IMG/VR virus record: IMGVR_UViG_3300012001_000206
Span: 1 to 35,638 of that record
DNA from: a virus
Length of the DNA stretch: 35,638 nucleotides
Strand: one strand, 5' to 3'
Below, in pieces: positions 1 through 35,638 of this stretch. The translations under genes and the position numbers were made by a program. Below the pieces are notes generated by a model, which saw nothing but the letters and a program-made list of their open reading frames with translations, made no database searches and was not told the DNA's origin. Each line of letters begins with the position of its first letter. The first letter of the stretch is position 1.

Positions 1-2
1 GC

Positions 3-128
3 ATCGGCTACGGCATCGGCTACGGCAGCGGCTACGGCATCGGCAGCGGCAGCGGCGACGGCAGCGGCGACGGCAATGAGGCGAACAATGGACTTGAAAT
101 TGAAGCTCCGGCAAAGGACCTGCCATGA
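3..128 (+). CDS. C-terminal end of a glycine-rich phage protein (partial)
   Basis: The reading frame is open from the left edge and ends at TGA 126-128. The visible 41 residues begin with an alternating Gly-X stretch in which X is Ile, Tyr, Ser or Asp, encoded by a GGC-rich repeat, followed by an acidic tail ending KDLP. The stop overlaps the next start as ATGA, which supports this frame over the other two. The start lies outside the window and I cannot assign a function. Such Gly-X tails occur in various phage proteins as flexible or low-complexity ends. Confidence 0.6.
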   Translation: MGYGIGYGSGYGIGSGSGDGSGDGNEANNGLEIEAPAKDLP

Positions 129-349
129 TCCTCAGCGCCTTCGAAGAACTCGAAAACGAGAACGCGAAGCTCCGAGTCGCCTTGGCGTTCTATGCGGAGC
201 CGCGGAACTGGACTCCGGGGAAGTCTGGTCCGGTTCCGATCTCTTTCGGGGATCGCGGCAAGCGAGCGCGCACGGCTCTCCAATTGACGGAACCCGCTTC
301 CCTGGTTACTTTGCAGACAGAAACCAAATCTGTGGAGCCAAGCAAATGA
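125..349 (+). CDS. small hypothetical phage protein
   Basis: This 74-residue protein starts at an ATG that overlaps the upstream stop and ends in an ATGA overlap with the next gene, so it is probably translationally coupled on both sides. The N-terminal part, with an FEELENENAKLR segment, looks like a short amphipathic helix or coiled coil. The middle holds a basic GDRGKRARTAL segment. I recognise no family. Its place in a tight rightward operon of tiny genes fits phage early or accessory genes. Confidence 0.6.
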   Translation: MILSAFEELENENAKLRVALAFYAEPRNWTPGKSGPVPISFGDRGKRARTALQLTEPASLVTLQTETKSVEPSK

Positions 350-564
350 AAAAGACCAAAAGCAACGAGACACAGTCCAATGCGACCACGCCAGCCACCT
401 CAAACGGCCGCCGTAAGCAGAAGCGCGCGAAGAAGGCTGCGCCTAGTTCCAAGGCTGCAACCAGAGCGAAGGCTTCGCCGAATGCGGGCACGATGAAGCT
501 AATCGGCCAGGCCAGCAAAGCGCTGGATCGGGCGACTAAGATTCTGGGCAAGATCAAGTTCTGA
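346..564 (+). CDS. small, very basic Lys/Ala-rich protein
   Basis: The protein has 72 residues. The ATG at 346 overlaps the previous stop (ATGA), so I prefer it to the longer upstream in-frame ATG at 76. The first half is low-complexity Ser/Thr/Asn followed by Lys/Arg/Ala clusters such as GRRKQKRAKKAA. The last 25 residues form a predicted amphipathic helix (KLIGQASKALDRATKIL). The composition suggests nucleic-acid binding, but no family is recognised. It is the last gene before the convergent terminator. Confidence 0.6.
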   Translation: MKKTKSNETQSNATTPATSNGRRKQKRAKKAAPSSKAATRAKASPNAGTMKLIGQASKALDRATKILGKIKF

Positions 565-594
565 GATACTGCGTGTCGTTACGGTAGCATCAGG

Positions 595-625
595 GCCAGG
601 TCTCCTTCGGGGGCCTGGCATTTTG
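595..625 (+). terminator. convergent rho-independent terminator
   Basis: A GC-rich hairpin pairs GCCAGGTCTCC (595-605) with GGGGGCCTGGC (609-619), with two G-T wobbles or a single bulged T and a TTCG-type loop. ATTTT follows on the + strand, and the leftward strand also enters the stem past a run of bases with several A/T. It lies between the rightward operon ending at 564 and the leftward late operon ending at 629, where a terminator is expected. Confidence 0.7.
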
Positions 626-628
626 CTT

Positions 629-955
629 TCAGGCGGCTTTCCCGCTTACATGCTGCATCAGCTCTTTTGCCGCCCCACTGAAGTCGCCGGTTGCCAGGAA
701 AGAAAGCACTTTCTCCGCCTCAGCCGTCTCCCCCATAGCCGAGCGGATCTTGTCGATCGCCTCATTGCAAGCGCGGACCGCAACGTCGTCGAACGCAGCC
801 CCGGGAATGATCGATCTGACCTTCGTGTCAGCGTCGATCTTGACCTTCGTCCAGTCGGTGTCCGCGCGGAACTTCGCCAGGCGGTCGAGGACCACGCCGA
901 TAACGATATTCGTGGCGATTTGGACGATGGGGGCGAGGAGGAGGGGAAGCATCAT
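629..955 (-). CDS. small membrane-anchored phage protein, last gene of the late operon
   Basis: The protein has 108 residues with a hydrophobic N-terminus (about residues 2-23, rich in Leu, Ile and Val) that could be a signal anchor. A soluble, mixed-charge helical region follows. AGGAG lies just upstream, and two consecutive ATG codons (955 and 952) are both possible; the second has the better spacing. It follows two other single-pass membrane proteins, so this block is where I would look for holin or spanin functions, but no known lysis family is recognised. Confidence 0.65.
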   Translation of the reverse strand: MMLPLLLAPIVQIATNIVIGVVLDRLAKFRADTDWTKVKIDADTKVRSIIPGAAFDDVAVRACNEAIDKIRSAMGETAEAEKVLSFLATGDFSGAAKELMQHVSGKAA

Positions 956-963
956 AATCTCCT

Positions 964-1131
964 TTAGGGCGTTTTAGGCATGCGGGACTCAAGCGCCCTG
1001 ATCTTGTTAAAGGCAGTATCGAGCTGCTTATTCTTTTTGAAGTGGGCGTGCCCTAACCAGGTCAGATAGAGGATGACGAGCGGCGGCAGGTTCAGAAGGC
1101 GGGCGATCTCATTTATGAACTGGGGGTCCAT
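964..1131 (-). CDS. 55-residue single-pass membrane protein
   Basis: A short reading frame runs from ATG 1131 to TAA 964, with a purine-rich GGGAGGGA ribosome site upstream. Residues 12-27 are hydrophobic (LLNLPPLVILYLTWLG) and the rest is a basic, helical tail (FKKNKQLDTAFNKIRALESR). It ends eight bases before the next start, in the same direction. The layout of one membrane span and a charged cytoplasmic helix resembles small phage holin-like or accessory proteins. No homologue can be named. Confidence 0.55.
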   Translation of the reverse strand: MDPQFINEIARLLNLPPLVILYLTWLGHAHFKKNKQLDTAFNKIRALESRMPKTP

Positions 1132-1949
1132 TCCGTCCCTCCCGATACCGCTCCAGGTATCGGAAGAAACGGCCGTGGCTTTATTTCAAGCTCTCTCCCG
1201 GGACTCTTTCTGCTCCCGAGCCCAGGCGTCCTTCGTCGCTTAGGGCCTTCGGCTTGTGTTTCGTCCGCCTCGATGCCGGGATTATCGCCCGGCCGATCGC
1301 CGTCGTCTCGAACGGTCGCCCCTCTTTGGTGACGACCAGCCACGTCAATGCGAGGCAATTCACTACCGCCGAGAACGTCACGAGTACCAGAAACACCGTC
1401 AGCGCCGCGTCCATGATTTAGCCATTCTTCTCGAAGGATTGAATAGATGTGGGCGTCGATCCGCCGACCGTTCTTGAAGTAGAAATCCCGCCTCGTACCT
1501 TCCCACTTGAACCCGAGTCCCTCAAACATCTTCGCTGCCGGGTTCCCGTCGAATGTCTCACCATAGATGAGATGGAATCCATGGTTCTCGAAGCCGTGGA
1601 GGAGAAGGAGAGCGAGCGCCTTTTTCCCAATCCCCCTCCGTTGGCACCCTGGCGCGATATAGAGGCTAAACTCGGCACGTGAGTTCCGGTAGTCGATCGA
1701 CGTGAATCCACAGATCCCGACGACACTTGCCTTGTCGGATCCGTCCGAAAGCTGAATCCGATACATCTTTATCGTCGGATCCGAGGCCTGGCGCTTGAAC
1801 CATGCCTCCTGGTCGAAATCAGAGATCAGGTCGTTCTGACGGGTATACTGCCAGATGGCGTAGTCGTTCCGCCAGTGCCTGATCGTCTCAGCCAAGGTCG
1901 AATCGAGGGGGCCAAGCTCAATCTTGTAGGTCTTCGCTTCTTCGGTCAT
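1113..1949 (-). CDS. GNAT-family N-acetyltransferase (PseH-like), with an out-of-frame C-terminal extension
   Basis: The start is ATG 1949, which overlaps the aminotransferase stop (ATGA) and follows GGGAG. Residues 1-175 are a complete GNAT domain. It includes the acetyl-CoA P-loop segment CQRRGIGKKAL and the typical end DAHIYSILREEW. In this setting it probably acetylates an amino group on the sugar made by the neighbouring enzymes, as PseH does in pseudaminic acid synthesis. The open frame then continues for about 100 residues of Gly/Arg/Pro-rich sequence that overlaps two other genes. One base out of phase there is a TAA at 1418-1420, only 3 bases before the next start. The natural protein therefore probably ends near 1418 and the extension reflects an indel. 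The sugar substrate is inferred from context. Confidence 0.8.
   Translation of the reverse strand: MTEEAKTYKIELGPLDSTLAETIRHWRNDYAIWQYTRQNDLISDFDQEAWFKRQASDPTIKMYRIQLSDGSDKASVVGICGFTSIDYRNSRAEFSLYIAPGCQRRGIGKKALALLLLHGFENHGFHLIYGETFDGNPAAKMFEGLGFKWEGTRRDFYFKNGRRIDAHIYSILREEWLNHGRGADGVSGTRDVLGGSELPRIDVAGRHQRGATVRDDGDRPGDNPGIEADETQAEGPKRRRTPGLGSRKSPGRELEIKPRPFLPIPGAVSGGTEWTPSS
1142..1163. repeat. 8-bp inverted repeat (hairpin)
   Basis: CCGATACC (1142-1149) and GGTATCGG (1156-1163) are perfectly complementary with a 6-base loop. The hairpin lies in the short gap between the 1181-1414 gene and the 964-1131 gene, directly upstream of the latter's ribosome-binding site. There is no T-run, so it looks like an mRNA-processing or translation-control hairpin rather than a terminator. 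Confidence 0.5.
1181..1414 (-). CDS. 77-residue membrane protein
   Basis: Residues 5-28 form a clear transmembrane helix (begins MDAALTVFLVLVTF), followed by a basic, probably cytoplasmic tail rich in Arg/Lys and Gly. An AGAAGAA-like ribosome site precedes the ATG at 1414. The gene lies wholly inside the 3' extension of the acetyltransferase reading frame but in another frame. Its protein-like composition, against the Gly/Arg/Pro-rich noise of the overlapping frame, shows that this one is the real gene. Function unknown; a holin-like role is possible. Confidence 0.6.
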   Translation of the reverse strand: MDAALTVFLVLVTFSAVVNCLALTWLVVTKEGRPFETTAIGRAIIPASRRTKHKPKALSDEGRLGSGAERVPGESLK

Positions 1950-3151
1950 TTCTGCTCCCGCATTTTCTGGGCAAACGGACTCGTGGGCATTTCCCCCAAT
2001 AGCTCGACTTCCCCGCGCTTGATCCGACCGAGGATTGCCGTCATGGCAACGAGGGCGTTTTTTGCCTCCTCGATCAGTGGGTAATTCATCCAAAAAGACG
2101 GGCCGACCAGGATCCCGGCGCGGCAGCATTCCTGGAAGAACAGTGCTCGGGTGAGTTCGTCCCCTTTGAAGGCGGAACGGGACGGATAGCCCTCAAGCCA
2201 GATCTTCTCGGGATAGACATCGTTGAAGTCCTTCAGGAACTGCTCCCCGTTGCTCCAAAGCCAGGCTGTCGAATATTCGGTTTGGAGGAGCTTCATCGTG
2301 GCGATCGCCGCGGCTAGGGACAGGGTCTCCCCGGCATAGGTGGAACTCCAAAAGTACTCGGCGCAATTCATCACGTCGTACTTGCCGGCCACGCAAGCCA
2401 GGGGCATCCCACTCGCGATGGCCTTGCCGAGGCAGATCAGGTCGGGCGTGATGCCGTAGTGAGCCGAGACGGAATACGACGGGAATCGAAAGCCTGTGAT
2501 GATCTCGTCGAAGATGAGCATTACGCCGTGCTTTGTGCAATCCTCGCGGAGTTGGCGGAGCCAGGCAATGCGGTCTACGGACGTATCGGTGATGATGGGT
2601 TCGACGATGACAGCGGCGACCGCGTTATCGATCAACCTGTCGCCAAGCTTGTAGGTGTGAAGTCCAAGAGGAACACCGATGGCGGGCTGCGACAGGCTGA
2701 CGAAACTGTCGTGGGTTCCGTGGTATCCATCGCTGTAGACTTGGGTCCGACCCGTCTTGGCTCGCGCGATCCTGATCGCCGCCGAGCAGGCATCCGACCC
2801 TGTCTTCGTCCACTTCACCGCGTCGACGAACGGGAACAGCTCCTTCAACTTCTCGGCCGCATCGATCTCGACGTGGGTCCCGAGAGAGTGCGAGGCGCCG
2901 CTGCCCATCTGGGCGATGATCGCGGCGTTGACCTTAGGGTGGGCATAGCCGACCAGGTTCGTGCCGAGCGCAGTGACAAAATCTAAATATTTCTTGCCGC
3001 TGTGGTCCCACAGGAAGCATCCCTGTCCACTCTGGACGTGCGTGGGATAGACGCCCTTGACGAGCGCCTCGGGACGCTTGGAGTTCGTTAGGTAGGACTG
3101 GGCGATGCAGTCCTGGGCTCGGCGATGGAAATGCCATTGATCGTATTTCAT
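1946..3151 (-). CDS. class III PLP aminotransferase, glutamate-1-semialdehyde aminomutase-like
   Basis: The 401-residue protein is full length for the family. It has the PLP phosphate-binding region TGSDACSAAIRIARA (about 117-131), YHGTHD (143-148), FDEIITGFRF with Asp215 for the pyridine nitrogen, and LGKAIASGMPL with Lys243 as the Schiff-base lysine. The closest named family is HemL-type glutamate-1-semialdehyde aminomutase, but phages do not make haem. The gene sits between a CMP-sugar synthetase and an acetyltransferase, so a sugar or keto-intermediate aminotransferase role is more likely. It overlaps both neighbours by 4 bases. PseC and LegC are DegT-type enzymes, so a class III enzyme here is an unusual replacement. 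Confidence 0.85.
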   Translation of the reverse strand: MKYDQWHFHRRAQDCIAQSYLTNSKRPEALVKGVYPTHVQSGQGCFLWDHSGKKYLDFVTALGTNLVGYAHPKVNAAIIAQMGSGASHSLGTHVEIDAAEKLKELFPFVDAVKWTKTGSDACSAAIRIARAKTGRTQVYSDGYHGTHDSFVSLSQPAIGVPLGLHTYKLGDRLIDNAVAAVIVEPIITDTSVDRIAWLRQLREDCTKHGVMLIFDEIITGFRFPSYSVSAHYGITPDLICLGKAIASGMPLACVAGKYDVMNCAEYFWSSTYAGETLSLAAAIATMKLLQTEYSTAWLWSNGEQFLKDFNDVYPEKIWLEGYPSRSAFKGDELTRALFFQECCRAGILVGPSFWMNYPLIEEAKNALVAMTAILGRIKRGEVELLGEMPTSPFAQKMREQK

Positions 3152-3855
3152 ACGACATGCACCAATGTTTGTCCGTAAGTCATAATCGCGTCTCGATATT
3201 TTCCAGACGCTGATTCATAGGCATCGCGCACCCTTTCTAGGTCCTCCGGCGTGTCGACGGAAAGCTTGATATGGGCCTGATCGAAGTGATTGACGACGGC
3301 GCCGAACTTGGCCCAGAGCGGCGGATCTCTACGAGCCATGGTCGTGACGTGCTCCCTATCAGAAGGACTCACGGCTCGCTCGTGAAGCTCCTTCAAAAGC
3401 CTTGCAGAGATCACCTCGCAGTCGATCCCATCGAGCGATGTGCGGAAGCGCTCGTCTACGTTGGAGATATAGTCATAGGAGTGCTGCGCTGCCAGCGAGA
3501 CAATCCTGGAAATGACATAGGGCGGGATCATGGGGCAGTCACCAGTGATCCTAACGACATAGTCGGACTCGTAACGGTCAAGAGCCATCCGATAACGCGT
3601 CAGGACATCTTGCTCAGGGCCTTCAACGATGTCGCACCGATTGCCGAAGACTTCGACGATCGGGTCACCCTCTGGCGTAAGAACAGCGACGCGGATGGAG
3701 GTTTTCTCTCGTTGAGCGGTATAAGTTGCGGCCTTCTTGCAGGCCTCGATGACGCGGTCAAGCATCGTCTTACCGCCGATCAGCTCGAACGCCTTCCTCG
3801 GTAGTCTCGTTGACCCAGAGCGGGCCTGAATTCCTATCAGGATACGCTTTTGCAC
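3148..3855 (-). CDS. SpsF-like CMP-sugar synthetase (acylneuraminate cytidylyltransferase family)
   Basis: The N-terminal IGIQARSGSTRLPRK motif is the nucleotide-binding signature of CMP-KDO, CMP-NeuAc and SpsF-type cytidylyltransferases. QDVLTRYRMA and YVVRITGDCPMI are the SpsF-type motifs further on. The family joins CTP to an acidic sugar, giving CMP-sugar. I chose GTG 3855 because GGGAGGA lies just upstream; an in-frame GTG at 3867 is the alternative. It overlaps the oxidoreductase end by about 20 bases and the aminotransferase start by 4. Together with the NeuB gene at 24829-25779 it supports a CMP-nonulosonate product. Confidence 0.8.
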   Translation of the reverse strand: MQKRILIGIQARSGSTRLPRKAFELIGGKTMLDRVIEACKKAATYTAQREKTSIRVAVLTPEGDPIVEVFGNRCDIVEGPEQDVLTRYRMALDRYESDYVVRITGDCPMIPPYVISRIVSLAAQHSYDYISNVDERFRTSLDGIDCEVISARLLKELHERAVSPSDREHVTTMARRDPPLWAKFGAVVNHFDQAHIKLSVDTPEDLERVRDAYESASGKYRDAIMTYGQTLVHVV

Positions 3856-4448
3856 TCTTCCTCCCACCGCACAACCGCCTCGTGACTCTTGACGATCCGC
3901 TCGATGTCATCCCGAGGAGACGAGAGCCAATCTCTGATCATCCAGATATAGGCGTAGTCCATCTCCTCGATCTGGAGCTTTCGACCGTTGACAGAACAAG
4001 ACCAGACGGGGCTAGTGTTCTTTAAGACCGGCCTGGTCTCGGCGTGGGAAATGATCTGAATACAATCCCAAGCGAGGCCATCGTTTCCGGACTTGAAATA
4101 GTCCCAGTGGCTATCGCCCCAACTCTCGTTGTCGACCAGGTAGTCATACTGAGAGACCATTTGGATCCTGGTTTTTGCATCCCGGCACTCCGCCATGAGG
4201 TCCCGAAGAACACTAAGGTCCTTACATATCGGCTTTTCGCAGAGGATGGGCTTCCCCATGCTCTTGCATCGACGGACGATCTCGAAGTGTGTGTCGGTCG
4301 GCGTCGCTATGATGATGGCGTCACTTTCAGATGGGTGACCGACGCTTTCTTTGATGTCTTCGCCGTGGACCTCGTGGCCAAGGCTTTGGAGGATTGCACG
4401 ATACCTTCGGCCCATTCCACCATTGATTCCGTAGATATAGACGCGCAC
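3837..4448 (-). CDS. short Gfo/Idh/MocA-family oxidoreductase
   Basis: The protein has 203 residues and starts at GTG 4448, with GAGG seven bases upstream. It has an N-terminal Rossmann fold (YIYGINGGMGRRY) and the family's GKPILCEKP motif near residues 70-80. Family members usually have about 330 residues. Here the C-terminal substrate domain is cut down to about 110 residues, ending in a Trp/Glu-rich helix. A NAD-dependent oxidation, reduction or epimerisation of the sugar intermediate is likely. Short members of this kind also occur in bacterial flagellin-glycosylation loci, from general knowledge. The reduced size may mean altered substrate binding. Confidence 0.7.
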   Translation of the reverse strand: MRVYIYGINGGMGRRYRAILQSLGHEVHGEDIKESVGHPSESDAIIIATPTDTHFEIVRRCKSMGKPILCEKPICKDLSVLRDLMAECRDAKTRIQMVSQYDYLVDNESWGDSHWDYFKSGNDGLAWDCIQIISHAETRPVLKNTSPVWSCSVNGRKLQIEEMDYAYIWMIRDWLSSPRDDIERIVKSHEAVVRWEEECKSVS

Positions 4449-5317
4449 TGCTTGACCTCGTTCAAGACGATTGGACGGAGAAGATAGTGGAGCTCGGAGT
4501 CGGTATATTGCGGGCAGGTGTCGGACCGGAGGCAGCCGTTGTGGGTCGATTCGAGGACCTCATGGATCTTCTCGATCCCGCGGTGGCCAGTGATCTCGAC
4601 CTTGTAATCGTTGATCCCAAGGATTTTCGCGATCGTCTCTGCGATTCTTAGGACCTTTGCGCCCTTCAGCGGCGGGATCATGGCGCGCTCTTTCGCGGCA
4701 GTCGCGAAGTTGGCCAGCATAAACGCCCCGGCCGCCTCGATCGTCATCCAGAAGCGCGACATGCTGACGTCGGTCACATAGATCTTCCGCTCGCTGAGAA
4801 GGCTCGCGACGAATATCGGGATCACGCTGCCACGGCTCGCCAGAATATTGCCCCAATTGAAGACGCTGAAGTTGGTCGCAGACCGGACGTTAAGCGAGAG
4901 GAGATAGTTTTGCGCGAAGGCCTTGGTATAGCCGTAAGTCGTGATCGGCAGGACGGCCTTGTCGGTATTGGAGTAGACGACGTGGTCGACACCGGCTTCC
5001 ATCGCCTCCTCGGCAACATTGACGGCACCAAGGCAGTTGGTTTTGAGAGCCTCAAGCGGGTTTCTCTCCGCAGCATCAACGTGTTTCACTGCGGCCAGGA
5101 GAAAGACCGTCTCGGCGTTGCGCATCACTGGCGCTAGCGACGCTCTATCTCGTACGTCACCCAGGACATAGTTGAACTGGGGGAATTCCTTTTTCATTTC
5201 ATGCTGTTTGAACTCGTCCCGGGAAAAGATCGTGATCGGATAGGTAGATGTCTGCGAGAGCTGCCGCGCAAGCTCACGTCCTAGCGTTCCGGTGCCACCG
5301 ATCAGGACGATGCTCAT
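4307..5317 (-). CDS. PseB/CapD-type nucleotide-sugar dehydratase (extended SDR), 3' end displaced
   Basis: The N-terminus has the NAD-binding GGTGTLG motif (7-13) and the PseB-type segment FSRDEFKQHEMKKEFP. The catalytic set is Asp119-Lys120 (TDKA) and Tyr128-xxx-Lys132 (YGYTK). The family removes water from UDP-GlcNAc to give a 4-keto-6-deoxy sugar, the first step of pseudaminic acid synthesis. A GHRGIEKIHE segment matches the family's conserved GEKIHE region. Homology-like sequence ends at LLRPIV. The frame then runs 47 more residues over the oxidoreductase gene, while one base out of phase a TGA lies at 4462, 13 bases before that gene's start. The true end is therefore probably 4462. The start overlaps the previous stop. 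Confidence 0.8.
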   Translation of the reverse strand: MSIVLIGGTGTLGRELARQLSQTSTYPITIFSRDEFKQHEMKKEFPQFNYVLGDVRDRASLAPVMRNAETVFLLAAVKHVDAAERNPLEALKTNCLGAVNVAEEAMEAGVDHVVYSNTDKAVLPITTYGYTKAFAQNYLLSLNVRSATNFSVFNWGNILASRGSVIPIFVASLLSERKIYVTDVSMSRFWMTIEAAGAFMLANFATAAKERAMIPPLKGAKVLRIAETIAKILGINDYKVEITGHRGIEKIHEVLESTHNGCLRSDTCPQYTDSELHYLLRPIVLNEVKQCASISTESMVEWAEGIVQSSKALATRSTAKTSKKASVTHLKVTPSS

Positions 5318-5529
5318 TTTCTGGGTGACCTCAGAAATAGGTTCTGGGCATCGATCACCTCGACCCTGATCACAGCCGGCCCGCGCGTAAGGTCATGCAG
5401 CAGGTCTTCGGCCGATAGCGAAAGTGTCGGTTCCCGCTTCTGTCGCTTCCTGCGGTAGAGGAGCGTCGCGAGCGCGCCGTTTCCGACAGCGGATAACAAC
5501 AGAAGTGCCGAAAGGGCGTCAAAAGCCAT
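5314..5529 (-). CDS. small membrane protein preceding the sugar genes
   Basis: The protein has 71 residues with an N-terminal transmembrane helix (about 5-24, rich in Leu and Ala), a basic stop-transfer YRRKRQKR, and a conserved-looking tail (AEDLLHDLTRGPAVIRVEVID). I recall similar tails in small proteins of other proteobacterial phages, but I know no function for them. The gene overlaps the dehydratase start by 4 bases and opens this section of the operon after a 79-base AT-rich gap. GAGA upstream is a weak ribosome site. Confidence 0.6.
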   Translation of the reverse strand: MAFDALSALLLLSAVGNGALATLLYRRKRQKREPTLSLSAEDLLHDLTRGPAVIRVEVIDAQNLFLRSPRK

Positions 5530-5608
5530 TGGAAATTCTCATAAGTTTTTAAATGATATAAATGGTTTGGTCCATAATGCCGTAAAAACCAGACCTAAAC
5601 AAGATCAC

Positions 5609-6871
5609 TTAAGACACTTTGTGAATGCTTATATAGCGCTGCGCGGCTGCCAGCGTGCGCGTCGCTCCGCCACCGACAGCCGAGTCCATTCGAATTGCCA
5701 TCGTGTCTGCGGCTGCTAGGGCCACAATCGCCTGCACTGTCGCTGTCTGGTAGGAGTTTAGATCTTTCACGCGTTCACTGCGCACGATGGACGTATAGGC
5801 AGATCCGTTTTTGAACACGTTGAACGTCACGAGGTCTAGCGTTGTGGCGTTTGCTGAATATATCCAAGACACAGTAGCCATAATCATATAGTGCCCGGCT
5901 ACAGGTGCCGTGAAGGTGTCGGATGCGAAGTTTCCGCCAATATCGAATAGCTCGGTTCCAAACGTCACAAGTGCGCCGCCGTCCGCAGTCGCATTCACAA
6001 TCGTTTGGCTGCCAGTGGCGTAGGCGTGGACGCTGGGCTGCGATGTCTGGGTCCAGACCTGACCCGTCGATACCGTCGCGGCTACCGTGTTATTCGAGAT
6101 GATGTCGAGGTTGTGGCCGGTCGTCGTGCCGATCTGGGCGTTCACAGTCCCCGATGGCGACTTGACTACGGTCGTTCGTCCGGCCGGGTCGTTGACCGTG
6201 ACCGTCGCCGCCGTGCCGTTCACGCCGGAATCCACGAGCACGTCACTGTAAAAGACGTGCTGGGCAACGCTGGCGGAGACTCCGAGCGTCCAGACGCCAG
6301 TCGCGCCGACGTTGCCCCGCGCCACTCCGTTGGTCGAGAAGCCGATGATGTTTGCACCTACGCGGTAGATGCCCGTGCCCGAGCCGTCCGAGTCGCTCGT
6401 GAAGTTCATCGATGGGGCTGCGGCCGTGCCGTCTCCGATACCGATCGACGTCTTGTTCGTTAGAACGTCTGTCGTATCCTTGCCGACTAGCGTGCAGGTC
6501 GTCAGGGGCAGGGTGATCGTCAGGGCACCGGCCATAGCCGCGTTACCGACGATCTTAGCCGTCTGGGAGTTGGCGCCGAAGTAGGCGGCACGCAGGCCCA
6601 GGGTCGCCGAGCCGATGTCAACGGCGTTCGTCGTCTTGATCGGGATCGACGATGCGAGGCTTCCCGTGAAGGTGATGTCGTCAGCCGAGGCATCGCCGAG
6701 GGTGACTGCTCCCTTAAAGTTCGCAGCCCCGTTGCAAGTCAGGGCACTGATCGTCAGATCCTTCGTCCCATCCGTGACGCCGTTCAGGATGTCGTTATAA
6801 TTTTGCATGATTTGGGAGGCGTCGGCGGTGGCGCCGTTGACGAGCGAATACGTATATGACGGGGCAGCCAT
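5609..6871 (-). CDS. tail fibre/spike protein with C-terminal C1q-like domain
   Basis: The 420-residue protein starts at ATG 6871 behind AGGAG. Residues 1-30 resemble the N-terminal virion-attachment segment of podovirus fibres. Residues 30-280 are Gly/Ala/Thr-rich beta repeats (TLGDASADDITFTGSL and similar). Residues 285-420 match a C1q/TNF-like trimeric jelly roll: FDIGGNFASDTFTAPVAGHY, then VFKNGSAY, then a LAAADTMAIRMD strand. The C-terminal domain probably forms the receptor-binding tip. It is the last large structural gene before the sugar block. Attachment to the tail is inferred from order. Confidence 0.75.
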   Translation of the reverse strand: MAAPSYTYSLVNGATADASQIMQNYNDILNGVTDGTKDLTISALTCNGAANFKGAVTLGDASADDITFTGSLASSIPIKTTNAVDIGSATLGLRAAYFGANSQTAKIVGNAAMAGALTITLPLTTCTLVGKDTTDVLTNKTSIGIGDGTAAAPSMNFTSDSDGSGTGIYRVGANIIGFSTNGVARGNVGATGVWTLGVSASVAQHVFYSDVLVDSGVNGTAATVTVNDPAGRTTVVKSPSGTVNAQIGTTTGHNLDIISNNTVAATVSTGQVWTQTSQPSVHAYATGSQTIVNATADGGALVTFGTELFDIGGNFASDTFTAPVAGHYMIMATVSWIYSANATTLDLVTFNVFKNGSAYTSIVRSERVKDLNSYQTATVQAIVALAAADTMAIRMDSAVGGGATRTLAAAQRYISIHKVS

Positions 6872-6875
6872 GGTT

Positions 6876-9056
6876 TTACTCTCCTAAACGACGCTGAATC
6901 GCGTCTCTTTTGGCGTCGTGCGGGTCTCTTTTGAACATGCTGCTATAGAATGGGTCGTTGGCGAGAAGGGCCTGGTTTACGGCCGCGAGGGTTTTATTGC
7001 CCTTGCCTGCCGCCTCGGAGAGAACGGCGGCATAAGGGCCAAGGGCCTTGACGCCTTCGGTGCTGGCGAGCGCATCTTTGATCGCCATTGCGCTATCAAC
7101 AGTTCCCTTGACGATCTTCGGACCGTAGCGGTCGAGGATGCCTCCGATCGCCCCGCCTGCCGAGACGCCTGCCGCTGCACCGTGGACGCCGCCGATGAGG
7201 CCGCCGACGCCGCCGCCTATTGCGGACATCATGACGGCATTTCGGCCAGTCCGGCCCTGCTCCTTGGCGAGGGCATCGTAGACGTTTTTATCTTCGATAT
7301 TCTGAAGATGGTCGACGCCGTCAATATTGCTCAACTGCTCCAGAGCACGGCGGTTGTATTTGCTCGGGACAGTACCTCCCTGGTTTCTGACGATCGATTG
7401 AGTCGTCTTCGGCGTCAGTCCCTCGACAGGCTCGGCCACTTGCGCGGCCATATGAGCGTCGGCCTGGGCTTCTCGGAGGTTGGCGTGTTCTTTCGGGAAG
7501 AACTCGGGCCGAAGATCTTCGCCAGCGTTGATGCGATCCAGGAGCGCATGGTTGTCCTTTACGTCGGCCAGGTGCTTCGTGAGCGTGTCGTCGCCGCTGA
7601 TCAACGCATGGTTTTGCAGTGCGTCATCGATGATCTGGGACTTGGCGCCGCCCTTGCGTAAGACCTCGAGAGATCCCAGGGCCTTCGATTCGTCGCCGAA
7701 GTATTTGTCCATCTTCCCGACGTTCTTCGCGAGGCCCTCCATGCGCTGCATGTAGGTCGCATACTCAGGAACCGCATCCTTCAGGGCGCCGCTAATCTGG
7801 CTCGTGAACTCTTTGCGCATGCCGTTCAGTGAGTCATTGAACTCGCCAGCCGACATGTCGAAATTCGTGTCCTTCCGGATCTGCTGGAGGACAGTGCGAA
7901 GACTCGGAGCGTCGATAACGTCGGGCATTTGCGCGTCGACTCTGTTTCGCAAAACCTGGAGCTTCTCGAGAGCGGCATGGGCCTCATCGCCAATGCCGAC
8001 GCCTGCCGATTTTCCAATCTTGTCAATTGCATCGAGGAGGTGCTGCTTCTCAAAAGATACGCCACTCTGGTCAAGCGCCTGGTCGGCCTCGGCGGAGAGG
8101 GTCCCAAGCTGAGTCTTCTGCGCTTGGATAGCGGCCGTCATCTCCTTGGCCTTGGTAAGCGGAGTCGCCTTACCTTTCAGCTCGAAGATCTTGTTTTTGT
8201 AGGCATCGTTTAGCCCTTCTTCGAGGCCAGCGGCTCGGTCGGCAGCGGCGGCCTTGTCTCCGACAGCTTGGGAGACACCGCTGTCGACAGCATCCGAGAC
8301 GGCATGCTCCGACTGGCGTTCGAGTTCGCCAACGGCATTGATGCGCTCGGGGTTGGCGACGTACTTGCCGAGCGTGCCCTCATTGACCCCGCCAAAGACG
8401 TTGGCGATGGTCGGGAAGGCCTTCTTGGCGACGGTTCCGAGCGCTTTCCCGGCGACGTGAGCGCCCCCTCCCGTAACGAAACCGATCAGACCGCCTTTTG
8501 CGGCCTCGTCTGGAATATCGGTGAACTCTTTCGCCTCGCCAGCCCCGGCGGCAGCGCCGTAGACCCCGGCTTGGGTGGCGCCGAGACCGAGGGCTTTGGC
8601 CGCCTGGAGGACCTTTTGACTTCTGGAAAGCGCGTTCGCACCCTCAGCCGCAACTTCAGCCGCCTTCGCGCCTTTGCCGATGACGGCGCCGGGGATGAGG
8701 ACGCTGCCGGCACCGCCAAGGATCTCACCGGCTGTAGTGACGCCCGGATGGGCCTTTGCCGCCGCGTCATCCTGCTCGCGAGCGTAGTCGCGGGACTCGT
8801 GATAGCGGTCCCAGAAGCTCTTGTCAGAATTTGTCGGGTTGACGACGGCGCCGACCAGGCCGTAGCCCTCGTCAGCGAAGTTAGCGAGAGTGCCGCGGGC
8901 GACCGAGCGCATGGCGGCTTCGGCGACTCCGGGGGGCTCCTTTGCTTTGACCGGAACAGCGGCCGTTTCGGCCAGGAATTTATCCGGGTCGAATGCGGCC
9001 GTCTTTGCCGGCGGCGCTGTGTCAGCTAAAAACTTGTCGGGATCGAAACCTGGCAT
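6876..9056 (-). CDS. large internal virion/ejection protein
   Basis: The protein has 726 residues and begins with two copies of FDPDKFLA (4-11 and 22-29). It continues with long Ala/Gly-rich segments likely to insert into membranes (about 105-200, and again GVGGLIGGVHGAAAGVSAGG near 615-640). In between are extended, charged alpha helices. Ala/Gly hydrophobic patches within a long helical protein are typical of podovirus proteins ejected with the DNA, such as the P22 gp16 or T7 gp16 class, although I see no lytic transglycosylase motif. The start overlaps the previous stop (TGATG). Confidence 0.65.
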   Translation of the reverse strand: MPGFDPDKFLADTAPPAKTAAFDPDKFLAETAAVPVKAKEPPGVAEAAMRSVARGTLANFADEGYGLVGAVVNPTNSDKSFWDRYHESRDYAREQDDAAAKAHPGVTTAGEILGGAGSVLIPGAVIGKGAKAAEVAAEGANALSRSQKVLQAAKALGLGATQAGVYGAAAGAGEAKEFTDIPDEAAKGGLIGFVTGGGAHVAGKALGTVAKKAFPTIANVFGGVNEGTLGKYVANPERINAVGELERQSEHAVSDAVDSGVSQAVGDKAAAADRAAGLEEGLNDAYKNKIFELKGKATPLTKAKEMTAAIQAQKTQLGTLSAEADQALDQSGVSFEKQHLLDAIDKIGKSAGVGIGDEAHAALEKLQVLRNRVDAQMPDVIDAPSLRTVLQQIRKDTNFDMSAGEFNDSLNGMRKEFTSQISGALKDAVPEYATYMQRMEGLAKNVGKMDKYFGDESKALGSLEVLRKGGAKSQIIDDALQNHALISGDDTLTKHLADVKDNHALLDRINAGEDLRPEFFPKEHANLREAQADAHMAAQVAEPVEGLTPKTTQSIVRNQGGTVPSKYNRRALEQLSNIDGVDHLQNIEDKNVYDALAKEQGRTGRNAVMMSAIGGGVGGLIGGVHGAAAGVSAGGAIGGILDRYGPKIVKGTVDSAMAIKDALASTEGVKALGPYAAVLSEAAGKGNKTLAAVNQALLANDPFYSSMFKRDPHDAKRDAIQRRLGE

Positions 9057-10396
9057 CAGGGTCTCCCGCCGCCCATGGCTGGAACATCAGGCTGGTCGCT
9101 GGCATTTAAACGCTTCAGGATCTCCTGAGCACGTGGGTCTTTGGGGTTGTCCTGAGCCCATTTCAGCGCGGTATTGGCCTGGTCGTGGAATGCCGCGGCT
9201 GGTTTGACCGATCCTTGAGGCGCGGCGATAGCCGTCGATCCGTCGCCCGAAGCCTTCTCCGCCGGTCCAGTCTTCCCGATCATCTTGTTGACGTAGGCAA
9301 CGTCGCCTTCAGGAGAGACCTGGAAGTTCTCTGGTTTGGCGCCAACCAAACCATAGAACCTCTTTTGATCAGACTTGAACATGTTCGGCGCGAAGCTTAT
9401 CGCCTGCTGAACGGTTCTGCCGATCTGGTCCTGGGCGATGCCCTTTTCCCGGTCGATCGTCTGAGAGAAGAGCTTAACGAACCCGGGGTTATTGGCCCCA
9501 TAGGGCTCACCAGTGAACTTCTGCATCAGATTGGCGATAAATGTCCCCTTCGTCTGGGGGTCCATCTTACTGATCTCGCCTTCGCTCGGAACGGCGCCAC
9601 CGACCATTTTCGCCATGCCGATCGCAAGCTCGGTTTGAAGCGGCGGCGGCAGGTTCCCATCCGGGTGTGCGTCAACGAGGGCCTTGAGGTTCTCCGCCGT
9701 GTCGATCTTGTTCTTGAGCGAGCCTACTTCAGATCGGCCGGTGCCCTTGACGAAGGTGTCGTAAAGCTTGTCAGCCTCGTGGGAGACAGCTTTCTTGTCG
9801 ACCGAGCCTGGATCTCCTGGAGCTGGCTGAACGCCGCCCTTCTTGTTGACGGGGCCGATGTCGCCTACTTTGTATTCCCCTGACAGGTCGTTTTGGCTGA
9901 TCGGGTTTCCTGAAGGATCGAAGCCGGCTGGCTTCCAATGGCCGACAGGATCGGGCTTCGTTGCCTTCCCCTGGGTTTTGATGAACGCGCCTAAAGCTCC
10001 ATCGGGACCATAAAGCTGCGTTCCGGTCTCGCCAGTCACTGGATCTAGGGCGTTTTGGACACCCATTGGGCGGCTGCCGTAGCGCGCCATCGGAATCATG
10101 CGCTCAGCGACAACATCTTCTGGATTTGGGCCGGTTCGGCGCTTGATCTCGATGGCGTTCTTGTCATCAGGACCGGCCGGTTTGAAATTGCTCGCATGAT
10201 CAAGGTAGTCCTTAGAACTAACAATCCCGGCTTGGCTGTCGTCGAATGTTTGCTTATTTTGCGCAGACTGCTGTTCCTGAGCATCCGTCGCCGCCATCTC
10301 GTGCTTGATGCCGTAGATGTCGCGCGCCACGGCGACGCCTTTGAGGACGGTATCGAGAAGTCCGGTGCGCTGGGGGACAGCGTTGACGCCTGACAT
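9056..10396 (-). CDS. internal virion protein
   Basis: The protein has 446 residues and starts at ATG 10396 with GGAGG at ideal spacing. It is soluble, rich in Gly, Pro, Lys and Asp, with no catalytic motif that I recognise. The C-terminus (DQANTALKWAQDNPKDPRAQ, then EILKRLNA) is a helix of a type that recurs in phage internal proteins. It sits in the run of five probable ejection proteins between the nozzle-like protein and the fibre. A role inside the head or in DNA delivery is inferred from that position. Confidence 0.6.
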   Translation of the reverse strand: MSGVNAVPQRTGLLDTVLKGVAVARDIYGIKHEMAATDAQEQQSAQNKQTFDDSQAGIVSSKDYLDHASNFKPAGPDDKNAIEIKRRTGPNPEDVVAERMIPMARYGSRPMGVQNALDPVTGETGTQLYGPDGALGAFIKTQGKATKPDPVGHWKPAGFDPSGNPISQNDLSGEYKVGDIGPVNKKGGVQPAPGDPGSVDKKAVSHEADKLYDTFVKGTGRSEVGSLKNKIDTAENLKALVDAHPDGNLPPPLQTELAIGMAKMVGGAVPSEGEISKMDPQTKGTFIANLMQKFTGEPYGANNPGFVKLFSQTIDREKGIAQDQIGRTVQQAISFAPNMFKSDQKRFYGLVGAKPENFQVSPEGDVAYVNKMIGKTGPAEKASGDGSTAIAAPQGSVKPAAAFHDQANTALKWAQDNPKDPRAQEILKRLNASDQPDVPAMGGGRP

Positions 10397-10399
10397 TGA

Positions 10400-10652
10400 T
10401 CAACCTCCGCCATAAGTCTTGATGCGGCGGTCGATAGCGCCGGGATTGTTTTGTGGAACCTGACCAGCAGACAGATCTGGCTGCGCCGGTGGAGGAGCGG
10501 CCGGCGGAGTCTGTTGCGTCATGGGCTGTTGCGGTTGTTGGCGCCGCCGCTGCGCCACCTTTTTTCATGTCGTAGGCCGTCTTCGCGATCTGTGCGAGAC
10601 CGGCAATCTGGCCCATTGAATCCGTTTTTTGCGGGGCAATCACTCCTGACAT
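10400..10652 (-). pseudogene. small internal virion protein, frame-disrupted
   Basis: ATG 10652 overlaps the previous stop. The first 38 residues read MSGVIAPQKTDSMG, then AYDMKKGG. After the A6 run (10560-10565 on the + strand, read as T6) the protein-like sequence moves to the +1 frame. There it reads a Gln/Pro-rich QQPQQPMTQQTPPAAPPPAQ and ends NNPGAIDRRIKTYGGG at TGA 10400-10402, three bases before the next start. GAIDRRI also occurs in the neighbouring 114-residue protein, which supports that frame. The whole span is 253 bases, one more than a multiple of three. A homopolymer error or a recent lesion fits. Confidence 0.6.
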
Positions 10653-10996
10653 CAGTTCCCTCCTTGTTGGTCCATTTGACGAGCGGCGGAAATCGTCGCT
10701 CCGTATTGTTGCTGATACTCGGGAGGAAGCTGTTTCAGAGCCGCGTCAGCCTTGGCTAATTGAAAAGAAGGACTTTCCTCGGTCGCTCCGATGCGGCGGT
10801 CGATAGCCCCGGCATCCATTGGTGTCTTCGTTTCGACTGCATCTGGTGCCGGAGTTTGCTTGCCGAGTTCGCCGCCGATTTTCCCGCCAGCCGCCGCTCC
10901 GGCTGGACCGCCAAAGATCCCGCCCACGACCGAGCCGGCGACAGGCAAAATCCCCATAATTGGATTTTGCGTTTTTTGAGGCATGTTGACGGGCAT
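10652..10996 (-). CDS. small glycine-zipper internal virion protein
   Basis: The protein has 114 residues. Residues 14-45 form a hydrophobic Gly/Ala zipper (SVVGGIFGGPAGAAAGGKIG) likely to insert into or pass through a membrane. Further on comes a GAIDRRI motif shared with the next gene, then a helical C-terminus (AKADAALKQLPPEYQQQYG). AAGGAGAAGG precedes ATG 10996. The pattern matches short ejection proteins of podoviruses (P22 gp7-like in size and place), but this is by analogy only. Confidence 0.6.
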   Translation of the reverse strand: MPVNMPQKTQNPIMGILPVAGSVVGGIFGGPAGAAAGGKIGGELGKQTPAPDAVETKTPMDAGAIDRRIGATEESPSFQLAKADAALKQLPPEYQQQYGATISAARQMDQQGGN

Positions 10997-11008
10997 TAGG
11001 CCTTCTCC

Positions 11009-11930
11009 TTAGGCAAAGTTGACTCCCAAACCACTGAAGATATTCCCAAGTCCACCCGGCACTCCGCCGCCAGGGCCACTGCCGCCGCCAGGAGTGAATG
11101 GCCCGAGCGCCTTTTCGAGAATGTCTTTCTTGTTGAAAATCTTGTTCGCCATGTCTTCGTTGAAGGCGTCGACTTGCGCCTCATGTGTCTTGACCGGAGC
11201 GCCTGTTGGCCGGGTCTATCGAATAGCCATTGATCTGCGCCCATTGAGCGTCCATTTGCTTCATGAACTCGTCGACCTTGATGTCACGATCTTTCTGCGC
11301 CTGATCGGCTTGGAATTTCTGCTGGGTATCCTGCATATCCTTCTGGGCGGTAATGCCAACCATCTGCATGGCCGCTTGGGCGTCGATTCCAGTCTTTTGC
11401 ATGACCTCTTGCGCCGCCAACTGACGATCCTGAAGCGTGCTCTGGGCAGTGATGCCCTTGTCCTGCATTGTCTTCTGGGCTTCGATCTGCGCGGCTGCCA
11501 TCTTCTCTTGCGAGGCGATTCCTGTTGCCTGCTGCTCCTTAGCTGCCTGAATCCCGGTCCCTTGAGAGGTGTCCTCGTGGGCGAACGTCGCCGCCTGGGC
11601 CGTATCCGCGTGCGCTTCGGAACCTTGCCGTTCGCTCGTCGTGAACTGCTGCCCGAGCTGCGTCATCTTCACGCCGCGAAGCTCGGCGTTCTGAGCGGCG
11701 TCGATCCCGGCATTGGCTTGTTGAAGCCTCTGAGCCGAATCGTTTCCGGTCTGTTGCTCCGCTTTGACAAAAGCGCCACCAGGAGCGTTGCCAAGAGCCG
11801 CAGCCCTCCGAGCCAAGGCGTCCTTCTGCCCCTGGAGGTTACCCGCCTCCGTGCTTGCGGCCTGTTGCCTTTGCGCGTTGTAGCCCTTGGCTATGCCCTG
11901 TTCGACGCCGCTATAATCGGGAGCCGCCAT
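11009..11930 (-). CDS. coiled-coil internal virion protein with 11-residue repeats, frame-disrupted near its 3' end
   Basis: ATG 11930 overlaps the nozzle gene's stop (TGATG). The first 245 residues are Gln/Ala-rich helix. GI(x)AQ-like units recur at residues 126, 137, 159, 181 and 192, all spaced by 11 or 22, which indicates a hendecad coiled coil. The frame read directly ends at 11181. From about 11205 the +1 frame continues naturally (APVKTHEAQVDAFNEDMANK, then a Gly-rich tail ending LGVNFA) to TAA 11009, 12 bases before the next start. One extra base near 11203-11210 explains this. A role as a DNA-ejection conduit is inferred. Confidence 0.65.
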
Positions 11931-13831
11931 CAGCGTTTTCCTCTGATGTTGTAAGTGAAGTTGAGGCCGTGAATTTTGAAGTACTGGGACGGCTTGTTCT
12001 GGTTCGAAAGCTGGAACTGGATACGCTTTCCGGTCGTCTGCCCGAGGTAAACGGTGATCTCCTGTTGCGCTCTGCCAGCGCCCCAGACGCCATTGCCCCA
12101 AATGAGGGTGCCCCAGAGCGCCGAGCCAGGATCAAGACTCACCTGGACCGTCGTGCCGCCGCCGCTGTCAGAATCCGTCCGGTAGGTGAGGTTCATGTAG
12201 TAGCCGCCCGACAGGTCGACCAGGAGCTTCACCTTGCGGAAGTCTTTTTGCAGGTTCTCGTGACCTGGAAGGCCGCTGAACTCCTTCGTCCAGAGGTAGG
12301 AGTTCACCGCCGTACCGTTGTCGGTATAAGCAGTCGTCTCCATTTGGTAGACGAGGCCCGTCGCCGCAGCATCGAGGTAGTAGAGCTTGCCGCCATACGC
12401 CGTGAACTGCGTCGGCGTGATCCCCGTCAGCGGCTCCCAGGAATACTCCTGATTCGTGATGTTCGAATGGCTGAAATCGAAGACGTAGGCCCGCGTATTG
12501 TTGGTCGCCGAGACGCCATATGGCACCGAGACGTAAGCTTTGTTTTTGAAGACGAAGCTGGAGATGAGCCCCGCGTATGCCTCCTGAATCAGGAGCATGT
12601 CGGGCTCGATCTTGTCGCTTGTGCGATCGGAGCCGGCCATGGAGGTCGACAGCGCCGTGCGCTCCGATGTCACAGCATTATTCGAGACCGCCGCAAAGCC
12701 TGCGAACTTCGAGTTCTGCATGGCGGGGACCATGCACTTGTTGTCATAGAGGAAGGTACCGAATGGGGACCTCGACCCATATTGCGACAGGATCTTGATC
12801 ACCGACCAGTCGGTTGGCGTTGTCGTCGGCATATACCAGAGGTAGAGCGCGTTCTCGCACTGGATCAGGATGCCGTTGTTGTAGACCGTGAGGCCGCGGA
12901 CTAAGTCAAAGCTCGCATCGCCGACAGGCTGGAAGCTCAGGGCACCGAACGTATAGGGCGCGAGCGGTTCTGAGTACCAGACGTAGTTGGGGTTTGCCGC
13001 GTCGTTGCAGAAGATTCGATTCTGGAAGGTGACGAGGCAGCTATAGTTCGGAGGCTCCCCGTTGTCGGTCGGAGCAAGGGCAGACGGCGTCGCGGTATTG
13101 TCGGTGAACGTCGTCGTCGTATTGTCCGCGATCGTGCCGACTAGCTTGAACGGACCGGCCGCAAAGGAGGCCCGGTAGATCCGCCTGGAGCTAACCCCAA
13201 AGCTCTGAGGGGCCACCCCCACCGCCGTCATGCTGACGGTCGATGACGCCGCCACCGTGAGTGTAGACGTGAGAGGGCTGATGTTGCCCTCGACTGCTGC
13301 GGAGTTGACATAGGTGTAGGCATAGAACCAGTCCTGGACGGGCACAAGTCCCGTCGCTGACGTGGCGACGGCCGCCGTTGCAGTCGGAGCTGGTACGCCA
13401 TGACGCGTGAAATTTGTCCCATCATATTTCATCGGCGTGACGTTGCCGTTTCCGATGAACATCTTGTTTTCATACTGAGTCGTGCCGACTCTGACGCCAG
13501 CCGTGAAGACCGACGTGGCGCTGGGGACCGTCGTGAAGGTCGACGTTCCGGTAAGCTGCCACATATAGCCGCCGGCAAATACGACCATGGTCTCGGCGCC
13601 GCTGCTGTCATGGCGGGTGTAAAGGCCGTCGCCGGCAAAGGACCCGATCGATGCCGTATTGAGCCGCGACGTCCCGCCGCGGGTCTCGGCCGCGCCATTC
13701 GTGAACACGACGTTAACGGTATCGGGGCTCTCGTTGTCCTGGATCAGAGAGCGCGGGAACTTGTTATTGAGGCCGCCCTCAAACGTGACCCGTCCTTCTG
13801 GCGGGTAGACGATGTCGAACTGTTGCGCCAT
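11930..13831 (-). CDS. tail nozzle/stabilisation-like structural protein
   Basis: The 633-residue protein is Thr/Ser/Gly/Val-rich and beta-dominated. The N-terminal region FEGGLNNKFPRSLIQDNESP, then DTVNVVF, resembles the opening of podovirus tail proteins that follow the adaptor (T7 gp12-like nozzle, P22 gp10-like). Repeated short beta units such as NKMFIGNGN and NRIFCNDAAN suggest a propeller fold. It overlaps the adaptor gene stop and the next start. Order after the adaptor supports the call; sequence alone does not settle which class it is. Confidence 0.65.
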   Translation of the reverse strand: MAQQFDIVYPPEGRVTFEGGLNNKFPRSLIQDNESPDTVNVVFTNGAAETRGGTSRLNTASIGSFAGDGLYTRHDSSGAETMVVFAGGYMWQLTGTSTFTTVPSATSVFTAGVRVGTTQYENKMFIGNGNVTPMKYDGTNFTRHGVPAPTATAAVATSATGLVPVQDWFYAYTYVNSAAVEGNISPLTSTLTVAASSTVSMTAVGVAPQSFGVSSRRIYRASFAAGPFKLVGTIADNTTTTFTDNTATPSALAPTDNGEPPNYSCLVTFQNRIFCNDAANPNYVWYSEPLAPYTFGALSFQPVGDASFDLVRGLTVYNNGILIQCENALYLWYMPTTTPTDWSVIKILSQYGSRSPFGTFLYDNKCMVPAMQNSKFAGFAAVSNNAVTSERTALSTSMAGSDRTSDKIEPDMLLIQEAYAGLISSFVFKNKAYVSVPYGVSATNNTRAYVFDFSHSNITNQEYSWEPLTGITPTQFTAYGGKLYYLDAAATGLVYQMETTAYTDNGTAVNSYLWTKEFSGLPGHENLQKDFRKVKLLVDLSGGYYMNLTYRTDSDSGGGTTVQVSLDPGSALWGTLIWGNGVWGAGRAQQEITVYLGQTTGKRIQFQLSNQNKPSQYFKIHGLNFTYNIRGKR

Positions 13832-14475
13832 CAGAACGCCCCGATGATCGTGACTGGCATCGTTTCTTCGTCAAGCACGTGATTGAAGCTGTCACCACGC
13901 AGGAATTTCTTCTCGTAGCGTTTCGCGTCAGAAAGCTTCTTGGCCCACGACTGCCCGTACTGAGATCCGGCCTGGAAGTTCTTCTCCTTGTTGCACATGT
14001 TCATCAGGAGGTAGTCGGCAAGATCGAGGTGATAGCGCGTCGGAACATCGAGCGTCGTCGTGGAGGACACGATCTGCGGTAGGTCATAGGTATAGATCTT
14101 GAGAGTCAAAGCGCCGTCGGGGACCGGCCTGAGTTCGATCGCCGTATCCCATTCCCAATAGTATTGGGGCGCCCCCGTTGCCGTCGTCGCCTGGTTGAAC
14201 ATCGTCAGGGCGTCGTCTTCGCGGTCGGTGATCTTGAAGATCTTCTGACCGTTATAGGTAATGCGCTTGATCGACATCGCCGCCGTTGGCTTCTGGTATT
14301 CCTGCTGTCCGATAACGGTCGACGTGGAATAGACCCGACGGATGCAATAGGTCTCTCGCGCGAGCTGCACCTGCGCATCCCAGATCAGCGTGTAAAGCTC
14401 GGAGTCAGAGAAAAAGGTGTCCGTGACAGCGTTGTAGCGCTGGCGGGCATAGGTGACGAGATCTGTAGGGGTCAT
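13831..14475 (-). CDS. head-tail adaptor protein
   Basis: The protein has 214 residues and begins MTPTDLVTYARQRYNAV, followed by FFSDSELYTLIWDAQVQLAR. This N-terminal helix pair is typical of gp6/gp4-like connector adaptors that dock under the portal. The C-terminal half has DLADYLLMNMCNKEKNFQAG and then a basic helical tail, also usual for the family. The position just before the nozzle-like gene fits. It follows the preceding gene by one base. Confidence 0.7.
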   Translation of the reverse strand: MTPTDLVTYARQRYNAVTDTFFSDSELYTLIWDAQVQLARETYCIRRVYSTSTVIGQQEYQKPTAAMSIKRITYNGQKIFKITDREDDALTMFNQATTATGAPQYYWEWDTAIELRPVPDGALTLKIYTYDLPQIVSSTTTLDVPTRYHLDLADYLLMNMCNKEKNFQAGSQYGQSWAKKLSDAKRYEKKFLRGDSFNHVLDEETMPVTIIGAF

Positions 14476-14476
14476 G

Positions 14477-14941
14477 TCAGCTCCAGACGGTCGTGCCAGC
14501 CGTCGCGGTCGACCAGGCGGCGGCCGCAGAGGCGGCCTGGGTCCAGGTAGGGTTTGACCGCAGAGTCAGGTCGGTCACTGCCTCGGGGAAGACCCGGAAG
14601 TAGTTGTTCGGGTCCTGGATATAGGCGTGCTCCAGGATGTCAGAAGATGTCAGGGTCTCTGAAAGGCCGATTCGGTGCTGGAAGTTGACCGTCGCGCCCG
14701 CTGGCAGGATCGTCTCGCCAGCCAGGAGGTGGACGAAACGCCAGTTGATGGCTGCGGTCGACGCGACGCTCAGGTTGGTGGGGTCAACCGCCATCCGAAT
14801 AGTCTTCGGAATCGTGTTCGTCCCGTCGCCCCATTTGAAGGCGTTCCAGTTGTATGCCGCCCACTTGTCAGTAGGAGCGCCACCGAACGTCACGATGGCG
14901 GCGGACATCGTCATGCTGTATGCCGTCACCGCCGCCTCCAC
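14477..14941 (-). CDS. minor structural protein
   Basis: The protein has 154 residues, is rich in Ala, Thr and Trp, and looks beta-sandwich-like (WRFVHLLAGETILPAGATVN). I do not recognise the family. The gene lies directly between the preceding structural gene and the adaptor with no gap, so it is probably a virion component or an assembly cofactor. ATG 14941 abuts the upstream stop. Confidence 0.5.
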   Translation of the reverse strand: MEAAVTAYSMTMSAAIVTFGGAPTDKWAAYNWNAFKWGDGTNTIPKTIRMAVDPTNLSVASTAAINWRFVHLLAGETILPAGATVNFQHRIGLSETLTSSDILEHAYIQDPNNYFRVFPEAVTDLTLRSNPTWTQAASAAAAWSTATAGTTVWS

Positions 14942-15397
14942 TCATCCGATTGTGATCTGCAAAACGGCCGTCAACGAATCGTTGGCGCCCTTGTTGATGA
15001 CGGTCTGAACAGTCCGCGACAGCATCGTCCCGACCGAAGCGCTCGAGAGCAGGCCGTACTCGACGATGGCACCTGTCCCCGTCCCGCTCGGGAAGGTAGC
15101 CGTGACGACATACATCTGGTTCGAGACATAGGAGGCAGTCCCGGTCTGCCGGGCCAGTTCGCCACCGAGTGCCGTCTGGGCGGCGGCCTCAGCAGTCAAA
15201 TCGGTGCCGATGGCGACGTACTGACATGTGAAGGTCGACGCCGCCAAAGCCGCCGAATAGAGGAAAGAGCTTAGGAACTCCTTCCCGTTCGTGCAGATGA
15301 CGTTCGGGCCTTTGACGACCTGCTTCACGACGCCGCCAGATTCGAGCGTGGCGGTCCACTGGCCCTTCATCGTGATGCCGGGGTAGACCGTCTCCAT
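14942..15397 (-). CDS. minor structural (tail or head) protein
   Basis: The protein has 151 residues. A beta-rich start (GQWTATLESGGVVKQVVKGP) precedes NVICTNGKEFLSSFLYS, and the C-terminal part is Thr/Val/Gly-rich. Proteins of this sort, with a conserved NxxxxNG loop, are found among phage structural genes, but I cannot name the family. It sits within the unbroken run of structural genes and touches both neighbours. Confidence 0.55.
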   Translation of the reverse strand: METVYPGITMKGQWTATLESGGVVKQVVKGPNVICTNGKEFLSSFLYSAALAASTFTCQYVAIGTDLTAEAAAQTALGGELARQTGTASYVSNQMYVVTATFPSGTGTGAIVEYGLLSSASVGTMLSRTVQTVINKGANDSLTAVLQITIG

Positions 15398-15398
15398 C

Positions 15399-15857
15399 TC
15401 AGGCCTCTTTTCTGGGGCGACCAGGTCCGCGCTTCTCTGCTGTCGAGGCCAGGACCAGGGCCGTGAGATCGGCTACCTGTTTCTTGAGGTCCGCGATGAC
15501 GTCGTGGCTCGGAGCGGCTCTCTCAGCCTCGGGGTCTTTGACGATCAGATGCCGAACTGCCGCCAAGGTCGCCGCAAGATCCTCATGGGATGCCGCGCGT
15601 TGACCGGTCAGGTGATTCGTCAGGCCATCATCCTTGAAGACCGGTGTGGCCGGCGCCTCGACCCGGATCATCTTGTAGAATTCCCGCTCATCGCCCGAAT
15701 AGTCCTGCGGAGGCAAAGGCGAGAACATGCCGCGGAAGTCGACGGCCTCCTCGTAGTCCATCTCGATGAATTCTCCGGCTGGAATCTCGATCGGAGCGCC
15801 CTTCATCACTTGCTTGAATGGATAGATGTTGTCGTTCCAGACTTTGACCGTCGCCAT
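15399..15857 (-). CDS. structural-region protein with C-terminal AT-hook-like motif
   Basis: The protein has 152 residues. The N-terminal half (NDNIYPFKQVMKGAPIEIPA) is a small beta domain, and an acidic loop follows. The C-terminal half is a helix (ADLKKQVADLTALVLASTAE) ending in KRGPGRPRKEA. GRPRK is the core of an AT-hook, so this end may touch DNA. AAGGA precedes ATG 15857. I recall similar proteins near capsid genes in other phages, without a known role. Confidence 0.55.
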   Translation of the reverse strand: MATVKVWNDNIYPFKQVMKGAPIEIPAGEFIEMDYEEAVDFRGMFSPLPPQDYSGDEREFYKMIRVEAPATPVFKDDGLTNHLTGQRAASHEDLAATLAAVRHLIVKDPEAERAAPSHDVIADLKKQVADLTALVLASTAEKRGPGRPRKEA

Positions 15858-15860
15858 TGG

Positions 15861-16211
15861 TTATCCTTGCGCGATGATTGTGTAGGAGACGCCACCGCTG
15901 ACGATGGCCGACGTGATGAACTGGACGTAGCGGTGCGGCGGGGCGTCAAGGATGGCCCAGCCACCGGACGTCGTCGTCGCGATCGTCATGGCTTGATGTT
16001 GGACGGGAGCCGTATTGACCCGCTCTAGTACCGGGTAAAAAGTGCCGCCCGTCGTGTCGCAGCCATAAACGGTGATCGCCGCTCCGGTCGACATGGTCAC
16101 GGCGTTGACGGCAATCGACCGAAAGCCGTAGGTCCCCATGTCGATGTAAGAGCTAGTCGAGGCGCCTGAAGCCGTGTTGCAGGTAAATACCTGCTTTGGT
16201 CCAGAGCTCAT
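15861..16211 (-). CDS. small structural-region protein
   Basis: The protein has 116 residues, rich in Thr, Ser, Ala and Gly and predicted all-beta (TGAAITVYGCDTTGGTFYPV, then HRYVQFITSAIVSGG). It ends YTIIAQG. The start overlaps the upstream stop by 4 bases. The pattern resembles small surface or completion proteins, and it could be an acceptor for glycosylation given its Ser/Thr content. No family recognised. Confidence 0.5.
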   Translation of the reverse strand: MSSGPKQVFTCNTASGASTSSYIDMGTYGFRSIAVNAVTMSTGAAITVYGCDTTGGTFYPVLERVNTAPVQHQAMTIATTTSGGWAILDAPPHRYVQFITSAIVSGGVSYTIIAQG

Positions 16212-16480
16212 CGGCCGTAGACCGTGAAGTAGATGTCATCACCTGTGGCAAATCCCGAGCATCCGAGGGTGCCGTTAATCGCCGTTCCGCCAGCCCCAGA
16301 GTTGATGAATACGTATCGCCCCGTTTGGCTCGCCATCGACCCATGGGTCCCGGCCGTGAACCACTCGATGACCGACAGGCCAGTTTCGACATTGAACGTC
16401 GCGGCATCGGCCGTGCACTTCAGGCCAACGGCCCGCTTGTTGCCGAAAACGGTTTGGTATCGCGTGACGGTCCAAGCCAT
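16208..16480 (-). CDS. small beta-rich structural-region protein
   Basis: The protein has 90 residues and starts at ATG 16480 behind a perfect GGAGG that overlaps the stop of the Maf-like gene. The sequence is beta-rich (GLSVIEWFTAGTHGSMASQT, then GRYVFINSGAGGTAING) and ends DDIYFTVYGR. No family is recognised. Its close coupling to the glycosyltransferase makes it a possible partner or target, which is a guess from position only. Confidence 0.5.
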   Translation of the reverse strand: MAWTVTRYQTVFGNKRAVGLKCTADAATFNVETGLSVIEWFTAGTHGSMASQTGRYVFINSGAGGTAINGTLGCSGFATGDDIYFTVYGR

Positions 16481-16489
16481 GGTGGCCTC

Positions 16490-17500
16490 CTAAAAAAGAA
16501 TTTTTTTGGTAGTCGTTAAGGGATTCTCGCACTGGTCACGCATCTCCTCGCACATGCTATACATGGCGAGAAAATCCTTGAGGTCCATCTGCTTAACCGA
16601 GCGGATATTCCCGCCGCTGTAAGCGCCCCAGGTTCCACCCTCGGTGCAATTCACCCAGAAACCAGGGATGGACTCGGCGACCCAGTCAAACCAGGCCTTG
16701 AAATTCGAGTAGGAAGGCCACGTTTTGACGCAGTTCCCGAAAACATCCGTTGTTTTCTGGTAGCTGCCGAGGTCCTTGTCGTACTTCGAGTCCCATCCGT
16801 GGAACTTCTCGAGATACGAGAAGGCGAAGTTCGCCCCCATGAGCGCAATGGGGTTACAGCCGAATATCGCCTTGGCGATATACATGCTGGCACCGAGGAC
16901 GTTGCCGCCGGTCGAGACGAACGTGTTGAACACCTCGATGGCGTCCATGTCCGCGACCAATTTCGGGTCGGGGATGGGGCAGTTGAAGAAATAGATCTCG
17001 CCCTGCCATTTCGCGAGGAGACCTGGATCTGAGGCAATGTGAGCCAGGAGCACTTTGCCTTTGGTAAGTGCCCAGTAATCCCTTTTCGCGTCCCCGCCCT
17101 CAGCCACTTCCTCGATCGTGACCGGTCCGGCATCGAGGCTGACGTAATAGTCGACCTTGACGCCGGTATCCTCGAGGAAATGGAAGTTGTGGAGGCACGA
17201 GATGACCGGAATACCGGGGTTCTTCAGGAGATCGGCCGCATTGTCTTTGAGAGAAGGACCGGAGCCGACGACGATTGCCGGAAGGTTTCTGAAACGTCCG
17301 AACAGCTTGCCGATGCCCCGATCCTTAAAAGGTCCGAGTTTTGCGTGGTTAGCCTTCGCGTTCCTCAGCCAAATATCCCGCCATAAATTGATCGTCGGTC
17401 CGTCGTTGCTTGAGGCCTTCCCGTAAAGGTCGTTCCTCGCAACGGGCGGATGCTCAATGTATGGCTGGTATTCGCAGATGATTTCTTGACGTCTAACCAC
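16490..17500 (-). CDS. DUF115/MptE-like, Maf-type glycosyltransferase
   Basis: The core PAIVVGSGPSLKDN (about 74-87 of 336) is the signature of the DUF115 (MptE-like) domain shared with Maf flagellin glycosyltransferases, and GSGPS forms the nucleotide-binding loop. Downstream come YYVSLDAG (Asp123) and a second conserved block, STGGNVLGASMYIAKAIFGC followed by NPIALMGANFAFS. Maf enzymes transfer nonulosonic acids from CMP to Ser/Thr of surface protein. The gene follows the decoration and capsid genes, as maf genes follow flagellin genes in bacteria. GTG 17500, preceded by AAGGA, is preferred over the longer frame from 17551, which overlaps the upstream gene. MptE-like pterin kinase activity is the alternative. 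Confidence 0.75.
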   Translation of the reverse strand: MVRRQEIICEYQPYIEHPPVARNDLYGKASSNDGPTINLWRDIWLRNAKANHAKLGPFKDRGIGKLFGRFRNLPAIVVGSGPSLKDNAADLLKNPGIPVISCLHNFHFLEDTGVKVDYYVSLDAGPVTIEEVAEGGDAKRDYWALTKGKVLLAHIASDPGLLAKWQGEIYFFNCPIPDPKLVADMDAIEVFNTFVSTGGNVLGASMYIAKAIFGCNPIALMGANFAFSYLEKFHGWDSKYDKDLGSYQKTTDVFGNCVKTWPSYSNFKAWFDWVAESIPGFWVNCTEGGTWGAYSGGNIRSVKQMDLKDFLAMYSMCEEMRDQCENPLTTTKKILF

Positions 17501-17513
17501 GCGATTCGAATCC

Positions 17514-17996
17514 TTATCCGTAGCAGGTGATGTAGGCCGCTCCCGAGGCACTCGACACGATCGCCGAGATGGCCTGGCCGAAGCACAGACCGTTGCCGGT
17601 CGTGTTCGAGGCGCCGTAGAAGTAGCCGTTGGCTGCGAGCTCGAGGTTCTGGCGCGCCACGACGGTTCCAGACGCGGTCATCATTTTGACCGTGCCGATG
17701 CCGCGGACAAGGACCCAGGCATAGGCCGCAGTGGCGAATGTCGCGTTCTGCACGACGCCGATGGCGAAGTCCGAGCTGGTCGCCGCCGAGACTGTGACCG
17801 AATAGCCCGTAGCCGCCGAGTTGAGTACGACCGCGCAGCCGACTGGAGCCGAAGCGCCGCCGTCGTTGTAGACGAAGACCCAGCGTTTGCCGCCCTCCTC
17901 GCAGAAGTCGCCGAGTGCCGGGTCATTCACGCCGAGCGCGGTCGTCGTGAAGGAGGTATTTGCCATCCGAACCGGTGAGATGCTTTCGTTAGCCAT
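17514..17996 (-). CDS. capsid decoration protein
   Basis: The protein has 160 residues and starts at ATG 17996 behind AAGGAGG, one of the strongest ribosome sites in the operon, which suits an abundant product. It is Ala/Gly/Ser/Thr/Val-rich and beta-dominated (SDFAIGVVQNATF, then YAWVLVRGIGTVKMM, then a small-residue tail). Placement directly after the major capsid gene fits a head decoration or cement protein. Its many Ser/Thr residues and its place right before the Maf-like gene make it a good candidate sugar acceptor. Confidence 0.65.
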   Translation of the reverse strand: MANESISPVRMANTSFTTTALGVNDPALGDFCEEGGKRWVFVYNDGGASAPVGCAVVLNSAATGYSVTVSAATSSDFAIGVVQNATFATAAYAWVLVRGIGTVKMMTASGTVVARQNLELAANGYFYGASNTTGNGLCFGQAISAIVSSASGAAYITCYG

Positions 17997-18016
17997 GATT
18001 CAATTCCTCCTTTGGT

Positions 18017-18940
18017 TTAGGCTGCGACGGCCGAGAATTTGCCGTGCATACGGTTGTTGTCCGAGCCGAAGATCCCCATCCAGTAGACCTTGGCGACCTT
18101 GACGTTCTGGTTGATCGGCTTCGCGAACGGCTCGAAGCGCATGTCCTCGTCCTTATGCGCGCCGAGGTGCAGGTAGCCCTCGTTGAGCATAAAGATGTGG
18201 CTCGCAGGAACCTTGGCGCCTGCGATGAATGGCGTCCCGTTGAACATCAGGCTGGAGAAGCCACCCTTGGCCGACTCCGAGTCCTGGAAGCGCTGCTGCG
18301 GCTGGAGGAGCGCATAGTAGCGGTTATAGTTCGCACGAGTCGCCATGATGACGGTCGGCTGGTCGTTGTTGATGCAGAGGTTCTGATACATCGTCTGCAA
18401 CGCGGCCATCGTCAGCGTCGTCGTCGCCGAGTCGAGCTGCGACTGCCACCACGAGTATGTCGACTGGCTGATGCCGCCGATCGTACTCGTTTGGCTCACG
18501 ATGGACCGGAGGCCGACGATCGACTTGGCGTTCGTGCCAGAGGAGTAGATGCCGTCGCCCATGATGTCGATCATGGTCTTCTCGGCAATCTGGGTCTTCT
18601 GCTTCACGAAGTTCAAGATCTGGGAATCACCAGAGTTCTTGAGTTCGTCGGAGCGAAGGATCGTGATGTTCGCGTACTCCTGCTTCCAGGAGTACTCGGC
18701 GCCCGTCATGACGTCGTTGTCGGTCGTCGAGAGCGTGTCGGCGCCCGAATACCAGCCCGCCGCCGTCGTCAGGGCGTAGTTGAGCGGGTAGATGACGGTC
18801 GTGCCGCCATCGAGCTTCTCGTACCAGCCCTTTTTCTTCGCCCGCTGCAGGATCGGGTCGGAGTCAAAGACGTTGTCGATCAACTTCGGAATGAACTTGC
18901 GCTCGGTGATTGCCGAGATCTGGTCATAGGTCAGTGCCAT
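18017..18940 (-). CDS. major capsid protein (HK97 fold)
   Basis: The protein has 307 residues. It begins ALTYDQISAITERKFIPKL followed by IDNVFDSDPILQRAKKKGW, an N-terminal arm typical of coat proteins of this class. The middle holds a dimer/insertion region (EYSWKQEYANITILRSDELK, then GDSQILNFVKQKTQIAEKTM). The C-terminal part has the HK97-like beta strand GTPFIAGAKVPASHIFMLN. Scaffold upstream and decoration protein downstream confirm the role. No protease is seen nearby, so processing is uncertain. Confidence 0.85.
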   Translation of the reverse strand: MALTYDQISAITERKFIPKLIDNVFDSDPILQRAKKKGWYEKLDGGTTVIYPLNYALTTAAGWYSGADTLSTTDNDVMTGAEYSWKQEYANITILRSDELKNSGDSQILNFVKQKTQIAEKTMIDIMGDGIYSSGTNAKSIVGLRSIVSQTSTIGGISQSTYSWWQSQLDSATTTLTMAALQTMYQNLCINNDQPTVIMATRANYNRYYALLQPQQRFQDSESAKGGFSSLMFNGTPFIAGAKVPASHIFMLNEGYLHLGAHKDEDMRFEPFAKPINQNVKVAKVYWMGIFGSDNNRMHGKFSAVAA

Positions 18941-18967
18941 ATTAACGGCTCCCGTGATTTTTGATTT

Positions 18968-19879
18968 TTAGAGGCCCATTTCTTTCAGAATGTTTGCCCC
19001 GTCGAACTGGGGGTCATTCCATGGCGCCTTGGTATTCACGGGTTTCAGGCCTTGAGATTTGATGGGGGCCGGGGTTTTACCCAGTATTCCCTTCTTGGCA
19101 TTCACCTGTGCTTCCTTGGCAATCGCTTCCCTGCCCGTCGCCTTGGCCTGCTCCAGAAGCTGGTCGTGCAAGTAATCCCGGAACGCCGCAGTGAAGCTGC
19201 CAGTGCCGATGGCCTTGGCGTGCTTCATCACTCGGAGTTCTAGGGTCTCGCCCGTCTGGGGATCCGCGGCGGTCAGATCGATATTCGGATATTTAGTCCG
19301 GATCGAACTGATCTCCGTGTCCAAGGCGTCGTCAGATTTCTTGTTCTCGGCGTCGACTTTGTCCTGCTCCATTTGCTGGAAGTAGGAGTCGTACTTGCCG
19401 AGTTTCTCCTCAAGCGGCTTTACTAGCGCCGCGAGGTTGGGGTCTATTGCTTGGCCGCTCTGTTGCGCGGCTTGATACTGCTGAAGGACGTGCTGCCACC
19501 ACTGCGGGTTCTTCTGCGCATAATCGTCGACCTTGGAGTAAGGCGAGAAGCGCTGCTCGAGGTCCGCGGCGGACTTGGCGCGCTGTTCGGCCTCTGCCAT
19601 CCGTTGTGCATGGGTTTTGTTTAGTTCCCCCATGCGCTGCGAATAGTTGTAGCCCTGCGCCATCCAAGTCCGAGCTTTGTCCTGGGAATCGGGAGCGATC
19701 TTCTTGCCGAGGTGATCGAACTCCCAAGCCTTGCCGTCCCAGGCCGGCGGCTCGGTGGCGGCATCGGCCTTAGGAGCAGCCTCCCCATCGGCACCGCCCG
19801 TCATGGCGCGCTCAGGAGTGGGGGCCTCGATGGAGCTTAAAAGCTCATCGACATTGATGTCTTCATTCTCACCCGCCAT
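18968..19879 (-). CDS. capsid scaffolding protein
   Basis: The protein has 303 residues. An acidic N-terminal region is followed by a long helical, Gln/Glu/Lys-rich stretch (MGELNKTHAQRMAEAEQRAK, then QQWQAAQQSGQAI-like segments) and a short basic C-terminal end (GILGKTPAPIKSQGLKPVNT). The high charge, helical content and place directly upstream of the capsid gene are the classic scaffold signature. No catalytic Ser/His triad is visible, so it looks like a scaffold without protease. Confidence 0.8.
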   Translation of the reverse strand: MAGENEDINVDELLSSIEAPTPERAMTGGADGEAAPKADAATEPPAWDGKAWEFDHLGKKIAPDSQDKARTWMAQGYNYSQRMGELNKTHAQRMAEAEQRAKSAADLEQRFSPYSKVDDYAQKNPQWWQHVLQQYQAAQQSGQAIDPNLAALVKPLEEKLGKYDSYFQQMEQDKVDAENKKSDDALDTEISSIRTKYPNIDLTAADPQTGETLELRVMKHAKAIGTGSFTAAFRDYLHDQLLEQAKATGREAIAKEAQVNAKKGILGKTPAPIKSQGLKPVNTKAPWNDPQFDGANILKEMGL

Positions 19880-19882
19880 GCG

Positions 19883-20284
19883 TCATTGGCCCCGCATGTT
19901 CTGGTGAGACATCGGTACGGCGCCCTTGGAGCCGCCTTGCTGCATCGTCGTTGCGCCACCAGGCTCCTGGTCCTCGGGCGTACCGTCAGCGCCGTTGTCA
20001 TCGCCGCCACCCGCGGCCTGGACTAAGGCCTGCTCTGCCTTGCGGAGCGTCGCCAGCGCGTCCTGCCAGGCCGACTTGATCTGGTCGGGCATCTGGCTCT
20101 TGGCGATAGCCGAGGCGATCTTGTTGACGAGGGAATCGACCTGCGCAATGGCATCGGTGATTCCGCCACCGCTGCCGCCGCCGGCACCTTGCGAGGGGTC
20201 CGCGCCACCGGGAGGCGGAGCGCCACCGGGAGGAGGTGCAGACGGGGGCGCGCCACCTGGCGCAGGCTGTGGCATATCGGGCAT
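19883..20284 (-). CDS. Pro/Gly-rich hypothetical protein before the scaffold
   Basis: The protein has 133 residues. Residues 1-42 are a Pro/Gly/Ala low-complexity region (PPPGGAPPPGGAD). Residues 43-90 are a helix (ITDAIAQVDSLVNKIASAIA, then QIKSAWQDALATLRKAEQAL) and the tail is acidic and Gly-rich. Phages with this gene order often carry such a small protein between portal and scaffold. Its function is unknown to me. Its ribosome site (AGGT) lies inside the arm of a strong hairpin at 20293-20326, which may control translation. Confidence 0.55.
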   Translation of the reverse strand: MPDMPQPAPGGAPPSAPPPGGAPPPGGADPSQGAGGGSGGGITDAIAQVDSLVNKIASAIAKSQMPDQIKSAWQDALATLRKAEQALVQAAGGGDDNGADGTPEDQEPGGATTMQQGGSKGAVPMSHQNMRGQ

Positions 20285-20292
20285 AGCGATCT

Positions 20293-20326
20293 ACCTGGCT
20301 TTTAGGTTGGGAGAAAAAAGCCAGGT
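20293..20326 (-). promoter_or_regulatory. 11-bp hairpin covering a ribosome-binding site
   Basis: ACCTGGCTTTT (20293-20303) and AAAAGCCAGGT (20316-20326) are perfectly complementary, with a 12-base loop. On the leftward strand the second arm contains the AGGT that serves as ribosome site for the gene starting at 20284, so folding would block it. There is no T-run after the stem on that strand, which argues against a terminator. The hairpin lies just past the HNH gene. Confidence 0.6.
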
Positions 20327-20363
20327 AAGTCGCGGTCGTAAATATTATTTGATTTATTATTCT

Positions 20364-20392
20364 ATCGTAATGGCGCGTTAGTTGGTGGTCAA
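20364..20392 (-). promoter_or_regulatory. possible sigma-70-type promoter for the scaffold-capsid genes
   Basis: On the leftward strand TTGACC (20387-20392) and TACGAT (20364-20369) are separated by exactly 17 bases, in an AT-rich gap of about 100 bases between the HNH gene and the gene starting at 20284. The -35 box matches 5 of 6 consensus bases and the -10 box 4 of 6. The -35 box overlaps the HNH stop. It could boost transcription of capsid genes. Untested and based on consensus only. Confidence 0.4.
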
Positions 20393-20838
20393 ACTTTATT
20401 CACTCTCCCCATGGCGCGATACTTGGCCATCCGGGCTCTGTTTCCATCCCTTGTGCACGTTCGGCAGTATCTGCCGCCGCCATTACGGACCCCGTCCAGT
20501 AGATGGCCTTTGTGGCAGCGGTCTTTCCGGGAATTTATGGCACCTTTGCCCTGTCCTCGAAGGACATTCTCGCGCTGAGTGACCGCTTCAAGATGGTTGG
20601 GATTGACGCAATGTCGGACTCGGCACAAATGATCGATGTGGAGGCCGTCGGGTATTTCTCCAACGAGCATTTGATAAACCAAACGATGGGTATAGAGCTG
20701 TTTCGCGGCCCCGTTTATTGGTGGTCCGGCACGCATACAACCATAGCCAGCGGGGGTTTTCGTCCCTTGCCAGAGCCAGCAGCCGCCAGGATGAAAGGTC
20801 ACTTTCTTCCAAATCTTGTCGATGGTCGCATTACTCAT
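20389..20838 (-). CDS. HNH homing endonuclease
   Basis: The protein has 149 residues. The HNH nuclease motif is clear: THRLVYQMLVGEIPDGLHID then HLCRVRHCVNPNHLEAVTQR, with His67/Asp69/His70, Asn79 and His82. The C-terminal part has Cys108, His112, Cys125 and Cys128, a likely zinc site and DNA-binding module. The gene sits between the portal and head genes and overlaps the portal stop by 4 bases. An AT-rich tail follows it, which is common for a recently inserted free-standing homing gene. No intron boundary is visible. Confidence 0.85.
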   Translation of the reverse strand: MSNATIDKIWKKVTFHPGGCWLWQGTKTPAGYGCMRAGPPINGAAKQLYTHRLVYQMLVGEIPDGLHIDHLCRVRHCVNPNHLEAVTQRENVLRGQGKGAINSRKDRCHKGHLLDGVRNGGGRYCRTCTRDGNRARMAKYRAMGRVNKV

Positions 20839-22769
20839 GCTGCACCAGCCGGCGCTCCGCCCTTGGCAGGAGGTTTTTGCGCCGCCTGCGCTTGTTGCTG
20901 CTGCTGCGCAGCCTGCTGCATGCGCTGCAAAACAGCTTGGTAGTTGGGATAGTCGGAGCGCTTCAATACTTCTTCGTTGTCGATGATCCCTCGGTCGAAA
21001 AAGGCGAGGAGTTTATTTTCGAGCTGGTCCTTTGCGAACGGCAGCGAGGATCCGGTTGAGACCTTGCAGTCGAATTTCGCTCGGGTCTCGAAGATTTTCC
21101 CCTGATCTGGATCAATCTGGCCGTCGGCGGTAAAGGGCTGGTAGTGGACCTTGTGGGCGGGTAGACCGTCCGCGTGCTCGTAGGACTCCACATGCATTTG
21201 GAAATACTTAGTGACGCCATCGTTGTCGGTGAGGCGGTAAATCTCGGGCGTCGTCTTGAATTGGAAAACCCGCGAGATGTATTTCGTGCCGACACCCTGA
21301 AGGAAAAAGTCGAGGTTTCGGGTCTTCTGCCGGATCCGGGTCTGGGCGGCCTCCTGCAATGTCGAGATGGCGGAGGCGGCAGTGACGCCGGTCGGCTGAA
21401 CGCCCCGGGTGATGTCCTGGGAACCGCCGATCGTGTCGAACCACTGCCCCATCTTCTCAATGATCTGCATGACATAGGGCTGAAGAGCAACGCCCTCGAC
21501 GCGTTCGGGCCTGCCCTCGGCACCGTTGTCATAGACGACCTGTAGGCCAGGGCGGTTGACCATGTTCTCTTCGTCGATCCCGGACGAGCTCGGGATGAGC
21601 CAGATGGGGTTCCCCATGAGGGTCAGCGTGTCGAGGACGAAGGAGACGAGCTTGTTGAAGGTCTTCTGCGGGCCTTCGAGCTGCTCGATCTCGGACATCC
21701 CCCAGAACTCGCGGGGGAGCGTGTAGTTCACATACCGATCGAAGGGGAACTCGGCGTCGTCGTAGCCGTTATCCGTGTCCTCGCACAGGACGCCATTGCA
21801 GTAGACAATCTTCCGGCCGTTCGGGTACTTGGCCTGCTGGATATATTCGGGGGGCGCCTCGATGCCGGTATCGGGATTGAGTTCGCCCTTCTTCTCGATC
21901 TCCTCGAAGTCCTCCTCACAGTATTCGGCCGATAGATAGACCGTGACGAGGAGCGCCTTCTCCTTGTCGACCAGGTCCATCGCGGAGGAGCCCTCGATGA
22001 TGACCTTGTTGTCGATGGGGGAGCGGTACTTCATCGGCTGGGTGTTGGTCTTCGAGCCATTGAGCAGGTCCTGGAGGTCGGCTTTGATGAAGTCTTTGAC
22101 CTCGGGGTATTTCTTCTTGATCTTCCGGACGTCCATCGGCTCGGCGTAAACGAAGCTCGGGCTCTGCTCGGAGTAGCCGAAGGTCGAGGAGTCCTTGTTG
22201 ACGTCCTTCGCCTCGGGGTCTGGGAAGCAGTAGAACGGGTCAGCGGATCCGAAAACAATCTTGGGGCGACCAAGCGAGTCCTTGACCAGCATCGAGGACA
22301 GGCCGCAGCCATAGAGGTTCGAGTCCCAGACGACTTCGAGCATCGTCTCGCCCCAGTTCCCTTTGGCCCAGTCGGCCTCGGCGACCTCGTTCATGATCTC
22401 GGCAAGCTCGGAGTCCTGCGGGTTCTGCGGCAGGTACTCGAACTTCGGCCGGGTATCGAGCTGGACGGGGATCATACTCTGGAGCGTGCGGAAGACGAGG
22501 TTGATGACCTCGGAATGCCGGTAGGAGGGGCGCTGCTCCTTCCACTGTTTCCCGCGGAACATTAAATAATAATCCATCCATTTTTGATCATATTGAGCCC
22601 TGTGTTTTTTATTTCTTTCAAATACTCGCTCTGCGAGTTTTATCGCTCGTTTCTCATCGTCTGTCGGACTGTAGGTTGCGCCGGTATCGCCGCTCTTCAG
22701 ATCGCCGCCACCTTTTGGGGCGTGCTCATCGAGGAGCCCCGGGCCTGCGTATCCGCTGATGTCAGACAT
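20835..22769 (-). CDS. portal protein
   Basis: The protein has 644 residues, in the size class of P22-like portals (about 700). It contains WMDYYLMFRGKQW and RHSEVINLVFRTLQSMIPVQ near the N-terminus, a wing/stem region, ITRGVQPTGVTAASAISTLQ and EAAQTRIRQKTRNLDFFLQG in the crown region, and a Gln/Ala-rich helical barrel-like end (AQKPPAKGGAPAGAA). The gene lies between small and large terminase genes on one side and scaffold on the other. An AT-rich patch at about 22560-22650 near its 5' end differs from the surrounding GC-rich sequence. Confidence 0.85.
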   Translation of the reverse strand: MSDISGYAGPGLLDEHAPKGGGDLKSGDTGATYSPTDDEKRAIKLAERVFERNKKHRAQYDQKWMDYYLMFRGKQWKEQRPSYRHSEVINLVFRTLQSMIPVQLDTRPKFEYLPQNPQDSELAEIMNEVAEADWAKGNWGETMLEVVWDSNLYGCGLSSMLVKDSLGRPKIVFGSADPFYCFPDPEAKDVNKDSSTFGYSEQSPSFVYAEPMDVRKIKKKYPEVKDFIKADLQDLLNGSKTNTQPMKYRSPIDNKVIIEGSSAMDLVDKEKALLVTVYLSAEYCEEDFEEIEKKGELNPDTGIEAPPEYIQQAKYPNGRKIVYCNGVLCEDTDNGYDDAEFPFDRYVNYTLPREFWGMSEIEQLEGPQKTFNKLVSFVLDTLTLMGNPIWLIPSSSGIDEENMVNRPGLQVVYDNGAEGRPERVEGVALQPYVMQIIEKMGQWFDTIGGSQDITRGVQPTGVTAASAISTLQEAAQTRIRQKTRNLDFFLQGVGTKYISRVFQFKTTPEIYRLTDNDGVTKYFQMHVESYEHADGLPAHKVHYQPFTADGQIDPDQGKIFETRAKFDCKVSTGSSLPFAKDQLENKLLAFFDRGIIDNEEVLKRSDYPNYQAVLQRMQQAAQQQQQAQAAQKPPAKGGAPAGAA

Positions 22770-22888
22770 GTGAAACCTCGGTGTGATCGAGTCTATGGCA
22801 CGAGCGACACAGCTCGATGACCGTTAGGTGGCGGGTATTCGGTCGGCGGCTTTGACTCTTGGCACTTATTGCAGACTCTAATCGCCAT
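22762..22888 (-). pseudogene. tiny four-cysteine zinc-ribbon gene, frame-disrupted
   Basis: ATG 22888 overlaps the end of the FmdB-like gene. The first frame gives MAIRVCNKCQESKPPTEY with a CxxC pair. The +1 frame then gives RHLTVIELCRSCHRLDH with the matching CxxC pair and ends at TGA 22762, overlapping the portal start. The span is 127 bases, one more than 42 codons. Removing one C from the CCC (22833-22835) restores a single 41-residue protein with four paired cysteines 17 residues apart. The direct frame stops at 22793. The protein is probably a small zinc-binding factor, distantly like an HNH end. Confidence 0.5.
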
Positions 22889-23234
22889 AAACCTTGTCCT
22901 TCTCCGCATCCTTCCAACGCTGCTCCCTCGTCTCCGCCTGCTGCCGCTCGAAGGCAGCATGGATCTTCTCAGGCGGCTCTGTCCCCACCTCCTCCATGCC
23001 TCTGGACTTGGCGATCTGGCGGGCATGGCGGGTATTGCGAGTGTAGCACCCGAGGGCTGGATTGAAGGTCTGGGTGTTCCAGTCGTCGGCGCCAGTGAAG
23101 TTGACGCGCGCAATGCGCCTTAGCGCCGGCTGCGAGCAGACTGCGCATGGTTCCGGGTCGTCGATGGACTTGACGGACTTCACGACGTCCCAGGTCTTAT
23201 GGCAGGCTTCGCACTCGTAGGGATAGGTCGGCAT
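22878..23234 (-). CDS. FmdB-type zinc-ribbon protein
   Basis: The protein has 118 residues. The start at 23234 follows GAGGG and gives MPTYPYECEACHKTWDVVKS. CEAC and a second CAVC pair further on form the FmdB-like zinc ribbon. The C-terminal half is charged and helical (GTEPPEKIHAAFERQQAETR). Phages with terminase-portal clusters often carry a short FmdB-like protein; its role is unclear, perhaps regulation or nuclease partnering. A longer in-frame start at 23306 is less likely because it overlaps another gene. Confidence 0.75.
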   Translation of the reverse strand: MPTYPYECEACHKTWDVVKSVKSIDDPEPCAVCSQPALRRIARVNFTGADDWNTQTFNPALGCYTRNTRHARQIAKSRGMEEVGTEPPEKIHAAFERQQAETREQRWKDAEKDKVYGD

Positions 23235-23332
23235 CAGAACCCTCGCCAAACGCGGATGAGGACTAGAGTCGTCCCTAACGCCACTCCAATCAGGATCGCG
23301 AGCCAAAGGCGGTCGTCGCTCTGCTTATCCAT
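23234..23332 (-). CDS. 32-residue membrane microprotein
   Basis: This 32-residue frame starts at ATG 23332, which overlaps the upstream stop, and ends as TGATG with the FmdB-like gene. Residues 9-26 are hydrophobic (LWLAILIGVALGTTLVLI) flanked by an acidic start and Arg-Gly-Phe at the end. A single membrane span with both ends charged is typical of phage microproteins. The overlap chain is the main evidence that it is real. No family recognised. Confidence 0.5.
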   Translation of the reverse strand: MDKQSDDRLWLAILIGVALGTTLVLIRVWRGF

Positions 23333-23489
23333 CGTCCGGCTCCATCCTGACGTCTTCCCACTCCCGCACGACCTCGCCAAAGATCACGTTGGCTTTGTAG
23401 CAGACCTGGAGGATTCGCCGGCCTTGGCGGTCGACGAAGCGGATGTCGAGGATGTTCCCTAGGTCGCTCACATCTTTCACGCTGTCCAT
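23325..23489 (-). CDS. 54-residue hypothetical protein after the large terminase
   Basis: ATG 23489 overlaps the large terminase stop, and TAA 23325 overlaps the next start. The sequence is a compact beta-like fold (NILDIRFVDRQGRRILQVCY) with an acidic end (REWEDVRMEPDDG). The overlaps on both sides and ordinary amino-acid composition support it. Function unknown. Confidence 0.55.
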   Translation of the reverse strand: MDSVKDVSDLGNILDIRFVDRQGRRILQVCYKANVIFGEVVREWEDVRMEPDDG

Positions 23490-24790
23490 TTCTCCGATCC
23501 CTCCCTCGATTTGCGTTTGAGGCGCTCGAGCCGTTGATACTGGTCTTCCTGCTTCTTCTCGTCCGGGCTCTGCGGCTTTCTCTTGGTCATGCCGCGGCGT
23601 GTCATCATTGACACATACCTATTGGCGTCCATTGAGTGCTCGTTTTGCTTGACGGGAGTCTGCTCCTTTATATCTCGGTCAGGAGCTACGTCCAACTTCT
23701 CCTCGGGCCAATGGTAGCTCTCGTACTCGTCGATCGTATGCGGAGAAGTACCGCGAAAGACCTTGTAGCGCCTGGTTTTGACAAGCTCGTAGTGAACGTC
23801 GATGCCAGCCTGAATGCTGTTGTCGGCTGGGATGCAAGTCAATCCAGCCTCGTTGAAGGCCTGGATCGCCTCGGGGTATGAGGGGTCGGCGTAGAACGAC
23901 TTCACGCCAAAGATCGCCTTCGCCTGGCGTCCGACCTCAATCTTCTGGGCCATTGTTTGCGTCGTCCTATAGAACTCGAACGTCTGAAAGTGCTTGTCGT
24001 CAGGCGTGATGCCACGGACCACGAGCGCGAATGGATTCGTCCAGCCCCAGTCGATTCCCCCGTGAAAGACGGAGCCCGTCGGCAGCGTGAAGGGTTCGCA
24101 GACGTTCTCGTCGTCATCAAAGCAGTCATAGACCAAGCCCGTCATCTTTTCCCAGATGCCGCCGAACATGGCCCGGAAGCGTCTCGGATCCATGGTCAAC
24201 CTGGCATGATCGACGGAGGCTTTCGGGAAAAGCGGGTTCTCCCAGCTTGCGGCCTGAATTAGCTCCACGTCTGGGCGTGAGAAGCGGTCTTTCATGATGG
24301 GCTTGACGATGTCTTTGAATAACCAGTTGAGAGCGTAGGGGCTGGACGTTAGGTCGATAGGGCAGTCTCGAAATGCAGCTCTAGCGATGGCGTTCTCCCA
24401 GAAATATAGGGAGACTTTTCCAGCTTCATCGATCCAAATGTGACGGACATTCGTGATACCGACGATTGAGTCCGGCTCCGTCGCCGTCCGAAAGTAGCAG
24501 ATTCCCCCGCCCTTAACGCGAAAGGTGGCGTCAACCTTGTTATAGGTTCCGCAGCCATCCATGATCTTGAGGAACGCTGGAAGCGTCGACTGTTGCATGA
24601 TCTTGTAAGTTGGGGCGGCAACGACAAAGGCGTCATCTTCGGACGTGTAGGTATGCATCGCAATCTTCATGCGGACTGCGCCAACAGTTGACTTACCGAA
24701 CTGGATGCCGCTTAAGAGCGCAACGATCTTGGCCTTCGAAAAGACGGCTTGATCCTGCTTCAGAGAATGCGGAGCCCAGTCGCTAGACAT
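23477..24790 (-). CDS. terL: terminase large subunit
   Basis: From ATG 24790 (GAAGGA upstream) the 437-residue protein has Walker A LLSGIQFGKST (26-36), Walker B HIWIDEAG with Asp121-Glu122, and the RNase H-like nuclease acids GGIDWGW (Asp247), YADPSY (Asp302) and DANRY (Asp387). It pumps DNA into the head and cuts the concatemer. An in-frame GTG at 24835 would add 15 residues but overlaps the NeuB gene. A basic, charged C-terminal tail (RLERLKRKSREGSEKW) ends it. Confidence 0.9.
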   Translation of the reverse strand: MSSDWAPHSLKQDQAVFSKAKIVALLSGIQFGKSTVGAVRMKIAMHTYTSEDDAFVVAAPTYKIMQQSTLPAFLKIMDGCGTYNKVDATFRVKGGGICYFRTATEPDSIVGITNVRHIWIDEAGKVSLYFWENAIARAAFRDCPIDLTSSPYALNWLFKDIVKPIMKDRFSRPDVELIQAASWENPLFPKASVDHARLTMDPRRFRAMFGGIWEKMTGLVYDCFDDDENVCEPFTLPTGSVFHGGIDWGWTNPFALVVRGITPDDKHFQTFEFYRTTQTMAQKIEVGRQAKAIFGVKSFYADPSYPEAIQAFNEAGLTCIPADNSIQAGIDVHYELVKTRRYKVFRGTSPHTIDEYESYHWPEEKLDVAPDRDIKEQTPVKQNEHSMDANRYVSMMTRRGMTKRKPQSPDEKKQEDQYQRLERLKRKSREGSEKWTA

Positions 24791-24828
24791 CCAGGTATTT
24801 CCTTCATGTTGAAACCTCCGGAGCCCTT

Positions 24829-25779
24829 CTACCACAAGACTTTCATGATTGGATCGCCACGCTTCACGGCCTCGCGTATCGCCTTACCGTGAGCCTTCTC
24901 CCAATCGAAAGGGCTCATGCCCTTCGTGTCGTCGACAAGAGAGCGGTACGCCCCGAAGTTGACGCCGTAGACAAGCTTCTCGCCCTTCTCGATGTCCCGC
25001 GTGGCGAGCAGCCTCCGGTTGTGGCGCTTGACCATCGCGTCCTCCTCGTACGTCGGCCCTATCATCGGTTCCTTCTCGCCACGGATATGCTGGACCATGA
25101 GCTTGAACTCCCCTGGGTCGAGGCTATGCGGCCTGTCAGGCGTGTCGAGTTCGGGGTACGCGGTGAAGTGCTTCTCGAGCACCGTCGCCCCCGCCTTGAT
25201 TGCAGACAGAGGCGTCTGAATGATGTCGGTCGTATGGTCGGAGAACCCGATGCCAGCAACTTCGAGCATGTCGAGTTTCTTCATCACGCGTAGGTCGACT
25301 GTCCGGGCCGGGTAGGATGCCACGCAGTAGAGCAGCGTAGTCCTCGCAGCGGCCGACCCGAGGCAGTCCAGGGACCGTTCGATCTCGTTGTAGGTCTTCG
25401 CCCCGGTGCTGAGGAAGATCGGCTTACAGGTCTTTGCTACGGCTTGCAGGAGATGCGGATAGCAGGCGTCCGAACTCGCGATTTTATGCGTGCTGACGTA
25501 GGGGTTCACGATTTCGACAAGATCGGGGCTGAAGGCGGTGCACATGAAGTCGATGCGGCAGGAGTCAGCTTTGTCTTTGAGGGCGGGGATCCACTCGGTC
25601 CGTAGGATACCGAACATCCTAGTGCAGGACCTGTTACCGCTCCCATAGAGCGCATCATGATCGAAAGCTTGGAACTTGACCGCGTCCGCGCCGGATTCTG
25701 CCGCAGCTTCGATCGACCGCAGGCAGTGCACGAGGGTCTCCCAGTTGGATCCGACCTCGGCAATCAGGTATGGCTTCAC
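24829..25779 (-). CDS. neuB: NeuB-family nonulosonic (sialic-acid-like) synthase
   Basis: The protein has 316 residues and starts at GTG 25779, overlapping the small terminase stop (GTGA). The TIM-barrel NeuB domain starts YLIAEVGSNW and contains GADAVKFQAFDHDALY, THKIASSDACY, IFLSTGAKTYNEIE, GFSDHT and GATVLEKHFTAYPEL. The C-terminal SAF (antifreeze-like) domain is LLATRDIEKGEKLVYGVNFG followed by KAIREAVKRGDPI. The enzyme condenses phosphoenolpyruvate with an N-acylated hexose to give sialic, pseudaminic or legionaminic-type acid. It lies between the two terminase genes, 20 kb from its partner genes but in the same late operon. Confidence 0.85.
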   Translation of the reverse strand: MKPYLIAEVGSNWETLVHCLRSIEAAAESGADAVKFQAFDHDALYGSGNRSCTRMFGILRTEWIPALKDKADSCRIDFMCTAFSPDLVEIVNPYVSTHKIASSDACYPHLLQAVAKTCKPIFLSTGAKTYNEIERSLDCLGSAAARTTLLYCVASYPARTVDLRVMKKLDMLEVAGIGFSDHTTDIIQTPLSAIKAGATVLEKHFTAYPELDTPDRPHSLDPGEFKLMVQHIRGEKEPMIGPTYEEDAMVKRHNRRLLATRDIEKGEKLVYGVNFGAYRSLVDDTKGMSPFDWEKAHGKAIREAVKRGDPIMKVLW

Positions 25780-26168
25780 TCCTCGATCTCCTTCGGCTTC
25801 TCCATCCCAAGCTCCAATGTCTCGCCAGAGGGTCGGCGGATCACGAACGGGGTAGGCACCGTGACTTCTATTTTGTCCTTCACCTTGCCGACCAAGCGGT
25901 CGAGGAAGAAGCCGAGCGCCGCTTGGTCTCCTTCTTTGAACGCGCGCATGCCGATGCTGATCACGATCCGATCTAGGAAGTGCGTCTCAGCGTCAACCAA
26001 GGTCTTCTCGAGGTCGACCAACGTGCAATAGAGGTACTTGTTGAAGACCGCCTCGACCTGAGGCCTGGTCAGCTTCCTTGCAGCTTTGAGCTCGGGGGGC
26101 ACCTCTGGCCTGCCCTTGCCCACAGATGCCCGATTGCCCTTCTTAAAGGGCTTGCCGGCGCCTGGCAT
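25776..26168 (-). CDS. small terminase-like protein (DUF5681-type start)
   Basis: The start at 26168 follows GGGAGGA and gives MPGAGKPFKKGNRASVGKGR. This basic PFKKG...GRP pattern is characteristic of DUF5681-like small proteins that precede the large terminase. The rest of the 130 residues is helical with ERLVGKV-like segments and ends in an acidic tail. By position it should recognise the packaging site. NeuB intervenes between it and terL. Confidence 0.6.
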   Translation of the reverse strand: MPGAGKPFKKGNRASVGKGRPEVPPELKAARKLTRPQVEAVFNKYLYCTLVDLEKTLVDAETHFLDRIVISIGMRAFKEGDQAALGFFLDRLVGKVKDKIEVTVPTPFVIRRPSGETLELGMEKPKEIEE

Positions 26169-26181
26169 TGTTCCTCCCGTA

Positions 26182-26634
26182 CTAAAGTATGAATGGGAGG
26201 TGCCCGTAAGGCAGCCTTGCGAGGTATCGCGCACGCCTTAGGTCAGATCGCGCAGCCCTCGCGACACTCTTGAGTCCGCGTGTCGAGGAGATCGCGGCGT
26301 AGCCAGCAGCGAAGTCGAGGACCGCGCACTCGGTCGTTCGGATCTCATCGCCATCTTCTGTCACTGTCGCATCGCTCACGCTGTGATCCATTGCATCGCG
26401 ACGAATTAGCCCTCCCTGGCCGTCACTGCCGCGCGGATGGAGGCGCTCGTAAGCTTTTCGCCAGATGAGCTCCATGCTCAAGATCGCGCCCTTGGCCTTC
26501 TCGCGCTGCTCAAGCGCCTGCAGGAGCATCTCCGACGGCAGGTCCTCGTCCTTTGAGCCTTTCGCTCGCACGAGCCGACGAGCCGCCTTGAGGAAGGCGT
26601 TCGCATCGAAGGTTTCGTCTGCGACGAAGCTCAT
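26182..26634 (-). CDS. hypothetical protein
   Basis: The protein has 150 residues. An N-terminal helical part (FLKAARRLVRAKGSKDEDLP) is followed by EMLLQALEQREKAKGAILSM, a beta/loop middle, and a very basic end (RAARSDLRRARYLARLPYG). ATG 26634 overlaps the upstream stop. The basic tail suggests nucleic-acid contact. No family recognised. The place just upstream of the packaging genes allows a link with packaging, by position only. Confidence 0.55.
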   Translation of the reverse strand: MSFVADETFDANAFLKAARRLVRAKGSKDEDLPSEMLLQALEQREKAKGAILSMELIWRKAYERLHPRGSDGQGGLIRRDAMDHSVSDATVTEDGDEIRTTECAVLDFAAGYAAISSTRGLKSVARAARSDLRRARYLARLPYGHLPFIL

Positions 26635-26870
26635 TCCCCGTCGACTCCGTTGATCCCTGCCTCGGCGAAGAACTTATGGGCCTCGAAGTTTAGGCGCATG
26701 AGCTGGATCGCCTTGTCGGCGCAGTCCGTCGCGGCTCGAACTGTGTCGGACGTCACCGTCGTCGCAGTTACGCGGTCCATCAGATCCTCGAGCTTGTCGA
26801 GAAGACCTTCGGACCTAGTCTTCATGGACGCCTTGGCGACGTCTCTACGCTTTGCAATCTCGTTGGCCAC
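26631..26870 (-). CDS. small helical protein
   Basis: I chose GTG 26870, because AAGGAG sits seven bases upstream, over the ATG at 26930, which would overlap the upstream gene by 86 bases. The 79 residues are almost all helix (MKTRSEGLLDKLEDLMDRVT, then AATDCADKAIQLMRLNFEAH) and look like a two-helix bundle. Function unknown. The next gene overlaps by ATGA. Confidence 0.5.
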   Translation of the reverse strand: MANEIAKRRDVAKASMKTRSEGLLDKLEDLMDRVTATTVTSDTVRAATDCADKAIQLMRLNFEAHKFFAEAGINGVDGE

Positions 26871-27639
26871 CGGTGGTCTCCTTCGCAAATTGTTTGATGG
26901 ACCGGACGATGGACTCGGCGCTTCTGCCACCGTAGATCCAGCGCTGATAGGTGCTCATGATTCTGATGTATTGCTTCAGCATCGGGTCAATTTTGCAGCG
27001 CAAGAGCGGGCGTAGGGCCACCCATGGCACGATCACGAAGCGGAAGTCGCTTCGCCCTCCGTTGCCGCCAGTCGGTCCCGCGAGGGTCTTGATGAACGGT
27101 AGTCGGTCAGTGTGGAGTGGAAAGGCAGCTTCGACCCATTTGCCGGGCATGCCGTTCAAGCTCTTCGATCCCGTCCCCAGTCTCGAGAGCTGCTCTTTGA
27201 CCGAATGCACGCCGCCGCGCTGAAGCCGCTTTGCGATAAGGACACGAGGTTGCACGCCGGAGCGGCGAAGCAGTAGGACGGACTCAGCGACAGTCCAAGA
27301 GTCGTGGCGCCGGGTGTCTTTGCGGAGGTGCTCAAGATCGGGAGTTTGGTAGGCGACCGTCAGGCATGAATTGAACTCGGACTCGGTAAAACCGAAGTGC
27401 TTCTGGCACTCCTTCGCCGAGTGCGTGAGATAAAACTCGAGGAGAGCGCGCCGGAGGTGTTTGTGCTTCGTCTTCTGGCGCATATAAGCGCCGTTGACGA
27501 GCCCGAGCTCCTGGCCTTTCGTGCGCACCTGATTGACGTTGAGGCCGAACTTCAACGCGATCTGCGGGTATGTGAGGACACCGCTCGCGACCAAGTCGCG
27601 CAGCTCCTGCTCACGGTGTTCGGGCCATCTTCTAGCCAT
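26845..27639 (-). CDS. helix-turn-helix DNA-binding protein
   Basis: ATG 27639 lies within the end of the previous gene. Residues 1-55 (MARRWPEHREQELRDLVASG, then YPQIALKFGLNVNQVRTKGQ) form a helix-turn-helix of the Myb/GcrA-like kind, and a second related unit occurs in the middle (RRHDSWTVAESVLLLRRSGV). The 264-residue protein therefore probably binds DNA with two modules and may act on transcription or packaging. The C-terminal half is basic, without catalytic motifs that I can see. Confidence 0.6.
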   Translation of the reverse strand: MARRWPEHREQELRDLVASGVLTYPQIALKFGLNVNQVRTKGQELGLVNGAYMRQKTKHKHLRRALLEFYLTHSAKECQKHFGFTESEFNSCLTVAYQTPDLEHLRKDTRRHDSWTVAESVLLLRRSGVQPRVLIAKRLQRGGVHSVKEQLSRLGTGSKSLNGMPGKWVEAAFPLHTDRLPFIKTLAGPTGGNGGRSDFRFVIVPWVALRPLLRCKIDPMLKQYIRIMSTYQRWIYGGRSAESIVRSIKQFAKETTGGQRDCKA

Positions 27640-27907
27640 CGAAGTCCACCCGGTTGACGCCCGCCTTCTCTTCGAGAAAAGCGTCGTGGCCGTCGTAGAG
27701 TCGCTCGAGAAACTCTTCATGCTCGACCTGGCGGTCGCCGGCTACGAGCATCGCAAGGCAGCCCATCGACTCAGCCTTGTCCATGACCTCTTTGCCGCTC
27801 CGATGGGGAAACGCCTCGAGCAGATCGGTCAGCGTGTCCAAGGTCTGCGCGAGTCGGATGAACCGGTCATGCTCGTCATCAGGCCACTCGAAATATTTGA
27901 GGGCCAT
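27632..27907 (-). CDS. small acidic protein, first gene of the late operon
   Basis: The protein has 91 residues and starts at ATG 27907 with AAGGA upstream. It is acidic and helical (ALKYFEWPDDEHDRFIRLAQ then TLDTLTDLLEAFPHRSGKEV) and ends FLEEKAGVNRVDFDG. It is the promoter-proximal gene of the 27-kb leftward operon. Four tandem 11-bp repeats overlap its start and leader, so its level may be tightly set. Function unknown. Confidence 0.55.
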   Translation of the reverse strand: MALKYFEWPDDEHDRFIRLAQTLDTLTDLLEAFPHRSGKEVMDKAESMGCLAMLVAGDRQVEHEEFLERLYDGHDAFLEEKAGVNRVDFDG

Positions 27908-27946
27908 AGCGATTCCTTGGCGATTAGCTGGCGATTGATGGCGTTT
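27907..27946 (-). promoter_or_regulatory. four tandem TGGCGATT-like repeats at the late operon start
   Basis: On the + strand TAGCGATT (27907), TGGCGATT (27918), TGGCGATT (27929) and TGGCGTTT (27939) occur at spacings of 11, 11 and 10 bases. They overlap the start and leader of the first gene of the leftward late operon. About one helical turn apart, they present the same face of the DNA and could form a cooperative operator or iteron-like site. No regulator is proven. The rest of the gap (27947-28092) shows no confident promoter. Confidence 0.55.
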
Positions 27947-28052
27947 CCATTGTGGATACACCAGTGTTGCCGTTTTTCTACGCAGAGCGCAAGACTCAAG
28001 GCAGAGCTTCGCCGGCCGATGGCGCCTTTGCGCATAGCCTGACCTTCTTGCG

Positions 28053-28080
28053 AAGCCGCTTCACCGAGGCGGCTTTCTTT
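28053..28080 (+). terminator. terminator-like hairpin before the lysozyme gene
   Basis: AAGCCGC (28053-28059) and GCGGCTT (28069-28075) are perfectly complementary with a 9-base loop and are followed by TCTTT on the + strand. No rightward gene lies upstream, so it may instead be an mRNA leader hairpin, or it may stop antisense transcripts. It sits just ahead of the ribosome site GAGGAG of the lysozyme. Confidence 0.45.
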
Positions 28081-28092
28081 CGAGGAGCCCGA

Positions 28093-28542
28093 GTGATCAC
28101 CTCGCCTGCTGGCATCGCTTTGATCAAAAGCTTCGAAGGCCTCCGGCTTGAGGCCTACCAGGACCAGGTCGGCGTCTGGACGATCGGCTACGGGTCGACT
28201 CGCGGTGTAAAAGCTGGGGACAAGATCACGGAAGGCGAGGCCGTCGCGCGGCTGGTCGACGATCTTCAGGGGGCTGAGGCGGGAGTCAGGCGGCTCGTGA
28301 CCGCGACGCTGACCCAGCCCCAGTTCGATGCTTTGGTAAGTTTTGTCTTCAATCTCGGTGCGCCGTCTCTGGCGAGTTCGCAGCTGCTTCGGCTTTTGAA
28401 CAGCGGCAAGGCGAGCCTAGCGGCCGATGAATTCCCGAGGTGGGTGCATGCGGGGGGCGTCGTGGTTGAGGGGCTTCGGCGGCGTCGGCGGGCCGAACAG
28501 GCGCTTTTTCAAGGCCTGAGATATAATATGCATACGGACTAG
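28093..28542 (+). CDS. T4-type lysozyme endolysin (GH24 family)
   Basis: The start is GTG 28093, with GAGGAG seven bases upstream. The 149-residue protein has the T4 lysozyme catalytic triad with exact spacing: Glu15 (SFEG), Asp24 (YQD) and Thr30 (WTIGYG), matching E11/D20/T26 of T4. TQPQFDALVSFVFNLG and LRRRRRAEQALF-like segments complete the fold. It cleaves peptidoglycan to release progeny. The gene runs opposite to the late operon and has no partner holin next to it. No SAR or signal sequence is visible, so a separate holin is expected. Confidence 0.85.
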   Translation: MITSPAGIALIKSFEGLRLEAYQDQVGVWTIGYGSTRGVKAGDKITEGEAVARLVDDLQGAEAGVRRLVTATLTQPQFDALVSFVFNLGAPSLASSQLLRLLNSGKASLAADEFPRWVHAGGVVVEGLRRRRRAEQALFQGLRYNMHTD

Positions 28543-28648
28543 CCTTACCGGCTACTAATGACCTGTAATTCCTTGTTAATACAGAATTAGGTAAAGTTCT
28601 GCACTCCCATGTCGATATGTATGATATATGGCGGACGGGAGGACGACT

Positions 28649-28885
28649 TTGCCGACGGTCATGAAAATCGGAAGCATCAAAATCTATGTCTATGCCGATG
28701 ATCACAACCCTCCGCATGTTCATGTTCTGCATGCCGATTGTTCTGCGGTCATCGAGATAGAAACCGGCACCGTCGTCAAGCACCGGGGATTTAAGGCGTC
28801 GGAACTAAAGATTTTAGTGCGCACGATATCGGCCAACAAAGAGGCCCTGCTCGCCGCATGGGAGAGTCTCAATGAAGACGAGTAA
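28649..28885 (+). CDS. DUF4160 protein, candidate toxin of a toxin-antitoxin pair
   Basis: From TTG 28649, with GGGAGGA upstream, the protein has 78 residues; ATG 28628 would add 7. The family pattern is clear: PTVMKIGSIKIYVYADDHNP followed by PHVHV, then a WESLNEDE end. DUF4160 proteins usually pair with DUF2442 proteins in toxin-antitoxin-like operons. Here the partner is BrnA-like. The gene overlaps the next by 14 bases. Toxicity is inferred from family and pairing. Confidence 0.65.
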   Translation: MPTVMKIGSIKIYVYADDHNPPHVHVLHADCSAVIEIETGTVVKHRGFKASELKILVRTISANKEALLAAWESLNEDE

Positions 28886-29246
28886 AAAAGATGGGGTTCA
28901 ATACGCCGAAGGCGTCGAGCCGGCTCCTGAAGGGGAGCCGAGCCCGGAGTTCCTGGCCGAGATAAAGAAGAAACCGAAGATCCGAATCACGACGATGATC
29001 GACCTCGATATCTACGAAGCCTTGAAGCGGCGCGCGGCGATCGACGGCGACGGCCGGTACCAGACCTATCTAAATCAACTCCTGCACAGTGTCCTCATGC
29101 TTGGATTCGGCGATATGCCGAATTCGCCAACGGGCGTTGATCGCTCAATAGCCTGTTTGCGATCCGACCTCGCCGCGCTAAACGCGAGGGTCGATAACAT
29201 CGACCGCAAGAATGGGACCCTGAAGAAGCGGAAGAAGCACGCCTGA
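28872..29246 (+). CDS. BrnA-like RHH antitoxin
   Basis: The protein has 124 residues. The segment KIRITTMIDLDIYEALKRRA, followed by GDGRYQTYLNQLLHSVL, matches the ribbon-helix-helix DNA-binding and dimer region of BrnA-type antitoxins. The C-terminal tail is a heptad helix ending in a Lys-rich KKRKKHA. It overlaps the DUF4160 gene by 14 bases, the usual toxin-antitoxin layout, although antitoxin comes second. It probably represses its own operon and neutralises the DUF4160 protein. Confidence 0.65.
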   Translation: MKTSKKDGVQYAEGVEPAPEGEPSPEFLAEIKKKPKIRITTMIDLDIYEALKRRAAIDGDGRYQTYLNQLLHSVLMLGFGDMPNSPTGVDRSIACLRSDLAALNARVDNIDRKNGTLKKRKKHA

Positions 29247-29255
29247 GCCCGAGCC

Positions 29256-29296
29256 AAAAAGAAAGCGCCTGGCTCGTTTCATCCCGGTCAGGCGCT
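29256..29296 (-). terminator. rho-independent terminator of the leftward early operon
   Basis: On the leftward strand AGCGCCTG and CAGGCGCT (29264-29271 and 29289-29296 on +) form an 8-bp stem, with the loop between, followed by TTCTTTTTGG. It lies 10 bases beyond the stop at 29306 and separates the leftward early genes from the rightward toxin-antitoxin operon. Confidence 0.65.
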
Positions 29297-29305
29297 CGGC
29301 ATAGG

Positions 29306-29623
29306 TCATGGTTGAGAAATCGATTGTAGCCCGGTTTCCGTGGCTCTGGCGGCAAGTGCAGTGCGAGGGTGTAGAGGCCGCTCGCACTGACTCGGCGCCG
29401 ATCGGTAGGACAGGCTTTTTTTGAAGTCGTCCTGCTGCAGCCAGCATAGCAGAACGGGTGGGCGTGACTCTTCGAGCCATTCTTGGGACTTCTAAATCCC
29501 GGTACTGTTCCAGTAGCTCGCCTAGGGTGATTTCCCCAAGCGGCCCCCTCCCCGACTCCCGGCGACAACCGAAGCTTGGCTGCCTAGATCTTGCGCAGGG
29601 GACTTTGGACGTTTACGAGGCAT
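29306..29623 (-). pseudogene. disrupted small gene at the end of the early operon
   Basis: ATG 29623 overlaps the previous stop. In this frame the sequence reads MPRKRPKSPAQDLGSQ, then meets two TAG codons, then resumes as EWLEESRPPVLLCWLQQDDF and ends at TGA 29306, right before the terminator. In the middle the -1 frame reads naturally as LGEITLGELLEQYRDL. So either one base was lost and one gained, or the gene has decayed. TAG is an ordinary stop in other genes here, so recoding is unlikely. Function unknown. Confidence 0.4.
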
Positions 29624-29777
29624 GGTCTGAAACCTCCACAAGGGTGTCGCTGACGGCAACGCGCCCGCAGCGGTGGCATCTGACGAGGACGAAGTGGCCG
29701 CGATCCACGGTGAGCAGGCCGTAGCGGGAGTCGAAGTGCCGGCAGAGGCGCTGACGGATCCAGGTAATGATGTTCAC
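29613..29777 (-). CDS. 54-residue protein with a CxxC motif
   Basis: GTG 29777 overlaps the nuclease stop (GTGA), and the end overlaps the start of the next small gene. The sequence is beta-like with one CHRCGR segment, half of a zinc knuckle, after VRC. The rest is basic and Leu/Val-rich (RYGLLTVDRGHFVLV). Coupling on both sides supports a real gene. No family named. Confidence 0.5.
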   Translation of the reverse strand: MNIITWIRQRLCRHFDSRYGLLTVDRGHFVLVRCHRCGRVAVSDTLVEVSDHAS

Positions 29778-30274
29778 GACGCATCCTTCGGAGGAGCGAT
29801 CCGGAGTGCTTCGTGAAAAGCCTGAAGGTGACGCCAGCGCTCGCGAGCCGCGGAGAACAGAATTCCGGAGACCGTCGCCGCGGCAGACGTCCTGTCGGTC
29901 GTCGGGAATATCGAGACGTGCTTCGCCCACGAATAGAGCGCAGCCTTCACCTGCGTCGGTTTGATCTGACCGCGCCACATTCCGGCTTCGATGGCGCCCA
30001 TGCTGGCCTCGATGACGAGGACGCGGACCTCGTAGCCCTTCATCCGTTTGACGCAGGCATCGAAGCGGTCGCGCTCTCTGCCGACGCATGCGACGAGATC
30101 GGCGAGCGACTTGCGCTCAACGCAGATCATGTCGGTCAGCCCGAGGACCGAATAGTCGCCGCACTTCAAGGTGCCGGTCTCGGTCTTGATCAGGAGGTCG
30201 AGGGGCGTCTGCTCGCGAGTGTCCGCGATGGCCGTGATGTCCTCGGGGCGCAGGTCGAGGTGGGGTCTACGCAT
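29774..30274 (-). CDS. ERCC4-type nuclease
   Basis: The start at 30274 follows GGAGG. The nuclease core is visible in order: IADTREQTPLDL (Asp18), GDYSVLG (Asp40) and VERKSLADLVACVGRERDRF (Glu53-Arg54-Lys55-Ser56), matching GDX(n)ERKX3D of the XPF/ERCC4 family. The 166-residue protein therefore cleaves branched or flap DNA, useful in replication or recombination. A longer in-frame start at 30340 is less likely. Confidence 0.8.
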   Translation of the reverse strand: MRRPHLDLRPEDITAIADTREQTPLDLLIKTETGTLKCGDYSVLGLTDMICVERKSLADLVACVGRERDRFDACVKRMKGYEVRVLVIEASMGAIEAGMWRGQIKPTQVKAALYSWAKHVSIFPTTDRTSAAATVSGILFSAARERWRHLQAFHEALRIAPPKDAS

Positions 30275-30452
30275 CGACTGCCTCCACGATCGTCGCCACG
30301 TCGCGAACGAGCTCCCTGGCCAGGCACATGGCGCAAGCACGGCAGAGGTAGAGGGTGAAGTCGCGGTCGTAGTCGGAGGAGGCCACGTCAGCGGGGTCGC
30401 CGCACGCGCACTCGAGACGGCCGTCGTAGTTGAGCTTGGTGATGACGGTCAT
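30267..30452 (-). CDS. small zinc-binding protein
   Basis: The protein has 61 residues and starts at ATG 30452 with GGGAGG upstream. It holds CAC in its first half and LCRACAMC in its second, four cysteines that could bind one zinc. The tail is helical (LARELVRDVATIVEAVD) and overlaps the next start. It lies between the helicase and the ERCC4 nuclease and is probably a small partner of the replication set. Confidence 0.6.
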   Translation of the reverse strand: MTVITKLNYDGRLECACGDPADVASSDYDRDFTLYLCRACAMCLARELVRDVATIVEAVDA

Positions 30453-30466
30453 GGGCGCCTCCCGGT

Positions 30467-30629
30467 GGAGGGGTGGACGGGTTGAACCCCTCTTTCACTC
30501 GCTCCCCCTGCGCGCGTGTATGCGCGCGTAGATTGATTAGGGGTATTACCCCTCCATAGGTTCCAACTAGTTGGTATAATAAAGGTTTTATCCTCCACCG
30601 ACCTCTCCATCACCCCTCCTCACCCCTCC
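30467..30629. promoter_or_regulatory. palindrome- and repeat-rich region, candidate origin or operator
   Basis: Four ACCCCTCC copies occur here: GGAGGGGTG (reverse copy) at 30467-30475, ACCCCTCC at 30548-30555, and CACCCCTCC at 30611-30619 and 30621-30629. Between them are the palindromes AGGGGTATTACCCCT (30539-30553) and CCAACTAGTTGG (30563-30574), two TGCGCGCG copies (30509-30516, 30521-30528), and TATAAT at 30575-30580. Part of this overlaps the helicase 3' end. The density suggests a replication origin, repressor site or promoter beside the primase-helicase genes. Confidence 0.5.
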
Positions 30630-31961
30630 AAAAAAGATTAGAGCCGACATGTCGGACCTCAACCTTAGGCCGTGATAGGTGTTGCCCTGCTTGCCGCGGC
30701 GAAACCGGATGCCGAACATCCGACCCCAGACTTCACGGAGCCGTTTCTTCTCGCGACCGTTCTTGATGCCCGCATGATCGAGAACCCGCGACATGACCTG
30801 GCCTTGCATCGTGGCGCCTTCATCGACCTCGAAGTACCGCTCAAAAAGTGAGCCGTCGTCCTCGTCGTTCTGGGCGGCGACATTGTGGGCGAGCTCGCAC
30901 GGGATGGCGCCATGGTCCGGACATTCGCGCTCGTAGACCGCCTTGCAGTACCGGACGATGTCCTCGGCCTCTCCGGTCAGCAGGGCGTCGAAGTTCGGGA
31001 CGATCGCCTCACCGTCCGGAAGCGGCGCCATCTCGGCGTAGATCAACCGACGCAGGTCGGCCTTCTGCCCCGAGATGTCCGGCCGCCAGTTCGAGGCCAC
31101 AAGAACCTTGCACGACGGAAGCGCCGTGAACCCCATTCGACCCTTCTCCTCGAAGTACATCGGGTCGTTCCCGGTCAGGGCTTTGAACTCGGATGACCGG
31201 AAGAACGGCGTATCGGGGCAGTCGGTGAACATGACGAGGCGCTTGCCGTAGACCTTCATATTCCAGAACCGGTCCCCGGCCGTCTTCGGCTGCAAACTCT
31301 GGACGGCGTCCCCGAGCAGCTCGAGGAGGAAGCGCGCGATCGAGCTCTTCCCGTCCTGACCAGGCCCGTAGAGGAACAGGTACTGCTGGCGGTCAGCATC
31401 CGGATACAGAAGGCTCCCCAGGAAGGCGGCGACCGCCTCAGGCTGCGAGCAGCGCGATAGGAACGACGCGAAGTAGGGGGGAGGGTCAATGTCGGCAGCG
31501 GGCGCGTCGAAAGGTAGGCGCTTGAAGGTCAAGCCATCGTAGCTCTTCTCTGAGACCGAGACCGGCTTCTCCTCGAGCGGAAGGGTCATGGCAGCCCATA
31601 GCTTCATGACGTCCTCGGCGCCGCGGAACGTGACGTCTGCGCCCGGGAGCATCGAGAGCGACGTATAGCAGTAGTTGTAGATCGTCTCGATAACGACCGT
31701 ATCGATCACTTGGCAGACGACCCGATCAGGATGCTCCTCCAAAATTGTCTTCCGCCCGGCAATGTCGCGAACAAGGCGAAACATCCTGGGAAACTCCTGC
31801 CAGTCCATCGGCGCCAGCGGACTTCGCTGCATTTTTAGGACAATCTGAAGTTTGATCTCACCGGACGAGAGACGGTCTTTGACCTTCGCTCGCTTTTTTC
31901 GCTCGTCTGCGAGGTGAGTGACGTTATCCGGCGGCGTCCCATCATCCCTGGTCTCGTCCAT
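30588..31961 (-). CDS. SF3-type replicative helicase
   Basis: From ATG 31961 the protein has 457 residues. Walker A GPGQDGKS (199-206), Walker B-like RLVMFTDCP (241-249) and sensor-1 KVLVASNW (Asn291) are present, with FKALTGNDPMYFEEK between them. This is the D5/SF3 helicase pattern. It unwinds DNA for the AEP primase next door. The C-terminal region is basic and ends in a Gly-rich tail. The longer in-frame ORF upstream overlaps the primase gene and is not needed. Confidence 0.8.
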   Translation of the reverse strand: MDETRDDGTPPDNVTHLADERKKRAKVKDRLSSGEIKLQIVLKMQRSPLAPMDWQEFPRMFRLVRDIAGRKTILEEHPDRVVCQVIDTVVIETIYNYCYTSLSMLPGADVTFRGAEDVMKLWAAMTLPLEEKPVSVSEKSYDGLTFKRLPFDAPAADIDPPPYFASFLSRCSQPEAVAAFLGSLLYPDADRQQYLFLYGPGQDGKSSIARFLLELLGDAVQSLQPKTAGDRFWNMKVYGKRLVMFTDCPDTPFFRSSEFKALTGNDPMYFEEKGRMGFTALPSCKVLVASNWRPDISGQKADLRRLIYAEMAPLPDGEAIVPNFDALLTGEAEDIVRYCKAVYERECPDHGAIPCELAHNVAAQNDEDDGSLFERYFEVDEGATMQGQVMSRVLDHAGIKNGREKKRLREVWGRMFGIRFRRGKQGNTYHGLRLRSDMSALIFFGGVRRGDGEVGGG

Positions 31962-32739
31962 AGGCTTTCCCACTTTCAACTGAGTCGATTCCTTGACAGA
32001 TACAGCGTCTGACTTCTTCTTCGTCTTCCGGCGGGAGGGTGCCGTAGTAGGGCGGAGCTGCGGTAATGAGGGCGAGAACTTCGGCCTCGGAACGACCAGC
32101 GTCCAGGAGGTCCTTCGCGACCATGAACCAATCCGCGTTGCGGCTCCCTTTGACGAAGCCGTTCGTGAGGACGGCGATCGTCCGCCGACGGATGACCCCG
32201 TACTTGCGGTAGAGGTTTTCGCGCGGCGCTTTTTGGGGCGGGGGGTTTTTGAGTTCTTGATCATATCCGTCTTCTTCGATGCTGATGATCCTGGCGCATG
32301 GCCAAAAGAACCGCGCGCCGTCTTTACAGGCGGAATCACAGTCGTATTTGTCGATGTAGTAGGAGACCGTGCTGCGATAGACGCGCACGTCGGTTACCGG
32401 GCGGTCGAGTCGAAGTACGACGCGGAAGCGGTCGCAGACTCTGCCGCCTTTTTCCTTTTGATGACTCTTCGTTACGCCGATGATGTGAGCCGAATCGCAG
32501 AAGACGCGGAGCGCTTGATCTACCGTCATGGCGCCGTTGTCGAAGTCGAGGCCGATGAGGCGCGCCTCAAGGAAGTTGTCAGCAAGGCGTCGGCCATCGA
32601 CCCAGCGGCATGGACTCCATACGAACGTGCTCACGGCTCGCGCCAGGCGATGAAAGTCGGCGACATCAGCCCACTCGAAGTCGCGGAAGTACGCGCGCTC
32701 GTTGCCGATATTCGCGGTGTCGCGGTGGAAGGAAATCAC
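31942..32739 (-). CDS. AEP-type DNA primase
   Basis: The protein has 265 residues and starts at GTG 32739. The catalytic LDFDNG (Asp65, Asp67) and GVTKSHQKEKGG (Ser92-His93) match the DxD and sxH motifs of archaeo-eukaryotic primases, with CDRFRVVLR following. The C-terminal part resembles a PriCT-like domain (NADWFMVAKDLLDAGRSEAE). It overlaps the helicase gene by 20 bases; together they act as a split primase-helicase. The sequence upstream in the same frame has no better start. Confidence 0.8.
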   Translation of the reverse strand: MISFHRDTANIGNERAYFRDFEWADVADFHRLARAVSTFVWSPCRWVDGRRLADNFLEARLIGLDFDNGAMTVDQALRVFCDSAHIIGVTKSHQKEKGGRVCDRFRVVLRLDRPVTDVRVYRSTVSYYIDKYDCDSACKDGARFFWPCARIISIEEDGYDQELKNPPPQKAPRENLYRKYGVIRRRTIAVLTNGFVKGSRNADWFMVAKDLLDAGRSEAEVLALITAAPPYYGTLPPEDEEEVRRCICQGIDSVESGKAYGRDQG

Positions 32740-32819
32740 GCGGCGCCCCCAAACGCAGAGATCCCGAGGCAGGGCTTTCGCTCCGCTCCGGGATCCGTGT
32801 CTTGAGTACCGACGAACAT
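32736..32819 (-). CDS. possible 27-residue leader peptide before the primase
   Basis: A frame from ATG 32819 to TGA 32736 overlaps the primase start as GTGA and has CAGG six bases upstream of the start. It encodes Gly/Ala-rich residues (DTDPGAERKPCLGISAFGGA). Coupled leader peptides are common in phage early operons, but with no homologue and this length it may be chance. Confidence 0.3.
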   Translation of the reverse strand: MFVGTQDTDPGAERKPCLGISAFGGAA

Positions 32820-32859
32820 TTTTGGCCTGTGGTGAGCAGGCCGGTCGCTGGATTGGGTT

Positions 32860-32911
32860 CGTTTTAGTTAGCGGAGGAAAACGGCGTCGTCAACGTCTGA
32901 CCGTTTTAGTT
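32860..32911 (-). promoter_or_regulatory. promoter/operator for the primase operon
   Basis: On the leftward strand TTGACG (32888-32893) and TAACTA (32865-32870) are 17 bases apart, a plausible sigma-70 promoter with a weaker -10. Two direct repeats CGTTTTAGTT (32860-32869 and 32902-32911) lie 42 bases apart, four helical turns, one over the -10. An inverted pair AAAACGG/CCGTTTT (32878-32884, 32901-32907) overlaps. The second repeat covers the XRE stop. These are good candidate binding sites for the XRE protein. Confidence 0.5.
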
Positions 32912-33262
32912 GTTCCGATTTTTTCGCACAACAGCCTCAATTACTTTGAGCGCGTGCTCTACGCTCATCGCCTGCCGATCGTCCGGCCCCGCGAGCAGTT
33001 CTGACGCGGTCATCTCAAGTGCTTTCGCTATGACTTCAAGCGTCTCAAGGCTCGGATATCTGTCGCCAGATAACCACCTCCCGACGGTAGAAGGCGCGAC
33101 TTCGCAACGACGGCAGAGATCGGAGTCCGATAGTCCGAGTTCATTCATTCGTCGTTCTAGGTTGTCCCGAAAGTGATCACGCGCAGGCGTCGGAGGGTCC
33201 TCCCAATCCAGCATCGGGGACCTAACCCTTTTCGTTGATCCGTTGCGCGATAATATTGACAT
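32906..33262 (-). CDS. XRE-family transcriptional regulator
   Basis: The protein has 118 residues and starts at ATG 33262 behind GAGGTGG; ATG 33214 would give a shorter form. The HTH is DNLERRMNELGLSDSDLCRR then CEVAPSTVGRWLSGDRYPSL, ETLEVIAKALEMTASELL, a complete XRE/Cro-like domain. It faces two operons, leftward primase and rightward Gp157-RecT, so it likely acts as repressor or switch. A longer in-frame ORF from 33409 lacks a good ribosome site. Confidence 0.8.
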   Translation of the reverse strand: MSILSRNGSTKRVRSPMLDWEDPPTPARDHFRDNLERRMNELGLSDSDLCRRCEVAPSTVGRWLSGDRYPSLETLEVIAKALEMTASELLAGPDDRQAMSVEHALKVIEAVVRKNRNN

Positions 33263-33613
33263 TTTTTCCACCTCGGCGAAAGCATTTGACCAGCTAGGCG
33301 GAATTCGCTTAAAAGCTGGGCATCGGCGCATCGCTCGGCGTCGGGACGTGAACCTTGGTCGGTTCGCTGGAAGTGGGGATCTAGAGTTAAGGGCGGTGCT
33401 TTTCATCACGCGGATGCGTTGACGCGCAGACGCGATTCTTCAGCGAATCCTTCGCAATGCGAAGTTCGTGGCAGGGCGACTCTTAGCGGGAACTTGGAGT
33501 TGCCCTGTCTTACCTCACAGCATCTCGGCGCGCAAGTCTGCGCCCGTTTCAAATAGTTCAATCACAAGCTTATCAAACAACTTCTAGTTTGTTGAACGGA
33601 CGGAGAATCCCAC
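33263..33613. promoter_or_regulatory. intergenic control region between divergent early operons
   Basis: I see no gene in these 351 bases. They hold TTGACA at 33256-33261 and TTGACC near 33286 on the + strand without good -10 boxes, a palindrome CTTCGCA-A-TGCGAAG at 33450-33464, an 11-bp hairpin CAGGGCGACTC/GAGTTGCCCTG at 33472-33507 with one G-T pair, and CAAAC-N8-GTTTG at 33574-33591. The XRE gene reads leftward from its left edge and the early operon starts at 33614, so promoters and operators for both are expected here. Confidence 0.55.
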
Positions 33614-34204
33614 ATGTCTAACAACCTCCCTGCTAAGACGCCCATGTCATGGGCCGCCCACGAGCTCTCGGCCGTCTGCGACGAGATGGATGGCGCCGAC
33701 CGCATAGACCAGTTCCTCGACCGATTCGAGGACGCGAGCCTGGCCCTTGGCGATGCCGTAGACCGCCGCATCGCCGTAGACCGCGAGATCAAGAGCCAGA
33801 TCAAGGCCCAGGAAGAGGGCTACCGCTACTACCGCGCGCGCAAGGAGCAGCTCGAGGAGATCCACGAGCGCTTCAAGCGTCGGACGAGGCTCGTGATCCA
33901 GGCTGCTGGCGAGGGCGTGCGAGAGGCGTTCCGCGGCAAGCTCGGGAAGATCACCTTGGCCAACGTCGATTCGGTGAAGTTCGCCTTTGGGGAGAACCGC
34001 CCTATGTCGGCCGCCTCGGTCGAGAAGTACGGCGTTCCGCATTCCTACCTCATCCCAGTGATGAGCTATCGTGTGGACACCGAGGCCGTTAAGGCGGATC
34101 TGGAGGCCGGGATGAATCTCGGCTGGGCTGTTCTAGAACACGGACAGCTACGATTCCCCTCGGCACCGAGACCGAAACAGATCGAAGAAGGTGAAGACCA
34201 GTGA
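33614..34204 (+). CDS. Siphovirus Gp157-like protein
   Basis: The protein has 196 residues. The N-terminal two thirds is coiled coil (DRRIAVDREIKSQIKAQEEG then YRYYRARKEQLEEIHERFKR), then a small folded end with GKITLANVDSVKFAFGENRP and IPVMSYRVDTEAVKADLEAG. That layout matches Gp157-like phage proteins, usually placed with RecT-type recombinases and thought to support recombination or early functions. It opens the rightward early operon and overlaps the next gene by ATGA-like spacing. Confidence 0.7.
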   Translation: MSNNLPAKTPMSWAAHELSAVCDEMDGADRIDQFLDRFEDASLALGDAVDRRIAVDREIKSQIKAQEEGYRYYRARKEQLEEIHERFKRRTRLVIQAAGEGVREAFRGKLGKITLANVDSVKFAFGENRPMSAASVEKYGVPHSYLIPVMSYRVDTEAVKADLEAGMNLGWAVLEHGQLRFPSAPRPKQIEEGEDQ

Positions 34205-34992
34205 ACGAACTCGCGCTACTGCCTACCCCCCAGGAGTGGAACCAGATCATCCAGATGGGCGGGGATCTCGTCCGCTCTGGGATGCTCCCTACGTCGATCA
34301 AAACGGCAGAGGCTGCGGCGGCGATCATGCTGACCGGTCGGGAGCTTGGAATCCCGCCTATGCGAGCCTTCTCGAAGATCTCGGTGATCAGCGGGAAGCC
34401 GGCGATGGGAGCGGAGCTGATGCTCTCTCGCGTCCTCGAGCGGTATCCCGATACCGACTGGGTGCCTGTCCGCCGCGATGCCGAGGGCGCAGTCGTCAAG
34501 GGGCGCCGCAAGGCCTCCGACCCCTATACCGAGTTCTCCTTCCTGCTCGAAGACGCGAAGCGCGCTGGCGTGATGGGCAAGGACTCGTGGCAGAAGTACC
34601 CACGCAACATGTACTACTGGCGCGCCGTGTCGGACATGGTTCGCGCGCTTTGGCCTGAGTGCCTGGGGCCGGCGTCGCATACGCCCGAGGAGCTTGGGGC
34701 AGAGGTCGATGAGGACGGCGAGGTGGTCGAGACGACGGCTAGGCAGTTGGAGCCACCGCCGCCTGCACCGAAGGAAGTCGCAAAGACAGCGCCGAAGGGA
34801 CCGGTCTACGACCACGCCAACGTCAAGAACCAGACCTGGCTCGCAGACGCCCTCAAAGTGAAGTGGCCAAGCGGGAATCCCGATCTTTATACCCCGATCA
34901 GCCAGAAGCTTCACGGCCGTCCGTTCCTGGAGCTGAAGCAGGCAGTTGACGAGGTCGAGGCGGAGCTGACGAATCAAGAAATCCCGTTCTGA
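34201..34992 (+). CDS. RecT-like single-strand annealing protein
   Basis: The protein has 263 residues. The segment MLPTSIKTAEAAAAIMLTGR, then ELGIPPMRAFSKISVISGKP, matches the core of RecT/Bet-type annealing proteins. A Trp/Tyr-rich block follows (WQKYPRNMYYWRAVSDMVRA). The C-terminal end is acidic and finishes EIPF, like the protein-docking tip of SSB. It overlaps the Gp157-like gene by 4 bases. It should anneal single strands during recombination. RecT assignment is by pattern only. Confidence 0.6.
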   Translation: MNELALLPTPQEWNQIIQMGGDLVRSGMLPTSIKTAEAAAAIMLTGRELGIPPMRAFSKISVISGKPAMGAELMLSRVLERYPDTDWVPVRRDAEGAVVKGRRKASDPYTEFSFLLEDAKRAGVMGKDSWQKYPRNMYYWRAVSDMVRALWPECLGPASHTPEELGAEVDEDGEVVETTARQLEPPPPAPKEVAKTAPKGPVYDHANVKNQTWLADALKVKWPSGNPDLYTPISQKLHGRPFLELKQAVDEVEAELTNQEIPF

Positions 34993-35021
34993 AAAACTAA
35001 AAGCCTAATTGTGGGCCTATT

Positions 35022-35065
35022 AGCTCCCGCGTTTCGGTTTGCGTCGGCGCGGGGGCTTCTTCTTT
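35022..35065 (+). terminator. terminator-like hairpin after the RecT-like gene
   Basis: AGCTCCCGCG (35022-35031) pairs with CGCGGGGGCT (35048-35057), one G-T pair, with a 16-base loop, and TCTTCTTT follows. It lies in the short gap after the RecT-like gene and may reduce read-through into the small genes that follow, whose ribosome site GGGAG starts right after it. Confidence 0.5.
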
Positions 35066-35076
35066 GGGAGAGTGAG

Positions 35077-35328
35077 ATGCAGTTCCGCAAGAAGCCGGTC
35101 GTGATCGAAGCGTGCCAATACCTGTCGAACTACGACAACCTCCCGGAATGGGCGCGCAAGGCTGGATGCGAGGTTTGGCGCGAAGGTCGCCGCAGCATGG
35201 AGGTTCACACGCTTGAGGGCACAATGTTGGCGATCAGCGGGGACTGGATCATTCGTGGCATCAAGGGCGAGGTATACCCCTGCAGGCCCGACATCTTCGA
35301 TGCCACATACGAGAAAGCCGAAGACTGA
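35077..35328 (+). CDS. conserved small phage protein
   Basis: The start at 35077 follows GGGAGAGTGAG and gives MQFRKKPVVIEACQYLSNYD. The middle GTMLAISGDWIIRGIKGEVY and CRPDIFDATYE end are strongly conserved among phage proteins in my memory, typically 80-90 residues. The function is unknown; the pattern suggests a small beta-rich fold. It overlaps the next gene (TGATG). Confidence 0.65.
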   Translation: MQFRKKPVVIEACQYLSNYDNLPEWARKAGCEVWREGRRSMEVHTLEGTMLAISGDWIIRGIKGEVYPCRPDIFDATYEKAED

Positions 35329-35540
35329 TGACCACCGAACACAGCATTCACGCGCTGATCATCGGCATCGTGATCGCCCTAGGAACCGGCTTCCTCGGCG
35401 GCTACCTCGCGCATCAGGACCAGGTGCCTTATTACAACCCGCAGCCGGATGCCGCGAAGGTGGCCGAAGAGAATACGCGGGCTTGCTATGGTTTGCTGGC
35501 TGAGGCGTTGAAGCCAAAGGAACAAGGAGTAGCGCACTGA
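35328..35540 (+). CDS. 70-residue single-pass membrane protein
   Basis: Residues 9-27 are hydrophobic (ALIIGIVIALGTGFLGGYL) with a short N-terminal head and a soluble tail ending KPKEQGVAH. The start overlaps the previous stop and the end overlaps the next start by one base (TGATG). It could be a small inner-membrane protein of the early operon. No family recognised. Confidence 0.6.
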   Translation: MTTEHSIHALIIGIVIALGTGFLGGYLAHQDQVPYYNPQPDAAKVAEENTRACYGLLAEALKPKEQGVAH

Positions 35541-35638
35541 TGATTCCCGGATCCAAAGACTTTATCCGCAAAGACTGCCGCGACATCGTCGCCATCGCGA
35601 GCCGCATCGACGACAACCTCGGACTCGGCAAAGACGAG
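35540..35638 (+). CDS. hypothetical protein (partial at right edge)
   Basis: ATG 35540 overlaps the previous stop and the frame stays open to the window end. The 33 visible residues (MIPGSKDFIRKDCRDIVAIA, then SRIDDNLGLGKDE) are charged and helical. The rest lies outside, so no function can be proposed. Confidence 0.55.
   Translation, partial: MIPGSKDFIRKDCRDIVAIASRIDDNLGLGKDE

Follow-up and report, generated by a model that had tools for sequence, protein, structure and literature searches.

The uncultured phage represented by IMG/VR record IMGVR_UViG_3300012001_000206 (positions 1 to 35,638; this entire 35,638-nucleotide stretch is referred to here as the window) probably makes a CMP-activated nonulosonate (NulO) and uses a Maf-like transferase to add this sugar to its own capsid, by means of a core module of late genes. 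A kit of six sugar enzymes, together with a transferase gene located beside the capsid genes, suggests that the phage coats its own shell with a sialic-acid-like sugar. Gene identity, catalytic motifs, co-inheritance and gene order are established, as are the folds of the transferase and of a capsid decoration protein.

Sugar genes within the late structural operon

Seven genes, all on the minus strand, make up the module (Table 1). The sequence-only reading had assigned five of them (i.e., those for a dehydratase of PseB type, a short Gfo/Idh oxidoreductase, an SpsF-like CMP-sugar synthetase, an aminotransferase of class III [AT3] and a GNAT acetyltransferase) to a block at 1113-5317, and had placed a NeuB gene and a Maf-like gene in the same late operon. 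Pfam matches were obtained for all five block proteins, and positions and Pfam matches likewise agree for NeuB and Maf. The NeuB gene lies directly upstream of the terminase gene, the ORFs sharing 7 bp, and this order is found in 32/37 loci of the phage family; the Maf-like gene lies directly downstream of the capsid genes. Homologues of the C1q-like gene that precedes the block also precede the sugar block in relatives, i.e., the position of the block is conserved. Contamination or misassembly as the source of the sugar genes was ruled out, since they recur at the same places in numerous independent contigs. The window yielded no tRNA, no Rfam match, no useful promoter signal and no long terminal repeat.

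Table 1. Features of the window discussed in the text
Feature	Position	Strand	Support
GNAT N-acetyltransferase, PseH-like	1113..1949	-	PF13302 Acetyltransf_3, 6.6e-12
Class III PLP aminotransferase (AT3), glutamate-1-semialdehyde-aminomutase-like	1946..3151	-	PF00202 Aminotran_3, 1.2e-46
SpsF-type cytidylyltransferase, proposed CMP-nonulosonate synthetase	3148..3867	-	PF02348 CTP_transf_3, 7.9e-23
Short Gfo/Idh/MocA-type oxidoreductase, 203 aa only	3837..4448	-	PF01408 GFO_IDH_MocA, 5.7e-12
PseB/FlaA1/CapD-type UDP-HexNAc 4,6-dehydratase	4307..5317	-	PF02719 Polysacc_synt_2, E 3.9e-65
C1q-like fibre or head protein, precedes block	5609..6871	-	C1q, 5.5e-4, below cut-off
Maf-like glycosyltransferase (putative), catalytic domain only	16490..17500	-	PF01973 MptE/Maf, 4.5e-19
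Capsid decoration (cement) protein, candidate glycan acceptor	17514..17996	-	AlphaFold model, pLDDT 77.7
Major capsid protein (MCP), second candidate acceptor	18017..18940	-	phrog_9953 major head protein, 9.3e-59
Terminase large subunit	23477..24835	-	phrog_2, 1.1e-37
NeuB-family nonulosonate synthase	24829..25779	-	PF03102, 2.5e-50, and weak SAF domain

Family membership and catalytic motifs of the sugar enzymes

Motif conservation was counted in alignment columns across relatives. The PseB-type protein, for which FlaA1 (2gn4, 4.9e-44) was the top PDB match, has a D-K-Y triad (TDK...YG..K) that is kept in 20/20 relatives, as is the EKP motif of the Gfo/Idh protein (20/20). The NeuB-family protein matched SpsE, NeuB and Pse synthase structures (1e-25 to 1e-19), its metal His motifs SDH and EKH being present in 21/21 aligned relatives, and the PLP lysine (CLGKAIASG) and DEIITGFR motif of AT3 were retained in 22/23 family members. 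The SpsF-type protein carries QARSGSTRLPRK and RITGDCP motifs and has cytidylyltransferase 6oew as its top PDB match; in B. subtilis, SpsF performs the last step of CMP-legionaminic acid synthesis (PMC7439481). The GNAT ORF runs from a start codon at 1949 to its end at 1113, with the domain confined to the first ~177 codons (about 1418-1949); its last ~100 codons overlap, in another frame, an ORF for a small membrane protein that is present after GNAT in relatives too.

None of the window's proteins scored as high as NCBIfam requires for any named NulO equivalog. More specifically, the PseB-type protein scored 196 bits against TIGR03589 (cut-off 408) and 38.7 bits against the LegB dehydratase model TIGR04180 (cut-off 475); the top match of GNAT, PseH (TIGR03585), gave 52.9 bits (cut-off 93.1); the NeuB-family protein scored 154/340 bits for PseI and 173/400 bits for NeuB, both under the cut-off; and the SpsF-type enzyme scored just 16.7 bits for PseF (TIGR03584; cut-off 205.7). 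The sugar enzymes are thus family members and not certified Pse enzymes.

Recurrence of the module across a phage family

The Maf-like protein is encoded in about 140 IMG/VR contigs, and family GC content spans 38-66%. All seven genes were present in 18/22 family contigs of at least 32 kb and, when contigs of at least 32 kb were selected by Maf or capsid alone, in 13/15. Selection by the capsid protein alone recovered Maf in 18/19 contigs, the 19th of which stops before the Maf position. Among 50,697 annotated phage records there were 0 close Maf relatives. The nearest isolates by capsid protein (Mx8 and Bradyrhizobium and Stenotrophomonas phages) are just 31% identical, and a Maf match is absent in one of them. 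Single-protein pattern scans were too narrow, giving no confirmed relatives for NeuB among viral contigs or for AT3 among genome contigs; the distant relatives of both that were missed in this way were recovered by alignment searches.

Distances among Maf, SpsF, NeuB and Gfo sequences correlated with those of the portal protein (r 0.63-0.76), those of AT3 tracked the portal weakly (r 0.30, p 0.05), and the AT3 sequences of the family formed one phage clade (support 100/99). Because gene set and order recur, motifs are kept and AT3 forms a single clade, the seven genes are, as judged by sequence comparison, a module that belongs to the core of an uncultured phage family, rather than a chance assortment or one-off cargo. 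The joint pathway, which the sequence-only reading had offered as conjecture, is now strongly supported by the occurrence of the set in these long relatives, by the kept motifs, and by SpsF, AT3 and NeuB being neighbours or fused in cells. In one phage, G002, the sugar block is lost, Maf is kept and AT3 is broken, indicating that the route is not always phage-encoded.

A proposed route with AT3 in place of PseC

We infer the individual chemical steps, the exact sugar, its transfer, the acceptor and the benefit, and the route would run as follows. In the host cytoplasm, the PseB-type enzyme would dehydrate UDP-GlcNAc to a 4-keto-6-deoxy sugar, which AT3 would aminate in PseC's stead, and GNAT would acetylate the newly made amine. 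The sugar would be released from UDP by a host activity or by the short Gfo/Idh protein, whereupon NeuB would condense it with PEP to the nine-carbon nonulosonate and SpsF would activate the latter to the CMP-sugar. Finally, as particles assemble or beforehand, the Maf-like transferase would place the sugar on Ser/Thr residues of the decoration or major capsid protein. The benefit may be charge or shielding, receptor mimicry, or particle stability.

Neither PseC (DegT, PF01041) nor PseG (TIGR03590) was found in the family records (0/26 for each), versus 14/14 and 7/14 control genomes, respectively. The earlier description of a nearly full route therefore holds only with replacements for both, i.e., if AT3 replaces PseC and another activity replaces PseG. 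Among 39 other phage NulO loci, 18 carried AT3 only, 17 a PseC-type enzyme only, 3 both and 1 neither (Fisher 3.5e-7; 7e-5 after clustering), and in phage block L088, whose set otherwise equals that of the window, a DegT enzyme stands where AT3 would be. That the two enzymes are largely exclusive in other phages suggests that AT3 does PseC's job. We know of no class III aminotransferase that acts on UDP-sugars. An ordinary GSA aminomutase of haem synthesis was ruled out, since AT3 is always accompanied by NulO genes.

AT3 might instead act late and in partnership with SpsF, aminating the nonulosonate or its CMP form (e.g., to an 8-amino sugar), which we regard as somewhat unlikely. Such a role would fit the cellular loci examined, in which SpsF lies beside AT3 in 22/22 cases and PseC is also there in 6, as well as an SpsF-AT3 fusion in Ignavibacteria and the 8-amino-5,7,8,9-substituted nonulosonate of Flexibacter maritimus (PMC3210612); some cellular NulO clusters carry AT3 on top of PseC. 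Late amination is disfavoured by L088, with its DegT enzyme in AT3's place, and by the finding that phage NulO blocks seldom carry AT3 together with a PseC-type enzyme.

Replacement of PseC by AT3 also has to be weighed against a host-dependent route, in which the phage gives some steps, host PseC and PseG finish, and all hosts are nonulosonate makers. This we consider unlikely, although both enzymes are absent in 26/26 family records, G002 keeps Maf without a sugar block, and cellular clusters of Methanoregula (L067) and Ignavibacteria (L069) with SpsF and AT3 also have PseC and PseG. Relatives with GC contents of 38 to 66%, and hence presumably diverse hosts, retain this set of six enzymes and show identical gaps, and a DegT enzyme occurs in other phage blocks without AT3, which is what a phage-supplied aminotransferase step would predict. 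For PseG, the host may still make up the lack.

A Maf-like transferase beside the capsid genes

The Maf-like ORF is open to 17551, and its homologues begin near 17500. The PF01973 score of the protein was 69.3 bits (cut-off 34.6), and its sole PDB sequence match was 5mu5, a Magnetospirillum Maf. This structure was also the best fold match (E 8.6e-9, TM 0.50) of the AlphaFold model, which is of medium confidence (pLDDT 79.7), followed by human ST8SiaIII sialyltransferases (E ~1e-4); the model also matched the M. jannaschii HPPK 8sd5, an MptE kinase (E 4.5e-4, TM by target 0.53). Phage Maf proteins are about 336-338 aa long, essentially the catalytic domain alone, and the domains that flank it in full-length Maf (5mu5 chain, 632-666 residues) are absent. 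The Maf-like protein is proposed to be a nonulosonate transferase to a virion protein.

The upstream neighbour of the Maf gene encodes the decoration protein (S+T 18.8%), whose model matches decoration or head-fibre proteins of Pam3, phi29, HFTV1, T1, TW1, Sf11 and XM1. The order MCP-decoration-Maf was kept in 62/62 informative loci, with Maf always between the capsid-decoration genes and the tail genes; the putative protein glycosyltransferase gene thus lies in the structural region, as expected for phage-encoded virion glycosylation. Virion glycosylation, already suggested from the window alone, is strengthened by this adjacency and by the Maf and decoration folds, and it is still something that we infer.

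It is well established that phages can carry sugar genes that bring about serotype conversion, and NulOs are typical host surface sugars. Serotype-conversion genes of phages are also named in PMC12619734. These points would accord with the nonulosonate being attached to LPS, capsule or flagellin at the host surface, rather than to the virion, so as to exclude other phages or change the host. We consider this improbable, given that the genes lie within the late structural operon, with Maf between capsid-decoration and tail genes throughout, that Maf1 of Aeromonas caviae is a cytoplasmic transferase of pseudaminic acid whose target is a protein, flagellin (PMC4065374), and that Pfam scans of part of the window's ORFs named no flippase or lipid-carrier transferase. 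The MptE-like Pfam name and the 8sd5 match might imply that the PF01973 protein is instead a 6-hydroxymethylpterin diphosphokinase of the MptE type and that the NulO genes serve free sugar or host glycans. This is highly improbable, because 5mu5 is the only PDB match of the sequence profile, 5mu5 and CMP-binding sialyltransferases top the fold ranking, and PF01973 recurs with NulO blocks in other phage lineages.

Relation to known systems

The proposed capsid modification by the phage's own Maf has a close counterpart in Maf-dependent decoration of flagellin with pseudaminic or legionaminic acid (A. caviae Maf1; Magnetospirillum Maf 5mu5): both combine NulO genes with a cytoplasmic Maf-family transferase, and in both the Maf gene adjoins one that encodes a surface structure of high abundance and symmetry. 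The phage differs in that its Maf consists of the catalytic domain only (336 aa versus 632-666 in 5mu5) and is encoded beside capsid genes, and in that its pathway is without PseC and PseG. The sps genes of B. subtilis (CMP-legionaminic acid; SpsC, D, E, F, G and M) share with the phage an SpsF-type cytidylyltransferase, the NeuB-type SpsE, an acetyltransferase and UDP-linked precursors; they include the PseG-like SpsG and SpsM, whereas the phage has AT3 and Gfo/Idh, with no PseG and no DegT. L067 and L069 likewise hold PseB, SpsF, AT3 and NeuB in one cluster (and Gfo/Idh in L067), with SpsF and AT3 adjacent or fused; unlike the phage, these cells add PseC and PseG, and no capsid genes are nearby.

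To our knowledge, glycosylated virions are known for few phages only. Mycobacteriophages (Che8 and relatives) are a case in point (Freeman et al. 2023, cited in PMC12691614, PMC12619734 and PMC11256854): as these citing papers relate it, glycans are found on capsid or tail proteins and putative glycosyltransferases are phage-encoded, as is the transferase of the window phage, and these papers describe no NulO pathway or Maf. Unlike mycobacteriophages, the window phage encodes a proposed route to the activated sugar that is kept across its family. A search of the literature available to us turned up no paper that deals with a nonulosonate pathway encoded by a phage or with a Maf protein of phage origin.

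We tentatively extend this reading to the family as a whole, whose capsids may carry sialic-acid-like sugars made by a compact, phage-evolved route that is undescribed in cells, with AT3 for PseC and no PseG (its place possibly being taken by the short Gfo/Idh protein), and to parallel NulO-Maf kits in other phage lineages. Other lineages do pair PF01973 (Maf) with NulO blocks, some with PseA-like and HisF-like genes.

Both a putative NulO pathway and a Maf-like gene appear to belong to the core gene set of a family represented by about 140 contigs. Should the proposed reading hold, there are bacterial viruses with sialic-acid-like coats, a finding that would bear on immune recognition of phages, on particle charge and on environmental persistence, as well as on the working of AT3-containing NulO clusters in cells; the exchange of AT3 and PseC yields a directly testable prediction for the AT3 enzyme family.

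A nonulosonate gene set within the structural operon

The 35,638-base IMG/VR virus record carries a single, long structural operon on the minus strand. A sequence-only reading had claimed a five-gene nonulosonate (NulO) block at its low-coordinate end; the block proved real, as all five genes were located and matched to their Pfam families. All genes of the sugar set exceeded Pfam cut-offs by a wide margin, and none of their proteins reached an NCBIfam equivalog cut-off, so the exact sugar is not readable from sequence. Gene ends overlap within the block, which suggests translational coupling.

Features of the window
Feature	Position	Strand	Remarks
GNAT	start 1949	-	block 1113-5317
Class III aminotransferase (AT3)	1946-3151	-	
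SpsF-type cytidylyltransferase	3148-3867	-	
Short Gfo/Idh	3837-4448	-	
PseB-type dehydratase	4307-5317	-	
NeuB	24829-25779	-	overlaps terminase gene by a few bases
PF01973 (Maf/MptE-like) gene	about 16490-17500	-	after capsid genes
Upstream neighbour of Maf	17514-17996		conserved
Small membrane-protein ORF (holin or spanin-like)	1113-1430		out of frame over 3' third of GNAT ORF; similar protein also after GNAT in relatives
HNH homing-type endonuclease ORF	20392-20838		adjoins portal gene; most relatives have none at that spot
35-bp repeated segment	10421-10824		inside neighbouring small structural ORFs with common N-termini (MSGV..PQ); possible gene duplication

The seven genes recur as a core set across a phage family

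All records compared are metagenomic. A capsid-protein search blind to the sugar genes yielded 19 related contigs, 18 of which carry the Maf-like gene, the 19th stopping before that place; a Maf-profile search matched 142 contigs, of which 80 were kept. The order capsid, decoration protein, Maf was found in 62/62 loci with room for it, and NeuB lies ahead of terminase in 32 of 37. When long relatives were mapped with profiles, all seven genes were present in 18 of the 22 records of at least 32 kb (the window included, and counting relative G036 despite its broken or divergent NeuB), and in 13 of 15 relatives picked by Maf or capsid alone. Two of the 22 (G021 and G034) are cut inside the block by the contig end, NeuB was undetectable by profile mapping in one (G037), and in one (G002) the block is gone except for part of AT3 that has no PLP lysine. 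GC content of the relatives spans 38 to 66%, and their hosts are therefore probably diverse.

In G002, this AT3 remnant, whose middle region is missing too, lies at 28140-29090 (L047/L048), and Maf is kept, which reads as a case where the pathway was lost naturally and the transferase stayed. In-frame TAA stops occur in NeuB of G021 (14281-15246) and Maf of G008 (L009), and NeuB of G036 is split; these may be sequencing error, real decay or recoding.

Conservation of catalytic motifs is evidence that the genes work: TDK..YG..K of PseB (20/20), DE..G.R and the PLP lysine of AT3 (22/23), SDH and EKH of NeuB (21/21 aligned), EKP of Gfo (20/20), and QxR and R(I/V/L)T.DC of SpsF (every aligned sequence). 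Pairwise distances correlated with those of the portal protein for Maf (r = 0.75), SpsF (0.76), NeuB (0.64) and Gfo (0.63), more weakly for GNAT (0.42) and PseB (0.38), and weakly for AT3 (r = 0.30, p 0.05). In the AT3 tree, the entire phage family forms one clade (support 100/99), separate from cellular sequences.

The Maf-like transferase and its candidate acceptor

The sole PDB sequence match of a 13-sequence Maf alignment was Magnetospirillum Maf (5mu5), which also ranked first by fold (E 8.6e-9) against a medium-confidence AlphaFold model (pLDDT 79.7, pTM 0.82), followed by human ST8SiaIII sialyltransferases with CMP-sialate or CDP and then archaeal HPPK. The phage protein consists of the Maf catalytic domain alone. 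The medium-confidence model of its upstream neighbour resembles capsid decoration or head-fibre-base proteins. Maf1 of Aeromonas attaches glycan to flagellin in the cytoplasm, through direct binding to it (PMC4065374); by analogy, the predicted glycan acceptor here is the capsid or decoration protein.

AT3 as a putative substitute for PseC

Neither PseG (TIGR03590) nor DegT/PseC (PF01041) was detected in any of 26 family records; the same models detect their targets in control genomes. SpsF catalyzes the last step of CMP-legionaminate synthesis in B. subtilis (PMC7439481). In cells, AT3 goes with SpsF, being near it in 22/22 loci read and near NeuB in 19/22. AT3 adjoins SpsF in an archaeal cluster (L067) that also holds PseC and PseG; in an Ignavibacteria cluster (L069) with PseB, PseC, PseG, PseH and PseI, the two are fused. 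Transposase-like genes on both sides of the L067 cluster (Methanoregula MAG; 5875-6669 and 14702-15235) suggest its horizontal transfer.

Among 39 loci from other phage lineages, all with NeuB, PseB and SpsF, 18 carry AT3 only, 17 a PseC-type enzyme only, three both and one neither (Fisher p 3.5e-7, related loci not being independent; 7e-5 over 30 clusters). Phage L088 has the window's gene set with a DegT enzyme where AT3 would be, and a longer Maf. This near-exclusion and swap favour AT3 as a PseC substitute in phages. PseG is missing from 33 of 35 phage NulO blocks; the host, or another phage enzyme such as Gfo/Idh, could replace it. We infer the enzyme order, product, acceptor and benefit.

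Other NulO clusters

Other, separate phage lineages with NulO blocks include L088, L112, L115, L087, L093, L097, L099, L103, L109, L111, L117 and L128, and some such blocks also hold a PF01973 Maf gene. Many combine a DegT aminotransferase with PseA/WbpG-like and HisF-like genes (12/17 DegT-only versus 0/18 AT3-only loci), suggesting that DegT-type blocks make acetamidino-type nonulosonates. L307, L313 and similar Ignavibacteria/Bacteroidota clusters encode SpsF, a split transketolase pair, AT3, SDR, a KdsC-like HAD phosphatase and a NeuB-like synthase, with PseB, PseC and PseG not found there; this gene content would fit a 9-phosphate (KDN-like) amino-ulosonate pathway that is as yet undescribed.

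Relation to known systems

Mycobacteriophages are known to have glycosylated virions (Freeman et al. 2023, cited in PMC12691614, PMC12619734 and PMC11256854). Our search, outside which subscription journals and preprints lay, turned up no publication describing either a NulO route encoded by a phage or a Maf from one. Among 50,697 annotated phage records, none matched the window's Maf and three, all distant, matched its NeuB. The pairing of NulO with Maf is already known for flagella. Phage capsid glycosylation is known; new, as read from the genes and with glycosylation itself putative, would be the sugar class, the transferase and a phage-encoded, family-wide route.

Follow-up and report, generated by a model that had tools for sequence, protein, structure and literature searches.

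Maf glycosyltransferases transfer CMP-nonulosonates, in some cases also CMP-Neu5Ac and CMP-KDO, to surface serine and threonine residues in the cytoplasm, without a sequon (PMC11339370, PMC4065374). Flagellin monomers are modified by Maf before export (PMC4065374), and the enzyme of C. botulinum takes CMP-KDO as well as CMP-Neu5Ac (PMC11339370). Besides Maf enzymes, nonulosonate pathways, phage glycosyltransferases and prophage modifiers of pseudaminic acid (PMC12053666) are already known. The Acinetobacter prophage genes epaA and epaB resemble the genes considered here in being phage genes that act on nonulosonic acid; unlike them, they modify the host capsule and need a precursor made by the host (PMC12053666). 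A phage glycosyltransferase was likewise proposed for the capsid of mycobacteriophages, e.g., Maravista, where the abstract mentions neither a Maf-type enzyme nor a sugar pathway (PMC11256854). In the open-licence literature, we found no report of a phage that has its own nonulosonate pathway and encodes a Maf-like transferase among its head genes, and no paper on a phage Maf or on virion glycosylation by nonulosonates. The locus described below probably encodes such a system, in which a CMP-nonulosonate made by the phage would be placed by a Maf-like DUF115 protein on Ser/Thr residues of a virion protein.

The window, i.e., the whole stretch of DNA analysed, is an entire IMG/VR virus record, 35,638 bases long, with its main genes on the minus strand. 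The DUF115 gene (16490–17500, minus strand), a putative Maf-like transferase gene, is an intact open reading frame of 336 amino acids with a GTG start and AAGGA upstream; a longer frame may begin at an in-frame GTG at 17551. The protein matches Pfam PF01973 (DUF115/MptE-like) with an E-value of 4e-19 and 69.5 bits (cut-off 34.6), and gave no match to NCBIfam models and no strong match to PHROGs. Its motifs, GSGPSLK, SCLHNFHFLED, LDAGP, GGNVLG, FHxWxSxYD, and NCTEGG, are kept in 49–60 of 63 distinct relatives. A cytoplasmic enzyme would fit, since no strong hydrophobic segment was found. Relatives are numerous in uncultured viral contigs, with 22 in one search and 132 stretches, 80 of which were kept, in another. 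There was no DNA or protein match in 50,697 catalogued phage records, so this collection provides no cultured model, and GTDB genomes yielded a single DUF115 fragment, in an actinomycetotal MAG. The same fold is seen in the viral protein models A0A0F7L3H2 and A0A6J5PG89, other phage proteins annotated as "MptE-like".

The AlphaFold2 model of the DUF115 protein (18 relatives as input) has a pLDDT of 89.4. The solved structure that it matches best is the Magnetospirillum Maf 5mu5 (Foldseek E 1.4e-10), with a VIA Z of 21.3 over 240 residues, compared to 14.4 over 199 residues for MptE 8sd5, 9.3 for ST8SiaIII, and 8.7 for CstII. The sequence profile of the lineage found 5mu5 as the sole convincing match (E 8.6e-4), and a broader profile, which included phage proteins of other lineages, gave E-values of 6.7e-12 for 5mu5 and 4.8e-6 for MptE. 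Similar to Maf proteins (5mu5 of Magnetospirillum and those of Campylobacter, Aeromonas, and Clostridium), the phage protein has a central PF01973 domain, the GxGPS motif, and an HxxxSxY-type motif, and by eye its FHxWxSxYD aligns with the Maf segment HHSKQSLY; it is also encoded together with CMP-nonulosonate genes and is probably cytoplasmic. However, Maf proteins are 632–666 amino acids long, whereas the phage protein consists only of the central domain and a short N-terminal part. It aligns only to residues 238–514 of 5mu5, and the two flanking domains of the three-domain Maf architecture, the N-terminal Rossmann-like and the C-terminal helical one, are absent; because they are missing, the protein is Maf-like and not a full Maf. 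A segment of 5mu5 was also used to find bacterial Maf references in plasmids, where it had no match.

The PF01973 fold is common to the phage protein and to MptE, a 6-hydroxymethylpterin diphosphokinase, and the current Pfam name together with the genuine, though weaker, fold match with 8sd5 could speak for a pterin diphosphokinase of MptE type. This is very improbable. The acidic kinase motif SDLDGD is missing; its position is occupied in the alignment by [ST]LD[ASC]G (SLDAGP and similar residues), and LD[ASC]G is present in 60 of the 63 distinct relatives. The protein extends beyond the MptE domain and, in both fold and profile, scores lower against it than against Maf. The family scans turned up no gene of a pterin pathway. 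The identity as MptE was thus rejected. The earlier note on this DNA had read the DUF115 protein as a Maf-like transferase and proposed a structure prediction against both as the check; Maf scored better, with fold, profile and motif in agreement.

By predicted structure, the next true relatives after Maf and MptE are the sialyltransferases of families GT29 and GT42. Human GT29 ST8SiaIII and bacterial GT42 CstII may share a related fold and a nucleotide-site motif with the phage protein, but the match is much weaker and the acceptor class is different. The conserved SCLHNFHFLED resembles RCNQFYFED of CstII, and hhalign aligned the N-terminal segment with CstII at 51% probability. This likeness would suit a sialyltransferase-like role, in which the sugar is moved onto a glycan or lipid carrier and not directly onto protein. 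We regard such a role as improbable: the Maf fold is by far the better match, and the window genes that were scanned include no polymerase, flippase or primary glycosyltransferase.

Unlike Maf genes, the phage gene lies in the head cluster and not with flagellin. The capsid gene (18017–18940, minus strand) encodes an HK97/SU10-like major capsid protein of 307 amino acids, matching phrog_9953 "major head protein" (E 9e-59) and the major head protein of Mx8 (tblastn E 5e-31). The adjoining gene (17514–17996, minus strand) encodes a 160-amino acid protein with no sequence-family match, for which an AlphaFold2 model (32 relatives, pLDDT 83) matches the decoration or stabilising proteins of HFTV1 (Z 12.2), FCWL1/T1, Sf11, Pam3, XM1, and TW1 (Z 9.3–12.2), as well as the base of the phi29 head fibre. 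Its profile weakly matches Mx8 p49, a "major virion structural protein" whose gene sits right after the Mx8 capsid gene. Judged by the predicted fold and by its gene adjoining the capsid gene, this product is a capsid decoration protein. The DUF115 gene is directly followed by a gene for a 90-amino acid protein (16208–16480, minus strand), and a 116-amino acid protein (15861–16211, minus strand) that matches phrog_5707, with no assigned function (E 6e-4), is often next in order. The portal protein is encoded at 20835–22769 (phrog_156, E 3e-48) and the terminase large subunit at 23477–24835 (phrog_2, E 1e-37), both on the minus strand; by eye, an HNH endonuclease-like protein is encoded at 20389–20838, with the portal gene on one side and the scaffold region on the other. 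The decoration label given in the earlier note is borne out by the predicted-structure matches, and so is its placement of the PF01973 gene after the decoration and capsid genes: the gene calls are correct and the order is capsid, decoration, DUF115.

To avoid selection, loci for the analysis of synteny were sampled by similarity of the capsid protein and not by DUF115. Among the 80 loci, the DUF115 gene lies 495–797 bases after the capsid gene, one gene away, in all 78 that could be tested. Gene order was annotated in 31 longer contigs; wherever the position was visible, the decoration gene is directly upstream of DUF115 (30 of 30 contigs) and the gene for the 90-amino acid protein directly downstream (29 of 30). 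The placement of DUF115 in the head cluster is more than chance. The link to flagellin or motility genes that is typical of Maf was not found; capsid and decoration genes are linked to DUF115 in all testable loci. In the annotated gene order of the distant capsid relatives Mx8, BUCT555, Ruegeria 45A6, and Manatee Spring phages, there is no DUF115, which is why it appears to be a feature of the lineage.

The donor sugar may be made by genes on both sides of the late cluster. A NeuB-family (nonulosonate) synthase is encoded directly upstream of the terminase gene (24829–25779, minus strand; PF03102, E 2.5e-50); it matches TIGR03569 (E 8e-51) and TIGR03586 PseI (E 8e-45), both below cut-off, and keeps the catalytic-type motifs AExGxN, KFQ, SDH, and EKH in an alignment with PDB sequences. 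The remaining genes, all on the minus strand as well, lie at the other side. A PseB-like UDP-GlcNAc 4,6-dehydratase (4307–5317; PF02719, E 4e-65) matches TIGR03589 PseB (E 8.5e-58, below its cut-off) and 2gn4 (E 5e-44), with the TDKA and YGxTK motifs kept. A CMP-sugar cytidylyltransferase of the KdsB/NeuA/SpsF type (3148–3867; PF02348, E 8e-23) matches KdsB models and the cytidylyltransferase 6oew (E 9e-20), and looks as much like KdsB as NeuA. A PLP-dependent aminotransferase of class III (1946–3151; PF00202, E 1e-46) matches GSAM 6w80 (E 5e-42) with the lysine aligned; the PseC aminotransferase is of the DegT type and not class III. A PseH-like GNAT acetyltransferase (1113–2129, with the true start probably near 1950) matches TIGR03585 PseH (E 6.5e-14, below its cut-off), and the operon also contains a fragment of a Gfo/Idh/MocA-type oxidoreductase (3837–4448; PF01408, E 6e-12). 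NCBIfam equivalog cut-offs were not reached for PseB, PseI, NeuB or PseH. Just upstream of the PseB-like gene lies a 71-amino acid open reading frame (5314–5529) with a position conserved in most relatives, and a putative fibre protein with a C-terminal C1q-like domain (5609–6871) is conserved across relatives beside the sugar operon. In comparison with the bacterial Pse and Leg pathways and sps of B. subtilis, the phage has the same dehydratase, aminotransferase, acetyltransferase, NeuB, and cytidylyltransferase, but its pathway is split across both sides of the late cluster, its aminotransferase is of class III, and a PseG/SpsG-type UDP-sugar hydrolase (PF04101) was absent from the 16 contigs searched. 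Taken together, the five enzymes suggest a CMP-nonulosonate pathway.

Co-occurrence was analysed in the 16 contigs of at least 33 kb with this DUF115, the window included. NeuB is present in 15 of them and the cytidylyltransferase also in 15, and 24 of 25 contigs carry NeuB next to, and ahead of, the gene for the terminase. In one contig, G002 (L030, L031), DUF115 is kept while NeuB, PseB, and the cytidylyltransferase are lost and only a divergent aminotransferase is left; this contig offers a natural test for a possible use of host sugar by DUF115. A tblastn search with the NeuB of the window matched 3 of the 50,697 catalogued phages, a count in which divergent NeuB proteins may be underrepresented. 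Among the best 80 viral contigs of a search anchored on NeuB, about half belong to this lineage and the rest to other phages or islands. PF01973 was found in 11 of 37 contigs of such other phages or islands with NeuB, four of them over the Pfam cut-off, and in three the gene lies inside a structural cluster. Two of these, G098 (L345; 7376–9860) and G099 (L346; 4781–8400), with Mx8-like heads, have two to three PF01973 copies between capsid and adaptor, one copy being located just before a small protein with 21–22% Ser+Thr. The third, G096 (L347; 2772–3791), of unrelated architecture with NeuB, has PF01973 between the virion-morphogenesis (PF05069) and tail-tube (PF18906) genes. In the further phage lineage G078 (L348; 4889–11010), NeuB, a PseB-like protein, a class III aminotransferase, and a cytidylyltransferase directly follow the adaptor, with PF01973 absent; a 424-amino acid DUF354-like protein of this contig may belong to the sugar gene set.

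If we consider how Maf enzymes and prophages act, then the target could also be the host, with flagellin, LPS or capsule modified for superinfection exclusion or lysogenic conversion. Flagellin is the known acceptor of Maf, prophages alter host pseudaminic acid in the capsule (PMC12053666), and some of these phages may be temperate, given a tyrosine integrase in 5 of the 16 long contigs. However, the other 11 contigs have no tyrosine integrase, DUF115 is fixed in the head cluster, and NeuB lies beside the terminase gene. Conversion genes are usually located outside the late operon. As other lineages have independently placed PF01973 within clusters of head or tail genes, modification of the host is unlikely.

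The invariant synteny and the co-inherited sugar-nucleotide pathway, which the earlier note had not noticed, strongly suggest that the acceptor is a virion protein. In this respect the proposal of the earlier note, a head protein as the acceptor, stands, while the specific protein is not singled out. The leading candidate, judged by its position and its location on the surface, is the decoration protein, perhaps with somewhat less than an even chance, and the 90-amino acid protein comes second. Both are invariant neighbours of DUF115, so they are not separated as acceptors. The distance correlations with DUF115 do not separate them either and indicate no specific acceptor (partial r of 0.28 for decoration, 0.30 for the 90-amino acid protein, 0.37 for portal, and 0.38 for NeuB). 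The description of the decoration protein as Ser/Thr-rich lends little support to it as the acceptor: its Ser+Thr content is 18.8%, compared to 16.6% for the capsid protein and, for the small downstream proteins, 20.0% (encoded at 16208–16480) and 25.0% (at 15861–16211), the latter being a further possible acceptor. The same enzyme and sugar might also serve a tail or fibre protein. In most contigs the sugar operon follows closely downstream on the gene for the C1q-domain fibre protein, that fibre protein contains 22.9% Ser+Thr, and the DUF115 gene of G096 adjoins the tail-tube gene; yet in all testable cases but one DUF115 lies between the decoration gene and the gene for the 90-amino acid protein, and not with the fibre gene. 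A tail or fibre acceptor is therefore rather doubtful.

For glycosylation of the virion, the observations comprise gene content, fold, motifs, synteny, and co-occurrence, and we infer CMP-nonulosonate as the donor, a virion protein as the acceptor, and an O-glycosidic link. As the simplest reading, it is proposed that the PseB-like dehydratase, the aminotransferase, the PseH-like acetyltransferase, NeuB, and the cytidylyltransferase would produce a CMP-activated, sialic-acid-like (nonulosonic) sugar, with the PseG-type hydrolase step supplied by the host or by an unrecognised gene. DUF115, as a reduced Maf-type enzyme, would then O-link the sugar to Ser/Thr residues of the virion protein in the cytoplasm late in infection, before or during head assembly. 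The likeliest target would be a protein of the head surface, either decoration or the small protein whose gene comes right after DUF115. The proposed modification ahead of or during assembly parallels the cytoplasmic modification of flagellin by Maf ahead of export. Against virion glycosylation stand the absence of a PseG-like hydrolase from the 16 contigs searched, the class III aminotransferase, and the NCBIfam scores below cut-off, as well as the pathway loss in G002, the missing flanking domains of Maf, and the non-specific distance correlations.

The chances are about equal for and against a widespread, unrecognised phage strategy, in which a CMP-nonulosonate pathway and a reduced Maf-like transferase of the head cluster lead to a sialic-acid-like decoration of the virion. 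Evenly balanced, too, is the view that this strategy is near-universal in the lineage and recurs in G096, G098, and G099, and possibly in G078 with another transferase. If true, phages would coat their own particles with sialic-acid-like sugars by means of a stripped-down flagellin glycosyltransferase. This would provide a function for PF01973 "MptE-like" proteins, routinely misnamed in phage genomes, explain the NeuB genes of phages, and offer a compact protein-nonulosonate transferase for glycoengineering.
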